Source: Mesotoga infera (GTDB lineage Bacteria; Thermotogota; Thermotogae; Petrotogales; Kosmotogaceae). From it: a stretch of 64,000 nt of DNA. A model generated the notes under the pieces. That model was given only the letters and a program-made list of their open reading frames with translations, was not told the origin of the DNA and did not search any database. Position 1 is the stretch's first letter. Every line of letters begins with the position of its first letter. The position numbers were made by a program, and so were the translations under genes. Shown here one piece after another: positions 1 to 64,000 of this stretch. The stretch lies in the NCBI RefSeq assembly GCF_900157305.1, contig NZ_LS974202.1, positions 1,240,001-1,304,000 of the forward strand, read 5' to 3'.

Positions 1-2135
1 AAGGCTATATCCTCGCCCATCGAGGGGCCGCCGCACCAGTCGGAGAAGGAGACAGAGATGTTCTGTGTGGTTCCATCCTCGTAAACCAGCATCGCCTGTC
101 CCGTGTAATCGCCGTGGTTGGCCGAACCCAGTATGCAGATCCGGCTGAAAACCTCCGGAACGAAGGTAACGGCCTGGCCGGTCAGGCGCATGTTGTCCCT
201 TCCCTTCGTCGTAATCGCAAATTCTACGCCGGAGATCTCCAGCCTGCCGTCGATGAGGCTCTTTTCCAGTTCCTGCGCGGGATAAGAGGCACCGAAGATG
301 CCCTGCGGGTTGTCGAAATTCGAGCTTTTCCTTTCATCGGCCGTTGCCAGACCGTCGTTGTCGAAGAGCGCCCTCAGATCTAGGTGTACCTGGTCGAGAT
401 TCTCGATCAAATCAACGGCCACGGTCGGCACCTGAACGATCTTTCTCTCGGTAGATACGATTCTCCCTGGCAGCGCGGTCATTCCCTCTTCGTATCCGGG
501 AACGGCCCTGTGATTCAAGACCAGTGTTTCGTCGCTCTCCGGTATGTACAGGGCGATCAGGTCGGGTAGAAACACCAGCTGATCGAGATCGAAGCTTCCC
601 GACCCGACCTTTCCCCCCAGCGTGAGCGTCGAATCCTGACCTGTGCCGGTGATGCCACCAACTTTGAAGATCGAATTCCGGGCGATGGAAAGGGTCACTT
701 CAGATCTCGACTCCCCCAGGCGGAGTGTGAAAGAGACGGGGCCGGTCTGAACATTGCCGACCCCGGCGAAGGCCGAATAAGGTACCGGAGGCAGCGCGAC
801 GCTCTCCCTCAGACTGAAGACGCCACTTACCTTCAGAGAGGCGTTTCCCGAGATCCCTGTGCCCTGAAATGTATCGACTTCGGAGAGGCCGGTCCTCATC
901 GCTTCGGCCTCTATCACCTTCGCCGGTGTAAGCAACTCGATCGTGCCGGAGAAGTACTTTTCGTACTCGTCAGGCAATCTCGAAAGTCTTTCCAGCGAAA
1001 GCAGCATGGATATCGTCGATTCGGCGCCGGCATTTCTGTTTATGTGGGAGAATTCCATACCGTCGTACCCCTCCCCGTTCGGTCCGATCATGGACTGGCC
1101 AAGTGAGTTGAGACCGATGAACCAGCTCCCCAGAAGCGCGGTGATCGTCGCGATCTCGCGGTCATTCGTAATGGAGAAGAGCGTGTAGCCGGTCGAAATG
1201 GCCGCCTCTGCAGCATAGGCGATCTGAGGGAAGAGCTGGACGAAACCGCTCAGAGAATACACCGGACCGGCGCTGAGCAGAAGCATGGCGCCGTCTTTGA
1301 AGGCGTCGGCCGCTAGCCCGAGCATTTCATCATCTTCCAGCGCCAGCGCGGTCATCGCGAGCGCTTCGAGCTGTCTGGAGCCCCAGCCGTGCCAGTGAGG
1401 GACGTTCTCCTGCGGAGCGTTCTCGTCCACCAGACCTCTGAAGATCGAGTCATTATCGGTGATCAGTTTCGATCTAAGAGAACCGGAACAGCGTTTTATG
1501 AAGTTAAGCACTTCGAGGTCGTTGGAGATTCTGTAAAGCTCGACCGCGCCAAGGAGCGCTACCGATGAGATGTCAGTGTATCCCTGGATCAGGCCATCTC
1601 TTTCGTAGTTGAGTAAAACTCTGAAGGCCTTATGCGAAGCCCTGGCCAACTCCATGGAGTAGGAAGGGTCTCTCTGACTCAGCACCCAAGCACCCGTCGA
1701 TAACGCCCAGAGCCCGCGAGCAGTCCACCAGTTGCCGCCTTTGCGCGAGGTGGGGCCGTTACGGTTTATCTTCCCGTCCGCGAAGATGAAATTGAAGAAG
1801 TCGCCGTCCACATCTTGCATGGCCAGAAGGAAGTCCAGGGCTTCCCGGGCCTTGAGATAATGAGACTCTTCGGCCGATTTCTCGAAGAGTCTCAGGTAGA
1901 GTATGGCGGCTCTGGCCACGTCGTCCACGCAGGTTACTCCCTCCCCCGGGGCCTGTGCGTGTCTGTAAGATCCATCGGGCTGCCGGTCGGCGTAGATCCA
2001 GTAGCCGGCCTCTACGCTCCCTTCTATATCGAACTCATCTCTCAGAAATTCGAGATGGCCCAGATCTAGCTCCACGTTTATTCCTGCGAGCGCAACGGGC
2101 AGCACTATGATGAACAAGGCCAGAATTTTTTTCAT
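1..2135 (-). CDS. Secreted six-hairpin glycosidase-like protein (3' end outside window)
   Basis: The minus strand is open without a stop from an ATG at 2135 to the window edge, giving about 711 residues. The start follows an AAAGGGGG ribosome site. The product begins MKKILALFIIVLPVALA, a signal peptide. Residues of about 25-420 show features of an (alpha/alpha)6 hairpin glycosidase/epimerase fold: DGSYRHAQ, GVTCVDDVARAAILY, GNWWTARGLWAL and HWHGWGSRQLEALA. The remainder is rich in beta strands and may be a carbohydrate-binding part. It lies 71 bp downstream of another exported protein on the same strand, across from a LacI/ABC sugar operon, so a role in extracellular polysaccharide breakdown is inferred. 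No exact family or substrate is recognised. Confidence 0.75.
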   Translation of the reverse strand, partial: MKKILALFIIVLPVALAGINVELDLGHLEFLRDEFDIEGSVEAGYWIYADRQPDGSYRHAQAPGEGVTCVDDVARAAILYLRLFEKSAEESHYLKAREALDFLLAMQDVDGDFFNFIFADGKINRNGPTSRKGGNWWTARGLWALSTGAWVLSQRDPSYSMELARASHKAFRVLLNYERDGLIQGYTDISSVALLGAVELYRISNDLEVLNFIKRCSGSLRSKLITDNDSIFRGLVDENAPQENVPHWHGWGSRQLEALAMTALALEDDEMLGLAADAFKDGAMLLLSAGPVYSLSGFVQLFPQIAYAAEAAISTGYTLFSITNDREIATITALLGSWFIGLNSLGQSMIGPNGEGYDGMEFSHINRNAGAESTISMLLSLERLSRLPDEYEKYFSGTIELLTPAKVIEAEAMRTGLSEVDTFQGTGISGNASLKVSGVFSLRESVALPPVPYSAFAGVGNVQTGPVSFTLRLGESRSEVTLSIARNSIFKVGGITGTGQDSTLTLGGKVGSGSFDLDQLVFLPDLIALYIPESDETLVLNHRAVPGYEEGMTALPGRIVSTERKIVQVPTVAVDLIENLDQVHLDLRALFDNDGLATADERKSSNFDNPQGIFGASYPAQELEKSLIDGRLEISGVEFAITTKGRDNMRLTGQAVTFVPEVFSRICILGSANHGDYTGQAMLVYEDGTTQNISVSFSDWCGGPSMGEDIA

Positions 2136-2206
2136 AAATATTCCCCCTTTCAAGAGTGAGGGCGAGCAAAGCTCGCCCTTAAACCGTTTTAGATGAATAG
2201 AGGTCT

Positions 2207-3532
2207 CTATTTTCCAAATACCAGGGACTGTATCTCCGCCTTCTTCAATTCGACGAACTCGATGGAATCGGCGATCGAATCGGCGTTATAGACCGAATAG
2301 ACTTTCTGGAAGACGTAAACATCGCCGGCCACGAAATGCGCCACGTAATCTTCCCACTTGGAGGAGACGGCGCCCTTCGTGCTTTCGAAGGCGTCAATCT
2401 CACCGGGCATCCACTCGAAGAGTCCGTCGCGGAACTCCCGGCTCTCGTACACCCATGTCGGTCCGCCCATCCATTCCTGGTAGTTGGCGGTTATTGGAGG
2501 CACCCACATATTTATCTCGGCAATGCCCGTCTTGAGAGACGGCGAATAGTTGGCCCTCCAGCTCTCCTGAGAGGCGAAGATGTACGTTGCGCCCCACCAG
2601 AGAGGCCTCATTGAATCGACGGCGGGGAAGACTATGTACGGTTTATTGCCGGTGTACATGATAGCGTTTCTCTCCAACCAGTACTCGAGAGGGGTTATGT
2701 TCAGTTGATCGGCCCAGAGAAGTCTTCTGAAGACCGGAAGTGTGTGCACCGTATCTTCGGCGATGTCGGTGAGCGGTCTGGTCGCCATAATCTGCAGTTT
2801 CATTAGATCGGTGTAGGTGCCGAACTCGAAGGTGTTGCGGGAGATAATGTCGCCGTTGTTGAAGATCGTGGTGATGATCTTCTGAGTCAATCCGAGGAAG
2901 GGCTTCCCATCGAGCGTGCTGACAACGGTTACACCCACAGGTCCGGCCGGTAAAACCTCGACCCCGATGACCTGGAAGTCCCCTGAGGTCTTCTCCTCGT
3001 GTCTGCCGTATTGACCGTCAACATAGAAGGTAGAGCCTACCCAGCCAGAAACCCTTGCGATACCTATTTCATCGACGATCGTTCCTTCAACGGCGCCGAA
3101 GCCGGTCACTCTCACTAGTCCTTTGGCGTTCACCGTGGCCCTTATATCGCCCACTTCGACCAGCCAGTTACCGTCCTCCTCTACTACACTTCCCACCGCC
3201 TCGTAAGCCGGGGCCTGGATATCGAAGTCGTCGCTCACGACTATCTCGGCCGGTCCCGTTATGAGGAAGGAGAAAGTGTCTCCCGATGAAAGCCTCCCCG
3301 TAAGATCCGTGTCGTCGATCTGGTAAGGAATCTCCTTTCCGTCCTGAATCACTCTCAGCGAATCCCAGTTGGCATCGAAATCGACTCCGATCATGTCGAG
3401 GAGAGCGCTGAGACCTAGAGAAACAGGTATCGCCTCGCCCGTGAAAGAGTTGACGGAGACTGGAATCTTCACAGTCCCGGCCGCCAGAAACACTGAAACA
3501 ACTATGAAGAAAAGAACGAAGAGCTTTTTCAT
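2207..3532 (-). CDS. Exported protein of unknown function in glycan-use locus
   Basis: The 441-residue product starts MKKLFVLFFIVVSVFLAAG, a clear signal peptide, with no lipobox cysteine. The rest is beta-rich with many aromatic residues (GWVGSTFYVDGQYGR, PLWWGATYIFASQESW, WVPPITANYQEW) and has no transmembrane segment, which fits a secreted carbohydrate-active or carbohydrate-binding protein. The start is supported by a CAGGGAGGTG site. A LacI-type operator lies about 25 bp upstream and is shared in sequence with the one before the divergent lacI gene. It is probably co-transcribed with the glycosidase-like gene that follows. I do not recognise the family. Confidence 0.7.
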   Translation of the reverse strand: MKKLFVLFFIVVSVFLAAGTVKIPVSVNSFTGEAIPVSLGLSALLDMIGVDFDANWDSLRVIQDGKEIPYQIDDTDLTGRLSSGDTFSFLITGPAEIVVSDDFDIQAPAYEAVGSVVEEDGNWLVEVGDIRATVNAKGLVRVTGFGAVEGTIVDEIGIARVSGWVGSTFYVDGQYGRHEEKTSGDFQVIGVEVLPAGPVGVTVVSTLDGKPFLGLTQKIITTIFNNGDIISRNTFEFGTYTDLMKLQIMATRPLTDIAEDTVHTLPVFRRLLWADQLNITPLEYWLERNAIMYTGNKPYIVFPAVDSMRPLWWGATYIFASQESWRANYSPSLKTGIAEINMWVPPITANYQEWMGGPTWVYESREFRDGLFEWMPGEIDAFESTKGAVSSKWEDYVAHFVAGDVYVFQKVYSVYNADSIADSIEFVELKKAEIQSLVFGK

Positions 3533-3554
3533 GTAAACACCTCCCTGTGATCGT

Positions 3555-3570
3555 ATGAAAACGCTTACAT
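3555..3570. promoter_or_regulatory. LacI-family operator upstream of exported genes
   Basis: ATGAAAACGCTTACAT is a near-palindrome of the LacI/GalR class with the central ACGCTT step. Read on the other strand it resembles the site at 3857-3872 (ATGTAAGCGTTTACAT). It sits just upstream of the leftward exported genes, so the divergent LacI regulator probably controls both arms. Confidence 0.65.
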
Positions 3571-3856
3571 ATCACAGTGATTATAGAATTATTCTGGTAC
3601 GTTGATCTAAGACGAATAATGACAGTAATCGAACATGGTAGGAGAAAAAAAGTATTCATGAGCAATTATTTCATTTTTGCACATTGTTTTACGTATTTTG
3701 TATATATACAAGATTAAATTAGCACTTAAACTTATGATAATTATAGATATGATGAGATTAATTGGTTTAATGACATTTGATATGTCTTGAGATCCTATTA
3801 TATCTGATATTTGAACATGAATATCATCGCTTTCAGAGGGTATAGTACTTTTAGAG
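3571..3856. other. AT-rich divergent intergenic region
   Basis: This spacer separates the leftward exported genes from the rightward lacI operon. It is strongly AT-rich (tracts such as TTTTACGTATTTTGTATATATAC) and holds no convincing ORF. It must carry the promoters of both arms between the two LacI-type operators. Confidence 0.5.
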
Positions 3857-3872
3857 ATGTAAGCGTTTACAT
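3857..3872. promoter_or_regulatory. LacI-family operator upstream of lacI/ABC operon
   Basis: ATGTAAGCGTTTACAT has 7 of 8 matched positions between its half-sites and a central CG step, as in LacI/CcpA-type sites. It lies 17 bp before the lacI start, overlapping where the leader would begin. This suggests autoregulation of the operon. Confidence 0.7.
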
Positions 3873-3889
3873 AAAAGGAGTGTTTTCTC

Positions 3890-4870
3890 ATGGCGGCCAA
3901 GCTTTCAGATGTGGCAAAACTTGCGGGAGTCTCCACGGCCACTGTCTCCAGAGTCTTGAACGGTAGCGGGTATGTCTCGAAAAAAGCCAGAGAGAAGGTT
4001 GTTAGCGCGGTTGACGAACTCGAATACAGGCCTTCCAGGGTCGCGAGTTACCTGGCCAGCAAAAAACTGGATTTCGATATAGGCGTTCTTGCAGGAAAAA
4101 AGGTCTCTAAAATTCTCCGGGACAGTTCCGACCAGTTTTACACCATAGTATTCAAAGGGATTCAGGAGTTCTGTGAAGCCAACAATATGAATTACAGTCT
4201 CTTCACGGTTGAGGAGTTCCCGGGGGATCTTGACGGGTACCTTCTTGTGGGAGGAGAGATAAACGAGGAGAACGTTAAAAAGAGCAAGGCTACTGGAAAA
4301 CCGGTCGTGCTGGTCGATCAATATCTGGCCGGGGTGAAAGTCGATTGCATAGTCTCCGATGGCTACGACGGGGCCGTTTACGGTATAAAGAAGCTCCTCT
4401 CGGGCGGATTGAAAAGGATAGTGAACATCCACGGTCCGCTCTCGCACTTCGGCTTCAAGGATCGTTACGACGGATACGTCGCGGCCATGGAATCGGCCGG
4501 TTATCTGCCCAGATCCTTCGAGTACGACGAGGACAACGACAACATGGGAGCGATCATAGATCTGATGCTTTCGAGATACGGACTCCCCGACGCCGTCTTC
4601 GGCTGTAACGACACGGCCGCGATAAGGGCGATGGAGGAGTTAAAGGCGCGTAATATAGGGATACCGGAAGATGTATCTGTCATGGGTTTCGACGACATAG
4701 TGAACGCGGCCGTGTCATCGCCGGCCCTTACGACCTTCAAGATATTCAAGCGAGAAATGGGCGTGGCGGCAGCGAGGAGGCTTCTGAATCTCTTGATGAA
4801 CAGCGAGCCACACCCGATGAAGATATCGCTATTCACCGAGTTCGTAAGACGTGAGAGTACAACCGTGTAA
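3890..4870 (+). CDS. LacI-family transcriptional regulator
   Basis: The 326-residue protein has the full LacI layout: an N-terminal helix-turn-helix and hinge (LSDVAKLAGVSTATVSRVLNG, beginning at residue 5) followed by a periplasmic-binding-type effector domain (GCNDTAAIRAMEELKARNIG, then VSVMGFDD near residue 265). It starts at ATG after an AAAAGGAG site. It heads an operon for a sugar ABC transporter and GH130 enzymes and is flanked by two matching LacI operators, so it probably represses both divergent arms until a mannoside-like or other oligosaccharide inducer binds. The inducer cannot be read from sequence. Confidence 0.92.
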   Translation: MAAKLSDVAKLAGVSTATVSRVLNGSGYVSKKAREKVVSAVDELEYRPSRVASYLASKKLDFDIGVLAGKKVSKILRDSSDQFYTIVFKGIQEFCEANNMNYSLFTVEEFPGDLDGYLLVGGEINEENVKKSKATGKPVVLVDQYLAGVKVDCIVSDGYDGAVYGIKKLLSGGLKRIVNIHGPLSHFGFKDRYDGYVAAMESAGYLPRSFEYDEDNDNMGAIIDLMLSRYGLPDAVFGCNDTAAIRAMEELKARNIGIPEDVSVMGFDDIVNAAVSSPALTTFKIFKREMGVAAARRLLNLLMNSEPHPMKISLFTEFVRRESTTV

Positions 4871-4884
4871 AGGAGGTAATTACA

Positions 4885-6135
4885 GTGAAGAAGAGCATTT
4901 TCTTGATGTTGATTGTCTGCCTTTCGATCGCCGCGATCGGTGTCGAGTTGGTATTCTGGACCGCCCCTAATCCGCTTCAGGAGAAGTTCTGGAAAGAGAC
5001 CGTCGCCGAGTGGAACGCCAACAACCCCGATATCCAGATCAAGTGGTCAACGATACCCGCTGCCGGGAGCTCCGAGGAAGCTATTTTGACGGCAATAGCT
5101 TCGGGCAGGATACCGGACATTTCCACCAATATCTTCTCGGGCTTTGCGGCCCAGCTTATAGAGGCCGACGTACTCGTGCCGCTGGATTCATTTCCGGATT
5201 TCTGGGATCTGGTGGATGCGAGAAAGATGAGACCTATCGTCGAGAAGTGGAAGTTTGGAAAGAATTACTATGTCTTTCCGATCTACTCCAACCCCATAAT
5301 GATGTGGTGGAGAATGGACATACTCAGGGAACTGGGTTACGACAAGCCACCCAGAACATATTCAGAGATATACGAAATCAGTTCTAAGTATTCCATACCG
5401 AACGAGAGGTTCGGGACCCTCGTCGTGATGGGAAGGAACTGGTACGACCGCTGGTTCGACTTCATCACGTACTACTACGCGGCCAGCGGCGGGAAGCCGT
5501 ACCTCGATGTCGAGAAGGCCAGAGCGCTCTTCAACAACGATGCAGGCAAGGAAGTGGTCGGCTTCATAGACAAAATGTTCCGCAACAACTGGACGGCCGT
5601 CGATCTCGGTTCCAATCCCTTCTACACGGGGGTCGTGCTCGGCGGCATCTTCGGTCCCTGGGAGATCAACCAGGCTAAAAGCCTCTTCCCCGACGTTTTC
5701 GACGATATAGTAATAACACCGCCGCCCGTTCCCGACAGTTATCCGGCCGATGAACCGATCTACACCTTCGCCGATACCAAGGGTCTGGTGATGTTCGCTA
5801 CCTCCAAGCACAAGGAGGCCGCCTGGAAGTTCATAAAGTGGGTCTATTCAGACATAGAGAAGGACCGCAGATGGATGGAGACCACCAATCTACCGCCCGC
5901 CAGGGAGGACCTGCTGACTAACCCGATCTTCAAAGAGTATATGGACGGCAATCCCTACTTCGCGGCCTACGCGAGCCACGTGGCCTATGCGGTGCCGCCT
6001 GCGCTGACCACCAAGACCGTAGAGGTTCAGGATATAATGACGACGTTCCTGATTGAGACGATAATGTACGGAAAATCCGATCCGTTGAGCGCTCTGAGCG
6101 ATTCGTCCAGCAGAGTGAGGAAGGAGCTGTTCTGA
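4885..6135 (+). CDS. Sugar ABC transporter substrate-binding protein
   Basis: The 416-residue protein belongs to the family 1 extracellular solute-binding proteins. It has a signal peptide (MKKSIFLMLIVCLSIAAIG) and no obvious lipobox. Typical features follow: LVFWTAPNPLQEKFWKETV at the mature N terminus and a late TFADTKGLVMFATSKHKEAA segment. The start is GTG, 7 bp after AAAGGAGG. It lies 15 bp after lacI and is followed by two permeases, forming a complete importer except for the ATPase, which in Thermotogota is often encoded elsewhere and shared. The ligand is probably an oligosaccharide cut by the neighbouring GH130 enzymes. Confidence 0.92.
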   Translation: MKKSIFLMLIVCLSIAAIGVELVFWTAPNPLQEKFWKETVAEWNANNPDIQIKWSTIPAAGSSEEAILTAIASGRIPDISTNIFSGFAAQLIEADVLVPLDSFPDFWDLVDARKMRPIVEKWKFGKNYYVFPIYSNPIMMWWRMDILRELGYDKPPRTYSEIYEISSKYSIPNERFGTLVVMGRNWYDRWFDFITYYYAASGGKPYLDVEKARALFNNDAGKEVVGFIDKMFRNNWTAVDLGSNPFYTGVVLGGIFGPWEINQAKSLFPDVFDDIVITPPPVPDSYPADEPIYTFADTKGLVMFATSKHKEAAWKFIKWVYSDIEKDRRWMETTNLPPAREDLLTNPIFKEYMDGNPYFAAYASHVAYAVPPALTTKTVEVQDIMTTFLIETIMYGKSDPLSALSDSSSRVRKELF

Positions 6136-6154
6136 TTCTATCATTAGCGGGTGA

Positions 6155-7039
6155 TTGGCAGTGAAGAAAAGACTGAAAACGGTCGAGGCGATAAAGGGCT
6201 GGTCGCTCTCGGGGATGTATCTGGTCTATACGGCGATCTTCTGGGGCTACCCCTTCGTCTGGCTGATAATACTGGCGCTGTCGAAATGGAATTTTCTTAC
6301 GCCCCGAAGGTTCATCTGGTTCGACAATTTCATAAAGCTTTTTCAGGACGAGCTGTTCTGGAGAGTCTTTATAAACACCTTCAATTTCATGCTTTACTTC
6401 ATCCCCATAGTGATAAGTTTCTCGCTGCTCTTCGCGCTGGGCCTGAAAAGGGTGAAACTCTTCAGAACGTTTTTCATACTGGCCTTTCTCGTTGCCAACG
6501 TGTCTTCCGGTGTATCGTACTCGATTATCTTCCAGAAACTCTTCGCGGTGAACGGGCCGTTGAACGATCTGACGAGAGCCCTCTTCGGCGTTACGATCCC
6601 CTGGTTCAGCAGCCCGCAACTGGCAACGCTCTCGATCGCCATTATGGTCACATGGAAGTTCATAGGCTACTACGGGTTGATCTTCTTCTCGGGGCTGCAG
6701 GCTATTCCCCAGTCTCTGTACGAGGCCGCCGAGCTGGACGGAGCGGGGAAGTGGACGAAGTTCTTCAAGATCACCGTTCCGCTCCTGAATCCTTCGATAG
6801 TGATGGTTCTGGTACTCTCGTTAACCCTCACCTTCGGGATATTCACCGAGCCCTTCCTGATAACCGGCGGGGGTCCTATGAGAACGACTTACACTTTCCA
6901 GATGTTGATCTACTCGACAGCCTTCCAGAAGATCAATCCGGGGTACGCCTCCTCGCTCGCGATCGTTGTGGCGCTACTGAGCTACGGCTGCGTACTCCTG
7001 ACCAGAAAGTTGGTCGAGAGGGAGGTGGAACTGGCATGA
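6155..7039 (+). CDS. Sugar ABC transporter permease (MalF-type)
   Basis: The 294-residue integral membrane protein has about six hydrophobic segments. Its MalF-type EAA loop begins EAAELDGAGKWTKFF near residue 195, the site that contacts the ATPase. The start is TTG at 6155, with an alternative GTG at 6161; the SD (AGCGGGTGA) does not decide between them. The stop overlaps the start of the next permease by 4 bp (ATGA), indicating translational coupling. Confidence 0.92.
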   Translation: MAVKKRLKTVEAIKGWSLSGMYLVYTAIFWGYPFVWLIILALSKWNFLTPRRFIWFDNFIKLFQDELFWRVFINTFNFMLYFIPIVISFSLLFALGLKRVKLFRTFFILAFLVANVSSGVSYSIIFQKLFAVNGPLNDLTRALFGVTIPWFSSPQLATLSIAIMVTWKFIGYYGLIFFSGLQAIPQSLYEAAELDGAGKWTKFFKITVPLLNPSIVMVLVLSLTLTFGIFTEPFLITGGGPMRTTYTFQMLIYSTAFQKINPGYASSLAIVVALLSYGCVLLTRKLVEREVELA

Positions 7040-7854
7040 AGAAATTCTGGCAGATAGCGCTTTATGTATTTCTCTTTGTTGCCTCGATCCTCTGGATCTA
7101 TCCCTATATATGGATGGTGCTTGCCTCTTTCAAGCCGGCGAACGAGATCTACGGACAGTTTCTGCCCAGCAGGCTCACGCTGGAGCATTACAGGTTCATT
7201 CTGCAGGCCGCCGACCAGATGGATCGTCCCTTCATGCTGGCCCTGGGAAACTCTATACTCATCTCGGTTACCGTTACGCTGGGAGTACTGGTGACATCGG
7301 CGCTGGTGGGATTCGCCCTGTCCAGGCTGCAGTTCAAGGGGAGGAACATGATCTTCAACTTCATAATCTTCCAGATGATCTTCCCCGGCTTCATGTTCGT
7401 TGTGCCGCTGTACGTGCTCATAAAGAATCTGGGTTTGATAGACACAAGGACGGCCGTCGTCTTGCCTTCGCTCGTTTCAGCCTGGGGCGTCTTCATGTTC
7501 ACCCAGTCCTTCAGGGCCGTTCCAGGCGAGTATCTGGAGGCGGCGAAGATGGACGGGGCCAACGATCTCTGGATAATCGCCAGGGTGCTGGTTCCCCTCA
7601 CCAGTTCCACCGCCTCGATAGTGGGGCTTTTCACCTTCATCGGTATATGGGACAATTTTATGTGGCCGTTGATAATCGTGAGCGATTACTCGAAGATGCC
7701 GCTATCGGTTTTATTGGCCAGCTTCAACATGCAGTACGGCAGCTACCTCGGGCCAGTGCTGGCCGGCTCGGTCCTGCAAACTATGCCGATGGTCATTATA
7801 TTTCTGGTATTCAGAAAATACTTCCTGCAGGGAATATCTATGTCATTGAAATAG
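7036..7854 (+). CDS. Sugar ABC transporter permease (MalG-type)
   Basis: The 272-residue protein (MKKFWQIALYVFLFVASIL at its N terminus) carries the second EAA loop, EAAKMDGANDLWIIARV, near residue 175. The frame stays open upstream to 6151, but that part only shadows the preceding permease; the real start is the ATG at 7036 that overlaps the previous stop. It pairs with the MalF-type subunit to form the membrane channel of the importer. Confidence 0.92.
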   Translation: MKKFWQIALYVFLFVASILWIYPYIWMVLASFKPANEIYGQFLPSRLTLEHYRFILQAADQMDRPFMLALGNSILISVTVTLGVLVTSALVGFALSRLQFKGRNMIFNFIIFQMIFPGFMFVVPLYVLIKNLGLIDTRTAVVLPSLVSAWGVFMFTQSFRAVPGEYLEAAKMDGANDLWIIARVLVPLTSSTASIVGLFTFIGIWDNFMWPLIIVSDYSKMPLSVLLASFNMQYGSYLGPVLAGSVLQTMPMVIIFLVFRKYFLQGISMSLK

Positions 7855-7866
7855 GGAGTGATGATT

Positions 7867-8748
7867 GTGCTGAAACTCGAAAGACACCCGCTTAATCCTC
7901 TGCTTTCGCCGATTTCTCATCACCACTGGGAATCGAGGTTCGTCTTCAACTGCGCCGTGATAAAGCGCAAGGGGCTGTTTCACATGATGTACAGGGCCCA
8001 GGGCGAGGACATGGTCTCAAGGATGGGATACGCCGTATCGACCGACGGGGTTCGCTTCAACAGGATGGAAAACCCCGTCTTCACACCGGCCAGCCAGTGG
8101 GAGCTTTACGGCGTGGAAGATCCCAGGCTGACGGAACTGGAGGGCCGGATCTATATGCAGTACACGGCCTACTCTCCACGAGGGGTCAGGATTTCCATGG
8201 CTTCGACGGAGAACTTCTTTCAATGGGAAAGGCACGGTGTGATAATACCGGACGTGGACAACAAAGACGCCGCGCTATTTCCAGAAAAGATCGCCGAAAG
8301 GTACGTTATGTTCCACAGAATAGAACCGGACATGTATCTCGCATTTTCGGAGGATTTAAGAAAGTGGACCGACTTCGTGTCTATTGCCGGACCAAGAAAA
8401 GACGGCTGGGATAACCTCAAGATAGGCGTAGGCGCTCCGCCAATAAAGACGGAGTTCGGCTGGCTCGTGCTTTACCACGGTGTGGAAAACACACCCCGGC
8501 CGACGTACAGACTCGGTTTCATGTTGCTCGATCTGGAAAATCCGCGCAAAGTTCTTAAGCGTTCGCAAGAACCTATCCTCGAACCGGAAGAGGAGTGGGA
8601 GGTCTTCGGCGGCGTTCCAAACGTGGTCTTTTCCGACGCCATGGTCGAGCACGAAGGCAAATACTATATCTATTACGGCGCGGCAGATAATCACATAGCG
8701 CTGGCCACGATAGAAAAAGAGAAAGTCTTCGACTGGATCGGGAGGTGA
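7867..8748 (+). CDS. GH130 family glycoside phosphorylase, cytoplasmic
   Basis: The protein of about 293 residues is a five-bladed beta-propeller enzyme of GH130, a family that phosphorolyses beta-mannosides (for example mannosyl-glucose or mannosyl-N-acetylglucosamine). Recognisable elements are LERHPLNPLLSP at the N terminus, the family signature GVEDPRLTE, and GVPNVVFSDAMVE followed by YYIYYGAAD near the C terminus. There is no signal peptide. GTG at 7867 is favoured because it lies 8 bp after GGGAG; ATG at 7861 and GTG at 7858 are in frame but too close to it. Sugars imported by the upstream transporter are probably cleaved here to sugar-1-phosphate. Confidence 0.85.
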   Translation: MLKLERHPLNPLLSPISHHHWESRFVFNCAVIKRKGLFHMMYRAQGEDMVSRMGYAVSTDGVRFNRMENPVFTPASQWELYGVEDPRLTELEGRIYMQYTAYSPRGVRISMASTENFFQWERHGVIIPDVDNKDAALFPEKIAERYVMFHRIEPDMYLAFSEDLRKWTDFVSIAGPRKDGWDNLKIGVGAPPIKTEFGWLVLYHGVENTPRPTYRLGFMLLDLENPRKVLKRSQEPILEPEEEWEVFGGVPNVVFSDAMVEHEGKYYIYYGAADNHIALATIEKEKVFDWIGR

Positions 8749-8752
8749 TGTT

Positions 8753-9703
8753 TTGAAGTTTTTTTTGACTCTGGTGGCGATGCTCCTGTGCGTGGCTGCG
8801 CTTGGGGTCTCGATCAGGTTCGACGACCTTTACAGAGTCGAAAGATACTCGGATCTGCCCCTTCTGATGCCACAGGGTATAGGCTGGGAGAGCAAGGCCG
8901 TCTTCAACCCGACGGCGATAGTAGTCGATTCAATCGTGCATATGTTCTACAGATCGGAGGATTGGTCCGGTGTCGGCAGGTGGAACGGGACATCGCGCAT
9001 AGGCAAGGCCACTTCGAGCGACGGCTTCGATTTCACCAGAGAGGCCTCACCGGCGATTGAGCCGACCGAAACCTACGAACTGCCCGGCGGCTGTGAGGAT
9101 CCGCGAATAGTCAGGGTAGATGATCTGTATATAATGACTTACACGGGCTACGACGGAGGAAAGGCCAGACTCTGTATCGCGACGTCTCACGACCTTGCGA
9201 CCTGGGAGAAACTGGGGCCGGTTTTCAGCAACGATACATGGTCGAAGTCAGGGGCGATCGTGCCTGCAAAGATAAACGGAAACTATTATATGTATTTCGG
9301 CGACTCGTCTATAAAACTGGCCTATTCGAAGGATCTGAAAAACTGGACCGTCTATCCCAGGCCCGTGCTGGAGCCGAGGCAGGACAAGTTCGACAGCAGG
9401 CTTGTAGAACCGGGGCCGGCGCCGCTGATAACAGAAGAAGGTATCCTGCTCATCTACAACAGCGCCGACTTCTCCACTATATACAGGCCGGGGGCAGCTC
9501 TGTTCGCCATAGACAATCCGAGAAACCTTCTCAAGAGAACCGATGTGTCGCTGATGGAACCGGAACTGTCCTGGGAAAAGCTGGGACAGGTGCCGAACGT
9601 TATCTTCATAGAGGGCGCAGTGGTGGTAGGAAATAGACTGATCCTCTATTACGGCGCCGCGGACACATATATAGGAGCGGCGGTGGTAGGACTGGCGTGG
9701 TAG
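8753..9703 (+). CDS. Exported GH130/GH43-like beta-propeller protein
   Basis: The 316-residue protein is a paralogue of the preceding gene (GGCEDPRIVRVDD, GQVPNVIFIEGAVV, LILYYGAAD) but begins with a signal peptide, MKFFLTLVAMLLCVAALG. It starts at TTG 5 bp after GGAGGTG and only 4 bp downstream of the cytoplasmic GH130 gene. An exported enzyme would have little phosphate to use, so it may hydrolyse mannosides outside the cell, as some GH130 members do. That is inference; the phosphate-binding residues would need alignment to decide. Confidence 0.8.
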   Translation: MKFFLTLVAMLLCVAALGVSIRFDDLYRVERYSDLPLLMPQGIGWESKAVFNPTAIVVDSIVHMFYRSEDWSGVGRWNGTSRIGKATSSDGFDFTREASPAIEPTETYELPGGCEDPRIVRVDDLYIMTYTGYDGGKARLCIATSHDLATWEKLGPVFSNDTWSKSGAIVPAKINGNYYMYFGDSSIKLAYSKDLKNWTVYPRPVLEPRQDKFDSRLVEPGPAPLITEEGILLIYNSADFSTIYRPGAALFAIDNPRNLLKRTDVSLMEPELSWEKLGQVPNVIFIEGAVVVGNRLILYYGAADTYIGAAVVGLAW

Positions 9704-9736
9704 GTTGTTGGTAAGAGCGAGACGCCACGCCCATCC

Positions 9737-10395
9737 TGTCATCCCGTAGTGCTTCTATATTGTCATCCCGGGCTCCGACCCGGGATCCACTCCTTAGAAA
9801 ACCGTGATTCTGAGTCAAGCTCAGAATGACGGGAAGGGAGTAAGACTGTCATCCCGTGGTGCGCCAATCCTGTCATCCCGTAATGCTCCTATACGGGATC
9901 TCGCTCTTTTGCTCTTTCGAAGGACCAGGATGCCGGATCAGGTCCGGCATGACAGGAAGGGGGAAAGACCGCGAAAATGGGGACTGACGGGCTCCTGACG
10001 TCTGTCCCCGTTTTTCGCGAAGAACGGGATCCTGACTTGGAGCATGCCAGGATGACCCGAAGGGATTGTCATCCCTGGCTCCGACCCGGGATCCACTCCT
10101 TAGAAAACCGTGATTCTGAGTCAAGCTCAGAATGACAGGAAGGGAGTAAGACTGTCATCCCGTGGTGCGCCAATCCTGTCATCCCGTAATGCTCCTATAC
10201 GGGATCTCGCTCTTTTGCTCTTACGAAGGACCGGAGATGCCGGATCAGGTTCGGCATGACAGGAAGGAGGAAAGGACGGGTTTTCTCTCCTCTCTCCACC
10301 TCTCGAATCTTTTACCAAGAACCTGGACGCGCAGCGTCGGAACGAGGAACCTGGGCGCAACGCGCCGGAACCGCTCTTTCCGCTCTCCACAAGCA
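9737..10395. repeat. Array of REP-like hairpin modules
   Basis: The gap is built from short palindromic modules that recur across the window. Examples are TCATCCCGTAATGCTCCTA followed by its closing TACGGGAT, CCCGGGCTCCGACCCGGG, GATTCTGAGTCAAGCTCAGA, and GCCGGATCAGGTCCGGC. Most modules are flanked by GTCATCCCG or its complement TGACGGG. The B-C pair (CCCGGG hairpin, CACTCCTTAGAAAACCGT spacer, CTGAG hairpin) occurs twice here, at about 9765-9830 and 10070-10137. Short reading frames through the array (peptides like MPDQVRHD) are by-products. No gene is seen. Confidence 0.85.
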
Positions 10396-10401
10396 CAGTC
10401 T

Positions 10402-12132
10402 CTATTTGTTCCCCTTCTCGTAAGAAGTAGGTCCTTCAGACCAGTCCGTGCGATCCAACCAGTCTTGAGGATACCCGACAGGCTGAGCCATCTTCCCCTT
10501 TTCATTTATGAATCCATCGTTATATCTAACTATCAGGTACTCGGAAAAAGCCCACCACGCCTTGACGATTTCATCGAAATTGCCCGCGCAGAACTCCGTC
10601 AGATATTTTACGGCTTTCTCCGGCCTGGTAGAAATGATCCCGGCAACATACGACTCAACTTCTTGAAGACGACTCAGGGAAAGCGTTTCGTACTTTTCTT
10701 GCATCAATTTGATATCTTCATGCATATAACTGTATTTCAGGCCTGCCCAGTTCGAAACGAAGTTGAAAGCCCACCATGCGCTGTCCCTGCTGAACTTTGA
10801 GGTATCACAGACCTGCAAGGAATACGGGAGGGCGTTTACTCCTGCATAGAATGGGATGAAACAGGTGTCGGCCGGTTTGTCGAGCCCTATCCACATCAAT
10901 CCTCCCAGCTGATCGGGAAGCCAGTCCCTTCCCTGACAGACGTAAGTGTATCCACAGTATGTTACCGAAATCGGCCTTTCCCAGGCCCCTCCCAGCTCAC
11001 GGGAAGGGTCGCCAACGTCGCCCTGTCCATCGTACGGACCGTAAAATCTATCGGGATAACCGAACGGCCCGGCGGCTATTCCTTTTGTGAGGTCAAACTC
11101 CGTTCCTTCGTAGTGGTCTCTATAAAGGTTCATCACGTCTCTCACCGTGAGCTTTTTGTCCGGTTTTATCGAAAAGGGGTACTCTCGAGTGAATCCATCT
11201 TCTACCCATGGAGAGAGGTCCATCCCCGGGGCGATAAGAGAAAACAGGCGCCACACTCTTCGCAGGGAGTAATAGGGATGGTTGTACTCGCCGAGGCTGA
11301 CGGTCCTTAGCCAGTCGAGGAGGCCATCTTCCGGCTTCCACCAGCCGTACTTCTCTGCGACTTCGTGAAGCGTCTTTCCGAAGAGAATGTCGGGGTCCTC
11401 GGGATCGATCTCCCTTATTCGGAACTGGTTGGCGGCTACAAATACCTCTCCGTCCGGTACTCTTTTTGCCACCCATAATCCCCCCGTGCCTTCCGGAGAC
11501 GGAGCCATCTCAATTATCCACGCTTCGTTGGGATCGGCAACCGGGAGCGTCTCGCCCGTACCGTAATATCCATATTCCTCGATCAGGAAACCAATGAGCT
11601 CAACCGCCTCGCGGGCGGTCTTGCAACGCTCCAGGGCGACACGCGATAACTCGGAGGAATAGAATATCCTTCTACCCGGCTCGGGTCCGATCTGAATCTT
11701 TGCTCCATCGGTACATTCGCCAAACATCAACTGATGCTCGTTCATGATTCCGTACGATCCGTCGAAGTACGCGTAAGTATGTGGAACCTGTGGAATCATG
11801 CCGATAGGTATCGACGGAAGGTATTCTTTGGTGTTGTAGGCCGGAGCCCTTGAAGACACGATTCTCGGATAGATGAAGCTGTTGTACTGGGGGAACTCAC
11901 CCACGGCGACTGCCGTGCAGTACACCGGCCTTAACGAGCCCGGTTCATGATCCTGTGCAGGCACATAGATGATTCTTTGATCGGAAAGATCATTATCGTC
12001 CGAATGGGCAACAATCATCGATCCATCGGCGCTCGCGCCCTTTGTCACAATTAACGTGGTACATGCAAAAGAAGTTGCAGCCATAAGAAGAAGAATCACG
12101 GCGCATACTGTACGAGCTTTCAAGTCATTCAC
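10402..12132 (-). CDS. Exported C69-family dipeptidase
   Basis: The 576-residue protein matches peptidase family C69 (PepD-type Ntn hydrolases). A signal-like N terminus ends ATSFA and is followed by CTTLIVTKGASADGSM, where the cysteine at about residue 24 would become the N-terminal nucleophile after cleavage. Downstream, AHSDDND, GIMNEHQLMFGECTD and RVALERCKTAREAVELIG are characteristic of the family. It would hydrolyse dipeptides at the cell surface or outside it. It is transcribed alone between a repeat array and a weakly structured 220-bp gap. Confidence 0.88.
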   Translation of the reverse strand: MNDLKARTVCAVILLLMAATSFACTTLIVTKGASADGSMIVAHSDDNDLSDQRIIYVPAQDHEPGSLRPVYCTAVAVGEFPQYNSFIYPRIVSSRAPAYNTKEYLPSIPIGMIPQVPHTYAYFDGSYGIMNEHQLMFGECTDGAKIQIGPEPGRRIFYSSELSRVALERCKTAREAVELIGFLIEEYGYYGTGETLPVADPNEAWIIEMAPSPEGTGGLWVAKRVPDGEVFVAANQFRIREIDPEDPDILFGKTLHEVAEKYGWWKPEDGLLDWLRTVSLGEYNHPYYSLRRVWRLFSLIAPGMDLSPWVEDGFTREYPFSIKPDKKLTVRDVMNLYRDHYEGTEFDLTKGIAAGPFGYPDRFYGPYDGQGDVGDPSRELGGAWERPISVTYCGYTYVCQGRDWLPDQLGGLMWIGLDKPADTCFIPFYAGVNALPYSLQVCDTSKFSRDSAWWAFNFVSNWAGLKYSYMHEDIKLMQEKYETLSLSRLQEVESYVAGIISTRPEKAVKYLTEFCAGNFDEIVKAWWAFSEYLIVRYNDGFINEKGKMAQPVGYPQDWLDRTDWSEGPTSYEKGNK

Positions 12133-12352
12133 CTCGCTTGGTTTGAAAGATATTTAATTCCCGACCAGTGACCAAAATCTAAATACACTCCCCAGGCGCA
12201 AGATCACATAACCAAATTGACGACTCTTTATCGAAGAGCGCCTCGAGCCGAAAATAATGCAGACAATTCTCTTTCCGTCTCGATTTTCGCTGAACATCTC
12301 TTCCCGCCGGTGGGGTTGGTTTTCTAGACTGCCCTGCATGCTCTTATCGCTG

Positions 12353-13840
12353 TTATTTATCTGGACTGAAGTGGATCACCTTGTCCATAAGTATCTCTTC
12401 ATATGACGGCCCTACACCGGTCTCAGGATTCACATAAGCTCTGAACGCTATTCTCAGGCTATTGTAGGTAACCCTCTCAGAAGTAGGTTCTGGAATCACC
12501 AGACAGTAATCCTCATCATCCGGGTTTGACCTGGCGACTTTCCAGACATAGAAATACTTCGCGTTGGGATCGTCGGGCAGAAATCTCTCCGCGCTTCCAA
12601 CAAGGCCTAGTTTGCTCTCGGCACTATGCTCGCTATGAACACTCGCGAATCCGTAGAGAATCCTTGACTCGACCGGCAGAAGATCCTCTACGAGATCGTT
12701 TGTATAAATAGTGAAATTCGAGTAAGTTGATTTTCCCGTGAGCGAGTGTACCGGACCAAAGACTATGGCGAAGTCATCGGGATCATCTCCCAGCGAGAAG
12801 GGATCGGTCCAGATATACACAGTGTCCCTGCTGTCTCCAAGAACGTCAGTGACGTTCTGAATAGCCATGTAACTGATCTCCACGGCCCTTTGAGTGCGAA
12901 GAGCATCGGCTTTGAGATTCGAGTACTCTTCAAGTATCGCTGCCTCCAGTTTGTCCATAGTTGGCTTTAGATCGAGTTCAGAATAATCACCCGTGTCTCT
13001 TGGAATCATGCTCGGCGTCGGGAATGGATCGGGTTCGATCGGTCTGGTGGGTGTGACACGCAAGACCCAACCTCGATAATTATGACTGTAAGGGGGTTTC
13101 ACGACTAGTTTGCCATCCACTATAATGGGAGGATCCTGCACGTAGGTCTTGTCTTGGGGATTCTTGAACAACGCCAGGCGAATCACAGTTAGTAACTCAT
13201 CGCAGTTCTGCTCAAGCCCCAGTTTCAGCATGCTTGAAGGAATAGGTTCGGTGTTGATCAGGCTCTGAGTGAAGCCCACTTTTGCCGCTGCGGCTCTCAC
13301 GATCGCGTCTGTATTCTTATCGGGAGTGGATATGATCATCGTTGGAGCGTTGAAGACCGTTCCCTTTGTCTCGGGTAGGATCGATTCGCCCGTTTTGATC
13401 CTTGTCAAATTGATCGTGTCGCCTACACTTGCCAGGACGCGTTGCCGGCTGCTTTGACCGGGCAGATACTTGGACATAACAAACGTGACATAGCTGAAGT
13501 AAGTGACCTCGGGTGGAGTCCAGCCAATGAAGATAATCGCCTCGTCTTCCCTCAACCTGAAGGTGAATGGCAAGGTGTTTGGAACTGTCTGCCCGGGTGC
13601 CGGCGGCAAGAAGTATGCCAAGTAAGGATTTGAAGCGTTGTTTCCATAACAGCTCGGGATAAGGTAATTAGAAAAGAGTTCTAGCAGATCCCAAGTGTAA
13701 ACCACACCCTGTTGAACGATAAAACCGTCTTCCTCGAGCTCTGAGATGAAGCTGTTAACATTCTCTTCAGTGAAGTAAGGGTCCAGCGAAAACAATGAGG
13801 CAGCAAGAAATAGCAGTAGAAGCGTTGCAAAACGTTTCAT
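12353..13840 (-). CDS. Exported protein of unknown function
   Basis: The protein of about 495 residues starts MKRFATLLLLFLAASLFSLD, a signal peptide. The ATG at 13840 is preferred over the in-frame upstream codon at 13864 because GGGGGGA lies just before it. The mature part has an acidic N-terminal helix region (FTEENVNSFISELEEDGF), then extended strands with YFSYVTFVMSKYLPG and DDPDDFAIVFGPVHS. There is no membrane anchor or lipobox. No family is recognised. It shares orientation with the C69 dipeptidase but lies 220 bp upstream of it. Confidence 0.6.
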   Translation of the reverse strand: MKRFATLLLLFLAASLFSLDPYFTEENVNSFISELEEDGFIVQQGVVYTWDLLELFSNYLIPSCYGNNASNPYLAYFLPPAPGQTVPNTLPFTFRLREDEAIIFIGWTPPEVTYFSYVTFVMSKYLPGQSSRQRVLASVGDTINLTRIKTGESILPETKGTVFNAPTMIISTPDKNTDAIVRAAAAKVGFTQSLINTEPIPSSMLKLGLEQNCDELLTVIRLALFKNPQDKTYVQDPPIIVDGKLVVKPPYSHNYRGWVLRVTPTRPIEPDPFPTPSMIPRDTGDYSELDLKPTMDKLEAAILEEYSNLKADALRTQRAVEISYMAIQNVTDVLGDSRDTVYIWTDPFSLGDDPDDFAIVFGPVHSLTGKSTYSNFTIYTNDLVEDLLPVESRILYGFASVHSEHSAESKLGLVGSAERFLPDDPNAKYFYVWKVARSNPDDEDYCLVIPEPTSERVTYNSLRIAFRAYVNPETGVGPSYEEILMDKVIHFSPDK

Positions 13841-14169
13841 TCTCGGTTCCCCCCTGGGTTCCATTTACCCACATTAGTGATCTTCCCTGCGCTCTTTTTG
13901 AGAGTCAAGAACCACTTTCACATTTTGTGAACCATCACCGGGTTTCGCTTCTGCAACGCCCTTTGAGAAAACTATTAAATCAAGGGGAGAGGGAATTTGT
14001 AAAAAACCTCGCCCGTAAACGTGTTATTTCCCGCAGCCGGATATATTCGACTCCCTCTCAACTAATTCAGCATGATAGAAAAACAACGATTCAAAGACCA
14101 AGTACAGGGTAAATCCCGGTAAATTATAACACCCCCCTCTTTGAAACCAAACGTTCGCTGGAGGTGTGT
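13841..14169. other. Intergenic region without visible gene
   Basis: The stretch holds the promoter region of the leftward exported protein and the downstream side of the leftward thioredoxin gene. I see no convincing coding frame, hairpin terminator or repeat module in it. Confidence 0.4.
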
Positions 14170-14478
14170 TCACGTCAGACTGTCTATCCTCTCGAGGTAT
14201 CTCACGATCTCTTCGATCGAAAAATACCTGCTCCACCTGTTACATTCCCGGCCTTCCAGAAGGATCAACACCGTAGGAACGGTGAAAACAGAATACTCCC
14301 CGGCCGTTTCGGGGTACTTCTCCGTATCGATACTCACGAACTCCCACTGCGGGAAGTCAACCTCCAAACTCTCGAGCTTTCTTTTCACGGCGGCACAGAC
14401 ACCACAGCCGTTGCTGAAAAAAACCACCAGCGTCTTCCCTCCGTGTCCTCTGAGCGCCCCGAATGTGAGCTCCTTCAA
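14170..14478 (-). CDS. Small thioredoxin-fold protein
   Basis: The protein of about 102 residues has the thioredoxin layout: TLVVFFSNGCGVCAAVKRKL with a CGVC redox motif near residue 24, then FVSIDTEKYPETAGEYSV and the cis-proline loop VPTVLILLEGRE. TTG at 14478 is chosen because it follows GGGAGGTGAGAAC; the longer frame up to 14607 would run antisense into the divergent NUDIX gene. It probably acts as a cytoplasmic thiol-disulfide oxidoreductase. The 61-bp divergent spacer must hold promoters for both genes. Confidence 0.82.
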   Translation of the reverse strand: MKELTFGALRGHGGKTLVVFFSNGCGVCAAVKRKLESLEVDFPQWEFVSIDTEKYPETAGEYSVFTVPTVLILLEGRECNRWSRYFSIEEIVRYLERIDSLT

Positions 14479-14539
14479 GTTCTCACCTCCCGTTAGTATT
14501 ATAATTGAACAAAAGAGATCGGACTTAGGGGGAGAGTCT

Positions 14540-15082
14540 TTGGAAAGCACCACGGCGGTTCTCGTACCGGTTTTCAAAATTTGCGGCGATGACCATCTTG
14601 TCCTCACCAGAAGATCGCGAAAGATAAGCCATCCCGGCCAGATAAGCTTCCCCGGCGGTCACCGCGAGGACGGCGAAACGCTGCTCGAATGTGCGGTGAG
14701 GGAGATGGAAGAAGAGATAGGCGCCTCTCCGTCACGTCTCGAAGAGGTCTGTCCGCTGGGCGTTACAACGACGGTCACGTCCGGCAAGGTGATCGTTCCC
14801 TTCATCGGATTCATCGATCGCCCCTTCTTCAGATTGAACAGATCGGAGGTTGAAGATCTTGTCTTTCTGTCCATACCGGCGCTGAAGTACGTATCGTCCG
14901 AACCTATCGTCATGCCGAGCGGAAAGGTGACGATCAGGTACAGGTTCCCCGGCTTCATAGTCTGGGGGGCGACGGCGCGGATAATCGAGAGCTCGTTGGA
15001 CAGGATAGTCGAACTCATAGACCTGCGGAACAGGGGGATGTCGCTCTGTAACAATGGATTTATTGAAAATAAAAAGGAGTGA
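14540..15082 (+). CDS. NUDIX hydrolase, CoA-pyrophosphatase-like
   Basis: The 180-residue protein carries the CoA-pyrophosphatase signature RRSRKISHPGQISFPGG directly before the Nudix box GGHREDGETLL...REMEEEIG (residues about 39-61), whose glutamates bind the catalytic metal. It starts at TTG 14540 after TTAGGGGGAGAG; the frame continues upstream to 14141, but that part lies opposite the divergent thioredoxin gene and is not coding. It would hydrolyse CoA or related dinucleotide pyrophosphates. It is followed 4 bp later by an alcohol dehydrogenase and is probably co-transcribed with it. Confidence 0.85.
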   Translation: MESTTAVLVPVFKICGDDHLVLTRRSRKISHPGQISFPGGHREDGETLLECAVREMEEEIGASPSRLEEVCPLGVTTTVTSGKVIVPFIGFIDRPFFRLNRSEVEDLVFLSIPALKYVSSEPIVMPSGKVTIRYRFPGFIVWGATARIIESSLDRIVELIDLRNRGMSLCNNGFIENKKE

Positions 15083-15086
15083 AGAG

Positions 15087-16250
15087 ATGCTTGATTTCGT
15101 ATTCAGCAACGCAACCAAAATAATCTTCGGGAGAGGAACGGAAATGAAAACCGGCCAGGAGATATCGCGCTACGGCAAGAAGGTTTTGCTTCATTACGGC
15201 GGCGGGAGCATAAAGAAATCCGGTCTGTACGACAGAATAGTCGAGAGCCTTCGCAAAGCCGGTGTCGAGGCGATAGAGCTTGGCGGGGTGATGCCCAACC
15301 CGAGGCTTTCACTCGTCAGGGAAGGAATAGAACTGTGCAGAAAACACGGGATCGGCTCCATTCTTGCGGTGGGTGGCGGAAGCGTCATCGATTCGGCCAA
15401 AGCGATAGGCATAGGCGTTCCCTACACGGGAGACGTCTGGGATTTCTATTCTACCGGCAGGAAGGTCGAGGAGATGCTTCCGCTGGGAGTCGTTCTGACG
15501 ATACCGGCGGCCGGCAGCGAATCGAGCGGCGGTTCGGTAATTACCAACGAAGACGGCCTTTACAAGCGCTCCGCAAACAGTGTCAACATGCGACCGAAAT
15601 TCGCGATCATGAACCCCGAACTGACCTTCACCCTGCCGCCTTACCAGACGGCAGTCGGCGCTGTTGACATAATGTCGCACGTAATGGAAAGGTACTTCAC
15701 CAACGTCAAAAACGTTGACTTCACCGATAGATTGTGCGAGGCAACGTTGAAAACGATGATAGTCAACACGCCGATCGTCCTGAAAGAACCCGACAATTAC
15801 GAGGCCAGGGCCGAGATAATGTGGGCCTCGACGATAGCCCACAACGATCTTCTCGGGACCGGAAGGATCGGCGACTGGGCGACGCACGGCATAGAACACG
15901 AGTTGAGCGCCATCTACGACATAGCCCATGGCGGGGGACTGGCGATAATGTGGCCCGCGTGGATGAAGTATGTCTATAAGCACGATATAGAAAGGTTCGC
16001 GCAGTTCGCCTGCAGAGTCTGGAATGTGGAGCCGGATTTCAGGAACCCCGAAAAGACGGCCCTCGAGGGCATAGAGAGCCTGAAAGGCTTCTTCTTGAGC
16101 CTTGGCATTCCAGTAACGCTCACCGGCGCGGGTATTCCGTCGGACAGGTTCGAAGAAATGGCGCGAAAGGCCACCGAAAAAGGACCGCTGGGGAATTTCG
16201 TAAGACTCAAAAAAGAAGACGTGGAGAAGATTTACAGACTGGCGCTTTGA
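15087..16250 (+). CDS. Iron-containing alcohol dehydrogenase (BdhA-like)
   Basis: The 387-residue enzyme of the group III alcohol dehydrogenases has an N-terminal NAD(P)-binding half with GGGSVIDSAKAIG near residue 95 and a C-terminal helical half with the metal ligands in DIMSHVMERYF, ATHGIEHELSA and IAHGGGLAIMWP. It resembles NADH/NADPH-dependent butanol dehydrogenases that reduce aldehydes in fermentation. The start at 15087 follows AAAAAGGAGTG; the frame upstream to 15054 overlaps the NUDIX gene and is unlikely to be used. Confidence 0.92.
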   Translation: MLDFVFSNATKIIFGRGTEMKTGQEISRYGKKVLLHYGGGSIKKSGLYDRIVESLRKAGVEAIELGGVMPNPRLSLVREGIELCRKHGIGSILAVGGGSVIDSAKAIGIGVPYTGDVWDFYSTGRKVEEMLPLGVVLTIPAAGSESSGGSVITNEDGLYKRSANSVNMRPKFAIMNPELTFTLPPYQTAVGAVDIMSHVMERYFTNVKNVDFTDRLCEATLKTMIVNTPIVLKEPDNYEARAEIMWASTIAHNDLLGTGRIGDWATHGIEHELSAIYDIAHGGGLAIMWPAWMKYVYKHDIERFAQFACRVWNVEPDFRNPEKTALEGIESLKGFFLSLGIPVTLTGAGIPSDRFEEMARKATEKGPLGNFVRLKKEDVEKIYRLAL

Positions 16251-16309
16251 ATCTGTATTGAGCGTTAGAAGCCGTGGCGAGTTGTGGGGGGCGCAAGAGC
16301 GCGAAAGTG

Positions 16310-16465
16310 AGCGAAAATAGGGACTGACGATTCTCCTGACGTCTGTCCCCGTTTTTCGCGAAGAACGGGATCCTGACTTGGAGCATGCCAGGATGACCCG
16401 AAGGGATTGTCATCCCGTAATGCTCCTATACGGGATCCCGCTCTTCCCGCTCTTCCCAGGGACGG
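16310..16465. repeat. REP-like hairpin modules
   Basis: The gap carries the GGGACTGAC/GTCTGTCCCC module, the GATCCTGAC...CCAGGATGACC module and the TCATCCCGTA...TACGGGAT module in the order also seen at about 9970-10075 and 34620-34710. No coding frame is credible. Confidence 0.8.
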
Positions 16466-16531
16466 CTATTCTGATTCCAATCTCCGATCTGATAAAATAA
16501 ATTATAGTTGTTCTAAACAAGGAGGAATTAT

Positions 16532-17167
16532 ATGAAGCGATACTCTGTGGTTATGGCTTTCTTTGTACTGTCATGCACGTTGGTCTTCGCTCACATTCCC
16601 TCTTTCCTGAAAGCCGAGGATTTCTCAGGCGGCTCTTATTTCGTGGAAGATATCGATCTCTCGCAGATCTTTTATTACGAGTTCTCCGGAGAGGAGACGA
16701 TCGTCTTCTCGTTCGAAGGTCTGCCAGGCAAGAACTTGCACATACTTTTCGGCGTGCCGGTGGGAGTTCCCGTAATGGAGACCACCTACTCCTTCAGACC
16801 GCGACTGGCCATATACAGGCCTGACGGCCAGCTGAAAGACGGCTTTGATTTCACGCAGACCGAGCCGGAGCTCATGTACGAATTCTTCGGAGACACCAAT
16901 TCTTACAAGTATCTCGGCTACGACAGCCTAATGGAAGCGGAGGGAACTTACAGGATCGAGATCTCCTCGAGAGAGGCTGGAAGGGCGTGGATAACCTTCG
17001 GCTTGAGGGAAAGCTTCACGTTCAAACAGATCCTGATGCTGCCTGAGTGGATAAGACAGATAAGGGAGTTCCACTATATGAAGGGACTGGCCAGATGGGA
17101 GATTTACGGCCTCGCCGGACTCGGGATCCTCACGGCGGGAGTGATAGCGCTCATCGTGTTCCTCTGA
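16532..17167 (+). CDS. Exported protein with C-terminal membrane anchor, unknown
   Basis: The 211-residue protein has a signal peptide (MKRYSVVMAFFVLSCTLVFA), a beta-rich domain (FSGEETIVFSFEGLPGKN, FRPRLAIYRPDG) and a C-terminal hydrophobic segment (IYGLAGLGILTAGVIALIVF) that ends the protein. It is therefore probably displayed on the outside of the membrane with its C terminus anchored. The start follows AAGGAGGAATT. It is monocistronic, with a strong terminator 45 bp downstream. No family is recognised. Confidence 0.65.
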   Translation: MKRYSVVMAFFVLSCTLVFAHIPSFLKAEDFSGGSYFVEDIDLSQIFYYEFSGEETIVFSFEGLPGKNLHILFGVPVGVPVMETTYSFRPRLAIYRPDGQLKDGFDFTQTEPELMYEFFGDTNSYKYLGYDSLMEAEGTYRIEISSREAGRAWITFGLRESFTFKQILMLPEWIRQIREFHYMKGLARWEIYGLAGLGILTAGVIALIVFL

Positions 17168-17211
17168 AAGCGAAAGCGGCGGAAAGCGAAAACGGCCGAT
17201 AGAAAATAGCA

Positions 17212-17243
17212 AAAGAGACGTCCTTTTCGACGTCTCTTTTTGT
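17212..17243 (+). terminator. Rho-independent terminator
   Basis: AAAGAGACGTC and GACGTCTCTTT form an 11-bp perfect stem with a 6-nt loop, followed by a run of T. It ends the transcript of the anchored protein at 16532-17167. Confidence 0.9.
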
Positions 17244-17549
17244 ATTTTATCACGGATATTCTTTAAAGTCAACCGGTCTGGCGATTAACCGCGTGTAACT
17301 TATACATCCGGAAGCGCCTCGAAACGCCGTTTTTTGTACAGTTCCTATACCTGTGCCGGGTACACATCCAGAAAGCTCATGGGATATAATATATATTGAA
17401 CGGTGTTGAAAATTTCGTATCGTAATTCTTTCTTAGTCATCTTATAGAACTGGCTGTTCGAACAATTGAACAGTTATATCGATCGAGTGCAGAGATACAC
17501 TGAGTTTTTCACGCTCGACTAATCGAATCAACACGAAGGAGGTAGTGAT
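17244..17549. other. Leader region of KamA-family gene with an inverted repeat
   Basis: About 300 bp without a gene. It contains a 20-bp inverted repeat at 17454-17473 (CTGTTC on one side, GAACAG on the other, AACAATT between) and a second weaker dyad (ATCGAGTG near 17483 and CACGCTCGA near 17510). These may be regulator sites for the downstream radical SAM gene; no known riboswitch is recognised. Confidence 0.4.
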
Positions 17550-18644
17550 TTGCAGAAACCAAAATACCTTACAAAGGTAGATTTGATCGAGGGGCTGAGC
17601 GAAGATCAGATCGAGCAGATGAAGGAAGTGACAGAGCGGTTCCCTTTCAGGGCCAACGACTATTACCTGAGCCTCATAGACTGGGACGACCCGAACGATC
17701 CCGTAAGAAGGATCATAATGCCGGATATCGAAGAGCTCGACGAGTGGGGGGAGATGGACGCCTCAAACGAGCATCTATACAGTGTCGTTCCGGGTCTGGA
17801 ACACAAATACGAAGACACCGCCCTGCTGCTGGTTTCAAAGGTTTGTGGCAGCTTCTGTAGATTTTGCTTCAGGAAGAGGCTCTTCTCGACGGAAAACAGA
17901 GAAGTCGCCAGCGACGTCGGCCCCGGGATCGAGTACATAAGAAAGCACAGAGAGATAACCAACGTACTCCTCACCGGTGGAGATTCCCTGATCCTCTCAA
18001 CCGACAAACTTTCCGACATAGTCGGGCGGCTTCGCGAGATCGAACATGTGGGAATCATAAGGTTTGGGAGCAAGATGGTGGCCTTCAACCCTTACAGGAT
18101 AATCAACGATCCCGCGCTACCTGAGATGATCAGAAAGTACAGCACATGCGAGAAGAGGATTTATATCATGGCGCACTTCAATCATCCCAGAGAACTTACG
18201 GACGTCGCCTTGGAAGGATTGAACATTCTGAGAAATGCCGGCGCGGTCGTATGCAATCAGACTCCCATGATAAGGGGCGTTAACGACAACGTAGATACCA
18301 TGGCCGAGCTCTTCAGGAAGCTGTCGTTCGCGGGAATCCCGCCCTACTACGTTTTCCAGTGCAGGCCGACCAGGGGCAACCACACCTACGCCGTGCCCGC
18401 GGAGGAGGGATACACGGTCTTCAAGAAGGCCATAGACAGGGTGTCCGGTCTGGCCAAACGAGCGAGGTTCGTTATGTCTCACGCGACGGGAAAGATAGAG
18501 TACGTGGGCATCGACGAAAACAAGATATACATGAAATACCACAGGGCGGCCGACCCGAGAAGGTACGATCTCTTCATGGCCTTCGACAGGAATCCCGACG
18601 CTTACTGGTTGGACGATTACGTCGATCCCGACTCACTGGTATAG
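17550..18644 (+). CDS. KamA-family radical SAM aminomutase
   Basis: The 364-residue protein has the radical SAM cluster motif CGSFCRFCFRKR (CxxxCxxC) near residue 96 and LLTGGDSL shortly after. The C-terminal half resembles lysine 2,3-aminomutase: NQTPMIRGVNDNVDTM, PPYYVFQC, and SHATGK, whose lysine aligns with the PLP-binding lysine. In lysine 2,3-aminomutase two aspartates bind the substrate lysine (in QCDL and VDAPGGGGK). Here these positions read QCRP and MSHATGK, so the substrate is probably not lysine. TTG start 7 bp after AAGGAGG. It is shorter than the roughly 415-residue lysine enzyme. Confidence 0.85.
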   Translation: MQKPKYLTKVDLIEGLSEDQIEQMKEVTERFPFRANDYYLSLIDWDDPNDPVRRIIMPDIEELDEWGEMDASNEHLYSVVPGLEHKYEDTALLLVSKVCGSFCRFCFRKRLFSTENREVASDVGPGIEYIRKHREITNVLLTGGDSLILSTDKLSDIVGRLREIEHVGIIRFGSKMVAFNPYRIINDPALPEMIRKYSTCEKRIYIMAHFNHPRELTDVALEGLNILRNAGAVVCNQTPMIRGVNDNVDTMAELFRKLSFAGIPPYYVFQCRPTRGNHTYAVPAEEGYTVFKKAIDRVSGLAKRARFVMSHATGKIEYVGIDENKIYMKYHRAADPRRYDLFMAFDRNPDAYWLDDYVDPDSLV

Positions 18645-18668
18645 AAAAGGCGGCCAAGGCCGTCTTTT
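18645..18668. terminator. Bidirectional terminator between convergent genes
   Basis: AAAAGGCGGCC and GGCCGTCTTTT form a stem with a 2-nt centre, with A-rich and T-rich flanks on either side. It lies between the convergent radical SAM and thioesterase genes and touches the last stop codon, so it can serve both. Confidence 0.85.
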
Positions 18669-19405
18669 CATAACCACTTCGTGCAGGCGATGGCGAGTTT
18701 CTTCCCGCCTGAAGTGACCCTGTGCAGACCGATTTTCAGGCCGTCCCGATCTTCGAAACCGCTTTCGATGAGCACTTCCTCTCCCTTCATCGATTCATGT
18801 TTGTACTGGATGCAGAGTTTCTTCAGCTCTTTGCTCTCGAAATCCCCGGGAACGGTCTGCATTATCCAGCGGACGTACGAGACGTTGTTGGCGTGACCGT
18901 TGGTGTCCAGATCCGACTGCCTCACTTTCAACACGTTTGAAAGATCGGGAAGCTCCAGCTCTGACAGGTCTTCGAATTCGAGCGGTTCGTTGAAGTCCTT
19001 CGACAGACCATAGACTTCGTAGTGCTTGTCGGCTATCCTCACAGGCCTGCGCTTTTGGGCATCGATGAGGATCCACTGGGATTTGCCATGCACTATGAGC
19101 GTTCCCGACTCGTCGATAACCTCGAAGCGCCTGTACGCGTAGAATTTATTCATAGAATGAGGAACCGTCCTCACCAGAAGCTTCTCCATGAAGGCCGGAA
19201 ATCTCCGAATATCTATCTCCCAGCGAAGCAATAGCCACGCGTACCCGCTGAAACGCATCGTCTCGACATCGTGGCCGACTTCAACGCTTTGCAGGGTCAC
19301 AACGTCGTTGAAATAGTCCATTATGGAGGCGATCGAAGCCTTCCAGTTTCCGTTCAGTTCGTAATACCTCACTCTGTATCTCTCTTCTGTGACGCGGGGA
19401 TTCAA
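18668..19405 (-). CDS. Acyl-ACP thioesterase
   Basis: The 245-residue protein shows two hot-dog domains as in bacterial FatA-like acyl-ACP thioesterases. The first has RVRYYELNGNWKASIASIMDYF near residue 10. The second has RQSDLDTNGHANNVSYVRW near residue 165, which holds the catalytic Asp/Asn/His set. It releases free fatty acids from acyl-carrier protein, setting chain length. It is encoded alone, facing the radical SAM gene. Confidence 0.88.
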   Translation of the reverse strand: MNPRVTEERYRVRYYELNGNWKASIASIMDYFNDVVTLQSVEVGHDVETMRFSGYAWLLLRWEIDIRRFPAFMEKLLVRTVPHSMNKFYAYRRFEVIDESGTLIVHGKSQWILIDAQKRRPVRIADKHYEVYGLSKDFNEPLEFEDLSELELPDLSNVLKVRQSDLDTNGHANNVSYVRWIMQTVPGDFESKELKKLCIQYKHESMKGEEVLIESGFEDRDGLKIGLHRVTSGGKKLAIACTKWL

Positions 19406-19511
19406 AAGAAAACCTCCAATTCTTTGCCGGACTTAAGCATATGAACGTGGTATGCTTTTATTAATTCAAATCTATCACGGTTTCGACGGGATGTCTTGAG
19501 AGGTATAGAAG

Positions 19512-19856
19512 ATGCTGGCCTTCTGCGGAATAGACTGTTCAAACTGCCCGGTTTACAGGGCGACGATGACGAACGACGAGATCCTGAAGAGAGAGACGGC
19601 CGAGAAATGGGGCAGGGAGTTCGGCTTCGTTCTTGAAAAGAGCGAAATGACCTGCACCGGATGCCGGAGCGAGATACTCTTCAAACTGTGCTTCGACTGC
19701 CCTTTCAAGGAGTGCTGTTCGAAGAAGGGAATAGACAACTGCGGCCAGTGTGCCGAATATCCCTGTCAGACGCTGGAAAGGTTTCTTAGACCGATCCCCG
19801 AAGCCAGGGCGAACCTGGACGAAATCCATAGAAAGTTTCACGGAGGCACTTTATGA
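19512..19856 (+). CDS. Cys-rich DUF3795-type protein
   Basis: The 114-residue protein begins MLAFCGIDCSNCPVYRAT and continues with CTGCRS, LCFDCPFKECC, NCGQCAEYPC, about a dozen cysteines in total. This spacing is typical of DUF3795, which is thought to bind a metal or Fe-S cluster; the function is unknown. The stop overlaps the start of the exported nuclease by 4 bp (ATGA), so the two are translationally coupled. Confidence 0.82.
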   Translation: MLAFCGIDCSNCPVYRATMTNDEILKRETAEKWGREFGFVLEKSEMTCTGCRSEILFKLCFDCPFKECCSKKGIDNCGQCAEYPCQTLERFLRPIPEARANLDEIHRKFHGGTL

Positions 19857-20755
19857 AAAAAACTCTCACCATATTAACTCTTCAAGCGATATTCGCCGCG
19901 ATGATACTGGCGCTGACACTCGTTCCCGTGAGGGTCGAAACTGCCGGGGGTCCGAAGGACCTGACTTACGCCACCGAGTTCTTCGATCTCTGGAACGGGG
20001 TTCAGAATTACACACACGCGAAAGTGATCAACGTTGTCGATGGCGATACCCTTCTGGTGAGCATAGACGGCGTTGAAACCACCCTGAGGCTCATCGGGAT
20101 CGATACGCCCGAGACGGTTCATCCCACCAAAGAAGTCGAGTTCTTCGGAATAGAGGCTTCGAATCTCGCCAAAGGCGTTCTCTCCGACAAAGAGATAATC
20201 ATAAGCTACGACTGGAACCCCACGGACGTTTACGGAAGAACTCTGGCGTACGTTTGGCTGGAAGTCGAGTTCTACGGTTTCAAGCAATACGTCATGTACA
20301 ATCTGCTCGGGGTCATCAACGGTTATGGACGGGCCTATCTGGCCTTCCCCTTCGACGAAAAACTTATGGATCTCTTCGCCCAGGCACAGGACATTCCGAG
20401 AACCCTCTCTCTCGGTCTCTGGAGCGAACCCGAGCAGGAAGAGGAAGAGATCTACTTCGACGGACCGGTTCAGATAGCTTATATAATGGCCGATTCTCTC
20501 GACGAATACGTGATGATATACAACATAGGCGACAAGCCAGTAAACCTGAAAGGCTGGCAGATACTGGCCGTCTCCAACGGCCAGAAATACACGTTCGATG
20601 ACCTTATTCTAGAGCCGGGAATGGCGGTCCACGTTCACTCCGGTCCGCAGGCGAGCGTTAATGTATGGAAAAAAAGCTACATCTGGCGTAATAAAAAGGC
20701 CGAGGGCAGATTGTTCGATTCCTCCGGGAATCTTGTCTCGGTGTACTCTTATTGA
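19853..20755 (+). CDS. Exported SNase-like nuclease with lamin-tail domain
   Basis: The 300-residue protein has an N-terminal hydrophobic segment (ILTLQAIFAAMILALTL), a thermonuclease domain at about residues 58-190 (VINVVDGDTLLV, LRLIGIDTPETVHP, VYGRTLAYVW, which supply the Asp, Arg and Glu of the SNase active site) and a C-terminal lamin-tail-like beta sandwich at about 205-300 (YVMIYNIGDKPVNLKGWQIL, LILEPGMAVHVHSG). It probably degrades extracellular DNA or RNA for nutrient gain. It is coupled to the upstream Cys-rich gene. Confidence 0.88.
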   Translation: MKKTLTILTLQAIFAAMILALTLVPVRVETAGGPKDLTYATEFFDLWNGVQNYTHAKVINVVDGDTLLVSIDGVETTLRLIGIDTPETVHPTKEVEFFGIEASNLAKGVLSDKEIIISYDWNPTDVYGRTLAYVWLEVEFYGFKQYVMYNLLGVINGYGRAYLAFPFDEKLMDLFAQAQDIPRTLSLGLWSEPEQEEEEIYFDGPVQIAYIMADSLDEYVMIYNIGDKPVNLKGWQILAVSNGQKYTFDDLILEPGMAVHVHSGPQASVNVWKKSYIWRNKKAEGRLFDSSGNLVSVYSY

Positions 20756-20923
20756 TGTTCTCCATCTGCGCGATGGATGAATTTTTCTGACGGAATTTAA
20801 GGATTAAGCAATCTATAAGAAAGTTAATCGATACTTCAACACAACGTATTATTAGCACAAATAAATTAGAATTGTTTTAGTTTATAACCCCCCTATCCCC
20901 CTTAGATAGGAACCCCATATAGT

Positions 20924-20949
20924 CCGGATCATCCGATCCGGCTTTTTTT
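20924..20949 (+). terminator. Rho-independent terminator
   Basis: CCGGATC and GATCCGG form a 7-bp stem with a 4-nt loop followed by a run of seven T. It lies 170 bp after the nuclease stop. A weaker hairpin (TCCATC/GATGGA, 20760-20776) followed by T-rich sequence is nearer the stop. Confidence 0.75.
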
Positions 20950-21004
20950 ATTTGTTTTGATCTATAATTATATGTAATCCTAACCAAATATCGGAGGTGC
21001 GCCC

Positions 21005-22030
21005 TTGAAATGGATTGACTTGAGAAGTGACACCGTGACGCTTCCGGGAGAAGAGATGCGCGCGGCCATGGCGAACGCCGAAGTCGGAGACGACGTTTAC
21101 GGCGACGATCCCACCGTAAACCGTCTGGAAGAGATCGCCGCCCGACGCCTCGGAAAGGAAGCGGCCATCTTCGTTCCCTCGGGAACTTTCGGAAATCAAC
21201 TCTCTATACTGACACATACTCTCAGAGGAGACGAGGTCATAATACCGGCCTCGAACCACATAATCGTTCATGAGGCCGGCGCTTCGGCCGTCATAGCCGG
21301 CGTCCAGATGAGAACGCTGGACTGCGACGACGGAATGCCCTCTGTCGATAGAATACTCAAAGCGATAAGGGGAGAGGACCTCCACTATCCCAGAACGGGA
21401 TTGATCTGTCTGGAAAACGCGCATTCTAGTGGAAGGGTTCTCCCGATGGAATACATGAAAGAGGTGTATTCGATTGCCCGGGAGCGCGCGATTCCGGTTC
21501 ATCTCGACGGAGCCAGAATATTCAACGCGGCCGTCTCTCTTGGAATAGATGCCAGAGAGATCGCCTCGAAAGCCGACAGCGTCATGTTCTGCCTCTCCAA
21601 AGGGCTTGGGGCGCCGATCGGCTCCATGCTGGTCGGAACGAAAGACTTCATCGCCAGAGCCCGGAAAGGGCGAAAAATCATGGGCGGAGCGATGCGACAG
21701 GCCGGGATCATAGCCGCGGCCGGGATCATAGCCATAGAGAAGATGATCGACCGGCTCGGCGAAGACCACGAAAATGCCCGGTATCTCGCGAAAAAACTCG
21801 GAGAAATCGAGGGCGTCGAAATCATGAGAGACAGACTGGACATAAACATGGTCTTCTTCAAACTCGACTCGGGCAGACCGAAGGCCATAGTCGAAGAGCT
21901 CCACAGGCAGGGAATAAAGATAAACCCGCCCGAGGGCGATGAATGGAGGCTGGTGACCAACCTCGACGTTTCACGCTCCGATCTCGAGACGTTCATCGAT
22001 CGTTTCGCGAAGGCCATTAGATACCGCTGA
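21005..22030 (+). CDS. ltaE: Low-specificity L-threonine aldolase
   Basis: The 341-residue PLP enzyme opens with IDLRSDTVTLPGEEMRAAM and EVGDDVYGDDPTVNRLEE, the classic threonine aldolase start, and carries FVPSGTFGNQLSI, HLDGARIFNAAVSLG and the PLP lysine loop FCLSKGLGAPIGSML near residue 200. It cleaves threonine or allo-threonine to glycine and acetaldehyde. It starts at TTG after CGGAGGTGCGCC. It is monocistronic and runs into a repeat array. Confidence 0.93.
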   Translation: MKWIDLRSDTVTLPGEEMRAAMANAEVGDDVYGDDPTVNRLEEIAARRLGKEAAIFVPSGTFGNQLSILTHTLRGDEVIIPASNHIIVHEAGASAVIAGVQMRTLDCDDGMPSVDRILKAIRGEDLHYPRTGLICLENAHSSGRVLPMEYMKEVYSIARERAIPVHLDGARIFNAAVSLGIDAREIASKADSVMFCLSKGLGAPIGSMLVGTKDFIARARKGRKIMGGAMRQAGIIAAAGIIAIEKMIDRLGEDHENARYLAKKLGEIEGVEIMRDRLDINMVFFKLDSGRPKAIVEELHRQGIKINPPEGDEWRLVTNLDVSRSDLETFIDRFAKAIRYR

Positions 22031-22257
22031 TCAGAAGAGCGGCCCTTGGAAGAGCGGGAAGAACCGTCCGGCGTCATCCAGGAGTATGGACACGTCCTTG
22101 GAGAACAGAAGAGCGGTTCCGGCGCGTTGCGCCCAAGTTCCTCGTTCCGACGCTGCGCGTCCAGGTTCTTGGTAAAAGACTCGAGAGGAAGAGAGAGAGG
22201 AGAGAAAACCCGTCCTTTCCTCCCTTCCCGTCATGCCGGACCCCGATCCGGCATCCC
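22031..22257. repeat. REP-like modules, 5' flank of group II intron
   Basis: The segment contains the GTTCCGGCGCGTTGCGCC/CGACGCTGCGCGTCCAGG block, which is also found at about 10315-10380 and 27835-27895 in the opposite orientation. It ends in the hairpin ATGCCGGACCCCGATCCGGC. The group II intron begins 3 nt after the 8-bp stem of this hairpin. Confidence 0.8.
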
Positions 22258-23051
22258 GTGCGCCCGGCATGGTACACAACTATAGGGTGAAAGACCCGAA
22301 TGTGGGGAGTCAAAGAAGCATTAGCCAGAGGCAAGGGTGTCACTGGTAACGGTGAATCTGAAGGAAGCCCGAGGCAAAGTCCGGAACTGAACGAAAGTGA
22401 ACCAGAGATGGCCGTTACAGAGGGTAACCCTGCGAGATAAGGGAAAGCCCTGACTCCAGCTGTAAAGGTTCGGATGGCAGGATTCGGATGAAAGTGGTGT
22501 ATCTTACCCGGGGAAGTCCTCATGAGTCCGAAAGGGGTAACCGTTAGCAAGGAGGAGATCCAAGTTAAGGGAAAGCTCAGGAGGATGGCAGATGAACCCG
22601 TAGTAGTGAAGAACCTCTCCGAAAGGAGAAGGGACCTTGGCTATAAGCCAAGGGGGTGATGAGGAGGTCGAAAGGCTCCATCACTTGCGAAGGGGAAGGC
22701 AACAGAAACTGACAGTCCACAATTCCTCCCGATGCTTTTTCACATTTTCTACCGGCGTTTTTCTTATTTTACTGTTGATGTTGACAAGCACAAAGAAACT
22801 GAACAGAGTCCTCAGAAGGGCTGGATGGGAAGAGAAAGTCAATCTGAGAATGAACAAATGGCGCTCTTCTCACACAAAAGCAGTCAATTACGCCATTCCC
22901 AACAGGTTCTTTGAAGAGATGAACTTATTCGATATGACATCGTACTATCATCCCCTGTCGAAGTATCCGATACTCGATCCTGAGCCGTGTACGAGGCCCG
23001 TACGCACGGTTCTGTGAAAGGACGAGGGGCTCCGCCCCTCTCCTACTCGAT
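22258..23051 (+). mobile_element. Group II intron, ORF-deleted derivative
   Basis: The element starts GTGCGCCCGGCATGGT and ends in a domain V hairpin (GAGCCGTGTACGAGG and CGTACGCACGGTTC at about 22981-23012), then a domain VI hairpin and ...CTACTCGAT. These ends are nearly identical to those of the full-length intron at 34748-36682. Only about 470 bp of the 5' part and 265 bp of the 3' part remain. Most of the reverse transcriptase gene is replaced by about 85 bp of unrelated sequence (around 22702-22788), leaving the last 70 or so codons of the maturase. Splicing could still be possible with the protein supplied by the other copy. Confidence 0.88.
22786..23017 (+). pseudogene. C-terminal fragment of group II intron maturase
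   Basis: The frame encodes STKKLNRVLRRAGWEEKV and on to YYHPLSKYPILDP, identical in these stretches to the end of the intact maturase at 34816-36141. The reverse transcriptase and most of the maturase domain are missing. A 2-nt change at the old stop lets the frame run to 23017 through domain V. Confidence 0.85.
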
Positions 23052-23175
23052 CGCTCCTTTGAAAAAGCCCTCTCGTATAGTTTTTGATAACGATTAAGTG
23101 AATCTGTATAGAAGTTTCAGTCTCTCATCTCTTTGTAAATAACTAAGTGACCTTGTAGGCCTTGAATTCCTCCTT

Positions 23176-26100
23176 TCATTTCTGAGGCTCGTAAGCCAGG
23201 TTAACTCCTCTCTCGAGAAGTAATGTGATGTTTGTCATGTCTGTTCCGTCGGGTGTGAGATCCAGGAAGTTGAATGAGATATCCACATAGTCTCCTGAAT
23301 CTATGCCAGTGTTATTCACTAGAGGTAGTATGTCCTGAATATCATTATTGCTTACACTCATCCACTGCAGGTTTTGAAGAGTTGCAAGAGGCGAGATATC
23401 GGCAATTTGATTACTTGAGCATTCGAGATGAGTGATTTGATTGAGAGATGCTAGTGGGCTCAAATCAGTTATCTGGTTTCCACCCATGAAGAGTGCGCTC
23501 AGGTTTGTCAGATACTGCAAAGGCTCAATGTTGGTGATCTGATTGCTGTAACCCCATATGCCTGTCAGGTAGCTGAGGTTCTGTAATGGACTCAAGTCGG
23601 CTACCAGATTATTCGAGAAGTCTAGACTATTAAGGTAAACCATACTTGCGAGTGTGGTTAGGTCGGTGATGTTGTTCTGATTCAGCCATATAGTTTGAAT
23701 TTTCGTGTTCTCTCCAAGGAATAGTATATCGCTATTTTCTAGACCGAGCCCCACTAATGCAAGACTGTTGAGGTTTGGGATTTGGTTCACTACCGAGAGA
23801 TTCGCGATGGGATTTCTTCCGGTGCTGAGGCCCTGCAGGTTTGGCAGCTGGGTGAGTATTGAGATGTCAGAGATGTTGTTTGTCTCTATGTTCAGGTACT
23901 CAAGTTTTGTGAGACTTGCGAGCGGAGAGATATCCGATATGTCGTTCTCGTTTATGTATAGAAATCTCAGATTGCTCAGATGTTCTATACCGGACAAATT
24001 CGAAATATTCCTCTGTTCGGCATGAAGCCCTTCAATTCCCAGCACTTCATTTGCGTAGATGGTTTCTCCTGGATCCTTTCCAATGTATTCGCAGACTACT
24101 TGCTTCAAGGCTTGATCTGGGAAGAAGACTTCCTCTCCGGATGTGAGAGTTGTGAAACTCCACACAGGACTCTCTGCAACGCCATCTCTTCCGTCTTTAG
24201 CCACGATTTTCCAGTAATACTTGCTTTCAGTCTTTAGCTGAACGTATTCTGAGATGCTTAGGGCATCGTAGTTATAATTCTCATGAATAAAGGCAAGAGA
24301 GTCGATATCGTTCGGATCACTCAAATACACTTCAAAAGAAAGAATATCTCCATCGTAATCAAAGCATCTCCAGCGAAGCGTTGAATTAAGCGAGATACCT
24401 GTGGCACCGTCAGTAGGGTCAGGATCGAATGGTGTAAGCGGAGGATAGTTTCCTGGATATTCAGGGTAAAAAGACCATATAGGACTTTCGAATGCATAGG
24501 TAATAGTTTCTCCGGGATGCAAAGGGTCTTCCATCGAGGGAAAGACCCTCCAATAGTAAACCGGATGTAGATTCAGAATGTGTTCCTGAGGAACTGCGAC
24601 AGACGTAGCGTTCGTCGTAGTCTCAAAGACGATGAAACTGTCAAAATCATCCCTTGAGGTGCTGATTTGTACTGTGTAAATCAGCGTCTCTCCATCTGTG
24701 AAGGTCTCCCAGCTCAAAGTCGGAGTGAGCGAAACACCAGTACATCCGTCGCAAGGGAAAGGATCTCTCGGTTCACCGATAATGTCTGCTCTGAATATGA
24801 AATTGTATGTGTTGTTTGCCCTATCTTCCTGACTGCATTGGTAGTGATTGTATCTGCCAGAATCGTTCACATATAGCCAAGAATCATATTGTGTCAAGGG
24901 TATTGTTGCACCAACACTTGAATCATAACCAAAATCCTCAGGTGTCACCACACCTTGAATGCCAGTGTTTTCGGATCCATCGGGTTCTTTTCCGTGCATG
25001 AAGAAATAGAGCCGTCTGCTGGTCATGGCTGCTTCATACGGAGTCGCAAGCACGTAGCTCCCATCTCCCTGCATTCTGTACCATCTCCACGAGATTGACT
25101 TTAACTGTCCGTTAGGGTAAGCAGATGATTTTGACACTGCAAATATGAAACCTTCAAGGTAATCGTCTGGAGTCAGGAAGTCAAGATTGTCGAAATAGTA
25201 GACACTTTCATAATCATTTCCTAGTTCTAGGACGTAATCCCCGTTGAAGGGAGGAATCATCTCTCCCACTTCTTCCAACTGGAACCAGACTTCTCCCCAA
25301 CCTGTCTCCCAGTGGAAAGGCTCCCAGTGGAAGCCCTCTTCACGTTCTCCACCAGGTACTTCTATCTGCCCCAACCCGTTTGGAAGCGTTAATCGTCCAG
25401 GAACTGAGGTCTCAACCATGGTTGGTAAACAAGAAGCATTCCTTAATCCAATCGCGTATCTAATCACAAAACGAGTAAACTCGTCAATTGGAATCTTAAT
25501 TGGGTCTTCTATGTCATCGAAATCAATGTCCCCAGGATCGAACCATTTTGAATCCGTGACAATTGCAAACGTCCAATTCGTTTCAGGGTCTTCTTCCCTG
25601 TCATACAACCCGTTCTTGTTAATATCCGGGTTCAGGAATTTCTTAAGCGTTATGTCAAACATGCCGAAAGCCGCTAAGGTCTCGTATGAATGCCCAAGGA
25701 GATTGCACAGGTCCTGCCCAGTGATGAGCTCAGAAGTGAAAAGATCTCCATTTTGAATAAGATGACCCAGGTCTATTATGTCGTTTGCTGCATATGAAAC
25801 CGGAAGAGTGTGAAGGCCAAGTTCGGCATCACCAATGAGTCCAAGAACATTAATCACTCCTCCTGATCTTTCAGTCACCCCAAAGACATACGTTCCGCCT
25901 TTGTCAAGCTGGACAGTATTAACGCCTTCGCTCAGAACTAAGCGACCGTAACAATCCTCCAAATCGATGTTTGTGTATACAAGAGAAAGCTCTGAATCTT
26001 CCTGCAAAGCAAAACCTGCTTGTGAAGGCTGGCCGATTGAGAACTTCAGAAGAAAACTCCCTTCTGGGACCACGATTTCAGATGTCGTGAAGCTCCATAA

Positions 26101-26859
26101 GGGCCCTTCTGTAGACGCTCCAAAACTATCCTTGGCTACTACTTTCCAGTAATATGTACTGGTATTCTGAAGGTCCGTTTCTAGCTCGAAATTATTCGTT
26201 TTGTGGTCCGCTGTCAGTTTGATGAAAACAGAGCTATCATTTGGTTCACTCAAATACACGTCATACGAGAGTTCTCCACCATCAGGGTCCTGGCAGTTCC
26301 AGTAGAGCGTAGGTCGTAGAGGTGTGTCGGTGGCACCATCGTAAGGAATAGGACTATCCGGTATCAGCGGTGGATTATTGATGAAATAGCCTGTTACTCG
26401 TATAACCGGATTGAGCATGAAAAAAGGATTTCTTCCGCCTCGCTTCATTAGCTTTATATCGAACTCATAGAAGACGTTTGTTAAGTCCTCCATCTGGAAC
26501 GGATCGATCATCACGTTGATGTTGTTTCCTGAGACAGTGCAGGGATATTCAACATAGTCGATACTACATGTAGCGTCACCCGTAATAAGCTTTACTTTAT
26601 AGAGGGTATCTCCGACTGATGCCCATATCTGCTTTAGGAAGTTATTCAGGCCATCAGTGAGTTCGATTGTTGATATTTCAAAATTGTCCAGAACTACCAT
26701 ACCTTTATTTGTTATGGCAGATACTTCAAGAACATCTACATATAAGAGTATATTGGAGTCGCTTGAAACTTGAAACTCACTTTCGGGAAGGTCACGTTTG
26801 AAGCATCCTGAAATTAATACCAATAATACCAACAGCATACACAGAAACAGTCTTCTCAT
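23176..26859 (-). CDS. Giant leucine-rich-repeat lipoprotein with FN3-like domains
   Basis: The 1227-residue protein has a lipoprotein signal (LLVLLVLISGC, lipid-bearing Cys near residue 19). Three fibronectin/Ig-like modules follow at roughly 160-265, 700-805 and 810-905, each opening with a proline-rich turn and an LxW core (PDSPIPYDGATDTPLRPTL; FDPDPTDGATGISLNSTL) and closing with SPxWSFTT. From about 910 to 1210 runs an internalin-like leucine-rich repeat array of about 22-residue units (YINENDISDISPLASLTKLE, MGGNQITDLSPLASLNQ). It is anchored outside the cell and likely binds protein or polysaccharide ligands. The middle part is unrecognised. The composition is AT-richer than the neighbours upstream, and it is transcribed alone. 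Confidence 0.85.
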   Translation of the reverse strand: MRRLFLCMLLVLLVLISGCFKRDLPESEFQVSSDSNILLYVDVLEVSAITNKGMVVLDNFEISTIELTDGLNNFLKQIWASVGDTLYKVKLITGDATCSIDYVEYPCTVSGNNINVMIDPFQMEDLTNVFYEFDIKLMKRGGRNPFFMLNPVIRVTGYFINNPPLIPDSPIPYDGATDTPLRPTLYWNCQDPDGGELSYDVYLSEPNDSSVFIKLTADHKTNNFELETDLQNTSTYYWKVVAKDSFGASTEGPLWSFTTSEIVVPEGSFLLKFSIGQPSQAGFALQEDSELSLVYTNIDLEDCYGRLVLSEGVNTVQLDKGGTYVFGVTERSGGVINVLGLIGDAELGLHTLPVSYAANDIIDLGHLIQNGDLFTSELITGQDLCNLLGHSYETLAAFGMFDITLKKFLNPDINKNGLYDREEDPETNWTFAIVTDSKWFDPGDIDFDDIEDPIKIPIDEFTRFVIRYAIGLRNASCLPTMVETSVPGRLTLPNGLGQIEVPGGEREEGFHWEPFHWETGWGEVWFQLEEVGEMIPPFNGDYVLELGNDYESVYYFDNLDFLTPDDYLEGFIFAVSKSSAYPNGQLKSISWRWYRMQGDGSYVLATPYEAAMTSRRLYFFMHGKEPDGSENTGIQGVVTPEDFGYDSSVGATIPLTQYDSWLYVNDSGRYNHYQCSQEDRANNTYNFIFRADIIGEPRDPFPCDGCTGVSLTPTLSWETFTDGETLIYTVQISTSRDDFDSFIVFETTTNATSVAVPQEHILNLHPVYYWRVFPSMEDPLHPGETITYAFESPIWSFYPEYPGNYPPLTPFDPDPTDGATGISLNSTLRWRCFDYDGDILSFEVYLSDPNDIDSLAFIHENYNYDALSISEYVQLKTESKYYWKIVAKDGRDGVAESPVWSFTTLTSGEEVFFPDQALKQVVCEYIGKDPGETIYANEVLGIEGLHAEQRNISNLSGIEHLSNLRFLYINENDISDISPLASLTKLEYLNIETNNISDISILTQLPNLQGLSTGRNPIANLSVVNQIPNLNSLALVGLGLENSDILFLGENTKIQTIWLNQNNITDLTTLASMVYLNSLDFSNNLVADLSPLQNLSYLTGIWGYSNQITNIEPLQYLTNLSALFMGGNQITDLSPLASLNQITHLECSSNQIADISPLATLQNLQWMSVSNNDIQDILPLVNNTGIDSGDYVDISFNFLDLTPDGTDMTNITLLLERGVNLAYEPQK

Positions 26860-27229
26860 ACCCTGGTCCCTCCTCTTTCTAAGGAAAGAAAATGAGATGT
26901 ATTACTAACCACAGTGTCTCTAGATATTTATCTGTATCAAACATGCAATATTTTGTATGTTTAGTGATACTCCAAGGTAATAACTGCAATAAGTATACTC
27001 CCAAATAATGGAGAAATATTCCAATCGATTGCACTATCACCACTAATCGTTATGTAAATCTTTCCGTCGAAACACAGGAATACTGAAATCCAGATCGATG
27101 ATTTTCTGCCCTTTCGAAATCTGGCTTCTCATATCATAGTCGGCAAATCTGAAAGAGTGGAAATTGCTTGAAGCTAGACTCAATTTATGAACCTTGATTT
27201 AACAAAAGAACTGTCTCCATGAACAGCAT
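26860..27229. other. AT-rich upstream region of LRR lipoprotein
   Basis: About 370 bp with no credible gene. It precedes the leftward LRR lipoprotein and must hold its promoter. The GAGGGACC/GGAGGAGGGACC-like site next to 26860 provides the ribosome site on the minus strand. No clear operator was recognised. Confidence 0.4.
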
Positions 27230-28090
27230 CAGAAACCGCCCTTGGAAAGAGCGGGAAGAGGGGTTCCTCGTTCCGACGCTTCGTGCACGGGTTCAAGACA
27301 GATGAAAGCCCAGGATGCCGGATCAGGTCCGGCATGACGGGAGGGGAGTAAAGGCCGCGAAAATGGGGACTGACGATTCTCCTGACGTCTGTCCCCGTTT
27401 TTCGCGGCATGACAGGAAGGAGGAAGAACGTGATCTGGCTAGGAACATGCCAGAATGACATGAGGGGAGAGCCTGCCCTGAAACGCTCCCCCTCGTGTCA
27501 TCCCGTAATGTTCCTATACGGGATCTCGCTCTTTAGTGACCCCATCCCGTCATCCCGGGCTCCGACCCGGGATCCACTCCTTAGAAAACCGTGATTCTGA
27601 GTCAAGCTCAGAATGACGGGAAGGGAGTAAGACTGTTATCCCGTGGTGTGCCCGTGGAGCCTGCCCTGAAATGATCCTATTCAGGGTTCCTATTCAGGGT
27701 CATCCCGTAATGATCCTATACGGGATCTCGCTCTTTTGCTCTTTCGAAGGAGCGGAGATGCCGGATCGGGTCCGGCATGACGTGAGGGAGGAAAGGACGG
27801 GTTTTCTCTCCTCTCTCTTCCTCTCGAGTCTTTTACCAAGAACCTGGACGCGCAGCGTCGGAACGAGGAACTTGGGCGCAACGCGCCGGAACCGCTCTTC
27901 CCAAGGACGGGTCCACGCTCCTGGACGAAGGACCAATGACGGCTCTTTTCGTTCTCTCCTCTCTCTCTTCCTCTCTCCTCTTCCCGAGTCTTTAACAGAG
28001 AACTTGGAGTGCGGAGAGTGGAGAGAAAGAGCGTCGAGAGTTCGTTTCGCTCAAGAGAAGGCGAGAGCGAAAGTGAGGACTGACGGGATC
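27230..28090. repeat. REP-like hairpin array
   Basis: About 860 bp of mosaic modules: GCCGGATCAGGTCCGGC, the GGGGACTGAC/GTCTGTCCCC block, TCATCCCGTAATG...TACGGGAT, CCCGGGCTCCGACCCGGG with the CTGAG hairpin, and the CGCAGCGTCGGAACGAGG/GGGCGCAACGCGCCGG block. The order differs from the other arrays, which suggests shuffling or repeated insertion. Peptides predicted from it are artefacts. Confidence 0.85.
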
Positions 28091-28244
28091 CTGATGTCCC
28101 ATTTTCATAGGCTCGAAATAGAATCGAACATCCCCTAAGATTGAGTATAAGCTAGATTTCTTAACGTAAACACCTCTCTTTGCACTTATTCGGGAATGAC
28201 AAACGTCTGTCAGGTTTACCCGTTAGCTACTAAGAATGTATAAT

Positions 28245-28269
28245 GTTAACGTTAACTGTTAACGTTAAC
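28245..28269. promoter_or_regulatory. Tandem palindromic operators for LacI regulator
   Basis: Two perfect 12-bp palindromes, GTTAACGTTAAC at 28245-28256 and 28258-28269, are separated by one T. They lie 24 bp before the start of the lacI gene and are of the LacI/GalR type with a central CG. The 13-bp spacing puts them about 1.2 helical turns apart. Confidence 0.75.
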
Positions 28270-28292
28270 AGATATTTCTGGAGGTTTTTTAA

Positions 28293-29264
28293 TTGAAAAG
28301 GGCCACGCTGCGTGAAGTTGCTTTGAAAGCCGGTACATCAATGATGACAGTCTCAAGGGTAATTAACGACAAAGAACCAGTCAGTCCCGAGACGAAAGCT
28401 AGGGTTCTAAAAGCGATAGAAGAGCTTCAGTATGAGCCTCATCAGGATGCTCGAAGTCTTCGTGGTGGCAAGACCGGTAGAATCGGTTTGATTGTCTCAG
28501 ATATTAGAAATCCCTTCTATGCGCAAGTTGTCGGAGACATGGAGGATTTGGCAGAGTTAAATCGAATGGCAATAGTGGTAACAGATACAAGTCGCAAGCT
28601 TGCTCAAGAAAAGAAGGCAATAAAGTCATTGATGGACATTAGAGTTGATTCAATAGTTATTGCTCCAGAGGGGTACGAATCACAACATCTTCTTGAAGTC
28701 ATAGATTCCGGAGTTGGACTTATTTCATTTGGAGTTCACTTTGACGATCCGAGAATCCCGGAGGTTTCGATTGATGAAGAGCAGGGTGCTTCTCAAGCAG
28801 GCAGATACCTTAGAGAGTGCGGAATAAAAAGTGTGCTGATATACATGGGTAATCCGCGAAAGCTAACCACACGCGGAAGGATAGACGGATTTATAAAGGG
28901 TTTTGGTCATGTTCCCGAAGATAGAATTACCTGCATGGAAGTTGACTGGAAGATTTCATGCGAAGCAGTTAGATCATTGAAGGAACTTCCGGAGGCCTTT
29001 TTTTGTTATAACGATATGATGGCTATGGGCGTTATCAAAGCTCTTATGGAAAGGAATATCGAAATCGGCAAAGATGTAAAGGTCATCGGGTATGACGATG
29101 TCTATATGGCGGAGATTGCAGGTCTTTCCACAATTAGAATTCCAATCAGACGGATGGTCGAAGATGCCTTCAAAATGATATTGAGTGGTAAATGGGAAAA
29201 AATCAAGTATGTTCCGGAGTTGATAATGCGCAAAAGCGCTCAAATAGGAGGTGACGGCAAGTGA
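28293..29264 (+). CDS. LacI-family transcriptional regulator
   Basis: The 323-residue protein has an N-terminal helix-turn-helix (TLREVALKAGTSMMTVSRVI) with the LacI hinge, then a ligand-binding domain (RIGLIVSDIRNPFYAQVVGD; FCYNDMMAMGVIKALMER; VKVIGYDDVYMAE). It starts at TTG 9 bp after TGGAGG. The stop overlaps the next gene by 4 bp (GTGA). It is the likely repressor of the ABC importer and GH42 enzyme downstream, through the twin palindromes just upstream. Confidence 0.93.
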   Translation: MKRATLREVALKAGTSMMTVSRVINDKEPVSPETKARVLKAIEELQYEPHQDARSLRGGKTGRIGLIVSDIRNPFYAQVVGDMEDLAELNRMAIVVTDTSRKLAQEKKAIKSLMDIRVDSIVIAPEGYESQHLLEVIDSGVGLISFGVHFDDPRIPEVSIDEEQGASQAGRYLRECGIKSVLIYMGNPRKLTTRGRIDGFIKGFGHVPEDRITCMEVDWKISCEAVRSLKELPEAFFCYNDMMAMGVIKALMERNIEIGKDVKVIGYDDVYMAEIAGLSTIRIPIRRMVEDAFKMILSGKWEKIKYVPELIMRKSAQIGGDGK

Positions 29265-30478
29265 AAAGGGTTTTTATGGTAATACTGCTTGTTTCTATGG
29301 CGTTGGTTGCTATGGGAGCACAGAAACTCGTGATTAACTCTTATATGTCCGATCCAGAACCGAAGAGAGTATTTGCTGAGCTGGTAGATCAGTTCAAAGA
29401 GCTCTATCCCGATTACGAAGTGACGGTGAACACTTTCTCACACGAAGACTTCAAGGTGCTTCTAAGGACGTGGTTAACGGCTTCGAATCCTCCCGATGTA
29501 GTAACATGGTTCGCAGGCGAGAGGATGCGCTATTTCGCAAGCAGGGATCTACTGGAACCAATAGGAGATATTTTTGAAAACGGTTTTGAAGCAGATTTTC
29601 CAAAGGCTTTTGTTAGTGCTTCCAGCTATGGCGACAAGATATACTTTGTACCACAGTCATGGTACTGGTGGGGTGTTTACTATCGAAAGTCAATATTCGA
29701 GAAGCTGGGAATAAGTGTACCTGTTACCTGGAAGCAGTTCCTTGACGTTTGCGAGACTCTTAAATCAAACGGAATTATCCCGATAACCATCGGAACGAAG
29801 TACCTCTGGACAGCGGCCGGTGTATTCGACTATCTGAATATGAGAGTCAACGGAATAGAATATGCTCTAAAGCTTACAAACGGAGAGATACCCTATAACG
29901 ATGAGGGAATGAAGAATGTATTCGCTTATTGGAGACAGCTAGTAGACAAGAAGTATTTTCTTGACAACGCTACGTCATATACATGGCAGGAAGCAGCAAA
30001 CTTCCTATTTACGGGAGAAGCGGCCATGTATCTTATGGGCCAGTTTATCAAGGATGTGGCACCCGAGAGCGTAAAGGAAGACCTGGACTTCTTCAGATTC
30101 CCCGTTATCGACGGTAATATTGGCCTTTACGAAGATACACCTATCGATGGCTTTATGATGCCGGCGAACGCAAAGAACAAAGAGGCAGGCAAGACCTTCC
30201 TGAAGTTCATAGCCTCCACCGAGGCTCAAGCATATTTCGCGTCTGAACTTGGAAGGCTCGCTGCAAACAAGCATGTTCCGGCTCCGGATGCTCACGCCCA
30301 GAAGGGTCTGGATATGATACTCGCTTCAGACGGAGTTATGCAGTTCTACGATCGAGACACCGATCCCGAGATGGCAAATGCCGGAATGAACGGCTTTGTT
30401 GAGTTCATGACCTTCCCGAACAGAATCGAGACCATCCTGAAAAACCTGGAAGCCGAGCGAAACAGGATCTATAAGTAA
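29261..30478 (+). CDS. Sugar ABC transporter substrate-binding protein
   Basis: The 405-residue family 1 solute-binding protein has a signal peptide (MKRVFMVILLVSMALVAMGA) and typical elements: LVINSYMSDPEPKRVFAELV, PDVVTWFAGERMRYFASRD and AAMYLMGQFIKDV. The GTG start overlaps the lacI stop. The ligand is probably a galactoside or galactose-containing oligosaccharide, given the downstream GH42 enzyme. A strong hairpin follows the gene and may raise its transcript level over that of the permeases. Confidence 0.92.
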   Translation: MKRVFMVILLVSMALVAMGAQKLVINSYMSDPEPKRVFAELVDQFKELYPDYEVTVNTFSHEDFKVLLRTWLTASNPPDVVTWFAGERMRYFASRDLLEPIGDIFENGFEADFPKAFVSASSYGDKIYFVPQSWYWWGVYYRKSIFEKLGISVPVTWKQFLDVCETLKSNGIIPITIGTKYLWTAAGVFDYLNMRVNGIEYALKLTNGEIPYNDEGMKNVFAYWRQLVDKKYFLDNATSYTWQEAANFLFTGEAAMYLMGQFIKDVAPESVKEDLDFFRFPVIDGNIGLYEDTPIDGFMMPANAKNKEAGKTFLKFIASTEAQAYFASELGRLAANKHVPAPDAHAQKGLDMILASDGVMQFYDRDTDPEMANAGMNGFVEFMTFPNRIETILKNLEAERNRIYK

Positions 30479-30490
30479 TTTTCTCTAGTG

Positions 30491-30524
30491 TAGGGTGGGC
30501 GTTTTCTCGCCCACCCTATATTTT
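30491..30524 (+). terminator. Intercistronic hairpin after binding-protein gene
   Basis: TAGGGTGGGCG and CGCCCACCCTA form an 11-bp perfect stem with a 6-nt loop, followed by TATTTTG. It lies between the binding protein and the first permease. As in maltose-type operons it probably acts as a partial terminator or 3' stabiliser that lets the binding protein be made in excess. Confidence 0.8.
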
Positions 30525-30536
30525 GTGGAGGTTGAG

Positions 30537-31409
30537 ATGAAAGGTAAGAAGTGGGTTCCCTGGGCCTTTCTTGCGTTACCGTTGGCAATGTATTCTATAT
30601 GGGTCATCTACCCAGTAGGTAGAACGCTCTTTTTAAGTTTCACCAATTGGGATGGAGTTTCCAGAACAATGAGGTTTGTTGGGCTGGAAAATTTCAAAGA
30701 GCTCTTCAACGATCCTTATTTCATCACTTCGTTAATAAACAACTTCAAATGGCTAATAGGATTTGCTCTCATATGTGTTCCAGCCGGCCTGGGAGTTGCT
30801 TTGCTTCTAGATCAGAAGTTTAAGGGAAACAAAGTTTACAAGACTCTAGTTTATCTTCCGATGACTCTCTCTTTTGTTGTTATAGGACAGATATGGTCAT
30901 GGATATTTGAGCCGCGCAGCGGAGCTCTAAACAGTTTTCTGGCCCTTTTTGGAATTAAAGGAATTAGCTGGCTTAGTGATCCATCTATCGTTACTTACTC
31001 CCTTATCATGGCTGCCTCCTGGAGGCAAATTTCCTATGCGATGGTTCTTTATCTTGCCGGATTAAAGGGTGTTCCGCATGAACTAGTGGAAGCAGCCACA
31101 GTAGACGGCGCGGGTTCATGGAGGCGTTTCTGGAACGTAGTTCTTCCAATGCTAAGACCCGCAACCGTGGTTGCCGTAACCGTGAGTATTATCGACTCTC
31201 TCAGGGCTTTCGATATCGTGTATGTTCTTACAAGGGGAGGACCGTTCTATTCTTCATCCGTGATGGCAAATTATATGTATATAAAGGCCTTCAATAACTA
31301 TCGAATGGGCTACGGTTCTTCAATAGCTACTATTCAATTTCTTATAACTCTTGGATTCATAATCTTCTATATGAGAAATGTTCTTAAGAGGGAGGCGGAG
31401 CGAGAATGA
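30537..31409 (+). CDS. Sugar ABC transporter permease (MalF-type)
   Basis: The 290-residue membrane protein starts MKGKKWVPWAFLALPLAMYS. The ATG at 30537 follows GTGGAGGTTGAG; the frame upstream to 30495 falls inside the hairpin and is not used. It carries the EAA loop EAATVDGAGSWRRFWNVVL near residue 195. Its stop overlaps the next permease start by 4 bp. Confidence 0.92.
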   Translation: MKGKKWVPWAFLALPLAMYSIWVIYPVGRTLFLSFTNWDGVSRTMRFVGLENFKELFNDPYFITSLINNFKWLIGFALICVPAGLGVALLLDQKFKGNKVYKTLVYLPMTLSFVVIGQIWSWIFEPRSGALNSFLALFGIKGISWLSDPSIVTYSLIMAASWRQISYAMVLYLAGLKGVPHELVEAATVDGAGSWRRFWNVVLPMLRPATVVAVTVSIIDSLRAFDIVYVLTRGGPFYSSSVMANYMYIKAFNNYRMGYGSSIATIQFLITLGFIIFYMRNVLKREAERE

Positions 31410-32224
31410 AGAAGACACTGTTCTATCTTTTTGCTACAATTCTCGTTCTCATCTGGCTTATGCCTTTCGTAATTTCCGCTTTCACTTCCCTGAAGAGCAT
31501 GGATGAGCTGATGCTCGAAAAAAAGTGGTGGTTTCCTCCTAAAGAGATTAGACTGGAGAATTACTCAACAGCCTGGGACGATGCAAACATGGGTAGATAC
31601 TTTATTAATACCTTTATCATTACTGTCCCTTCGGTTCTCGGCGCGCTCTTCCTTTCGAGCTTGGGAGCCTTTGCTCTGGCATGGTACGATTTCAGGTTCT
31701 CGAAAGTGGTGTTGATGGTATTTGTTGGAGGAATGCTGATTCCCTTTCAGATGTTGCTTATTCCGGTATATAGACTATCTATTTCGATGGGCATTTATGA
31801 TAGATATCTTGGTGTGATACTATTCCACATGGCATTTCAACTGGGTTTTTGCACTTTTTTCTTGCGCAACTTCATGAAGACAATACCTGCAAGTATTTTT
31901 GATGCTGCAATGATAGACGGTGCTAACCACTTCATGATCTATCGCAGAATCGTCCTTCCGCTTGTGATTCCTGCTATGGCTGCGCTCGGAATCCTCGAGT
32001 TCACGTGGATATGGAACGATTATCTATGGTCTCTTATTCTCATTCAGAGCGACAAGTTCAAACCGGTCACCCTAGGTCTGGTTAATCTTCAAGGACAGTG
32101 GATAAGCAGCTGGAATGTAATGGCAGCGGGGTCTATAATTGCAGCGGTAGTGCCTCTAGTGGTCTTTCTGCTATTCCAGAGGTATTTTATAGAAGGACTT
32201 ACAGTTGGGAGTGTTAAAGGTTGA
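31406..32224 (+). CDS. Sugar ABC transporter permease (MalG-type)
   Basis: The 272-residue partner permease has a first membrane helix (LFYLFATILVLIWLMPFVI) and the EAA loop DAAMIDGANHFMIYRRIVL near residue 170. Both ends overlap neighbouring genes by 4 bp (ATGA upstream, TTGA downstream), so the operon is tightly coupled. No ATPase gene is present in the operon. Confidence 0.92.
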   Translation: MKKTLFYLFATILVLIWLMPFVISAFTSLKSMDELMLEKKWWFPPKEIRLENYSTAWDDANMGRYFINTFIITVPSVLGALFLSSLGAFALAWYDFRFSKVVLMVFVGGMLIPFQMLLIPVYRLSISMGIYDRYLGVILFHMAFQLGFCTFFLRNFMKTIPASIFDAAMIDGANHFMIYRRIVLPLVIPAMAALGILEFTWIWNDYLWSLILIQSDKFKPVTLGLVNLQGQWISSWNVMAAGSIIAAVVPLVVFLLFQRYFIEGLTVGSVKG

Positions 32225-34092
32225 ATTGGTTTGGAGCGGCATATTACCCAGAACATTGGCCTCGAGAGAGGTGGAAAGAAGATGCCAGGATGATGGCTTA
32301 TCTTGGCATAAATGTTGTACGAATTGGCGAATTCTCGTGGAGTGTAGTAGAGAAAAGTCCGGGAGATATTGATTTCTCTCTTCTAGATGAAGCCATTGAG
32401 GTTATCTACTCAGAAGGAATAAGAGTGATCATGGGAACTCCTACATGCACTCCCCCCCCGTGGCTGGTCAAACGTTATCCCGAAATACTTCAGGTTGATA
32501 GAGACGGACTTACCATCAATGCTGGAAGCAGGAGACACTATTGTTTCAACTCTCAAGTCTACCGGGAAGAGACGATCAGAATTGTGAAAGCCTATGTAGA
32601 ACACTATGGAAGAGATCCCAGGGTGATCGCCTGGCAGGCAGATAATGAATATGGTTGCCATAACTCGACAGTCTGTTATTGTGAAAACTGTGCGATAGCT
32701 TTTAGAGAATGGTTAAAAAAAAGGTATGGCACTCTGGATAGACTTAATCAACGTTGGGGAACTGTATTCTGGAGCCAGGTATATCGGGATTGGGATGAGA
32801 TCGATCCCCCAAGAAGAAGTCTGTCTTCTCCTAATCCCTCTCTCATGCTTGATTACAGGCGCTTCTCGTCTGATTCGGTGCTAGAGTATCATATCTTGCA
32901 GAGAGATATAATAAAGAAAGGATCTCGAGCGCCATTAACGCATAATTTCATGGTTAATTTCACCGAAATAGACTACAAAAAGATGGCCGAGAAGGTGGAT
33001 TTCGTTTCTTGGGATAATTACGTAATGACAGATTACGATCCCGATCTTCAGGCATTGAATCACGACCTCATGAGATCGTTGAAAAAGTCGTCCTTTCTTG
33101 TAATGGAGCAGCAGCCTGGAAGGGTCAACTGGAGAGTTGTGAACGAGGCCTATCCTCCAGAGCAGATGGCTTTCTGGATTAAGCAATCAATGGCTCATGG
33201 GGCTTTTGGCTCTCTTGTTTTTAGATTCAGGCAACTACCGTTTGGTGCAGAGCAGTTCCATAGCGGTCTACTCAATTATGATGGCTCAACAACCGAAAGG
33301 GCAAAAGCTTTTGCAGAGACAGTTAAGGAACTGAGAAACTGGAAAATCGATAGACTAAAGAAAGAGGCCGCGATTTACATTGATTATGAGAATTTCTGGA
33401 TAGGTGAGACCGATAATCTCAATGGAAACTTCAATCTCTTACAGGACGGTATTCTTCCACTTTATAAGACTATCAGAAGCTTCGGATACAATGTCGATTT
33501 CCTCTTTCCCGGAGATTCGCCATCCGGTTACTCCTTTGTATGTATTCCATCGGCTTTTAAACTTGATCCAGAATTTCTCGAAGCTCTTCAGGAGTTCGAA
33601 GGAAAGATATTTATCACAGCAATGACCTCACAGAAAGACGAAAATAATAACGTCCGTCTTCAGGATAACGACAGTTTTAAAAGATTAACGGGAATTAGAA
33701 TCATTGATGCAGCGGGTATTAAAAACCCGGTTAGGATTTCCTTTGGGAAAGACGAATACATCGGAGGCTTTGTAATCGAAGCTCTCGAGTTGACTGATGG
33801 TTGCGAAGAAATGGCCGTTTATCTAGAAGGTCCCTTCAAGGGAAAACCGGCTATTGTAAAGAAAGGTAGATGCTATTACTTAAGTACAGTAGGAGACATA
33901 GAACTCTTCAAAGAGCTATTTGAGCTAGCGGGAATCAAGAGAATGGCCAATGGATCTGCCAGAGTCTTAAGAACTGAATCTAATATGGTTCTACTAAATC
34001 CTTTTCCGTACAACATCAGAATTCTGATCGATGGAGTAGTTCATAACCTTAGAGAATACGAAGTAAAAGTGGTTCTTCCTCAGCGTATATGA
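32221..34092 (+). CDS. GH42 beta-galactosidase, cytoplasmic
   Basis: The 623-residue enzyme of glycoside hydrolase family 42 has the TIM-barrel start WFGAAYYPEHWPRERWKEDA, the acid/base Glu143 in QADNEYG, and the nucleophile in FLVMEQQPG near residue 297. Cys108, Cys152, Cys154 and Cys157 match the zinc site known for Thermus A4 beta-galactosidase. A trimerisation domain and a C-terminal beta domain follow. There is no signal peptide, so imported galactosides are cut inside the cell. It starts at TTG overlapping the permease stop. Confidence 0.93.
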   Translation: MNWFGAAYYPEHWPRERWKEDARMMAYLGINVVRIGEFSWSVVEKSPGDIDFSLLDEAIEVIYSEGIRVIMGTPTCTPPPWLVKRYPEILQVDRDGLTINAGSRRHYCFNSQVYREETIRIVKAYVEHYGRDPRVIAWQADNEYGCHNSTVCYCENCAIAFREWLKKRYGTLDRLNQRWGTVFWSQVYRDWDEIDPPRRSLSSPNPSLMLDYRRFSSDSVLEYHILQRDIIKKGSRAPLTHNFMVNFTEIDYKKMAEKVDFVSWDNYVMTDYDPDLQALNHDLMRSLKKSSFLVMEQQPGRVNWRVVNEAYPPEQMAFWIKQSMAHGAFGSLVFRFRQLPFGAEQFHSGLLNYDGSTTERAKAFAETVKELRNWKIDRLKKEAAIYIDYENFWIGETDNLNGNFNLLQDGILPLYKTIRSFGYNVDFLFPGDSPSGYSFVCIPSAFKLDPEFLEALQEFEGKIFITAMTSQKDENNNVRLQDNDSFKRLTGIRIIDAAGIKNPVRISFGKDEYIGGFVIEALELTDGCEEMAVYLEGPFKGKPAIVKKGRCYYLSTVGDIELFKELFELAGIKRMANGSARVLRTESNMVLLNPFPYNIRILIDGVVHNLREYEVKVVLPQRI

Positions 34093-34099
34093 AAGAACA

Positions 34100-34426
34100 G
34101 AGATGAGGAAAAACTGCAATCACTATCTCAGAGGGACTCTTCATATGGCTAGTCTTGCTGCAACAAATAGCTCTAAATGGATGAAAAGATACTACGACAA
34201 TAAAAAGAGCGAGGGCAAGAGCTCTGCTAATGCCCTCCGTGCATTGGCGAACACCATCCTCAAAATCGCCTTCGCCATGCTTAGGGATTTGACTCCCTAC
34301 TCAGAAGAGAAATTCCTCAAGAGGAATCCTCCTTCTGATTATACTCCTTCTAGAAAGGAGAGAAAACAGAAACCTAAGCGCTCGCTGAAAGTATCTTCAG
34401 TAGCTACCTGCCGATCTACTGCTTGA
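34100..34426 (+). pseudogene. IS110-family transposase, C-terminal fragment
   Basis: The 107-residue frame matches the end of the Transposase_20 domain of IS110 enzymes: NHYLRGTLHMASLAATNSS (usual form GNxxLRxALxxAA), YYDNKKSEGKSSANALRALA and LKIAFAMLRDLTPYSEE. The DEDD N-terminal half is absent, and the fragment begins only about 8 bp after the GH42 stop. It is a decayed copy that cannot transpose. Confidence 0.8.
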
Positions 34427-34489
34427 TCCTTTCTGTCTGCCTTTTTTATTTCTGTTGACATAGTAGAAGCCATTCGTCCAGAAGCGTGG

Positions 34490-34747
34490 ACCCGTCCTTG
34501 GAGAAAGTGAAAGAGCGGTTCCTCGTTCCGACGCTTCGTGCACGGGTTCAAGACAGAGGAAAGACCAGGATGCCGGATCATGTCCGGCATGACGGGAAGG
34601 GGAGTAAAGGCCGCGAAAATGGGGACTGACGGGATCCCGACGTCTGTCCCCGTTTTTCGCGAAGAACGGGATCCTGACTTGGAGCACGTCAGGATGACGT
34701 GAGGGCGCTATCATCCCGTACCCCGATCCGGGACTCCTTAGAAAACC
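34490..34747. repeat. REP-like modules, left flank of group II intron
   Basis: The segment contains GCCGGATCATGTCCGGC, the GGGGACTGAC...GTCTGTCCCC block and the GATCCTGAC/GTCAGGATGAC block, and ends CCTTAGAAAACC. This is the spacer that normally precedes GTGATTCTGAG; the intron interrupts the module at this point, and the module resumes at 36683. Confidence 0.85.
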
Positions 34748-36682
34748 ATCGAGTAGGAGAGGGGCGGAGCCCCTCGTCCTCTCACAGAACCGTGCGTACG
34801 GGCCTCGTACACGGCTCATGGATCGAGTATCGGATACTTCGACAGGGGATGATAGTACGATGTCATATCGAATAAGTTCATCTCTTCAAAGAACCTGTTG
34901 GGAATGGCGTAATTGACTGCTTTTGTGTGAGAAGAGCGCCATTTGTTCATTCTCAAATTGACTTTCTCTTCCCATCCAGCCCTTCTAAGGACTCTGTTCA
35001 GTTTCTTTGTGCTCTTCCACTGGTGTAGTATGATGGCTCTAAGCCTTCTCCTTATCCAGCTCAAAAGCCCTCTCAAGGTAGATTGTAAGTCTACTATCCT
35101 GAAATAGCTGGCAAATCCTCTCAACAGTGGATTTAGCTCTTTCACTATTTCCTTTACCGGTGTGCTCTGGTTCCTTCTTGTAAGTCCCTTGACCTTTCCC
35201 TTGAACCTTTTCAATCTGGATTTCTCTATCCCAACTCTCTCGCCTTTTATTTCGAAGCCAAGAAAGTGAAAGCCCTCCTCCAGTGTTGTGATTCTCGTCT
35301 TGTTTCTGTTGACCTTGAGCTTCATGTCAATCTCCAGTATGTTGATCGCGATTGCCAGAAACTCTCGGGCTTCTTCCTGGGTTTTCGAGAAGATTAATAT
35401 GTCGTCTGCATATCTGACTATCCTTATTCCTCTGGCTTTCATCTTCTGGTCGAACTCGTCCAGGTAGATGTTCGCCAGCAGGGGACTTATTACACTACCC
35501 TGTGGACTGCCAGTTTCTGTTGCCTTCCAGACTCCATCTTCCATTACTCCGCTCTTCAGCATTGCGCGTATGAGTTTGAGTATCTTTCCATCACTCACTC
35601 TCTCTGCTACGGAGTCTATTATCTTCTCATGATCCAGAGTGTCGAAACATTTGCTCAGGTCAAGTTCCACTACATTGCACAGACCGTATTTGGATGCAAA
35701 AGCTTTCGCCTTCTCCACCGCCTGCCAGGCATTTCTTCCCTTTCTGTAACCGTAACTGGAGGGATGGAATCTTTCCTCGAATATAGGTTCCAGTATCTCC
35801 TTGAGAGATTGTTGTACCACCCTGTCTCTCACAGCAGGTATTCCCAATTGCCTTGTTTTACCATCTGCTTTTGGGATTTCTACTCTCCTGAGTGGCATGG
35901 GCATGTACTCACCGCTCTTGATTTCTTCGGATAATCTCTCGATTTCTTCGAGGAGTTTCTCCCCGAATGATTTTACGGTTACTCCGTCTATCCCAGGAGC
36001 TCCTCTGTTGGAGTTTACCCTGTGATAGGCTTTCAATAGGTTCTTCTTCGAATAGACTTTGTCGATTAGACTGTAATACTTCATCTCTTTCTCCTGCATG
36101 CTCCCTTCCAACAGCTCCAGCCTCAGATATTGTTGCGACAATTAATGACTGGCTTCTCTACCCTCCCGGGAATATGTACCTTGTCTTTAACTGTCTGACC
36201 TAAGTCTCTTCACTGTCTTCCGATCACATTTCTTCGATCCTTCTCCCCTTCGCAAGTGATGGAGCCTTTCGACCTCATCATCACCCCCTTGGCTTATAGC
36301 CAAGGTCCCTTCTCCTTTCGGAGAGGTTCTTCACTACTACGGGTTCATCTGCCATCCTCCTGAGCTTTCCCTTAACTTGGATCTCCTCCTTGCTAACGGT
36401 TACCCCTTTCGGACTCATGAGGACTTCCCCGGGTAAGATACACCACTTTCATCCGAATCCTGCCATCCGAACCTTTACAGCTGGAGTCAGGGCTTTCCCT
36501 TATCTCGCAGGGTTACCCTCTGTAACGGCCATCTCTGGTTCACTTTCGTTCAGTTCCGGACTTTGCCTCGGGCTTCCTTCAGATTCACCGTTACCAGTGA
36601 CACCCTTGCCTCTGGCTAATGCTTCTTTGACTCCCCACATTCGGGTCTTTCACCCTATAGTTGTGTACCATGCCGGGCGCAC
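34748..36682 (-). mobile_element. Full-length group II intron with reverse transcriptase
   Basis: On the minus strand the element runs from GTGCGCCCGGCATGGT (36682) to CTACTCGAT (34748), 1935 bp. The ends can be placed exactly because it splits a known repeat module: GACTCAGAATCAC | intron | GGTTTTCTAAGG, while intact copies elsewhere read straight through. Domain V (GAGCCGTGTACGAGG / CGTACGCACGGTTC) lies just downstream of the ORF, followed by a GC-rich domain VI (GAGGGGCTCCGCCCCTC). The encoded protein lacks an endonuclease domain, and the insertion lies 3 nt after the 8-bp stem ATTCTGAG/CTCAGAAT. Both features resemble group IIC introns. Confidence 0.92.
34816..36141 (-). CDS. ltrA: Group II intron reverse transcriptase/maturase
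   Basis: The protein of up to 441 residues has the RT-0/RT-1 start (LLKAYHRVNSNRGAPGIDGV), RT motifs QLGIPAVRDRVVQ, ELDLSKCFDTLDH, TGSPQGSVISPLLANIYL (near 210) and the catalytic YADD at 244-247. A maturase X domain follows (LLRGFASYFRIVDLQSTL). It ends YYHPLSKYPILDP without an HNH endonuclease domain. Translation may begin at the internal ATG of MKYYSLIDKVY (after AGGAGAAAGAG) rather than at the TTG at 36141. It assists splicing and reverse-splices the intron into DNA. It probably can also serve the ORF-less copy at 22258. Confidence 0.93.
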   Translation of the reverse strand: MSQQYLRLELLEGSMQEKEMKYYSLIDKVYSKKNLLKAYHRVNSNRGAPGIDGVTVKSFGEKLLEEIERLSEEIKSGEYMPMPLRRVEIPKADGKTRQLGIPAVRDRVVQQSLKEILEPIFEERFHPSSYGYRKGRNAWQAVEKAKAFASKYGLCNVVELDLSKCFDTLDHEKIIDSVAERVSDGKILKLIRAMLKSGVMEDGVWKATETGSPQGSVISPLLANIYLDEFDQKMKARGIRIVRYADDILIFSKTQEEAREFLAIAINILEIDMKLKVNRNKTRITTLEEGFHFLGFEIKGERVGIEKSRLKRFKGKVKGLTRRNQSTPVKEIVKELNPLLRGFASYFRIVDLQSTLRGLLSWIRRRLRAIILHQWKSTKKLNRVLRRAGWEEKVNLRMNKWRSSHTKAVNYAIPNRFFEEMNLFDMTSYYHPLSKYPILDP

Positions 36683-37110
36683 GTGATTCTGAGTCAAGCT
36701 CAGAATGACGGGGAGGGAGTAAGACTGTTATCCCGTAATACCCCACTAATGTCATCCCGTAATGATCCTATACGGGATCTCGCTCTTCTCGTTCGTCTCT
36801 AAAAAGAGGTAAGAGGGGGAGAGGTCAGAGGTAAGAAAATCAAAATCCCGCTCTTCTCGCCTCACACCTCTACCCTCTCACCTCTGGTTCCGCTCTCTCT
36901 AAGGACCGGAGATGCCGGATCAGGTCCGGCATGACGGGAGGGGTTGTCATCCCGGACCCCGACCAGGGATCCACTCCTTAGAAAACCGTGATTCTGAGTC
37001 AGGCTCAGAATGACGGGAAGGAGGAAAATCGTGATTCTGAGTCAAGCTCAGAATGACGGGAAGAGAGTAAGGCCGTCATCCGGGGTCGGAGCCCGGGATG
37101 ACAGTATAGA
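36683..37110. repeat. REP-like modules, right flank of group II intron
   Basis: The interrupted module resumes here with GTGATTCTGAGTCAAGCTCA. Further copies of TCATCCCGTAATG...TACGGGAT, GCCGGATCAGGTCCGGC and three more CTGAG hairpins follow, with the direct repeat GTGATTCTGAGTCAAGCTCA again at about 37030. The tail to about 37200 is loosely related low-complexity sequence. Confidence 0.8.
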
Positions 37111-37231
37111 AACACAAAGTGATGACGGGATCGGGGCGTTACGCGATGACGGTGCGGCGCGCGGGACAACAGTGCGGGAGATTTCGTGGGTACGTGAAGA
37201 AGTGGCGCGTCCACCTCTCTGGTTCTAGGTT

Positions 37232-38206
37232 TTAATTCCTCCCCCGGGCCTTCAACTCGCCCACTACTTCGAGACCGGCGTCGCTTCCTGTGTCTTTAAA
37301 AACAGGTCGGCCGTTTTCGTACAGCTCGATAGAGATCTCCGATGTCAGAGTCTCGTTGATTCTCCCTCTCATGCTGCCGCGAACCGGCGACAGGAGGGAC
37401 GCCCCTCCGGTTCTACGCGCGAAAACCTTCAGGAGGAAGCGCGACATGGCGATCTCTACGCGCACCGCGTCGCTGGAGACTTCGACAGTGCGAATTCTGG
37501 CCATTTTATAGGTTGTAAAGCGAAGAAGTTCGCCATCGCGCAGCAGACCGCACAGAAAGCCGGTGAAGCTCCTTCCAAGCCAGGGAATTCTCGCCACCGA
37601 AAGCATGAACGAAACGCCCGGTTCGCTGAAGCTGTTGCTTTGCATCCATATCCAGGCTTGCGGGAAGGATCTTCCCCAGTCCTTTTCGATATAACCCCTG
37701 CCACCGGTGAAGTCCCATCTTTGACCGTTAACCTCAAGCTGGCCTTCGAGAAGGTGGTCCATACTCACGACTCCGTGGTAGCACTCCATGAAGGGCACGA
37801 ATGTGAAAGGTCCCATGATGCCCGGGGAAAGAAGACTCGAGGGCCATTTGAAGGATTCGAGAAACCTTACTTCCCCGCGTATGCGGTTTTCTGGACTCGC
37901 CAGGTCCAGCGAGATGCTCTCCGAGGAGAAGCGGCTCCCTCCAAGGTGTAGGTCGAAACGCTTCTTGTCGTAGCGGAATCGGTCGAAATCGTAAATGAAG
38001 TTGTCCGACCTCATCTCTTTCCCGAAGAGAAACTGAATGAAGGCGTGGGGCTTTTCCGCCTTCCCGGCAAGTGATACTCCCGGTATCACGGCGCACGATC
38101 TCTTTCTCTCTCGATCAATGAGCTTGAAATACCAGCCCTCGAAGAAATTCCCCTTTTTCGACTCGCCGTGATAAAGTGATGGATTGAAGACCGGTCTCAA
38201 GCTCAT
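37232..38206 (-). CDS. Tocopherol-cyclase-like protein
   Basis: The 324-residue protein matches the tocopherol cyclase-like family: FNPSLYHGESKKGNFFEGWY at residues 8-27 and FKLID just after are hallmarks, with GGRGYIEKDWGRSFPQAWIW near residue 170 as the second conserved block. Bacterial members outside cyanobacteria are uncharacterised and not expected to make tocopherol; they may bind or modify a lipid or prenyl compound. There is no signal peptide. It is transcribed alone, divergent from the OsmC/ior operon. Confidence 0.82.
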   Translation of the reverse strand: MSLRPVFNPSLYHGESKKGNFFEGWYFKLIDRERKRSCAVIPGVSLAGKAEKPHAFIQFLFGKEMRSDNFIYDFDRFRYDKKRFDLHLGGSRFSSESISLDLASPENRIRGEVRFLESFKWPSSLLSPGIMGPFTFVPFMECYHGVVSMDHLLEGQLEVNGQRWDFTGGRGYIEKDWGRSFPQAWIWMQSNSFSEPGVSFMLSVARIPWLGRSFTGFLCGLLRDGELLRFTTYKMARIRTVEVSSDAVRVEIAMSRFLLKVFARRTGGASLLSPVRGSMRGRINETLTSEISIELYENGRPVFKDTGSDAGLEVVGELKARGRN

Positions 38207-38361
38207 ATTATTCCCCCTCCACGATATAATTATTTTACATAACTCATGTGCAAAGAAGAGGCGTTGGGTACAGTTGTCTGGACTGACAGTGTATCGAAAT
38301 GCTAATATTTATAACGATAATACATTGCGAGAAGACACGACAGATGGAGAAGGAGGAGAAA

Positions 38362-38760
38362 ATGGGTAGTAAAGTTCATTCTAGAGTGGAATTCGAAAAC
38401 ACGTTCAAAGGCACGGGAAAGTGCGACAACGGGCATACGGTGCCGATTGGATCGGGAGGTGCCGCCCCGTATGATCTTCTCACCATGGCCCTTTCCTCCT
38501 GTCTCTACTCGACTTTTCTCGATATCATGGCCAAGAAGAAGATAGAATTTTCAGGCGCCGAGATCGACGTCTCGGGCGAAAAGCGCGATGAAGTACCCAC
38601 GACCCTGAAATATTGCAAAGTCACCGCCAGAGTGAGAAACGTGGCATCAAACAGCAGGGCCGGGGTGGAAAAGTCCTTCGAACTGGCTACCAAATACTGT
38701 TCTGTTTACCAGACATTATCGAAAGTTTCTCAGATGGACTGGGAAGTGATCTTCGAGTGA
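38362..38760 (+). CDS. OsmC/Ohr-family protein
   Basis: The 132-residue protein carries the OsmC pattern GGAAPYDLLTMALSSCLYST with the first reactive cysteine near residue 45 and ATKYCSVYQTL with the second near residue 113. Such proteins reduce organic hydroperoxides or handle thiol stress. The ATG at 38362 is preferred because AGGAGGAG lies 6 bp before it; the frame upstream to 38299 is not supported. It lies 43 bp before iorA and may be co-transcribed, perhaps protecting the oxygen-sensitive enzyme (inference). Confidence 0.85.
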   Translation: MGSKVHSRVEFENTFKGTGKCDNGHTVPIGSGGAAPYDLLTMALSSCLYSTFLDIMAKKKIEFSGAEIDVSGEKRDEVPTTLKYCKVTARVRNVASNSRAGVEKSFELATKYCSVYQTLSKVSQMDWEVIFE

Positions 38761-38803
38761 AAGGCGATCGGACAGGCCAAAAAGTGGAAAAGGCGGGATT
38801 ACA

Positions 38804-40666
38804 ATGAAAAGTATGGGTGAGATGCTTCTCTCAACAGGGGGCGGCTCCGAGATAGTGATAGGCAATACGGCCATCGTCAGGGCGATGCTCGAGGCGGGGG
38901 TGAGGGTTGCCACTTCATATCCCGGTTCGCCCACTCCCGAGATAGCAAGCGCGATAGCCTCTATTCCAAGAGAGAGAAATCCGATGTATTTCGAATTTTC
39001 GGTGAACGAGAAGGTGGCTACCGAGGTGGCCTTTGGCGCTTCTATCAACGGGCATCTGTCGTGCGTTTTTTTCAAGAGCGTCGGGCTTAACGTCGCCGCC
39101 GATACCTTCGTGCAACTGTCCATGATGGAACTGATAGGGGGCATGGTGATCGTTCTTGGTGACGATCCCGGAGCCAACTCCTCGCAGAACGAACAGGACA
39201 ACAGGCATTACGCGCATCTTTCTTACACCCCTGTCTTCGAACCGGCCACACCTTCGGAAGTCTACGTGATGTTCAAACAGGCCGCCGAGCTTTCCAAGAA
39301 ATTGAGAATGCCCGTCATCGTGAGGCTTTCGACCCACGTCTGCCACGCGAAAGAGAAGGTTGACTTCGGGCCGATGCCCGCTCACGAGCACGGCAACAAA
39401 CCGCTCTTCAGCATGGAAAACGGCCCCTACATACCGATAGCGGCCGATGCCCTGAAAATGAAGAGGCGAGCCCTCCACAAGTTCTGGGCGCTTAAGGACC
39501 TGGTTGAAGAGCTTCCAGTCAACATTCTTGAGGACAATTCAAGCGAAAGAGGCGTGATAACGGCCGGGGCGCCGTACCTTTCCCTCATGGACGTGCTGGA
39601 AGAGGTTGAAGACAAACCAGACGTCCTGAAGCTGGGCATAGTTCATCCGCTGCCGAAAAACAGGATCTTACAGTTTCTGAAGGCTCACAAAGAAGTGAAG
39701 ATCCTCGAAGAGCTCGACGATCTTCTCGAGAGGGAGATAAAGGCCTTCGCTTACGACAACGGGCTCTCAACAAGGATACTGGGTAAAGGAGATCTCGAAG
39801 ACTGGATAGGGGAGTACACGCCCGATAAAGTGAGGGAGGTGCTTTCAAAGTGCTGGCCGGACACCTTCAAGCCCGTGAATGAGCCGGACAGCCCTGTAAA
39901 GCTAAACGCGCGACCGGCCCAGATGTGTCCCGGCTGCGGACACCGTTCGGCCTTTCATGCGATTAAGCTGGCCTTGAAAGATACAGACATAACGGTGGCC
40001 GATATAGGCTGCCACACGCTGGGTTATCTCGAACCGTACAGGGTAGGACAGGTTTTGCTTTGCATGGGCCATTCCACCGGTACGGCTGCCGGTCTTTCGA
40101 TGTTCAACGATTCCCGAAGGGTGGTCGCCTTCCTGGGCGATTCCACCTTCTTCCACGCGGGCCTGCCCGGAATAGTGAACGCCGTTTTCAACAAACACAA
40201 CCTCACCCTTATAATCATGGAAAACGGAACCACGGCGATGACCGGTCACCAGGACCATCCGGCCGTGGGCCGCAACTTCAATGATGTATCGCGAAAGATA
40301 CCCGTCAGGCAGGTGCTGGAGGGTCTCGGCGTAAACAACATCCGCGAGATAGACACTTACAACCAGGCCGGCTTGAAGGAGTACGTCGAAGCGGCGCTCG
40401 AAGAGGAGGGCTTCAAGGTAATCATCGCCAAGCACCCCTGCATGTTGAAGTTCACCAGGGAGATGCGCAAAAAGGGAAAGAAACTGCCCCGACCGGTCAA
40501 GGTTGGTGAGAAGTGCAACCTCAAGTACGTCTGCGTCGGCCGGTTCGCCTGTCCCAGTTACCAGATAGCCGACGGCGGCAAAGTGTGGGTGCAGGAAGAT
40601 CTGTGCATCGGAGACCGTTCCTGTGTCCAGACATGTCCATCGCAGGCTATAGAGCCGGTGGAGTGA
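38804..40666 (+). CDS. iorA: Indolepyruvate:ferredoxin oxidoreductase, alpha subunit
   Basis: The 620-residue protein has the pyruvate-oxidoreductase N-terminal domain (GNTAIVRAMLEAGVRVATSY, SYPGSPTPEI), a central TPP-binding domain (MCPGCGHRSAFHAIK near 367, GDSTFFHAGLPGIVNAVFN, ENGTTAMTGHQDHP) and a C-terminal Fe-S region. It oxidises aryl pyruvates from aromatic amino acids to aryl-acetyl-CoA with ferredoxin. The Fe-S region is unusual. The two cysteine sets read CNLKYVCVGRFACP and CIGDRSCVQTCP, so the second cysteine of each usual CxxCxxC is Lys and Asp respectively. Confidence 0.93.
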   Translation: MKSMGEMLLSTGGGSEIVIGNTAIVRAMLEAGVRVATSYPGSPTPEIASAIASIPRERNPMYFEFSVNEKVATEVAFGASINGHLSCVFFKSVGLNVAADTFVQLSMMELIGGMVIVLGDDPGANSSQNEQDNRHYAHLSYTPVFEPATPSEVYVMFKQAAELSKKLRMPVIVRLSTHVCHAKEKVDFGPMPAHEHGNKPLFSMENGPYIPIAADALKMKRRALHKFWALKDLVEELPVNILEDNSSERGVITAGAPYLSLMDVLEEVEDKPDVLKLGIVHPLPKNRILQFLKAHKEVKILEELDDLLEREIKAFAYDNGLSTRILGKGDLEDWIGEYTPDKVREVLSKCWPDTFKPVNEPDSPVKLNARPAQMCPGCGHRSAFHAIKLALKDTDITVADIGCHTLGYLEPYRVGQVLLCMGHSTGTAAGLSMFNDSRRVVAFLGDSTFFHAGLPGIVNAVFNKHNLTLIIMENGTTAMTGHQDHPAVGRNFNDVSRKIPVRQVLEGLGVNNIREIDTYNQAGLKEYVEAALEEEGFKVIIAKHPCMLKFTREMRKKGKKLPRPVKVGEKCNLKYVCVGRFACPSYQIADGGKVWVQEDLCIGDRSCVQTCPSQAIEPVE

Positions 40667-40675
40667 GGTGAAGAG

Positions 40676-41251
40676 ATGAACAAATTCGATATATATCTGG
40701 CAGGTGTCGGAGGTCAGGGGATCGGTCTTCTCAGCGAGACGCTCGCCCGGGCCGTCGATTATTCGGGGCAGCGAGTGATAGGCGCCGATACGCACGGTCT
40801 CGCCCAGAGGGGTGGCATGGTCTCTTCTCACCTTAGAATAGGCACAGGCGCCCATTCCGTGCTTATAACCAGATACAGCGCCGATCTTGTGGTGGCTCTG
40901 GAAAGGCACGAAGCCCTCAGGGGAACGCTCGATTACCTCAAAGACGGCGGAACGCTGGTCTATTACGATGCCGTATGGCAGCCCCTGGATGTGAGACTGC
41001 GCAGAGCGGCCCAGGTCAGGAACGAAGATATAGAGGCGGAGGCCGCCAGAAAAAAGGCGAAGGTGCTGAGAGTCTTCAAGGAGGACCTTGCAGACTCGAG
41101 GATGCAGAACGTGATAGTAATGGCCGAACTCTCGAAGGCGAAACTAATACCGGGCGTGGAGAAGGAACACTACATAGCGGCTTTGTCCGACCTCCTGAGT
41201 GGCCGGGCACTGGAAGTCAACCTCAAGGCCTTCGAGGAAGTCTCCGGATGA
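40676..41251 (+). CDS. iorB: Indolepyruvate:ferredoxin oxidoreductase, beta subunit
   Basis: The 191-residue protein is the gamma-type domain of 2-oxoacid oxidoreductases: IYLAGVGGQGIGLLSETLAR at residues 6-25 and DTHGLAQRGGMVSSHLRIG near residue 40 are diagnostic. It forms the second subunit of the IorAB complex and lies 9 bp after iorA. The C-terminal part ends with helices (VEKEHYIAALSDLLSGRALE). Confidence 0.93.
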   Translation: MNKFDIYLAGVGGQGIGLLSETLARAVDYSGQRVIGADTHGLAQRGGMVSSHLRIGTGAHSVLITRYSADLVVALERHEALRGTLDYLKDGGTLVYYDAVWQPLDVRLRRAAQVRNEDIEAEAARKKAKVLRVFKEDLADSRMQNVIVMAELSKAKLIPGVEKEHYIAALSDLLSGRALEVNLKAFEEVSG

Positions 41252-41268
41252 GTGACGGAGGTTGACCG

Positions 41269-42177
41269 GTGGCCTTCGATGTAGCAGTGATAGGAGCCAT
41301 AGGCATAGACACCAACGTCTATCTCTACACCGACGAAGTCGATTTCTCGGTGGAAGCCAATTTCAGCCAGAACCTCGACTATATAGGCCAGGCGGGCGGT
41401 TACTCCTGCAGGGGTTTCAAAAAACTCGGCTACAATGTGGCCTTCGTCGGTTATGTGGGCGACGATTACTCGGGAAGATACATACGCGAAAGTCTCGAGA
41501 AGGACGGCATAGACACTTACTTTGGAATCGATCCGGAAGGTACAAAGCGAAGTGTCAATATAATGTACGGGGACGGCCGCCGTAAAAACTTCTACGACGG
41601 TAAGGGCTCGATGCAACTCAGGCCCGACCTGCTCGCCATCGGAGAGTACCTGGCCGGCACAAGGCTGGTACATATAAACATAGTCAACTGGACGAGGTAT
41701 TTGTTGCCGCTGTTCAAGAAAGAGAACACGCTCGTCTCCGTCGATATACAGGACGTAGTCTCGGCCGACGATCCGTACAGACAGGACTATATAAAGGCCG
41801 CCGATGTCCTCTTCTTTTCGGCCGTGAATTTCCCCGATCCGGCGCCTCTGATCGAGAGGTTCATGGAGATCAGGAGCGACAGGATAGTGATCTGCGGGAT
41901 GGGGAAGAGGGGTTGCGCGCTCGGGACAAAAACGGGGATAAGCTATTACCGGGCCGTGGAGCTTGAAGAGCCCGTGATAGATACCAACGGCGCCGGAGAC
42001 AGTCTGGCGGTCGGCTTCCTTTCCAGCCACTTTTTACAGGGCTTCTCGCTCGAAGAGTCTATCCTCCGCGGCCAGATAGCCGCCAGGTACTGCTGCTCCA
42101 GAAAGGCGACCTCGAGCGACCTCATAACACGCGAACTGCTGGACAGATATTATATCGAAAAGCGTAAATTAGAGTGA
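41269..42177 (+). CDS. PfkB-family carbohydrate kinase
   Basis: The 302-residue sugar or nucleoside kinase of the ribokinase family has VIGAIGIDTNVYL at the N terminus, the GG motif in GQAGGYSCRGFKKLGYNV, and the C-terminal signature DTNGAGDSLAVGF near residue 235, where the Asp is the catalytic base and GAGD forms the anion hole. It starts at GTG 6 bp after CGGAGG and 17 bp after iorB. The substrate is not clear; an aryl-acid pathway link is not evident. Confidence 0.88.
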   Translation: MAFDVAVIGAIGIDTNVYLYTDEVDFSVEANFSQNLDYIGQAGGYSCRGFKKLGYNVAFVGYVGDDYSGRYIRESLEKDGIDTYFGIDPEGTKRSVNIMYGDGRRKNFYDGKGSMQLRPDLLAIGEYLAGTRLVHINIVNWTRYLLPLFKKENTLVSVDIQDVVSADDPYRQDYIKAADVLFFSAVNFPDPAPLIERFMEIRSDRIVICGMGKRGCALGTKTGISYYRAVELEEPVIDTNGAGDSLAVGFLSSHFLQGFSLEESILRGQIAARYCCSRKATSSDLITRELLDRYYIEKRKLE

Positions 42178-42323
42178 CTGTCGGGACCGGCCTGAGATAG
42201 GTCAAAAAAACTCTTCTTGCTACAATTTTTCTTCCTTACAAGCCTCGACAAGAGATGAATTCTCCTGTCCGGCAGGCCGCTGGTCCTAACTCACCTGTAG
42301 GAGGGCGTCTTCTTAGTCTTTTT

Positions 42324-43265
42324 CTAGTCACCCAAACCGGGTTTTATAATGAAGAAGTCTTCTTTCCAATAATAGATGGGGCAGATTTCTTCCGGCGAAT
42401 CAAAAAGATTGCCTGAGCCAACTACTGTACCATTGAATTCAGTTCCTCCACAACCACATTCCATACACTCGACCAGATACAAATCTAGACCATGTCCCGA
42501 GTTGTTATAGAAAACGTTGTTTATTAATGTTACCAACGAAGCATTATTCAACAGCACCCCATTTTCCATGTTCCCCGTAATCGTGTTGCCGATCAGTGAT
42601 CCGGTAGCTGTGCCATTTATCGCGGCTCCTATGGTGTTCTTATTGAAAGCGCTGTTTTTTATCGTGAATTTTACCCCGTTCGAGAGACTAACACCTGTGC
42701 CTGTTCTCTCAAAGGTCGTCCTTTCCACTTCAAGGTTTGTTTCGCCGTAGGAGTATATTCCCGCCAGATGGGTGCTAAGGTGCTCATCGTTCCCCATTCC
42801 AGCCAGAGAAGTGATGTATGAATCGACTATACTCAGTGTCATTCCGTTACCGCTGAAAGATACCCCGAATCTTCCTCCGGCGATAAGTGAGTTAACTATT
42901 TTACCGGTGGATCTGGAAACATTTACCGCAAGTCCTTCCGTCTCCACAGAGATATTTGCCAGTGAAAAATTGGAAACCCCTTTAAAGAAGACAGTCGGGC
43001 TTTCGATAGACGCGGCCTTTATAAACACTTCATCTCTTGAAGTTCCTTCTAGAGTGATGTTTTTGTTTATCGTTATGTTCTCGTTGTATATACCCGGAAG
43101 TATTTTTACTGTGTCACCCTCACTAGCGGCATCTATTGCGAGCTGAATCTTCTCGTACTGCCCAACCGACGGTCCAACAGTCAGAACTTTTCCGGCCGCT
43201 ATAAGCAGAGAAAACGTGCATAAAAAAATCGATAAAAATATCCTTCTCAATGATTTGCTCATCAT
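42324..43265 (-). CDS. Exported parallel beta-helix protein
   Basis: The protein of about 313 residues has a signal peptide (SLRRIFLSIFLCTFSLLIA) and a right-handed beta-helix with repeated N/G-rich rungs (IDAASEGDTVKILPGIYNEN; INGTATGSLIGNTITGNMEN; NNASLVTLINNVFYNNSG), similar to pectate lyase/NosD folds. A late CMECGCGG cluster stands out. ATG at 43265 is chosen because CAAGGAGTTG lies about 6 bp before it, inside the longer frame. It may bind or cleave a polysaccharide. Transcribed alone. Confidence 0.78.
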   Translation of the reverse strand: MMSKSLRRIFLSIFLCTFSLLIAAGKVLTVGPSVGQYEKIQLAIDAASEGDTVKILPGIYNENITINKNITLEGTSRDEVFIKAASIESPTVFFKGVSNFSLANISVETEGLAVNVSRSTGKIVNSLIAGGRFGVSFSGNGMTLSIVDSYITSLAGMGNDEHLSTHLAGIYSYGETNLEVERTTFERTGTGVSLSNGVKFTIKNSAFNKNTIGAAINGTATGSLIGNTITGNMENGVLLNNASLVTLINNVFYNNSGHGLDLYLVECMECGCGGTEFNGTVVGSGNLFDSPEEICPIYYWKEDFFIIKPGLGD

Positions 43266-43283
43266 GCTCCCAACTCCTTGCAT

Positions 43284-43720
43284 AAGAATTAATTATGGTG
43301 TCTCGAAAAGGAGCGAGTCAAAGTATTCAATGATGGCGCCGTTGAACTAAAACTAGAGGAGAGATCTAAAGAGATGTTACCATAAGATGCCGAGAAAAAG
43401 GAACTCACGGTGTACTATCTCTTGGTCTGGTCAACAAGCTAATAGTCTTTTCATCACCTGAGGATCGACACAAGATCTCTGGCACCGAAGATGGCAGAGA
43501 CCTGTGAAGGATTCGAGCGTACTCTTCCACAGCCCATGTGATTCCAGCCAGTTCTAAGGCCACATATTCGAGAATAACAGGCCTATACCGGTTGTTGATA
43601 TAAACGGAAAGGAGGGTCTAAGTGCAAAAAATACCGTGCGGCTAACAACTGGACCGAAAAGCTTCATTCAATGAGGCGCGAACCAATAGAGAGAATAAAT
43701 TCTATGTTTGAAATTATTTT
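43284..43720. other. Intergenic region without visible gene
   Basis: About 440 bp between the leftward beta-helix gene and the rightward marR gene. The composition is even and all frames are short. No repeat module, terminator hairpin or RNA gene was recognised. A decayed gene is possible but not identifiable by eye. Confidence 0.35.
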
Positions 43721-43772
43721 GGTTGACATTATCAACCATTTAGCGATATAATATTGGTTGACAGAATCAACT
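43721..43772 (+). promoter_or_regulatory. Promoter with two MarR-type operators
   Basis: A strong promoter is visible: TTGACA at 43723-43728, an 18-bp spacer and TATAAT at 43747-43752. Two matching dyads overlap it: GTTGACATTATCAAC at 43722-43736 covers the -35 box, and GTTGACAGAATCAAC at 43757-43771 covers the expected start point. The arms (GTTGA/TCAAC) are identical in both, 35 bp apart. This is a textbook arrangement for autorepression by the MarR protein encoded just downstream. Confidence 0.85.
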
Positions 43773-43794
43773 ATACTAAAAGGGGCAATTATGA

Positions 43795-44223
43795 ATGGAA
43801 AAGCGAATAGATGAAATACGTGATTTGATTCAGGAAATAGCCTGGCGCTTCGGAGACCATGAATTCAACGGAGAGTGCTGTGGAGGTCTGACGTTTGTAG
43901 AATTCATGGCGTTGAAAAAGATTAATGAGAGTGAATACCTGTCGATCCAGGAGGTGGGAAAAGCCTTAAATTTTACAAAGAGCGGAGCGACACGACTGGT
44001 AAACCGTTTGCAGGCGAAGAAATACATCAAGCGCGAGCGATCCAGCAAAGATGGGAGGGTTTGCTGCATCACTTTGTCGAGTGAAGGAAGAAACGCTCTG
44101 AATACAATCGCCGGGAAATATGGCGAATATCTTGAGAAAGTGCTGAAAGAGCTCGATCAAGAGCAGATAGAACTTCTGGGAAGGATACTGCAACTTCTAG
44201 CAAACATCACCAAAAGAGAATAA
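43795..44223 (+). CDS. MarR-family transcriptional regulator
   Basis: The 142-residue protein has a winged helix (LSIQEVGKALNFTKSGATRLVNRL near residue 45, then the wing RERSSKDGRVCCITLS) between dimerisation helices. Two adjacent-cysteine pairs (ECCGG near residue 29 and VCCIT near residue 84) could sense thiol-reactive metals or metalloids. It begins the rightward permease gene set and is preceded by twin operators overlapping its promoter, so it is probably an autorepressor. Confidence 0.88.
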   Translation: MEKRIDEIRDLIQEIAWRFGDHEFNGECCGGLTFVEFMALKKINESEYLSIQEVGKALNFTKSGATRLVNRLQAKKYIKRERSSKDGRVCCITLSSEGRNALNTIAGKYGEYLEKVLKELDQEQIELLGRILQLLANITKRE

Positions 44224-44269
44224 TTCGTCTAATTGGACCACAGACTATCACGGAAGAAGGCAGATATAC

Positions 44270-45160
44270 TTGAATAGTTTGGCGAATACTTTTAAATACT
44301 TTTTCACAATTCTAGCAGAGTTATCTTTGCTGTTCCTCGGCGTCAGCACGCTTGTGGCGTTGCTGCTGATGTACCTTCCCAAAGAGCGGATAAGAACCTG
44401 GATGTCCAAGAAGGGATTGTTGAGTTACTTAATAGGAGCGATTTTTGGCGCTTTAACTCCCTTCTGTGTGTGTTCAACCATCCCCGTGACTCTCGGATTG
44501 CTTGAAGCGGGGGTCCCTTTTGGTGCGGTAATGTCGTTCTTGATAGCATCTCCCCTTTTGAATCCGATCATACTCACTATGCTTGGAAGCCTCGCGGGGC
44601 TTAAGACTGCTCTGGTGTACTTCTCCATAGTATTCACGGCTGCCATCGCGTTTGGAATAATCCTTGAGAAGACCGGGGCATCAAGATACGTGAAGAATGT
44701 CCGAATAAAAGGAAAGGGAAATAGATCTGATGAAATCACAGGAAATTTCGGAACCAAAGTTAAGCTTTCTTTTATTAAAGCCTGGGAAGATTTCAGGGCG
44801 ATCTTGATTTATCTCCTAATTGGTGTGGCTATCGGGGCGATAGTTTATGAATACATACCTGAAGGTTTTGTGTTTATGTACGCCGGGCCCGCCAATCCTT
44901 TTGCCGTCCCGGTGGCGGCAGTGATCGGCATACCTCTTTATATTCGCGCGGAGACCGCCATTCCAATCGCAGTATCACTGATGCAAAAAGGTATGAGTGT
45001 CGGAGCGTCGATGGCTTTGATCATCGGTGGTGCGGGAATGGCGATACCAGAGATGAGCATGCTTGCGAGTATTTTCAAGAAAAAGTTTGTCGTGATATTT
45101 ATTGGGGTTATCTTCGCGACCGCCGTGGCTGGCGGCTATATGTTCGATATTTTGCTATAG
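44270..45160 (+). CDS. ArsP-type permease (PF03773 family)
   Basis: The 296-residue membrane protein has about eight hydrophobic segments and two copies of the family motif: TPFCVCSTIPVTLGLLEAGV near residue 64, with SFLIASPLLNPIIL after it, and GIPLYIRAETAIPIAVSLMQ in the second half. Family members include ArsP, which exports trivalent organoarsenicals, but many are uncharacterised. A CxC pair lies in the first motif. It starts at TTG after GGAAGAAGGCAG, 46 bp behind marR, so the MarR protein probably controls it. Confidence 0.82.
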   Translation: MNSLANTFKYFFTILAELSLLFLGVSTLVALLLMYLPKERIRTWMSKKGLLSYLIGAIFGALTPFCVCSTIPVTLGLLEAGVPFGAVMSFLIASPLLNPIILTMLGSLAGLKTALVYFSIVFTAAIAFGIILEKTGASRYVKNVRIKGKGNRSDEITGNFGTKVKLSFIKAWEDFRAILIYLLIGVAIGAIVYEYIPEGFVFMYAGPANPFAVPVAAVIGIPLYIRAETAIPIAVSLMQKGMSVGASMALIIGGAGMAIPEMSMLASIFKKKFVVIFIGVIFATAVAGGYMFDILL

Positions 45161-45199
45161 ATACAGTTCAGATTCGATACTGAATAGGAGGTGCTTGAA

Positions 45200-45379
45200 A
45201 TGAAAGAAGGAGACGGGAAACGAATAATTAGCGCTTTTGCGAAAATGAAAAAGAGCAAGGGCAAGTCGTGCTGTTGTGACTTTCAACTTGAGGAGATACC
45301 CGAGAAGAACGGAACGCGACCGGAGGACTCCTCTGCAGAGTCGAATTGCTGCGAAAAAAGCGGAGAGCCGGAAAAATAA
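45200..45379 (+). CDS. Cys-rich mini-protein linked to permease
   Basis: This short gene of 59 codons begins at ATG 45200, 8 bp after AGGAGG. Its product is charged and has KGKSCCCDFQLEEIPE in the middle and SNCCEKSGEPEK near the end, five cysteines in two groups. It has no membrane segment. Translation 39 bp after the permease stop and a strong terminator straight after it argue that it is a real gene. It may bind a thiophilic metal or metalloid and hand it to the permease; this is inference. Confidence 0.7.
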   Translation: MKEGDGKRIISAFAKMKKSKGKSCCCDFQLEEIPEKNGTRPEDSSAESNCCEKSGEPEK

Positions 45380-45385
45380 TAGTCG

Positions 45386-45420
45386 GGGTTTGCCGAATGC
45401 CATTCGGCAAACCCTTTTTT
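45386..45420 (+). terminator. Rho-independent terminator
   Basis: GGGTTTGCCGAATG and CATTCGGCAAACCC form a 14-bp inverted repeat with a very short centre, followed by six T. It closes the marR-permease-mini-protein transcript and also separates it from the convergent ccdA gene. Confidence 0.93.
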
Positions 45421-45427
45421 ATGAGCC

Positions 45428-46117
45428 CTAGAATCCAATATAGAACATATAGAAGCCAAGAAGAAGAATCAGCGATCCCATAACTATTTTAAGGACGTTG
45501 CTTATTCTGCCGTAATTCTTGCTTGCCGAGAGCTTTTGCACAAAGCCAATCGAAGTGCCGGCTAAAACCGCGAGAATACCATGTCCTATCGAGTACAGGA
45601 GCAGCAATAGTATTCCCCAAAGAACGCTTCCCTTTCCCGCAACTATGGCTAGCAGGACGATCAACACAGGGGTGGAACAGGGAGAAGAGAAGATTCCTGC
45701 GAGAATACCCGCCACGAATGCTCCGAAAAACCCTTTTTTGGTATTTTTAGAGATCAAGTAGCTTGATGGAATTATCTCGAAAAGGCCCCAAGTCTGCAAA
45801 GCCATGACCACCATCAAAACACCGAGGGCTATGTACCACCAGGATGTCGATGTACCGATCAGTCTTCCGGCAAGAGAGGCTGTCACACCCAGAACCGTGA
45901 ATGTTACCGCCGCGCCAATTGCAAAGACTATCGAAAGCAAAAATGCCCGCTTTGTGCTCCTCTGACCCGTGCCTCCGACATAACCGACCACGAGCGGGAT
46001 GCCTGAAAGCGCGCAGGGAGTGAGCGATGTCAGAATTCCCGCCACAAGTGCCAGCAAGGGGGCCAGCCAACCACTGCTGGCTATCAAATTCGATAGGCCT
46101 TCTAGAATACCGGTCAT
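45428..46117 (-). CDS. ccdA: CcdA/DsbD-type membrane electron carrier
   Basis: The 229-residue membrane protein with six helices contains the paired redox cysteines of the CcdA family: GILTSLTPCALSGIPLVVGY near residue 35 and GIFSSPCSTPVLIVLL near residue 147. It passes electrons from cytoplasmic thioredoxin to thiol proteins outside. Its start overlaps the stop of the upstream membrane-anchored thioredoxin by 4 bp, so the two act as a pair. Confidence 0.9.
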   Translation of the reverse strand: MTGILEGLSNLIASSGWLAPLLALVAGILTSLTPCALSGIPLVVGYVGGTGQRSTKRAFLLSIVFAIGAAVTFTVLGVTASLAGRLIGTSTSWWYIALGVLMVVMALQTWGLFEIIPSSYLISKNTKKGFFGAFVAGILAGIFSSPCSTPVLIVLLAIVAGKGSVLWGILLLLLYSIGHGILAVLAGTSIGFVQKLSASKNYGRISNVLKIVMGSLILLLGFYMFYIGF

Positions 46118-46671
46118 CTGCTTACCCCCATATCGGCCAAAATCGCTCGCATTTGTTCCTCGGTCAATCCGCCTTGGTGGGTGGTGAAAATATGTTGATT
46201 GTTTTCTTTTAAGGCGTACATCGTGAACTCAATGTCCATTTTGGCGCTGGGAACGTACGGAGTTCCATCTGAGTTTATAAGTATCTGCGTCGGTATCACC
46301 TGAACGGGGAATCCATTGGCTGCCTGTCGGTTTTTCCAAACATCTACGAATTTAATGATTGCTTTGCCACGCATTTCAGAGTTCAGAGTCTTCAGCACAG
46401 GCGCCATCTCTTTGCATGGAATACACGAATCGGCCCCGAAATCAATTATGATAGGAAGGCCGTACGCTTTTAATACATCCAGCTCGATTGAAGTCGCTTC
46501 AAGAGTGAAATTGACATCGCTGTACACCTTGTCAGAGTCATTTGGATTCGTACCAGCCGCCATATCAGACGTATCGAAATTTGAGTTGACATTCTTCATA
46601 AACCATATAGCGGCAACCGCAATCACTATACAGACTGGCACGATAATTCTAATGAGTTTTTTCTTGTTCAT
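46114..46671 (-). CDS. Membrane-anchored thioredoxin-like protein
   Basis: The 185-residue protein has an N-terminal membrane anchor (IRIIVPVCIVIAVAAIWFM) and a thioredoxin domain with IIIDFGADSCIPCKEMAPVL (CIPC near residue 82) and the cis-proline loop VQVIPTQILINSDG. It is probably kept reduced on the outer face by the CcdA partner. ATG at 46671 follows TGGAGGAAATCG. A well-formed promoter lies just upstream, so the pair need not depend on the ars operon behind it. Confidence 0.87.
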   Translation of the reverse strand: MNKKKLIRIIVPVCIVIAVAAIWFMKNVNSNFDTSDMAAGTNPNDSDKVYSDVNFTLEATSIELDVLKAYGLPIIIDFGADSCIPCKEMAPVLKTLNSEMRGKAIIKFVDVWKNRQAANGFPVQVIPTQILINSDGTPYVPSAKMDIEFTMYALKENNQHIFTTHQGGLTEEQMRAILADMGVSR

Positions 46672-46690
46672 CAAAATCGATTTCCTCCAC

Positions 46691-46719
46691 AGTATAAGTT
46701 ATTTGTTTTAAGTGATCAA
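46691..46719 (-). promoter_or_regulatory. Sigma-70-type promoter for thioredoxin-ccdA pair
   Basis: On the minus strand TTGATC (46719-46714), a 17-bp spacer and TATACT (46696-46691) form a near-consensus promoter. The start codon lies 20 bp beyond the -10 box. Confidence 0.75.
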
Positions 46720-46782
46720 AACCGGACGAAGACAAACACAAATAACGAATTAAAGATGAATTGGCGAAAAGACCGGCTATCG

Positions 46783-47469
46783 TTATCGGAGGAATATCCT
46801 CTCTATACTCAGATATATCCCCAGGATTATGAAAACAGTGCCCGTGGCAGTTCGTGCCCAGTACTCGAACTGGCTCATCCGCTTGAACATGGTGGCCACC
46901 AGCTTCGCGCTGACCGCTATTCCAAAGGCGACGATTATCACGGGCAGCCCTGTGCCGACGCCGTATATGGCCGGTATCAACAGCCTCGACTGCTCGCTGA
47001 CTGCCAGGGGAATCACGCTTCCGAAGAACAGCGCCGCCGATACCGGGCAGAAGGTCAGGGCGAAAAGCGAGCCTAAGGCGAAGGCGCCAAAAATGCCCTT
47101 GCTTTTGATCCTTTCCTGAGACCGGCTGTCCAGATTTCTGCCACGGTTTTTGAAGCTGAGCATCTCAAGCAGAAACATACCCACGATTATCATAATCGGT
47201 CCGATCAACTTGCCCATGTATTTTTGAAGGATCCTCGATAGCCATGGGGCGGCGGTCAGGCTCGATACGAGTATGGCGCCGATCACGACGTAGGTCAGGA
47301 CTCTGCCGAGCGTGTAAACTATCCCGGCGGCCATAGATTTCGCGGGACTGCCTATATTTCTACTTATGAAGGAGACGGCCGCTATATTGGTGGTGAGGGG
47401 ACAGGGGCTTATCGAGGTCAATATTCCAAACCACAGCGCCGATGCGAGAGAGAGAACGAAACCATCCAT
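46783..47469 (-). CDS. ArsG-family/CcdA-like transporter
   Basis: The 228-residue membrane protein belongs to the DsbD/CcdA superfamily branch that annotation pipelines call ArsG (aromatic arsenical efflux permease). It has SALWFGILTSISPCPLTTNI near residue 15 and FALTFCPVSAALFFGSVIPL near residue 135, the two Cys-Pro sites. It starts at the base after the arsF-like stop, so the two are coupled. In the known arsEFG cluster of Shewanella putrefaciens the three genes act together on aromatic arsenicals; this role is inferred here. Confidence 0.82.
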   Translation of the reverse strand: MDGFVLSLASALWFGILTSISPCPLTTNIAAVSFISRNIGSPAKSMAAGIVYTLGRVLTYVVIGAILVSSLTAAPWLSRILQKYMGKLIGPIMIIVGMFLLEMLSFKNRGRNLDSRSQERIKSKGIFGAFALGSLFALTFCPVSAALFFGSVIPLAVSEQSRLLIPAIYGVGTGLPVIIVAFGIAVSAKLVATMFKRMSQFEYWARTATGTVFIILGIYLSIERIFLR

Positions 47470-47955
47470 TCAGTTCACCTCCAGAAAGGAAGCTACTTCG
47501 TCCCGGACGTACTGGATGTACTCTTCCCCTTTTTCGGAAAGATCCCAGGCCTTCCAGAGCTCTTTCCATTCACCGGCTTCGTTGTTCTTGTAGCTTTGAA
47601 TCACCAGGGTGTTGTACATGATGATATACTCATCAACATAATGATAATTTTCCGGGAGATCTATATTCACCACTTGCCATCTCAGCGTACCGTCCTCTAC
47701 CCGTGAGGAGAAATAGGTCTCGAGAACCTTTTTCGCGTTAGACTCCATATCCAGACAGGTCTGGCAACGGATGGTCCCGTGGAAGTAATAGAGAGTTACA
47801 TAATCTTTTGGCAATGCCGGATCTCCAGAATCGGTCGAACCGGCTTCAGGCTTTTGAACCACAGAGCTGAGTCTTATCTCATCGTACACAAAATAGGCGA
47901 CGCTAACGACAACGAAGAGCAGTAAAGAGAATGTGGCCAGCTTCTTCAAATTCAC
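47470..47955 (-). CDS. ArsF-family membrane-anchored thioredoxin-fold protein
   Basis: The 161-residue protein has one N-terminal membrane helix (LATFSLLLFVVVSVAYFVY) and a thioredoxin-like domain with YYFHGTIRCQTCLDMESNA near residue 55, giving a CQTC motif. This H-G-T-x-R-C-x-T-C pattern is typical of ArsF proteins, which are annotated as a nitrophenyl compound nitroreductase subunit. It precedes and is coupled to the arsG-like gene. Together they may reduce and export organic arsenicals. Confidence 0.8.
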   Translation of the reverse strand: MNLKKLATFSLLLFVVVSVAYFVYDEIRLSSVVQKPEAGSTDSGDPALPKDYVTLYYFHGTIRCQTCLDMESNAKKVLETYFSSRVEDGTLRWQVVNIDLPENYHYVDEYIIMYNTLVIQSYKNNEAGEWKELWKAWDLSEKGEEYIQYVRDEVASFLEVN

Positions 47956-48028
47956 TTTTCACCCCCAGCGTGACTTTCAAAAGAGATATTCCCGTGTTTT
48001 AGATTCGTTTTCGGCTATCGCGGCATGA

Positions 48029-48799
48029 TCAGAGCGTGAACTCCATGCTGTTTGACTCGCCCGTGGATCCCATATCGTAACCTTCACCCAGCGCCAGCAC
48101 CACCGACAGCTCGGCGGGAAGACCGGCCTTGGCTATCTTCTCGATCGTCGCTTTTCGATCGTATTCAACTCTCAAAAACTCGTATGAAAGACTGCCCCGA
48201 TTTACATCGACTAACAGGTAACAGGCCCGCCAATCTCCGTCTTTCGGTCTGCCCACACTACCGTCGTTGAACAAAAGCTTCCCCTTTATCCAGCGGACCA
48301 TCGGCAAATGAGTGTGACCGTTCACTACCACATCGCTCCCGGCTTTCTCGAGAAGCCTCTCCAATCTCTCGGGGGGAGTCGTTGGTTTTACGTATTCGAG
48401 AAGATGCTCCAGCGGGCTTCCATGAACCAGAAGAAAGCTCACACCCTCATCTTCGAACTCGATCGTGTGTGGCAGTCGGCGCAGGTACTCTTTAGACGTA
48501 TCGGAAGTGTTGGCTATGGACCATTTTATAGACTCATCGCCCACACGCGTCTCCCTTCCGGGGTTGTAAGCGCAGCCGCAGCTCTCCTTTTCAAAGCCGA
48601 TGGCGTCATCGTAGTTGCCCATTATCGTTGGAATACCCAGCTCCCTTATCTTGCCGACGACCTCTTCCGGCTGCGGACCGTAACCGACGAGATCGCCAAG
48701 ACAGTAACACCTGTCGATTCCTCTTTTCTCCATATCTTCCAGCACGGCTTGGAGAGCCTCCAAATTTCCATGTATATCTGAAAAGAAGGCCAGCCTCAT
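48029..48799 (-). CDS. Calcineurin-like metallophosphoesterase in ars operon
   Basis: The 256-residue protein has all metallophosphoesterase blocks: FFSDIHGNLEAL at residue 5, YCLGDLVGYGPQPEEV near 32, MGNYDDA near 59, LLVHGSPLEHL near 123, and VVNGHTHLPMV near 160. The start overlaps arsR by 4 bp (ATGA), so it is translated with the arsenic regulator. Similar proteins occur in other ars operons, but their substrate is unknown; a phosphodiester or arseno-nucleotide role is speculative. Confidence 0.87.
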   Translation of the reverse strand: MRLAFFSDIHGNLEALQAVLEDMEKRGIDRCYCLGDLVGYGPQPEEVVGKIRELGIPTIMGNYDDAIGFEKESCGCAYNPGRETRVGDESIKWSIANTSDTSKEYLRRLPHTIEFEDEGVSFLLVHGSPLEHLLEYVKPTTPPERLERLLEKAGSDVVVNGHTHLPMVRWIKGKLLFNDGSVGRPKDGDWRACYLLVDVNRGSLSYEFLRVEYDRKATIEKIAKAGLPAELSVVLALGEGYDMGSTGESNSMEFTL

Positions 48800-49122
48800 T
48801 TTGGATCACCACATTTTTTACGTCGCTCTCTCCTGATGATTCCGTAAGTTTCCACCGCAAGTTCGATAACCTCCTCGACGAAAGAAGGGATCTCCCGCAG
48901 GCTGTAGTATCTCCATCTCCCGTCCTTCCGCACGCTGATCAGCCCCGAATCGGTCAGCGCTTTCAGGTGCCTCGAAACGGTCGGTTGTGGTGATTCGAGC
49001 AGATCTTCGAACTCACAGACGCAGAGCTCTTCGTATAGCCTTATGAGCGCGAGTATCTTCAGATTCGTCGAGTCGGAAAGGCTTTTCATGACTTCAACGA
49101 GATCGACTTCAAGGGCTTTCAA
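48796..49122 (-). CDS. arsR: ArsR-family arsenic-responsive repressor
   Basis: The 108-residue winged-helix protein carries the metalloid-binding motif ELCVCEF at residues 32-38, close to ELCVCDL of plasmid R773 ArsR, followed by the recognition helix PQPTVSRHLKALTDSGL and the wing RKDGRWRYYSL. Trivalent arsenic or antimony bound by the cysteines would release it from DNA. It overlaps acr3 upstream and the phosphoesterase downstream by 4 bp each. The 34-bp palindrome before acr3 is its likely operator. Confidence 0.92.
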   Translation of the reverse strand: MKALEVDLVEVMKSLSDSTNLKILALIRLYEELCVCEFEDLLESPQPTVSRHLKALTDSGLISVRKDGRWRYYSLREIPSFVEEVIELAVETYGIIRRERRKKCGDPK

Positions 49123-50180
49123 GACTTCGTTCCTCCCCTCGAGAATTCGAAGAGCTCTCTCTTTTTCTTCATTATAGCCACCAGCGAAAGCATAACAGGC
49201 ACTTCAACCAAAACCCCGACGACCGTGGCGAGTGCCGCGCCGGAATCCATGCCGAAGAGTATGAGGGCCACCGCTATCGAGAGTTCAAAGAAATTGGATG
49301 CCCCTATAAAAGTGGATGGGGCGGCCTCTGCGTAATCTATCTTAAAACGCTTCACGGCGAAGTAGCCTATGTAAAAGATGAGATAGGTCTGTATCATTAG
49401 TGGAAGGGCTATCAGCAATATGTGGAGAGGGTTGTCGATTATAGTTTTGCCCTGGAACATGAAGACCAGCACGAGTGTCAACAGAAGTCCGACCTTCGTG
49501 AAGGGGTCGAATTTCGGAATGAAACTTTCATTCAGGTACTTCTCCCCCTTAGACCTCGTCACCAGGCGCCGAGTAATGACCGCCAGGACCAGCGGGATAG
49601 CGACATAAAAGACGACCGACCAGAAAATCGTGGAGAATGGCACGGGAAATCCCGTGGATACGCCAATCAGAAGCTTCCCCATCGGGGCGAAGAGAAAGAG
49701 AATAAAGAGATCGTTTATGGCCACCTGAACCAGCGCGTAATTTATGTTGCCGCCGGCAAGATAAGTCCACACAAGCACCATGGCCGTGCAGGGAGCCAGT
49801 CCGAGCAGTATCATACCCGCGACATATTCATTTCCCAATCCGGTGGAAATCAGAGGGCCGAAAATCACTTTTATGAATATCCAGGAGATCAGCGCCATCG
49901 TGAACGGCTTTATCGCCCAGTTGACAATAAGCGTTACCAGCAGGGGCCTCGAGTTTTTTCGGACGTTGACGATCTCCCTGAACTCTATCTTGAGCATTAT
50001 CGGGAACATCATGAAGAGAAGAACAATAGCCACCGGAATCGACACGTTTGCTATCTGCCAGTTCCCAAGCGTATCGGCGAGCCCCGGAAGAACGTTGCCC
50101 AGCAGAGCCCCCAGGACCATCGCGGCTGCCACCCAGACCGAGAGATACTTGCTGAATACATCGAGCTTCTGTTCCGACAT
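49119..50180 (-). CDS. acr3: Acr3-family arsenite efflux transporter
   Basis: The 353-residue transporter has ten hydrophobic segments and the Acr3 core: GLAPCTAMVLVWTYLAGGN near residue 125, with the conserved cysteine, VQVAINDLFILFLFAP after it, and VVGVLVEVPVML near residue 325, with the conserved glutamate. It pumps arsenite out using the proton gradient. ATG at 50180 is chosen because GGAGGAAAAG lies just before it; the longer frame to 50201 would begin inside the operator palindrome. Confidence 0.93.
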   Translation of the reverse strand: MSEQKLDVFSKYLSVWVAAAMVLGALLGNVLPGLADTLGNWQIANVSIPVAIVLLFMMFPIMLKIEFREIVNVRKNSRPLLVTLIVNWAIKPFTMALISWIFIKVIFGPLISTGLGNEYVAGMILLGLAPCTAMVLVWTYLAGGNINYALVQVAINDLFILFLFAPMGKLLIGVSTGFPVPFSTIFWSVVFYVAIPLVLAVITRRLVTRSKGEKYLNESFIPKFDPFTKVGLLLTLVLVFMFQGKTIIDNPLHILLIALPLMIQTYLIFYIGYFAVKRFKIDYAEAAPSTFIGASNFFELSIAVALILFGMDSGAALATVVGVLVEVPVMLSLVAIMKKKRELFEFSRGGTKS

Positions 50181-50190
50181 CTTTTCCTCC

Positions 50191-50224
50191 ATCATATTCA
50201 TATATTCGAATATATGAATATGAT
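50191..50224. promoter_or_regulatory. 34-bp perfect palindrome, likely ArsR operator
   Basis: Positions 50191-50224 form a perfect inverted repeat whose left half is ATCATATTCATATATTC and whose right half is its exact complement, centred on CG at 50207/50208. It lies directly upstream of the acr3 ribosome site. AT-rich dyads with ATA/TAT steps are usual for ArsR/SmtB repressors. As RNA it would also fold into a 16-17 bp hairpin in the acr3 leader. Confidence 0.8.
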
Positions 50225-50277
50225 ATACGCCTATTGTTTTGCCTTTTTTCCACTTGTGTTAAATCTAATGATTCATA

Positions 50278-50295
50278 GTTGCACAAGTATGCAAC
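50278..50295. promoter_or_regulatory. Inverted repeat upstream of DGC-arsR operon
   Basis: GTTGCACAAGTATGCAAC has exact 6-bp arms around a 6-bp centre. CACTTGTG at 50251-50258 and CAAGTG at 50294-50299 give further related half-sites. It lies 60 bp before the DGC-domain gene and differs from the acr3 palindrome, so the second ArsR probably reads it. Confidence 0.6.
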
Positions 50296-50357
50296 AAGTG
50301 ATATTATCCTGATGGTAAAGATGAAAGCTTTCGATATGAAAAACGAGGAGGGGAACA

Positions 50358-50720
50358 ATGATGAGTATCGGTATTCTCCCTTGTCAGGGAAGCAGCAACA
50401 CAGGCATGATGACCAATAAGGTAACGCTGAATAAGGTGGATGGGAAAGAATTCAAAACGGTATGCGCTTTAGGATTACCTCTTGGGATCGAAGGAATAAT
50501 AAAGAACGCGAAGAGCAACGAAGGGTTTGTAGCGCTCAACGGCTGTCCAATAAAGTGCGCTTCGAAGGCATTGCTGAGCGTTGGCATAGATGATTTTAAG
50601 GAAATCACTGTGACCGACCTGGGAATACAAAAGAACGGAAACATGAAAGATGAGACGGGAATCGAAAAACTCAGCGATAAATTGGATGAAGTTGTTGAAA
50701 GCCTCAGGAAAATCCAATGA
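50358..50720 (+). CDS. DGC-domain putative zinc-binding protein
   Basis: The 120-residue protein resembles the DGC-domain family: IGILPCQGSSNTGMMTNK at the start, VCALGLPLGIEGI near residue 36 and LNGCPIKCASKALL near residue 54, giving four conserved cysteines. Its biochemical role is unknown; the family is annotated as zinc-binding. It starts after CGAGGAGGGG and overlaps the downstream arsR by 4 bp (ATGA), which ties it to metalloid sensing or handling. Confidence 0.8.
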   Translation: MMSIGILPCQGSSNTGMMTNKVTLNKVDGKEFKTVCALGLPLGIEGIIKNAKSNEGFVALNGCPIKCASKALLSVGIDDFKEITVTDLGIQKNGNMKDETGIEKLSDKLDEVVESLRKIQ

Positions 50721-50989
50721 AGAGAGAAGTTCTAATATATAAGGCACTTTCCTGCGAATGGAGGATCAAGTTGCTGGAAGAATTGTCCGGAACGACCAAG
50801 TGCTCCTGCGAGCTGGATCATCTCTTTCCGGTTGACAAGACAACGCTATCCCGGCACATTAAGATGCTTGTTGATTGTGGTTTGTTGAGAGAAACCAAGA
50901 ATGGCACTCGAAAAGAATTGTGCATTTCTGACGAGAGGATACTTGATGTAATTAAGCTGGTAAAAGATATAGCTTCAACCGGAGAGTGA
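50717..50989 (+). CDS. Second ArsR-family repressor
   Basis: The 90-residue winged-helix protein has KALSCEWRIKLLEELSG at the N terminus, a CSCEL metal-site motif near residue 29 and the recognition helix DKTTLSRHIKMLVDCGLL. The Cys spacing resembles the CVC site of ArsR but is preceded by TTK rather than EL, so the ligand may differ. It overlaps the DGC-domain gene and precedes three permease genes, probably repressing the whole rightward operon. Confidence 0.87.
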   Translation: MKREVLIYKALSCEWRIKLLEELSGTTKCSCELDHLFPVDKTTLSRHIKMLVDCGLLRETKNGTRKELCISDERILDVIKLVKDIASTGE

Positions 50990-50995
50990 TGATAA

Positions 50996-51475
50996 TTGTA
51001 CAGCGTTTTTATATATACTTTGACCGGTGCTCTTCTGCTAATCTCTCTCGTTGTGAGCCGTAAAAAGACGCTGCTCGCCCTGAAGAAGGCATGGAAGTCC
51101 TTCGAGAACATACTGCCTGAACTCATCGCAATTATGCTCTTCGTCGGGCTTTTAATCGCCCTGCTCGATCCCGGGACTATATCGGCGTTGCTCGGAGACA
51201 ACTCGGGGGTTCTCGGGCTCCTGATCGCCTCGGTGGTTGGATCCATAACGCTCATACCGGGCTTTGTAGCCTTCCCGATGGCCGCCATGCTTCTCAACAA
51301 CGGCGCCGGGATAACCCAGATCGCGCTGTTCATTTCAACGTTAATGATGGTGGGCGTGGTCACCTTTCCGGTCGAGAGAAAGTATTTCGGAACGAAACTC
51401 ACCGTTCTGAGAAATGCCTTCGCCTTCGCTTTCTCATTCGTGGTGGCCGGACTGATGGGGGCGATCTTGAAATGA
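50996..51475 (+). CDS. Half-size permease, first of a pair
   Basis: The 159-residue membrane protein with about four helices has the motif SITLIPGFVAFPMAAMLLNNG near residue 83, which resembles one repeat of an ArsP-type permease (P-x-x-A-x-x-L-x-x-x-G). It lacks the CxC seen in full-length members. It starts at TTG, and the stop overlaps the next half-permease by 4 bp. The two probably assemble into one transporter. Confidence 0.8.
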   Translation: MYSVFIYTLTGALLLISLVVSRKKTLLALKKAWKSFENILPELIAIMLFVGLLIALLDPGTISALLGDNSGVLGLLIASVVGSITLIPGFVAFPMAAMLLNNGAGITQIALFISTLMMVGVVTFPVERKYFGTKLTVLRNAFAFAFSFVVAGLMGAILK

Positions 51476-52005
51476 AGGGCAGAAGGTATCTCTTTCCGTT
51501 GATAGTGGCCGTCGTGGTCGCGATTTTCACGCTCGTCGATAATCAGACAGGACTTAAAGCTTTAAGCATAACCGGTTCAAGCTTTCTTGAAATGCTCTCG
51601 GTCATTCCGCCCATATTTGTGCTTCTGGGGCTTCTGGATGTCTGGGTACCGCGCGAGAAGATAATAAAACATCTGGGAGAGGAGTCGGGCTTCAAGGGCA
51701 TCGTTCTATCTTTCGTTCTCGGCGCGGCCGCGGCCGGTCCACTCTACGGCGCCTTCCCAATCGCGGCCGTCTTCATGAAGAAGGGCGTCAAGTTTTCAAA
51801 CGTTTTGATTTTCATAGGCGCCTGGTCGACGACTAAAATTCCAATGTTCATGTTCGAAATGGGCGCTCTGGGTGTTGGATTCGCCCTGCTGAGGCTGGCG
51901 ATAAACATCCCGGGCATACTCGTGATGGCCTTGCTTCTGGAGAAGATGACCGGCAAGGATCAGCGGGAAGCCATCTATATGCGAGCGAATAAACTCAGCG
52001 AATAA
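51472..52005 (+). CDS. Half-size permease, second of a pair
   Basis: The 177-residue membrane protein has AAAAGPLYGAFPIAAVFMKKG near residue 82 and FIGAWSTTKIPMFMFEMGAL after it, the matching half of an ArsP-like permease repeat. LDVWVPREKIIKHLGEESG lies on the cytoplasmic side, as in PF03773 members. It overlaps the preceding half-permease and is followed 18 bp later by a full-length permease. Confidence 0.8.
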   Translation: MKGRRYLFPLIVAVVVAIFTLVDNQTGLKALSITGSSFLEMLSVIPPIFVLLGLLDVWVPREKIIKHLGEESGFKGIVLSFVLGAAAAGPLYGAFPIAAVFMKKGVKFSNVLIFIGAWSTTKIPMFMFEMGALGVGFALLRLAINIPGILVMALLLEKMTGKDQREAIYMRANKLSE

Positions 52006-52023
52006 ATCTGGAGGTGCCCCGGA

Positions 52024-53139
52024 ATGGAAGGAAATCTTAAGAGAGAATTGACAAAATTCGGACTTTTAGCGGCGGGCTTTCTGGCTTTTTATTTCTTGCC
52101 CTTCTCGGAGAAGTACGTGCAGGAAGCCATAATCAGCGGTTTCACGATGCTCGGCTCTTATGCCAGGGAACACGTGCTTTTCTGTCTCGTTCCCGCGTTC
52201 TTCATAGCCGGCACGATAACCGTGTTCATACGCAAGGACGCGATACTCAAGCTGCTTGGACCGGGCGCTAGAAAGATAATATCATACCCGGTGGCGGCCG
52301 TGTCGGGTGGAATTCTCGCCGTCTGTTCCTGCACGATACTGCCGCTCTTCGGCGGGATATACAAGCGCGGAGCCGGCCTCGGCCCGGCCGTTGCCTTCCT
52401 CTTCAGCGGCCCGGCCATTAACGTGGCGGCCATATTTCTCACCGGCAACGCGATAGGCTGGGAAATGGCGATAATCAGGATGGTCGCCGCGTCGATTTCG
52501 GCGGTTTTCATAGGGCTAATAATGCAAAGCATCTTCAAAGAAAAAGGTTCAGGTGGCTTCGCGATGCAGGAATCGGGCGAGCAGATTTCCTGGCAGGAGG
52601 CCGTGGGCTTTCTCGCCCTGCAGATGACTTTCCTGATAGTCGGCGGCCTTAAGATAGACCCGATCGTCAAGGCTTCTATAATGATCGTTTCGGCCGTGGC
52701 GGTCTTCATCATGGCGATTCGTTTCAAGAGAGAGATGAGAAACTCCTGGATTGGCGAGACCTGGGACTTCGCCAAGAAGATACTCCCGTATCTCTTCTTC
52801 GGGGTTTTTGTGGCAGGCATAATATCCAGCGCGCTTCCTAAGAGTCTTGTAGAATCTCTTCTCGGCGGAAACAGACTTGGCTCGACTCTATTCGCTTCTG
52901 TTTTCGGTGCGGTGATGTACTTCGCGACACTAACGGAAGTTCCAATAGTCCAATCCCTAATGTCCCTCGGAATGGGAAAGGGGCCAGCTCTGGCTCTATT
53001 CCTGGCCGGCAACTCTCTCAGCCTGCCCAGCATGATAGTGATAACGAGGTTACTGGGAAGGAAGAAGGCCTTCACTTATTTCGGACTTGTGGTTGCATTT
53101 GCGACCATATGGGGATATATATACGGAAACTTAATTTAA
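52024..53139 (+). CDS. arsP: Full-length ArsP-type permease
   Basis: The 371-residue membrane protein contains both family repeats: GGILAVCSCTILPLFGGIYK near residue 97, with AFLFSGPAINVAAIFLTG after it, and FATLTEVPIVQSLMSLGMGK near residue 302, with ALFLAGNSLSLPSMIVI. The CSC pair in the first motif is the candidate site for a trivalent arsenical. It starts at ATG 7 bp after GGAGGTG. It probably exports organic arsenicals or another thiophilic compound. Confidence 0.83.
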   Translation: MEGNLKRELTKFGLLAAGFLAFYFLPFSEKYVQEAIISGFTMLGSYAREHVLFCLVPAFFIAGTITVFIRKDAILKLLGPGARKIISYPVAAVSGGILAVCSCTILPLFGGIYKRGAGLGPAVAFLFSGPAINVAAIFLTGNAIGWEMAIIRMVAASISAVFIGLIMQSIFKEKGSGGFAMQESGEQISWQEAVGFLALQMTFLIVGGLKIDPIVKASIMIVSAVAVFIMAIRFKREMRNSWIGETWDFAKKILPYLFFGVFVAGIISSALPKSLVESLLGGNRLGSTLFASVFGAVMYFATLTEVPIVQSLMSLGMGKGPALALFLAGNSLSLPSMIVITRLLGRKKAFTYFGLVVAFATIWGYIYGNLI

Positions 53140-53153
53140 TAGGAGGTTAGATC

Positions 53154-53393
53154 ATGAAGGTGGAGATTTTTGGCTCTGGTTGCCCCAGATGCAAGCAAAC
53201 GGAAAAGGTGATGAAGATGGCGGTCGAAGAGCTTGGCACGAACGCGACCGTGGAAAAAGTGACGGATATGATGGTTATGATGGAAAAGGGAATAATATCG
53301 ACCCCGGCGGTGGCGATCGACGGAGAGATAGTCCTCTCAGGGAAAATTCCTTCGCTGGAGGAAGCCAAGAAGCTCCTGAAAAACCGCCTTTGA
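53154..53393 (+). CDS. Mini-thioredoxin (glutaredoxin-like)
   Basis: The 79-residue protein has IFGSGCPRCKQTEKVMKMAV with a CPRC motif at residues 10-13 and the cis-proline segment IISTPAVAIDGEIVLSGK near residue 52. It is a redox-active disulfide protein of the kind often found beside PF03773 permeases. It starts 7 bp after AGGAGG and 14 bp after the permease. It could reduce the substrate or the permease cysteines, and is the best local candidate for an ArsE-like partner. Confidence 0.85.
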   Translation: MKVEIFGSGCPRCKQTEKVMKMAVEELGTNATVEKVTDMMVMMEKGIISTPAVAIDGEIVLSGKIPSLEEAKKLLKNRL

Positions 53394-53677
53394 AATGCCT
53401 TAATTAACTCTCGGCTCCCTGGCCGGGCGTGGATTGAGCCCGGGTAATATCGTTTTTTCAGGGTTTGACAATATCGGTGCGTGAACCGGCACATCCGGTT
53501 ATCTCCAAATGTTATTCACCGTTCCGCGGTCTGTCGGAACGGGGCTTCTATTGTTACCCTGCCCGGGCGATATTCAGGCTATAATTGAAAGACATACCCG
53601 ATGAACGCCGCCGGGGTTTCCGGCGTCTCAGATCTTGTATCACGCGTAATCACTATACTTCTCAGGGGGTCGATTGT
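53394..53677. other. Intergenic region with small hairpins
   Basis: The spacer ends the rightward ars transcript and leads to degV. Several short dyads are visible, such as GTTCCG/CGGAAC at 53520-53539 and CGCCG/CGGCG at 53606-53627, but none is followed by a convincing T-run. The degV start at 53678 follows TCAGGGGGTCG. Confidence 0.4.
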
Positions 53678-54538
53678 ATGATTGGCATAATCGTCGATTC
53701 TGGCTGCGATCTTCCAGAAGCGATCAAAGAAAAGACAAATGTGAGGGTCATTCCGCTCAAGGTAGTTCTCGAGGGAAAAGAATACAGAGACAACATAGAT
53801 ATCACCACCGAACAGCTGCTGGAATTCATGGAGAACAAATTTCCCAAAACTTCGCTTCCCGGTTATAACGATATCGGGCAGGCCTTTGAGAGCCTTTATA
53901 AAGAAGGAGTGAAAGAGATAGTCTTCGTCGGGATCTCAAGCGGGCTCAGTGGAACTCTGGGTCTCGTGAAAAGATTCTCCGAGGATTTTATAAAGAACAA
54001 TCCCGACTCGAAAGTACATATAGTCGATTCGAAGAATATTTCGATCGCCTCCGGGCTGGTCGCCATGAGGGGCGTTGAGCTATCGGAGCAGGGCGCAACC
54101 TTCGACGAAGTTGTCCTTGCCGTCGAAGAGGCCGTGAAAAAATCCAAAGTCTTCTTCTGCATACCCGTTCTCAAGTATCTCAAAGCCGGCGGGAGAATAG
54201 GGAAAGTGAGCGCCACCATCGGCGACATACTCGACCTTAAGCCGGTGATAACGGTGGGAGAGGACGGAATCTACCACAGCGTCTCAAAGGATCGTGGAAT
54301 GAGGCGGGCCGTGAACACCACCGTAAGAAAGCTTCTCGAATACATATCCGGGAAAAAGGCCAGGTTCGTGGCCGCCTATACCTCCGACAGGAGCGAGAAG
54401 TCTCTCGAATATTTCCGCACGATAGTGGAAACTCTGGAGAGCCAGGGGATAAAGAACATCATCACTGGCCAGATCTCCCAGTCACTCGTGGCTCACACCG
54501 GACCGGGTTTGATAGGCGTGGCGGCTCTGGTCGAATAA
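53678..54538 (+). CDS. DegV-family fatty-acid-binding protein
   Basis: The 286-residue protein has IGIIVDSGCDLPEAIKEKTN at the N terminus, TSLPGYNDIGQAFESLY near residue 52, FVGISSGLSGTLGLV near 83 and HTGPGLIGVAAL at the C terminus, which form the lipid-binding two-domain DegV fold. In Firmicutes such proteins (FakB) present fatty acids to a kinase. The frame is open upstream to 53585, but the ATG at 53678 has the ribosome site. Confidence 0.9.
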   Translation: MIGIIVDSGCDLPEAIKEKTNVRVIPLKVVLEGKEYRDNIDITTEQLLEFMENKFPKTSLPGYNDIGQAFESLYKEGVKEIVFVGISSGLSGTLGLVKRFSEDFIKNNPDSKVHIVDSKNISIASGLVAMRGVELSEQGATFDEVVLAVEEAVKKSKVFFCIPVLKYLKAGGRIGKVSATIGDILDLKPVITVGEDGIYHSVSKDRGMRRAVNTTVRKLLEYISGKKARFVAAYTSDRSEKSLEYFRTIVETLESQGIKNIITGQISQSLVAHTGPGLIGVAALVE

Positions 54539-54619
54539 AGCCGCGCGCCACGAAAACACCGGGCGGAAAGACCCACGACCATTTGGCAGGGAGCGATACC
54601 GGATTCAAAACTTTCATCC

Positions 54620-55680
54620 CGTGAATGACTCCCATATTGTCATCCCGTGTCATCCCGTGTCATCCCGTAGTGCTCCTATACTGTCATCCCGGGCTCCGAC
54701 CCGGGATCTACTCCTTAGAAAACCGTGATTCTGAGTCAAGCTCAGAATGACGGGAAGGGAGGAAAGACCGCAAAAATGGGGACTGACGGGCTCCTGACTA
54801 GGAGCATGTCAGGATGACCTGAAGGGGCTGTCATCCCGTAATGATCCTATACGGGATCTCGCTCAGAAGAGCCGTCCTTCGTTGTTCGTCCCAGATCATG
54901 GACCCGTCCTTCGTGAGAGCGTTAGGAGCATTTCCTCGACATTACGCATCCAGAACGCCCCCATCCTGTCATCCCGGGCTCCGACCCGGGATCCACTCTT
55001 TAGAAAACCGTGATTCTGAGTCAAGCTCAAAATGACGGGAAGGGAGGAAAGACCGCGAAAATGGGGACTGACGGGCTCCTGACGTCTGTCCCCGTTTTTC
55101 GAAGAACGGGATCCTGACTAGGAGCATGTCAGGATGACCTGAAGGGGCTGTCATCCCGTAATGATCCTATACGGGATCTCGCTCAGAAGAGCCGTCCTTC
55201 GTTGTTCGTCCCAGATCATGGACCCGTCCTTCGTGAGAGCATTGGGAGCAATTCCTCGACATTACGCATCCAGAACGTCCCTATCCTGTCATCCCGTAAT
55301 GAACCTATACTGTCATCCCGGGCTCCGACCCGGGATCTACTCCTTAGAAAACCGTGATTCTGAGTCAAGCTCAGAATGACGAGAAGGAGGAAAGACCGCG
55401 ATAATGGGGATTGACGGGCTCCTGACGTCTGTCCCCGTTTTTCGCGAAGAACGGGCATGACATGAGGGAAGAAGAATGTGATTCTGGCTAGGAACATGCC
55501 AGAATGACGGGAAGGGAGTAAGACTGTCATCCCGTGTCATCCCGTAATGCTCTTATACGGGATCTCACTCTTCTCGCTCTTTCGAAGGACGGGTTCACGC
55601 TTCGGGACGCCGGACGATGGACGGTTCTTCTCGCTCTTCTCGCTCTCTCCAAGGACGGGTTCACGCTCCGGCCATCACTT
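54620..55680. repeat. REP-like array with tandem duplication
   Basis: About 1.06 kb of hairpin modules. A unit of about 320 bp is repeated in tandem: GAAGGGGCTGTCATCCCGTA occurs at 54821 and again at 55141. It is followed in both cases by GAAGAGCCGTCCTTCGTTG, the CATGGACCCGTCCTTCGTGA segment, the CCCGGGCTCCGACCCGGG and CTGAG hairpins and the GGGGACTGAC block. A third partial copy continues to about 55440. The copies differ at a few positions only. No real gene is present. Confidence 0.85.
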
Positions 55681-55734
55681 AACTTTGACAGTAAGAAGTC
55701 TGAAAACAGCCACACAATGGGGAAAATGAAAAGA

Positions 55735-56055
55735 AAAACAGACGTACCACCACAGTGGTCTTATCTTTAGTACTTTGAAGGCGTCGTAAGCCGTAAGAGT
55801 TGCCCATCATTTCAGTCCTTGCAAGAAAGCGTTTGTCTCATATCGTTATCCCCACCGCCCTTATCTCTTTCAAGTCTTCAAGTATTTCTACGTAAGAGAA
55901 AGGACTTCCAATCTCTTTCAGTTTTCTGCATAAGGCAGTCCCCATCACAAGAGCAAGGAAACAGATCTATGTGTCCCTTCACCCTCGCGCCTGTGCAATG
56001 GTATATAGGACGTAGATCGATTCAGCTCTTCAGTTCCCTGAAGGCCGGGTAATCT
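55735..56055 (-). pseudogene. Decayed transposase C-terminus (IS1634/IS4-like)
   Basis: Minus-strand translation gives AFRELKS, an internal stop, IDLRPIYH, then RVKGHIDL. After a frameshift it continues CFLALVMGTALCRKLKEIG, SYVEILEDLKEIRAVGITI and a further stop, and ends with RFLARTEMMGNSYGL. The FRELKS...LRPIYH...RVxGHxxLCFLAL order is characteristic of the end of IS1634-type DDE transposases. At least two stops and one frameshift make it non-functional. The N-terminal part is missing. Confidence 0.72.
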
Positions 56056-56067
56056 TGAAGCATAAAA

Positions 56068-56104
56068 AATAATAGTCTAGACTATTATAGTCTAGACTAT
56101 TATT
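56068..56104. repeat. Tandem palindrome AATAGTCTAGACTATT
   Basis: The 16-bp perfect palindrome AATAGTCTAGACTATT (56071-56086) is followed at once by a second copy of its core (ATAGTCTAGACTAT, 56087-56100). The whole 37 bp is itself nearly palindromic. It sits just upstream of the decayed transposase and may be an end of that element or a regulator site. Confidence 0.7.
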
Positions 56105-56194
56105 CCGATGATTTCCGGGTATTCTCCTTGAAAAACTTGCAAAGAAGCTCTCTGACTTGCTGGATGAAACCATTTTAGGGCAGGCTCCTCAGGA

Positions 56195-56270
56195 CAGGCT
56201 ATTACGGGATGACAGTCCTTCTTTCTTTCCGTCATGCCGGACTACGATCCGGCATCCCGCTCTTACGCAC
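56195..56270. repeat. Single REP-like hairpin module
   Basis: CCGTCATGCCGGACTACGAT followed by CCGGCATCCCGCTCTT is a copy of the ATGCCGGA/TCCGGCAT hairpin. It shows the uninterrupted form of the sequence that the ORF-less group II intron splits at 22257/22258 (GGCATCCC then CGCTC). Confidence 0.75.
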
Positions 56271-56303
56271 AACGCATAACACACCACCCACCACGCCTCT
56301 TAA

Positions 56304-56405
56304 GAGCACACATCGCTCGCGGCCCTGGCCATGTTCTTCTCCGACCACGAAAGCTGCTACGAGCTGCTGGGTATCTACAAAAAGAAAGTAAGCAAGATCG
56401 CCTGA
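56304..56405 (+). pseudogene. C-terminal remnant of an unidentified gene
   Basis: One frame ends LAALAMFFSDHESCYELLG then IYKKKVSKIA and a stop at 56403-56405, followed 20 bp later by an intact terminator. The frame is blocked at 56301, and a repeat module lies upstream, so only about 30 codons of an original gene seem to survive. The parent gene is not recognised. Confidence 0.4.
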
Positions 56406-56425
56406 GAAATACCGCAGACTCGAAA

Positions 56426-56456
56426 AAAAGCCGGAGGACAGTCTCTCCGGTCTTTT
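56426..56456 (+). terminator. Rho-independent terminator
   Basis: CCGGAG (56431-56436) and CTCCGG (56445-56450) form a stem with an 8-nt loop, bordered by AAAAG and TCTTTT. It follows the truncated gene remnant and is probably left from the original transcription unit. Confidence 0.75.
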
Positions 56457-56638
56457 ACTGGACTTTCGCATGAGTGCATCGGAGACCACCATTCCAATGA
56501 GGAAACCTCTTATAGGATCGGGATGATAGCTTTTTTTATAAAATGCCGGGCTTAGGGTCCGGCATATTGTTATTATATCCTTCTTAGGCTTGCTGCGCTT
56601 TATAGCGGGATTTGCTTGAAAAACACATTATCGCCGTA

Positions 56639-58025
56639 ATGCATCAAAATTAAATCTACTCAAGAGAGAGTTAATGCATCAAAATAGAATCTATTCAAAA
56701 TCGAATAGAAGGAGATTGAGAACACCTCCCTTTGAGTTAGATTTAGACTTCATTATCTGTATATCAACCAGTGATTCTTGAAAATGTGCTATATTACTCT
56801 TGAGTATATATAAATCTAGGGCTTCGTGAACCTTGCGAAGCTCATCTTTTTTTGTGGAGTCAATCCAGGGAGAGTTAAGAACTCTTTCGTAGGGAGTAGC
56901 GAACTTGTCGTATTTTTTCACTATTCTTGTACCATCTCTGGTCTTTTGGATCATCTTATGAGTAGGCTGGAAATGGTTGTTGTAGAGATTCAAGCTTGCA
57001 TATAGCTCCTTCAAGATAGTCAGTTCCTCCAAAGTGTCGTATCTGTAATAGCCAACGGCCCTTCTGACCAAAGACCAATTCTTCTGTTCCACATGGGGAT
57101 TATCGTTCTTGTTGTAACTCCGGGTTCTGGTAAAGACCAATCTTTCATCCAAGCAATACTTATACAAATGAGCATTAATAAACTCCGAACCATTGTCGGA
57201 ATGAATTCCCAAAAGAGGGAAAGGAAGTAAAGCTCTCAATGCGATTATAGCTTCGAGGGTCCATCTTTGAGCTTTGTTCCTTATTGGTGCAACGACACTC
57301 CAACCACTGGCAACATCCACCATATTCAGGCTATAACAGAATTCTCCCGAACTATCACCTCCTTCGTGACCGACAAGATCCACCTCAACAAAACCTGGTT
57401 TTGTGTCATCCCATTCGTGATGAGTCTTTATCCTTATGTGTTTCTTCAAGAGAGTACCGGGTTTTGTATGTGACCTACCCTTCAGTTCCATCTTCTTCCT
57501 TTCACTTCGAAGAAGTCTATCCATTGTGGAGGAACTTATTTCCAAAAGCTTCTGCTTAACTTCTTCCCTCAAAGACAAATGACCATTCTTGTTCAGATTG
57601 TCTATCGCCTCTTCAATAATCGCTTTGAATCTCTTGCCGCAAGGAAAGTCCAGGATCTCCCATATCTCAACAAGTTTTCTCAATACTTCCAAATCATATT
57701 TCTTCTTTCTCCCGCGCCTCTTTGTGAATTTGCTTCTCTTGTTCTTCTTAGAATAACCCCTCCTAAGTATTAATGATGCATAGCTCCGGTTGTACTCAGT
57801 TACCTCAGTAAACTCGTTAAGAATTCTACTCTTCTCCTTCTTTCCAGACTTTCTGTACTTCTTTGAGTATTTCTCGATCAGTCCAGTCATGTCTATTCTC
57901 TTCATCTTCGCGTCAACCTCTTTCAACTTGTCATTCGCGAAGATTATCCCCTTTACCCTTACCTTTCGAGTAGTTTCATTTTTGATGCATCGTTACCCTT
58001 TTCAAGTAGATTTTTTGTGATGCAT
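56639..58025 (-). mobile_element. Intact insertion sequence with doubled terminal repeats
   Basis: The element of about 1387 bp is bounded by ATGCATCAAAATTAAATCTA at the left and by the complement of ATGCATCACAAAAAATCTAC at the right. Each end has a second inner copy of the ATGCATCAAAA motif, 35 bp inside (56674 at the left, ending at 57990 at the right). One rve-type transposase fills the interior. No convincing target duplication was seen. It is inserted about 85 bp upstream of the cas6 ribosome site. Confidence 0.82.
56691..57926 (-). CDS. DDE transposase with integrase (rve) core
   Basis: The 411-residue protein has an N-terminal HTH region (LNEFTEVTEYNRSYASLILR), a basic stretch (KKNKRSKFTKRRGRKKKYD) and an rve-type catalytic core: Asp in GFVEVDLVGHEGG near residue 183, Asp in LGIHSDNGSEFIN near 243 and Glu in NDNPHVEQKNWSLVRRAV near 280. 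It belongs to the IS481/ISNCY-like integrase-core group; the exact family was not determined. Start at TTG 57926 (MKEVDAK) or at ATG seven codons later. The frame is intact, so the element may be active. Confidence 0.88.
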   Translation of the reverse strand: MKEVDAKMKRIDMTGLIEKYSKKYRKSGKKEKSRILNEFTEVTEYNRSYASLILRRGYSKKNKRSKFTKRRGRKKKYDLEVLRKLVEIWEILDFPCGKRFKAIIEEAIDNLNKNGHLSLREEVKQKLLEISSSTMDRLLRSERKKMELKGRSHTKPGTLLKKHIRIKTHHEWDDTKPGFVEVDLVGHEGGDSSGEFCYSLNMVDVASGWSVVAPIRNKAQRWTLEAIIALRALLPFPLLGIHSDNGSEFINAHLYKYCLDERLVFTRTRSYNKNDNPHVEQKNWSLVRRAVGYYRYDTLEELTILKELYASLNLYNNHFQPTHKMIQKTRDGTRIVKKYDKFATPYERVLNSPWIDSTKKDELRKVHEALDLYILKSNIAHFQESLVDIQIMKSKSNSKGGVLNLLLFDFE

Positions 58026-58125
58026 ATCGGTCGCTTTGGAAAATGGCAGAGATAATGATATTATATCAATAAGAAAATAAGTTATATAGTCTGGATGTTA
58101 TTTTTATTCTAGGGAGGTGAGTTTA

Positions 58126-58839
58126 TTGAGATTCCAGATTATGTTGTCGGGAAGATCGGAGATTATTTCTCTCCCGCTTGATTACCGCTCCGGCTTCATT
58201 CATTTCTTTAAGAAGCTGGCGGAATCTTCCGAAATGATGGACATGTTCTATGCCCGTAAAAGTTATAAGCGGTTTTCTTTTTCGGTAAGGCTCGGTAGCG
58301 AAATGAGGATCGAAGGAGAAAGGCTTGAAGCGAAACTTCCTGCCATGGTTACTTTCTCAACGGGGGACCTGAGCGTCTTCAATTCGTTTCTCGGGTCTGC
58401 AACAAAGTTCTGGAGCTGGGAAGAGCCTTTGAGCATTTTCACCAACACGCTTTTCATTAGCGGCATTAATGTGCAGCGCCCTTTCCTAGTAAATAAGCCC
58501 TTTTTGAAATGCAAAAGTTACACGCATATCACTTTACGGGACCCAGAAAATCCCATTCTGTCACTTTCTACAAAAGACATGGAGAAATTCAATTTCACGC
58601 TAAATAGCTATATGAAAGAGAAGTTCACGGCCTTCACAGGCAGAATTCCGAAAGGCGAATTGTCTTTTGAAGCGGGAAGCGGCGAGTTCGAGCTAGTAAG
58701 GCATTATAACGGCTTTGTAGGGGGCTACCGGGGAGTTTTCGCCTTAAGCGGCCCTCCAGATTTGCTCCAGTTCGCTTACGATTACGGATTGGGGCATAGA
58801 ACGGGCCAGGGGTTCGGACTGTTCTCGGCGGAGGTGTGA
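58126..58839 (+). CDS. cas6: CRISPR-associated endoribonuclease Cas6
   Basis: The 237-residue protein starts RFQIMLSGRSEIISLPLDY and ends with the glycine-rich loop YGLGHRTGQGFGLFS, the hallmark of Cas6. It cuts the CRISPR transcript within repeats to make guide RNAs. TTG at 58126 is preferred because GGGAGG lies 7 bp before it; GTG at 58117 overlaps that site. It is the first gene of the cas operon, directly downstream of an insertion sequence. Confidence 0.9.
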   Translation: MRFQIMLSGRSEIISLPLDYRSGFIHFFKKLAESSEMMDMFYARKSYKRFSFSVRLGSEMRIEGERLEAKLPAMVTFSTGDLSVFNSFLGSATKFWSWEEPLSIFTNTLFISGINVQRPFLVNKPFLKCKSYTHITLRDPENPILSLSTKDMEKFNFTLNSYMKEKFTAFTGRIPKGELSFEAGSGEFELVRHYNGFVGGYRGVFALSGPPDLLQFAYDYGLGHRTGQGFGLFSAEV

Positions 58840-58843
58840 TAAG

Positions 58844-60382
58844 ATGGTATTCTATCCGTCAGATTGGCTATACAACGCTTCTGTGATCGGATTGGCAGTT
58901 GCCATCGCTGATTATTTCGAGGAGTCGGTTGTCAGTTTCAACGGCGATGGAACGATTACAATAGCCGACAGCTTCCTGAGCCATCTTTTCAAAAACCTGA
59001 AAGAGGCAAAAGATGATCTTCCTTCGAAACTGTCGGTGTCGCCTTCCAGTAGAGAAAGCGCAAATTTCGCCTCTCGCATCCCGCTTATGGCGTGGCTCTT
59101 TTTAAGAAGAGCCGCCGATCATATTAAAGAGGGGAACGCTTTCAAAAAGGAAAGGGAGAAGATAGAAGCCACCGATCTGAAAGATCCGCTCCCGGTATTC
59201 AATGCCATAAGGCCGAAATATTTCTTCAAGGACGGGCCGTTCGTGAACGCTATCGGCGCCGGGACGAAGGATGTCGCGGCTAGAGTGGCCGAACTATTCG
59301 GCTTCCCTGAAGAGCTGGAAGAGTATAGCCTTCATTGCAGCTTTTGTGGCAATTCTTTCAGAGTGCCAAAGGAAAAGCGGAGGCTCTTCATCGACAACAT
59401 CCTCGTCGGCTATGCGGGCGCCTCCGTAAAAGAATTCCCTAACGCTTACTGGAATTTCGAGCCATCGACACCTATCTGCCCGGTCTGCAGCGTGGCAATT
59501 TTCTTTCACATCTTCGCGCTCCAGCAGTCTCCAGACAGGCAGTTCTTCTTCGTAAACTCGCCATCCTTTGCGCTTTCCAGGGAACTCATGAGGCAAATGG
59601 AAATATTCAGCAAAAAGCCTGACGGCGTATTCTTCAGAAACATCGTGGATAGGCTGACGAAAATCGCTGCAATCCAGACAGGCTGGGGGAGCATGGGGAT
59701 AGAGATATACAGGATAATCGGAGACCCGCCGGGCAAGTATCAGGAAGTGAAAGTCACGAAGATAAGCCATGCAATCGTTGACAAATTAATGGCCTCTCCG
59801 TCGATCGGAGGGTATCTACGATCGATAAATTCTACCGGCCTGTACGAAGCCTTTATTGCCGAGGACTACGGAAAACTATTCCAGCTTCTGTACCTGGCTA
59901 ACAAGCATAACGCGACCGGGGCAAAATCCAGCGCAATAGAAATCGAACGGCTCGTAGGGAGAACCGATTTTCGAGCGATTAGCGCAATGGCGGGTTGCCT
60001 GCCAGATTTGCTGTACGAAGGGATGGGATATGGAGGTGAAGAGATGGAACTAAAAAGGATACGGTCGGAAACCAGAGAAATTTTTAATAGCAGGGCTGTA
60101 AGGGCAAGTCAGGAAGGTGGCGAGGATAGGCTTTTATCCTCTATCGGAAGGATAGCTTATCAGCTGATCGAAAAGACGAGGCTGGGAAACAGACTCGAGG
60201 CCAACTACCTTCTCACACGGACCTTCACGGCCAACGGCGAGCCTCTCCCGAAAAGCCTGTGGGAAATCATAGCAACAGGCTCGGAGGAAGAGTTTAAGCT
60301 CGGGGTGTACGCGTTCATAGATACGGTCGCCGGAATATTGAAAGAAACGGAGAGCCAAAAAGTAAAGGAGGAAGGGAAATGA
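58844..60382 (+). CDS. cas8b: Type I-B (Tneap-like) Cas8 large subunit
   Basis: The 512-residue protein occupies the Cas8/Cst1 position between cas6 and cas7. It has two zinc-knuckle halves, LHCSFCGNSF near residue 165 and TPICPVCSVAIFF near residue 212, as seen in Cas8b1/Cst1 proteins. The rest is helical with little recognisable conservation. It would recognise the PAM and start target unwinding in Cascade. Its stop overlaps cas7 by 4 bp (ATGA). Subtype assignment rests on gene order and these knuckles. Confidence 0.82.
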   Translation: MVFYPSDWLYNASVIGLAVAIADYFEESVVSFNGDGTITIADSFLSHLFKNLKEAKDDLPSKLSVSPSSRESANFASRIPLMAWLFLRRAADHIKEGNAFKKEREKIEATDLKDPLPVFNAIRPKYFFKDGPFVNAIGAGTKDVAARVAELFGFPEELEEYSLHCSFCGNSFRVPKEKRRLFIDNILVGYAGASVKEFPNAYWNFEPSTPICPVCSVAIFFHIFALQQSPDRQFFFVNSPSFALSRELMRQMEIFSKKPDGVFFRNIVDRLTKIAAIQTGWGSMGIEIYRIIGDPPGKYQEVKVTKISHAIVDKLMASPSIGGYLRSINSTGLYEAFIAEDYGKLFQLLYLANKHNATGAKSSAIEIERLVGRTDFRAISAMAGCLPDLLYEGMGYGGEEMELKRIRSETREIFNSRAVRASQEGGEDRLLSSIGRIAYQLIEKTRLGNRLEANYLLTRTFTANGEPLPKSLWEIIATGSEEEFKLGVYAFIDTVAGILKETESQKVKEEGK

Positions 60383-61500
60383 ACGACACGAAAAACAACA
60401 TGAAAGGCATTACCGGAACTGTTATTTTCGAGTCTTCCGCATTGAACAGGGACCAGAGCGTCGGCAATATCACGACTCTCAAAAAGCTAAGTGTCGGGAC
60501 GGATTCATTCGTCTTCCTGAGCAGGCCGTGGGTTACCAATAAGCTATTCTCGACGCTCGCCGAAATCTATCCCGATAGCTGGAAACTCGGCGAGCTAACC
60601 TCTAGCAAAGGCGTAATACAACACAGGCTACTGGATACGCAGGATAAAGAGCTGAAAATTTTCCAGGACATAGTCAGGAGCGCAGAGCTGGACGCTTTTG
60701 GATATATGAGCACTGCCGCAAAACCTAAGAAAAGAGGAAAAGACACTCAAAAGGAGGAGGAAGGCCCTCAAGAAGAAGATAAAAGCTCATCCACCACGCT
60801 TTCGCGAAAAGCCGCCGTTTCTCTCACTAAGGCGATCGCCCTGTATCCCTGGAGGGGCGATATGTCTTTCTACGCCAATCACGCTTTTGTGAGCAGGATG
60901 AACGCAAGCACTGATAGAACGGCTGGAAAACTGGAAACCCCGAACCCTTATTCCCGCGAGGAGGATTACAATCTTTTCAAATTCTCCTTCACTATCGATC
61001 TCACCAGATTTGGGAAAGATCTCTGGGTTTTCGACGAAGCTACTATGAAAAAGCTTTCCGGCAATCTGAAGGAATTTGAGGAAGAAATAGTGAAAGCCGG
61101 GGGGAAGGTGCTCTGCGATACAAAAGCCGGATCAATATATTTCGAGCTTAACAAAGAGAAGAAAATAGAAAGGGTCCTACAGATACTGGATGTCATTAAA
61201 AATGGGCTTCTTGCCCAGTGCGCTGGGGAAAATTATGGCATACTCCCCTCTTTTATGATAGTGGCTGGCCTAAAGGCTCCGGTCCCCCTCTTCCATCCGG
61301 ACATCTATTTCGACAAGGGCAGCGGTGAACTTTCCTTTTCCTCGCTATCTAGAACGATAGCCCAAAACGACTACATAATACGCGAAAACGGAACCACTCT
61401 TGTTCACGCCTCAGGGAAAGAGAAAATGGCCGGCTGGAAAGCGGAAGGCTCGATAGAGGACTGGAAAGACTTCATAGATAAGTTGAAAGAGTGTATGTGA
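60379..61500 (+). CDS. cas7: Cascade backbone protein Cas7 (Cst2/DevR family)
   Basis: The 373-residue protein begins with the DevR-type strand GITGTVIFESSALNRDQSVG and carries KAAVSLTKAIALYPWRGDMS and FYANHAFVSRMN, typical of Cas7/Cst2. A charged low-complexity stretch (KPKKRGKDTQKEEEGPQEE) at about residues 116-140 is probably a disordered loop. Several copies would coat the guide RNA. The start overlaps cas8 and follows AAAGGAGG. Confidence 0.9.
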   Translation: MNDTKNNMKGITGTVIFESSALNRDQSVGNITTLKKLSVGTDSFVFLSRPWVTNKLFSTLAEIYPDSWKLGELTSSKGVIQHRLLDTQDKELKIFQDIVRSAELDAFGYMSTAAKPKKRGKDTQKEEEGPQEEDKSSSTTLSRKAAVSLTKAIALYPWRGDMSFYANHAFVSRMNASTDRTAGKLETPNPYSREEDYNLFKFSFTIDLTRFGKDLWVFDEATMKKLSGNLKEFEEEIVKAGGKVLCDTKAGSIYFELNKEKKIERVLQILDVIKNGLLAQCAGENYGILPSFMIVAGLKAPVPLFHPDIYFDKGSGELSFSSLSRTIAQNDYIIRENGTTLVHASGKEKMAGWKAEGSIEDWKDFIDKLKECM

Positions 61501-61511
61501 GGGGTGCGTTA

Positions 61512-62306
61512 ATGAGAGCCCTAAAGATAAAGGTATGGCAGGATTCTGCGCATTTTAGGGTCCCGCATACCACAAGGACACTTCAGACGCTTCCAGTGCC
61601 CATGTTTTCGACCTTGCTTGGTTTTCTATGCACCCCGCTCGACGAAGATGGAAGAAAGCGCCTTCTGGAAGGCATACAGCTCGCGGTATATTCGAGGCAC
61701 ACGGCAGGCTTCGAAGACAGAATCTGGTACAGGAACATGTCGATAAAGCAGCACTTGGGAAGGTTTGGCAGCAGAGAATCGCGCCTTGCCGACAACCGGG
61801 TCGAGCACGCAGGAGGACAGAGCCCCGTGACAATCGAGAGGCTTCATGATGTCACGACTATCATATACACTATATGCGATGCCGGGGTTATGTCGGAACT
61901 TGAAAGAATCTTTTCCGACGGAAGCATATCGCTCTCCCTGGGACTAGCCGAAGACACCGTTCTTGTAAGGGAAGCGCGGGTGATGGATTTTGGTGATAAC
62001 CCCGAACCGTTCCAAGGAAAGGTTGATTTCTTCTCATGGCTTCCGGAAAGAAACGACGGCGAGGGCTTACCCTCAAACTATAATGAATTTTTTTCGCACA
62101 TCCCCGGTAATACGAGGCTTGTGAGCTCCAGATACAGCATCGTAAACATAGGCGGGGTGGCGGTGAGGGATTTCACATACTCCCGGTGCAAGCTTTTTAG
62201 CCCCCGGGGGCTGCCAGTAAGTTTTACCGATCCGTACAGCTTTTACACCGACCATGCGGAAAAGATCCCGCTCTGGTTCGCCGTTCAAAAGGAGGTGGCA
62301 CAGTGA
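61512..62306 (+). CDS. cas5: Cascade subunit Cas5
   Basis: The 264-residue protein starts ALKIKVWQDSAHFRVPHTTR and TLQTLPVPMFSTLLGFLCTP, the usual Cas5 N-terminal ferredoxin-like region. ATG at 61512 is preferred over the upstream in-frame codon at 61491, which lies inside cas7. It caps the 5' handle of the guide RNA. The stop overlaps the cas3 start by 4 bp (GTGA). Confidence 0.9.
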   Translation: MRALKIKVWQDSAHFRVPHTTRTLQTLPVPMFSTLLGFLCTPLDEDGRKRLLEGIQLAVYSRHTAGFEDRIWYRNMSIKQHLGRFGSRESRLADNRVEHAGGQSPVTIERLHDVTTIIYTICDAGVMSELERIFSDGSISLSLGLAEDTVLVREARVMDFGDNPEPFQGKVDFFSWLPERNDGEGLPSNYNEFFSHIPGNTRLVSSRYSIVNIGGVAVRDFTYSRCKLFSPRGLPVSFTDPYSFYTDHAEKIPLWFAVQKEVAQ

Positions 62307-64000
62307 AAGCGGAAGAGTTTATGGCAAAGTCTTCTCCCGCAATAAGTCTTATAGATCACAGCAAGGATGTAGAAAGGATTGCGAGTGGCCTTGGCGAACC
62401 AGCACTCAAACTTTTATCTTTGCTTCACGATGTGGGGAAGGTCTCGCCATCTTTTCAGAGAAAGCTGGGCAATGAGCGGTTCTCGGATATTGATCCGCGC
62501 TTTCAGCTTGATGTGCCGCACAACATACTCTCGCTGTTCTATATAGACAAGCGCAGGCTATACGAGACATTTGCGCAGGACAGCCGACTGATACTCTCCG
62601 CAATAGCCTTCCATCACTACAGGGAAAGCATGGGCCAGTACTTGTTAAGGCCTGGAAAACTGGCAGTTGCTGCTAAAGAAATGAAAGCTCACGAGGCGGA
62701 GATAAATGAAGCTCTATCCGGTTTGGACAGAGAATTTGGCCTTGGCGGGCTCTTGAAAATTGACTCGCAGATGATTGAGAGTATAATCGGTGGGGCTTCC
62801 TTGCTGGATATGGATATACTAATCCCCCCCTACAGGTTGGATTTCTCGATTATAAGGCAGGTTAAATCCATTGGGGCGACCCGCAGATTGGTCACACTCT
62901 CTGGCTTCTTGAAATATTCGGACCATCTGGCCTCATTCCTCGAAGACGCCGGCCAGAGGGATTTCAAGATACCCGAGATCCCGGACAGATATCCGGCCGT
63001 TCTCTTGCAAATGAAAAACTCGGGAATTCCCGACAGCGATAATTGGCAGAAACGTAAAATGACAACCGGGAACACCATATTGCTCGCGGGAACTGGCAGC
63101 GGGAAGAGCCTCTTCGCGCTCATGTGGGCCGGAAACAGGCAAATGATTTTCACTCTTCCTCTCAGGGCGGCGGTTAATGCTATGTACGGAAACGTGTCCA
63201 AAATTCTTGGGAGTGATACTACCGGACTTCTACACTCTGACGCCAATCTGCAGACCGACCGAAATGACGAAGAGCTGAACGGGTTCACTCTCGATCTGGC
63301 AAGGCAGCTTTCCCTGCCAAATATAATCACCACCGGTGATCAAATATTCCCTTCGGCCTTGAAATATCCGGGATACGACAGGATCTACGCCATAGCCTCC
63401 AGAAGCGCGGTAGTGATAGATGAAGTTCAAGCTTACAGCCCCGTAGCATCTGCCGTGGTCGTAAAGCTGCTGGAAGACATATCCGCCATGGGAGGAAAAT
63501 TCCTTCTCATGACCGCCACACTCCCGCTTCATATAAAAGAGGAAATAGAGGCGAGGTGTACCCTGAACGGTGGCTTTGAATTTGTTGACATGTACGGTGA
63601 GCTCTTCGGAGGTACCAGGAAACACAGGATAGCGGTCGTTGGAAAGCCGTTGACAGAATCTGTGCCTGAGATCCTGGCCCGCTTGGGCGAGGGGAAAAAG
63701 GTCCTCGTAATAGCCAACACAGTCAAGCGGGCACAGGAGATATATCAAAAGCTCAAGGACGAAAATGGCGACACAAAAGAAAGCATCAGGCTTCTTCATT
63801 CAAGGCTGACTATGGAAGATAGGATGGAAAAGGAAAAAGAGGTTCTGGAAAAATTCCCTAACAGCCTGGAAGGCGAACCGGGAATACTCGTCTCCACGCA
63901 AGTGGTAGAGGCCTCGCTCGATTTATCTTTCGATTATCTATATACCGACATATCTCCAATAGACAGCCTTGTGCAAAGGATGGGAAGAGTCCTTCGGCAC
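62303..64000 (+). CDS. cas3: CRISPR-associated Cas3 nuclease-helicase (3' end outside window)
   Basis: The frame runs open for 566 codons from GTG 62303 (after AGGAGGTG) to the window edge. An N-terminal HD nuclease domain shows SLIDHSKDV, LLSLLHDVGKVSPSF and AIAFHHYRES. The helicase core follows with Walker A ILLAGTGSGKS near residue 263, the DEVQ box VVIDEVQAYSP near 371, LLMTATLP near 399, STQVVEASLDLSF and QRMGRVLRH at the window end. It degrades target DNA recruited by Cascade. All HD and helicase motifs seen are intact. Confidence 0.93.
   Translation, partial: MKAEEFMAKSSPAISLIDHSKDVERIASGLGEPALKLLSLLHDVGKVSPSFQRKLGNERFSDIDPRFQLDVPHNILSLFYIDKRRLYETFAQDSRLILSAIAFHHYRESMGQYLLRPGKLAVAAKEMKAHEAEINEALSGLDREFGLGGLLKIDSQMIESIIGGASLLDMDILIPPYRLDFSIIRQVKSIGATRRLVTLSGFLKYSDHLASFLEDAGQRDFKIPEIPDRYPAVLLQMKNSGIPDSDNWQKRKMTTGNTILLAGTGSGKSLFALMWAGNRQMIFTLPLRAAVNAMYGNVSKILGSDTTGLLHSDANLQTDRNDEELNGFTLDLARQLSLPNIITTGDQIFPSALKYPGYDRIYAIASRSAVVIDEVQAYSPVASAVVVKLLEDISAMGGKFLLMTATLPLHIKEEIEARCTLNGGFEFVDMYGELFGGTRKHRIAVVGKPLTESVPEILARLGEGKKVLVIANTVKRAQEIYQKLKDENGDTKESIRLLHSRLTMEDRMEKEKEVLEKFPNSLEGEPGILVSTQVVEASLDLSFDYLYTDISPIDSLVQRMGRVLRH

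Follow-up and report, generated by a model that had tools for sequence, protein, structure and literature searches.

The window, a stretch of 64,000 nucleotides from Mesotoga infera, contains two copies of a group II intron, one on each strand (Table 1). Intron 1 is preceded by ATGCCGGA(CCCCGA)TCCGGCAT + CCC, its first nucleotide being 22258 (+), and intron 2 is preceded by ATTCTGAG(CTTGA)CTCAGAAT + CAC, its first nucleotide being 36682 (-). The preliminary description, in which both introns begin 3 nt after an 8-bp stem of REP type, is borne out. Perfect stem ends (stem of at least 8 bp, loop of 3 to 10 nt) occur at 132 of 127,940 oriented positions of the window, compared with 10-26 in five first-order Markov copies of it, and random placement would put both introns exactly 3 nt past such an end with a chance of about 1e-6. 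The repeat module in which intron 2 separates ...CTCAGAATCAC from GGTTTTCTAAGGAG was likewise said to have intact copies in the window, and six were found.

Table 1. Predicted features of the two introns and their REP-type hairpins in the window.
Feature	Position	Strand	Remarks
Intron 1	22258..23051	+	ORF-less group IIC copy, 794 nt
REP-type hairpin, 5' exon of intron 1	22233..22254	+	ATGCCGGA/TCCGGCAT, 6-nt loop
IBS1 of intron 1	22253..22257	+	ATCCC, final 2 stem nt + 3-nt spacer
EBS1 loop of intron 1	22434..22438	+	GAGAU
IS21-type remnant in intron 1	22714..22786	+	73 nt, 97% identical to the end of a 2.05-kb element
Intron 2	34748..36682	-	Full-length group IIC intron, 1935 nt
REP-type hairpin, 5' exon of intron 2	36686..36706	-	ATTCTGAG/CTCAGAAT, loop CTTGA
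IBS1 of intron 2	36683..36687	-	ATCAC
EBS1 loop of intron 2	36502..36506	-	GAGAU
RT/maturase ORF of intron 2	34816..36099	-	427 aa, RVT_1 + GIIM
Domains V-VI region of intron 2	34748..34819	-	RF00029, 45.1 bits

Judged by sequence, the element belongs to the group IIC (class C) retro-introns, the class of the RT being assigned by PDB score only: the best match is the GsI-IIC RT with 291.6 bits, followed by 6me0 with 162.2 and LtrA with 139.7. An endonuclease domain was not found in the RT, for which Pfam returned RVT_1 and GIIM only. The full copy matches RF02001 with 100.5 bits (D1-D4) in addition to its D5 match to RF00029, while the D5 region of the ORF-less copy, at 38.5, does not reach the cut-off of 40. 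The IS21-type element from which the remnant in intron 1 derives interrupts four sister copies of this intron, and the remnant thus suggests a route by which the ORF may have been lost.

Nineteen copies of the intron 5' end are present in the whole genome. A REP hairpin lies upstream of 16 of them, always with the intron on the ATC side of the palindrome. As three of the 16 have one identical REP spacer, the distinct REP sites number 14. The stems are perfect in 12 of the 16 copies and contain one mismatch in four. Measured from the 8-bp core, the distance to the intron is 3 nt in 15 copies and 4 nt in one (813525). At the four ATCAC sites the stem can be extended to 11 bp, one mismatch included, and then reaches the intron; a longest-stem rule gives 3 nt in 11 copies, 0 in four and 4 in one. 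Two further copies stand directly behind another copy with zero spacer. The last one, 2623586, lies inside an M20 peptidase gene and has a perfect IBS1; no perfect stem of at least 5 bp was found within 9 nt upstream, where RNAfold predicts an imperfect stem whose end lies 5 nt from the intron (-11.4 kcal/mol).

Related introns were compared in a sister species (G002), in another genus (G028), in a second family of the order (f2) and in more distant lineages. A stem-loop is found just upstream in the 5' exon in 16/19 copies of M. infera, 6/6 of G002, 11/11 of G028 and 17/20 of f2, and the more distant relatives also lie behind hairpins, in most cases with a T-rich tail. All six copies in G002 are located at ATCTG, 3 nt after a REP stem different from that of M. 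infera. The proposal that the palindromes serve as landing sites is therefore upheld in both species. The expected hairpin before nearly every copy is present at 16 of the 19 sites and lacks a perfect stem at 2623586, and the fixed distance of 3 nt holds for these REPs but is not general, being 6-7 nt in G028 and 1-8 nt in f2. A partial relative in a Bacillota MAG (L083), retrieved by the contig search, was dropped as it had no Rfam intron match. Type 2 hairpins of G028 were counted 34 times in the 192 kb sampled, with 2.6 expected, 32 of them within two of ten stretches, and type 1 hairpins show a weak excess (10, with 6.5 expected); in these counts overlapping stem ends are included more than once.

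The REPs form a family of multicopy short palindromes with a conserved flank: CGTC or TGTC precedes 160 of the 169 perfect copies in the stretches sampled, and among the 157 perfect REPs without an intron, 37 have ACGGTTTTCT after ATC. The preliminary description further proposed that expansion of the repeats would provide harmless targets. REPs of the GCCGGA type are most numerous in this genome (89, compared with 0-11 in nine congeners), but G002, the other intron-bearing congener, has none and its introns use another REP. Preference among REPs by the letters past the stem is weak, and these letters are not clearly selected. Position -1 is C at 12/12 occupied and 127/157 empty perfect REPs, and ATCTG is present at 6/6 occupied and 24/43 empty REPs of G002, the latter being a hand count with a pattern that skips sites with A at the last position. 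A possible RAYT is encoded by a 245-aa ORF (G000:C1 702,859-703,596), which matches NF047646 with 69.6 bits, below the cut-off of 80.

The D1 loop GC[GAGA]U is the predicted EBS1, which tends to pair with the letters past the hairpin (ATCTC, mostly ATCNC). In the Rfam alignment, this candidate stretch sits in the terminal loop of a hairpin. In a hand table of 48 rows, which is without L137 and L168, three or four of the four EBS1-IBS1 pairs are formed in 14/15 rows of M. infera and in 5/5 rows of G002, whose EBS1 reads CAGAU. One mismatch occurs at the ATCAC and ATCCC sites (8/15 rows of M. infera) and at the ATCTA site, while copy 813525, with EBS1 GGGAU, matches less well (2/4 pairs). G028 has three other EBS1 loops; a full match to the copies' own hairpin spacers is seen in 6/11, with two more at 3/4 and three at 2/4, and this pairing was reached by 33 of 20,000 shuffles. 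In f2, four copies pair at 1/4 and three at 2/4.

The pairing was also sought blindly by scoring Watson-Crick pairs of every 4-column window in the 5' 330 nt of 50 introns, L137 and L168 included, against shuffles. Left out were, in M. infera, the downstream copy of each of the two tandems and two rows that repeat the composite spacer described below, furthermore L080 (which shares its flank with L079), the tandem L143, L138 and weak hits, and L128, L129, L130, L131, L144 and L167, which lack an intact 5' motif or repeat one already used. Intron position 177-180, which is the EBS1 loop, ranks first with 157/200 pairs (shuffled mean 77.0, z 11.9; next best window z 7.2), although shared ancestry inflates this all-species figure, because other windows also reach z 5-7. 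The same window is again the best in f2 alone (52/76 vs 32.3, z 4.6) and the second by z in G028 alone (36/44 vs 26.7, z 2.5), where the window ahead has z 3.1 with 8 vs 7.1 pairs. Loop letters and site letters thus change together between species and, in G028, also between copies of one genome. What the introns have in common is a hairpin followed by an IBS1 of 4-5 nt that tends to match their own EBS1.

Overall, dispersed REP palindromes very probably serve as the landing sites of this group IIC intron. By analogy with known IIC introns, the intron-RT particle would recognise the hairpin, once extruded, instead of an IBS2, and EBS1 would read IBS1 by pairing; after reverse splicing, the intron would be copied by the RT with no endonuclease involved. 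The lineage may have left T-tailed terminators, read by EBS1 AUAA for UUAU, for REPs, its EBS1 becoming GAGAU or CAGAU. Targeting thus appears to have shifted from terminators to dispersed palindromes through a changed reading sequence of 4-5 nt. Since nearly all recognition would lie upstream, an occupied site should stay a target, and a new copy could enter ahead of the old one, which fits the zero-spacer tandems. In both tandems of this genome, the damaged copy is the downstream one. The bases TCGAT precede the downstream copy; against the loop of 815460 (GGGA), they give 0/4 Watson-Crick pairs.

The intron resembles terminator-type IIC introns in its RT, nearest to GsI-IIC, in its matches to RF02001 and RF00029, in the 5'-exon hairpin and in the short IBS1-EBS1 pairing, which is given as 3-4 bp for this class (PMC7923331). 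It differs in its sites, dispersed palindromes with no T-run at the stem, and in an EBS1 that matches the trailing letters of the REP and varies between hosts. The U-tailed terminator is the usual but not the only site of the class, attC being used as well (PMC7923331). As in the group IIC-attC introns of integrons, a non-terminator hairpin would replace IBS2 (PMC7923331); those introns insert at TTGT/T and the present ones at (A)TCNC or ATCTG, with a TTGT/T end at 0/16 REP-borne sites. In Pseudomonas putida KT2440, REP insertion is described for 2/9 copies of a group II intron (PMC1525189), a minority, in contrast to 16/19 and 6/6 here with a matching change of EBS1. Divergence of EBS towards new sites is described as a route of spread for families F1-F6 of Thermosynechococcus elongatus, which use IIB-type EBS1/2/3 recognition and insert into other introns (PMC2882425), unlike the present intron with its hairpin, one short EBS1 and insertion ahead of other introns. 

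It is improbable that the REPs are simply transcription terminators, with ordinary IIC insertion to which their repeat nature is incidental. Insertion after terminators is known for IIC introns (PMC8919778), TTTT begins 5 nt past the stem at 37/157 empty REPs, and a terminator scan of window positions 20000-38000 (22 calls vs 17.5 in shuffles) includes one REP copy, at 34590 (-). The same scan calls neither of the two intron-bearing REPs of the window, and what directly follows the stem is C, any base, C or else CTG and no T-run, so that no U-tailed Rho-independent terminator was seen at the insertion sites. Moreover, EBS1 is GAGAU or CAGAU here and AUAA in relatives at TTTAT sites. Still less probable is that the copies spread mainly because REP modules already bearing the intron were duplicated or exchanged by homologous recombination, rather than through repeated targeted insertion. 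An identical intron-196 nt-intron unit recurs at three loci with different outer flanks, two of the six G002 copies have identical flanks, and SNP patterns suggest exchange between intron copies. Against this stand the 14 distinct REP sites, with two stem families and differing flanks, the uninterrupted orthologues of the M20 peptidase gene in 7/9 congeners, and the covariation of EBS1 with IBS1, which recombination would not be expected to produce.

Insertion had been presumed harmless to genes. Seven of the 12 REP sites examined, whose empty site is not spanned by an ORF of more than 100 aa, agree with this, but the other five do so less plainly, as they are crossed by putative ORFs of 104-268 aa; the only clear case of a gene hit by the intron is the M20 gene. 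That the intron inserts widely and only intergenic, REP-borne copies persist would agree with the seven sites and the single gene insertion, yet is scarcely credible, since selection for intergenic positions would account neither for the constant 3 nt, nor for the use of one side of the palindrome, nor for the complementarity of the site letters to EBS1.

Targeted insertion into REPs suggests that a retroelement can change its niche by one or a few letters, with hairpin recognition kept and EBS1 swapped, and such a swap would turn a many-copy repeat family into a set of sites. Whether IIC introns choose the hairpin or the sequence is directly testable, because the sister species, each with its own REP and an EBS1 to match, constitute a natural experiment. 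The pairs of loop and hairpin could also provide first candidates for programmable IIC insertion.

In all three composite units, joining the outer flanks gives a sequence that agrees with native REP modules on both sides of the junction, but the same is true of left flank plus spacer, so recombination and joint movement are indistinguishable. It is conceivable, though doubtful, that two introns bracketing a REP module travel together, being excised as one RNA from the first 5' to the second 3' splice site and reverse-splicing into another REP. The intron would then copy REPs and the REPs would supply sites, a mutual expansion of retro-intron and palindromic repeat.

The association of the intron with REPs, dispersed short palindromic repeats, is real and lies far above chance. 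As the preliminary description stated, each of the two window introns begins 3 nt after an 8-bp REP-like stem. Such stems end at 132 of 127,940 oriented positions in the window, compared with 10-26 in first-order Markov copies (n=5), and because of this rarity the chance of finding both introns at such a spot is about 1e-6. A search of the whole source genome (G000), a single contig of 2,965,660 bases, yielded the intron 5' end 19 times and the 3' end 18 times. The 19 copies comprise 13 full-length introns (1935-1937 nt), four interrupted by an element, the ORF-less first window intron, and one cut at 63 nt.

Coordinates of intron copies and neighbouring features (positions on contig C1 of the source genome unless stated)
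Feature	Position	Strand	Remark
First window intron	22258 (window)	+	ORF-less
Second window intron	36682 (window)	-	full-length
REP-borne copy	813525		4 nt from the 8-bp core
Downstream tandem copy	815460		bears IS21-type insertion
Downstream tandem copy	1437121		ends at 63 nt, short of its EBS1
Gene-borne copy	2623586		within M20 peptidase gene
Composite L065	742517-735174		intron, identical 196-nt REP spacer, intron; outer flanks differ
Composite L067	942025-946092		as L065
Composite L074	2859090-2855025		as L065
Copies containing the 2.05-kb element	742517, 738328, 815460, 1238372
Separate domain V match, L076	720313-720388	-	48 bits
REP-rich region	612,000-1,558,000		144 of 162 listed REPs
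Transposase gene, L175:1462-2199	702,859-703,596		245 aa, RAYT-like, Y1
Recurrent region, contig C1 of G002	1,761,000-1,927,000		1763407/1849939; 1773765/1860297

A REP hairpin of either of two stem families lies upstream of 16 of the 19 copies, and a REP stem precedes all six copies of a sister species (G002), which bears out the earlier claim that dispersed palindromic repeats are the landing sites. The distance from the 8-bp core is 3 nt in 15 of the 16 REP-borne copies; 12 stems are perfect and four contain one mismatch. The four ATCAC sites have a longer stem, 11 bp with one mismatch, that extends to the junction. All 16 copies occupy the ATC side of the palindrome, and a pattern search of the REPs found none on the other side. 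They represent 14 distinct REP sites, as one identical spacer is common to three of them. Over stretches chosen to cover the whole-genome REP matches, 169 perfect REPs were counted (89 and 80 by stem family), 12 occupied and 157 empty. With 169 of 5.93 million oriented positions, 19 random insertions would give about 0.0005 landings on such REPs.

The exceptions are 815460 and 1437121, located directly behind another copy, and 2623586, inserted in frame across the 471-aa reading frame of a gene that is uninterrupted in seven of nine congeners (70-87% identity). At 2623586, IBS1 (the exon letters just before the junction) is perfect, no perfect stem of at least 5 bp lies within 9 nt, and RNAfold predicts an imperfect stem whose end lies 5 nt upstream. 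The expectation of a hairpin ending 3 nt before nearly every copy held for 15 of 19 copies in G000, and failed for 813525 (4 nt) and these three; it is not a general rule in more distant relatives. In another genus of the same family (G028), hairpins of 5-6 bp precede all 11 copies at 6 nt (nine) or 7 nt (two). Of the 20 copies from the order's second family, 17 have a detected stem at 1-8 nt, and 13 of these 17 have at least six T among the last 12 nt.

By its sequence affinities, the intron is assigned to group IIC, class C. Its RT of 427 aa carries RVT_1 and GIIM, and a domain search of it found no endonuclease domain. The closest solved RT is the GsI-IIC RT (291.6 bits, versus 162.2 for 6me0 and 139.7 for LtrA), and the intron RNA matches RF02001 and RF00029. 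L076, a group II domain V match separate from these copies, does not match RF02001, and no relative of the RT was found in the 6.5 kb covered there.

By the Rfam alignment, GCGAGAUA lies in the terminal loop of a D1 hairpin, where the family consensus reads GCaaaacA. The site ATCTC is complementary to its EBS1, GAGAU, and the ATCAC and ATCCC sites are mismatched at -2. In G002, RT identity is 90.2-91.6% for five copies, while the sixth copy has its RT in two pieces (88 and 92%). The loop there is CAGAU, as seen in three displayed copies and in the five that entered the pairing scan. The G002 site is ATCTG in 6/6 copies (five distinct flanks), 3 nt past a different REP stem, ATCCCGAA/TTCGGGAT; the GCCGGA stem family numbers 89 in G000 and 0 in G002. 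Also in G002, REP and intron positions recur at an offset of ~86.5 kb, which suggests either a large duplication or an artefact of assembly. In G028 (RT identity 64-65% in the four copies with an RT found, of five examined), the loops CUUA, CGAG or CGUG face sites such as UAAG, CUCG and CACG, with 4/4 pairs in six copies, 3/4 in two and 2/4 in three. Many of its copies lie inside arrays of short hairpins (e.g. L157, L158 and L182), which are ~21 nt each and have GTAAG or TTGTYNCG among their spacers. In the second family, AUAA loops lie opposite UUAU in six of seven cases, the remaining one (L143) being a tandem copy; pairing is poor in seven copies, with 1/4 in four and 2/4 in three.

Pairing was also scanned blindly: in 50 introns, four-column segments of the 5' 330 nt were tested for pairing with the four exon bases before the junction, using shuffled partners as the null. 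The best segment overall was intron position 177-180 (157/200 pairs, shuffled mean 77.0, z 11.9); others reached z 5-7, a level attainable from shared ancestry alone. The same segment ranked first in the second family alone (52/76 vs 32.3, z 4.6) and second by z in G028 alone (36/44 vs 26.7, z 2.5), after a segment with 8 vs 7.1. By the hand-read table, the observed pairing was reached in 33 of 20,000 shuffles for G028 and in 0 of 20,000 for the second family. Post-stem letters differ little between occupied and empty REPs, which suggests that the site is set by the host REP sequence more than by choice among REPs.

Very probably, the short reading loop of this IIC intron is fitted to the REPs of its host, an assessment slightly lowered by the imperfect matches in G028. 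The intron is presumably active in insertion, and the change would have run from terminators to REPs. In published work, terminators are upstream sites of IIC introns (PMC8919778; PMC4424553), attC is also used, with the hairpin replacing IBS2 and IBS1-EBS1 comprising 3-4 bp (PMC7923331), and another IIC intron was assayed for retrohoming into a terminator-like DNA stem-loop (PMC7161350). REPs are further listed as the site in 2/9 cases for a P. putida group II intron (table in PMC1525189), and EBS divergence is described as a spreading route in T. elongatus (PMC2882425). A REP-matched EBS1 appeared in none of the titles and abstract openings among the matches listed, which is weak evidence of absence given their partial coverage of key IIC literature. 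No paper on a group II intron in Mesotoga was among the literature matches listed, and those for Kosmotoga and repetitive extragenic palindromes numbered one and six.

In both zero-spacer tandems of G000, the damaged member is the downstream copy. The bases preceding it, CTACTCGAT, with which the upstream copy ends, form 0/4 pairs with GGGA, the loop of 815460, and 0/4 with GAGA. In the relative G034, 1885 nt separate the starts of two copies; the upstream one has the site UUAU with a 4/4 fit, and the downstream one, which follows a similar intron-end sequence, fits 2/4. The simplest reading of these three cases is that a new copy would enter at the intact 5' exon, ahead of the old copy.

Over the parts that can be aligned, the introns of the three composites differ in SNPs, with no mark common to all three loci. 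The composites may have multiplied either by joint movement or by recombination among copies. The 2.05-kb element has differing junctions in its four host copies, some with intron sequence deleted, and is of IS21 type, as it contains two ORFs, one rve integrase-like and the other IstB_IS21 (278.7 bits). A 73-nt piece from the end of the element survives in the first window intron (97% identity), so the ORF of this intron was probably lost through element insertion followed by deletion.

The REP-rich region covers about a third of the chromosome, and long stretches elsewhere are nearly REP-free. The RAYT-like transposase, which scores under the NCBIfam cut-off for REP-associated transposase, is encoded near REP clusters.

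Follow-up and report, generated by a model that had tools for sequence, protein, structure and literature searches.

The 16 genes at positions 43,795-53,393 of the window (the 64,000-nucleotide stretch of Mesotoga infera DNA analysed) form a genuine bacterial arsenic-resistance locus, in which sequence families identify export pumps together with two protein sets predicted to carry reducing power across the membrane. The preferred reading, with a probability of roughly 0.6, is that the locus couples the export of arsenic and perhaps related metalloids to a DsbD-like thiol relay. The kind of locus is already known, since many bacteria carry a toolkit of this sort. The less expected result is the recurrence in arsenic operons of the DGC protein (PF08859), which has no described role there.

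The locus consists of several transcription units rather than one (Table 1). A divergent core is common to nine congeners, with arsG-arsF-mpe-arsR-acr3 on one side and arsR-hP1-hP2-arsP-arsE on the other; in several of them its left half is decayed or incomplete. The M. infera genome adds marR-arsP-CC peptide, ccdA-trx and dgc to this genus core. Rfam matched no RNA families in 42-57 kb. Most families listed in the earlier note are confirmed by curated models; its list lacked the MarR gene that heads the first operon, treated one ArsP as split and needed a new start for the Cys-rich peptide, most likely the ATG at 45200, which gives 59 aa. The start chosen there, 43721, is the exact first base of the MarR operator.

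Table 1. Genes and predicted control elements of the locus, in window coordinates.
Feature	Position	Strand	Details
MarR promoter/operator	43714..43779	+	TTGACA-18-TATAAT, consensus-perfect, at 43723-43752
MarR operator repeats, two copies of GGTTGACANNATCAAC	43721-43736, 43756-43771		predicted operator
MarR-family regulator	43795..44223	+	vicinal Cys pairs C28-C29, C90-C91
ArsP_A, 296-aa ArsP_1 (PF03773) permease	44270..45160	+	CxC motif C66, C68
Cys-rich peptide SCCCDFQLEEIPE, 59 aa	45200..45379	+	third gene of marR operon
Strong intrinsic terminator	45386..45414	.	14-bp perfect stem, between convergent marR operon and ccdA
CcdA-type membrane electron-transfer protein	45428..46117	-	C35, C147 sole cysteines; DsbD_TM/CcdA match
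Membrane-anchored thioredoxin (Trx)	46114..46674	-	N-terminal TM, CIPC
ArsG, CcdA-like membrane protein	46783..47469	-	C23, C141 sole cysteines
ArsF, signal-anchored thioredoxin-like protein	47470..47955	-	CxxC C64, C67
Metallophosphoesterase (mpe), YfcE family	48029..48799	-	in acr3 operon
ArsR1	48796..49122	-	ELCVC metalloid-binding motif
Acr3 arsenite efflux transporter	49119..50201	-	C138
34-bp perfect palindrome ATCATATTCATATATTC/GAATATATGAATATGAT	50191..50224	.	spans acr3 start
GTTGCA-N6-TGCAAC	50278..50295	.	same arms in 7 congeners
DGC protein (PF08859)	50358..50720	+	C9, C36, C63, C67, all invariant
ArsR2	50717..50989	+	KCSCEL motif
hP1, half-size ArsP-like permease	50996..51475	+	no cysteine
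hP2, half-size ArsP-like permease	51472..52005	+	no cysteine; 4-base overlap with hP1
ArsP_B, full-length ArsP_1 permease	52024..53139	+	CxC C101/C103, plus C54
ArsE / MTH895-type cytoplasmic mini-thioredoxin	53154..53393	+	CPRC

Acr3 scores 376.5 bits against TIGR00832 (cut-off 282.8) and its transmembrane cysteine C138 is invariant (15/15), while ArsR1 reaches 84 bits against NF033788 (cut-off 55). The palindrome at the acr3 start is the probable operator of ArsR1, and the GTTGCA-N6-TGCAAC element that of ArsR2, both predicted from sequence. ArsR2 is 59-61% identical to its congener counterparts, whereas its neighbours are 91-94% identical to those of G026. The metallophosphoesterase is probably a genus-level passenger of the acr3 operon, because it is largely lost in the closest congener, G026, where only 43 residues are recognisable, and because only one outside DGC locus contains it.

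Two complete predicted relays are present, ArsF-ArsG and Trx-CcdA. ArsF and Trx share a predicted topology of a single N-terminal transmembrane segment followed by CxxC; trx overlaps the start of ccdA by 4 bases at its stop. ArsF (104.5 bits against NF040494, cut-off 60), ArsG (286.6 bits against the NF040495 equivalog, cut-off 200) and ArsE (94.8 bits against TIGR00412, cut-off 62; solved relative 1ILO/MTH895) all belong to named families. The family name of ArsG, aromatic arsenical efflux permease, follows the work on ArsEFG and still stands. Its sequence and predicted fold make this supposed pump look more like an electron carrier. C23 and C141 are invariant in 28/28 family sequences, and hhalign aligns ArsG with CcdA over 207 columns (probability 99.3), so that C23 coincides with CcdA C35 while C141 lies only a few residues from C147. 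The predicted model, built from an alignment without the plasmid row L104 and of only moderate quality (pLDDT 73), has as its top PDB match CcdA 5VKV over nearly its full length (probability 1.00, TM 0.42, E = 0.0099); the model quality and this E value are points against the relay. Across 38 relay loci, an ArsF/Trx protein stands with ArsG in 24, with CcdA in 14 and with both in 0; the M. infera window, unlike these, holds both.

These features bear on the canonical account of ArsEFG, in which ArsE and ArsF reduce nitro-aromatic arsenicals, ArsG exports the aminoaryl arsenical and CcdA-Trx is unrelated. The NCBIfam names and cut-offs reached by ArsF and ArsG agree with it, as do the linkage of ArsP, Acr3 and ArsE and the paper of Chen, Zhang and Rosen (2019) on ArsEFG in roxarsone and nitarsone resistance. 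The account is nevertheless unlikely here: ArsF is predicted to be extracytoplasmic, bears a thioredoxin-type CxxC and has no flavoprotein family match in profile searches, and ArsG appears to keep the fold and cysteine pair of CcdA and to take its place in operons. The locus resembles the arsEFG determinant in its ArsE-type, ArsF and ArsG proteins over curated cut-offs, with ArsP, ArsR and Acr3 nearby; it differs in that arsE lies in a divergent unit (as in congeners), apart from the arsF-arsG operon, that Trx-CcdA, DGC and half-permeases are extra and that the substrate is predicted only. The separation of arsE from arsF-arsG and the permease name of ArsG count against the relay. A bolder proposal, somewhat short of an even chance, is that ArsG is the membrane conduit, not a permease, of a relay from ArsE through ArsG to ArsF, interchangeable with CcdA, that DGC proteins bind metalloids in the cytoplasm as a hitherto overlooked partner of the relay and that this genome is unusual in having both relay types.

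The permeases are of two sorts. ArsP_A and ArsP_B match ArsP_1 over its full length and carry the CxC motif found in 49/49 aligned proteins, while hP1 and hP2 miss these features through their half length and lack of cysteine (hP1 scores 32.0 against a cut-off of 32.3 bits). A single broken ArsP, as the pair had first been described, is rejected because hP1 and hP2 align to one and the same half of the ArsP_1 profile, the first, and occur as an intact pair throughout the phylum; they are two intact half-size genes. Elsewhere such half-permeases occur without ars genes, as does one MarR relative, which also counts against the relay. Membership in the selenocysteine-assisted organometal (SAO) system was rejected: ArsP_B and ArsP_A are only remotely related to the exporter SaoE (NF040736; 127.6 and 92.7 bits, cut-off 325), and no SAO selenoprotein family was matched here. 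Specificity for organic arsenicals, as first suggested, is a tentative assignment: the ArsP-like proteins score under the curated cut-offs of named transporters, no arsenite methyltransferase (ArsM) exceeds its cut-off in the whole genome, on which ground self-made methylarsenite was rejected, and a relative of this MarR adjoins a heavy-metal P-type ATPase elsewhere (L197).

The MarR unit raises the question of whether the region is one system. The repeat GGTTGACANNATCAAC occurs in 2 exact copies where 0.03 are expected in shuffled sequence, and both vicinal Cys pairs of MarR are kept in its two relatives. Locus L198 has the same marR-arsP-CC peptide order, with a similar CCNVELEEIPED peptide at the matching position; it alone had the CC-peptide motif when other ars operons were searched. 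An arsenic core could simply neighbour a MarR-controlled exporter of other soft metals, while CcdA-Trx would repair envelope thiols in general. This reading is a serious but tentative one. The unit has its own promoter and terminator, congeners whose locus retains the core have neither it nor ccdA-trx, a MarR relative adjoins the ATPase already mentioned and the best NCBIfam match of ArsP_A is the SO_0444 Cu/Zn exporter, under its cut-off. Opposed to it, 11 unrelated loci hold a Trx-CcdA pair together with arsP, arsE or dgc, so the pair is part of the same toolkit.

Comparison with other genomes supports that toolkit. In 28 genomes outside the phylum, the neighbourhoods of ArsF contain arsE (27), arsG (23), arsP (23), arsR (18), acr3 (12) and dgc (5), while none of arsE, arsF, arsG, acr3, dgc, ccdA or trx was found at 20 control loci. 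This linkage is not chance, since ars genes crowd ArsF in 27/28 unrelated genomes and are absent from the controls. On the neighbourhood check that the earlier note proposed, such recurrence speaks for function and against novelty. The idea that no described system has the full set gives way to the CcdA, thioredoxin and disulfide protein 2 operons of 2010, to the 2019 ArsEFG paper, to an NCBI-annotated arsF-arsG-thioredoxin-permease-arsC-acr3 cluster and to an unrelated genome, L179, that reads arsR-arsP-hP1-hP2-arsE-dgc-trx-ccdA-acr3 on one strand. The annotated cluster, on a Prevotella nigrescens plasmid (NZ_CP072340), has ArsF, ArsG, ArsE, ArsP and Acr3 with an HTH regulator in front, but runs in a single direction, contains arsC and has no DGC or CcdA annotated.

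A close published precedent is that of Castillo and Saier (2010), who described CcdA, thioredoxin and redox-active disulfide protein 2 (ArsE-type) in ars operons. As here, CcdA, thioredoxin and an MTH895/ArsE-type protein lie beside Acr3, ArsP and ArsR; here, in contrast, no arsC was matched among the locus genes in profile searches, ArsF-ArsG and DGC are added and there are several transcription units. The same relay logic was proposed for their three proteins, in favour of the relay, yet they judged transmembrane flow less likely because the partner ArsC is cytoplasmic, which weighs against it. The redox genes might instead feed a cytoplasmic arsenate reductase rather than the outside, as arsC in 7/8 of those operons and its position adjoining acr3 in Prevotella (L104) would allow. 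This is improbable for M. infera, where arsC is lacking from the matches and where a cytoplasmic ArsC would require neither anchored outside thioredoxins nor CcdA.

DGC scores 75 bits against PF08859 (cut-off 27), and its predicted fold has a mean pLDDT of 96. That fold has no PDB match under E 0.05, and its sequence matches no solved structure. The four-cysteine form stands beside two or more of these resistance or relay genes in 19/34 loci; none was found on plasmids. A literature search found nothing on DGC (PF08859) in arsenic operons, under an abbreviation shared with diguanylate cyclases.

What the sequence itself shows is the protein families, their cysteines and predicted topology, the operators and the recurrent co-localisation; the flow of electrons, with its direction and target, the role of DGC and the substrates are inferred. 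The DsbD-like relay would work as follows. Arsenite would leave through Acr3, and a related soft metalloid species, probably an organoarsenical, through the ArsP-type permeases. The cytoplasmic dithiol protein ArsE would hand its electrons to a membrane protein of the CcdA type, either ArsG or CcdA, and this in turn would reduce a thioredoxin-like protein anchored outside the cytoplasm, either ArsF or Trx. On the outer side, the latter may reduce an arsenical, or the transporter or envelope thiols that the arsenical attacks. On the cytoplasmic side, DGC most likely binds the metalloid or passes it on, and three thiol-bearing regulators (MarR, ArsR1 and ArsR2) would govern separate units. The suggestion in the earlier note of arsenic efflux joined to an extracytoplasmic thiol-reduction branch is supported by two complete predicted relays and a linkage that recurs widely.

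The locus is a further member of a widespread toolkit. If the relay reading is true, ArsEFG would need a new mechanism, one in which reducing power is sent outwards in place of a third pump. DGC, whose four cysteines are conserved and whose predicted fold finds no confident counterpart among solved structures, would then gain a testable role.

The arsenic locus is a real, functional-looking composite of a known type. Family scans with curated cut-offs identified its genes and bore out the gene list of the earlier note; their arrangement is given in the table. The marR unit has its own promoter with perfect −35 and −10 elements, an operator present as two exact copies, and a 14-bp terminator. 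A perfect 34-bp palindrome covers the start of acr3, and the sequence GTTGCA-N6-TGCAAC, which seven congeners keep, lies upstream of dgc, the gene for a four-cysteine DGC protein (PF08859). When a 331-bp sample of the interspersed repeat next to the locus is compared with the host genome, a single contig of 2,965,660 bases, it matches at 153 places.

Gene units of the ars locus and adjoining features in the window
Feature	Place	Coordinates	Strand
NosD-like right-handed beta-helix protein, apparently exported	adjoining the locus	42324-43283	
marR-arsP_A-Cys-rich peptide	leftmost unit		+
ccdA, membrane-anchored thioredoxin (trx)	right of the marR unit		-
arsG, arsF, metallophosphoesterase, arsR1, acr3	right of ccdA/thioredoxin		-
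dgc-arsR2-hP1-hP2-arsP_B-arsE	divergent from the acr3 side		+
Mosaic interspersed repeat built of 36-191 bp units, with several adjacent copies	directly right of the locus	54672-55671	

Neighborhoods outside the phylum show how widely this gene company is shared. Around ArsF (28 loci from 28 genomes), arsE is found at 27 loci, arsG and arsP at 23 each, arsR at 18, acr3 at 12 and dgc at 5. Around DGC proteins (34 loci from 30 genomes), arsE is found at 19, arsP at 16, trx at 13, ccdA at 12 and acr3 at 8, and by manual count at least two genes of the set lie beside DGC at 19 of the 34. These counts are raw and ignore relatedness, although the genomes are mostly one per family. The same profiles, run as a control on 20 half-permease loci from the phylum, found no arsE, arsF, arsG, acr3, dgc, ccdA or trx there. 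One locus outside the phylum, L179, has the order arsR-arsP-hP1-hP2-arsE-dgc-trx-ccdA-acr3. Together with the counts, it shows that the gene set recurs and is no private invention of this genome, and the claim that no described system has the full set is therefore not upheld. A Prevotella plasmid cluster is similar in kind: NCBI names arsF and arsG there, in the company of arsC, acr3 and genes for a thioredoxin and a permease. The mechanism put forward in the earlier note, an extracytoplasmic reduction step coupled to export, is reasonable and has already been proposed in part.

In the proposed relay, thiol electrons would pass from ArsE through ArsG or CcdA to ArsF or the thioredoxin. A permease role for ArsG has reportedly been published. 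Its sole cysteines, C23 and C141, are both invariant. A profile comparison of ArsG with CcdA gives a probability of 99.3 over 207 columns, pairing C23 with CcdA C35 and placing C141 a few residues off C147. The ArsG model (pLDDT 73) has as its best match the CcdA structure 5VKV (probability 1.00, E 0.0099), the next best match having an E of 0.5. Among 40 loci carrying any relay gene, 23 have ArsF with ArsG and 11 have the thioredoxin with CcdA; the mixed cases are ArsF and thioredoxin with CcdA (two), ArsF with CcdA (one) and ArsF and thioredoxin with ArsG (one). Two further ArsF loci have neither ArsG nor CcdA, and at one of these, L124, the contig ends there; the other is L131. ArsG and CcdA occur together at none of the 40, unlike in the window, which carries both. 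This mutual exclusion, with the likeness in profile, cysteines and model, speaks for ArsG and CcdA sharing one job, that of passing electrons outwards, while the published permease role is still tenable. At another locus, a second ArsF copy (L127:3048-3611) with SYAS replacing CxxC, both active-site cysteines thus being serine, lies beside a normal copy.

Comparison with the nine congeners separates a conserved core from parts peculiar to this genome. The order arsR2-hP1-hP2-arsP_B-arsE is present in eight, while G025, the ninth, has a contig end next to hP1. Most congeners have the whole left half of the locus or nearly all of it; in G024, G028 and G031 it is disrupted or partially absent, and contig ends cut it in others. 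In congener loci L069, L070 and L071, arsF/arsG are broken or partly missing, as is acr3 in the latter two, while the arsP_B-arsE half is whole; loss of one half is thus independent of loss of the other. None of the congener loci yielded the marR block, ccdA-trx or dgc, and neither dgc nor marR was found anywhere in the congener genomes; the contig of the closest congener, G026, begins at arsG, and the position of the marR block lies beyond it. ArsR2 is only 59-61% identical to its counterparts in all congeners, whereas its neighbors are 91-94% identical to those of G026. This discrepancy in sequence identity suggests that, downstream of the conserved operator, a dgc-arsR2 cassette took the place of the native arsR2. 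A conceivable alternative to such a cassette replacement is that dgc was lost in the congeners and arsR2 changed fast.

Each of the half-size permeases, hP1 and hP2, corresponds to the first half of the ArsP_1 profile and contains no cysteine. Such pairs are widespread in the phylum (L201-L220), where in several cases a regulator that reads as Crp/FNR-type adjoins them, and in most other genera they stand alone. The closest relatives of hP1 and hP2 (in genomes G054 and G007 and at locus L006) sit in ars clusters, which makes a role in this locus possible. A relative of MarR (L197:7552-8800; 46% identity, both cysteine pairs kept) is encoded directly upstream of an apparent heavy-metal P-type ATPase. 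The arrangement marks a candidate soft-metal-sensing MarR subfamily.

The four cysteines of DGC are invariant in 31 aligned proteins, and its model (pLDDT 96) has no confident match among solved structures. A literature search that missed most subscription journals found nothing linking PF08859 to arsenic. Its cysteines and gene company prompt the guess that DGC might bind the metalloid or hand it over. What interest the locus retains lies in the reinterpretation of ArsG and in this DGC link.
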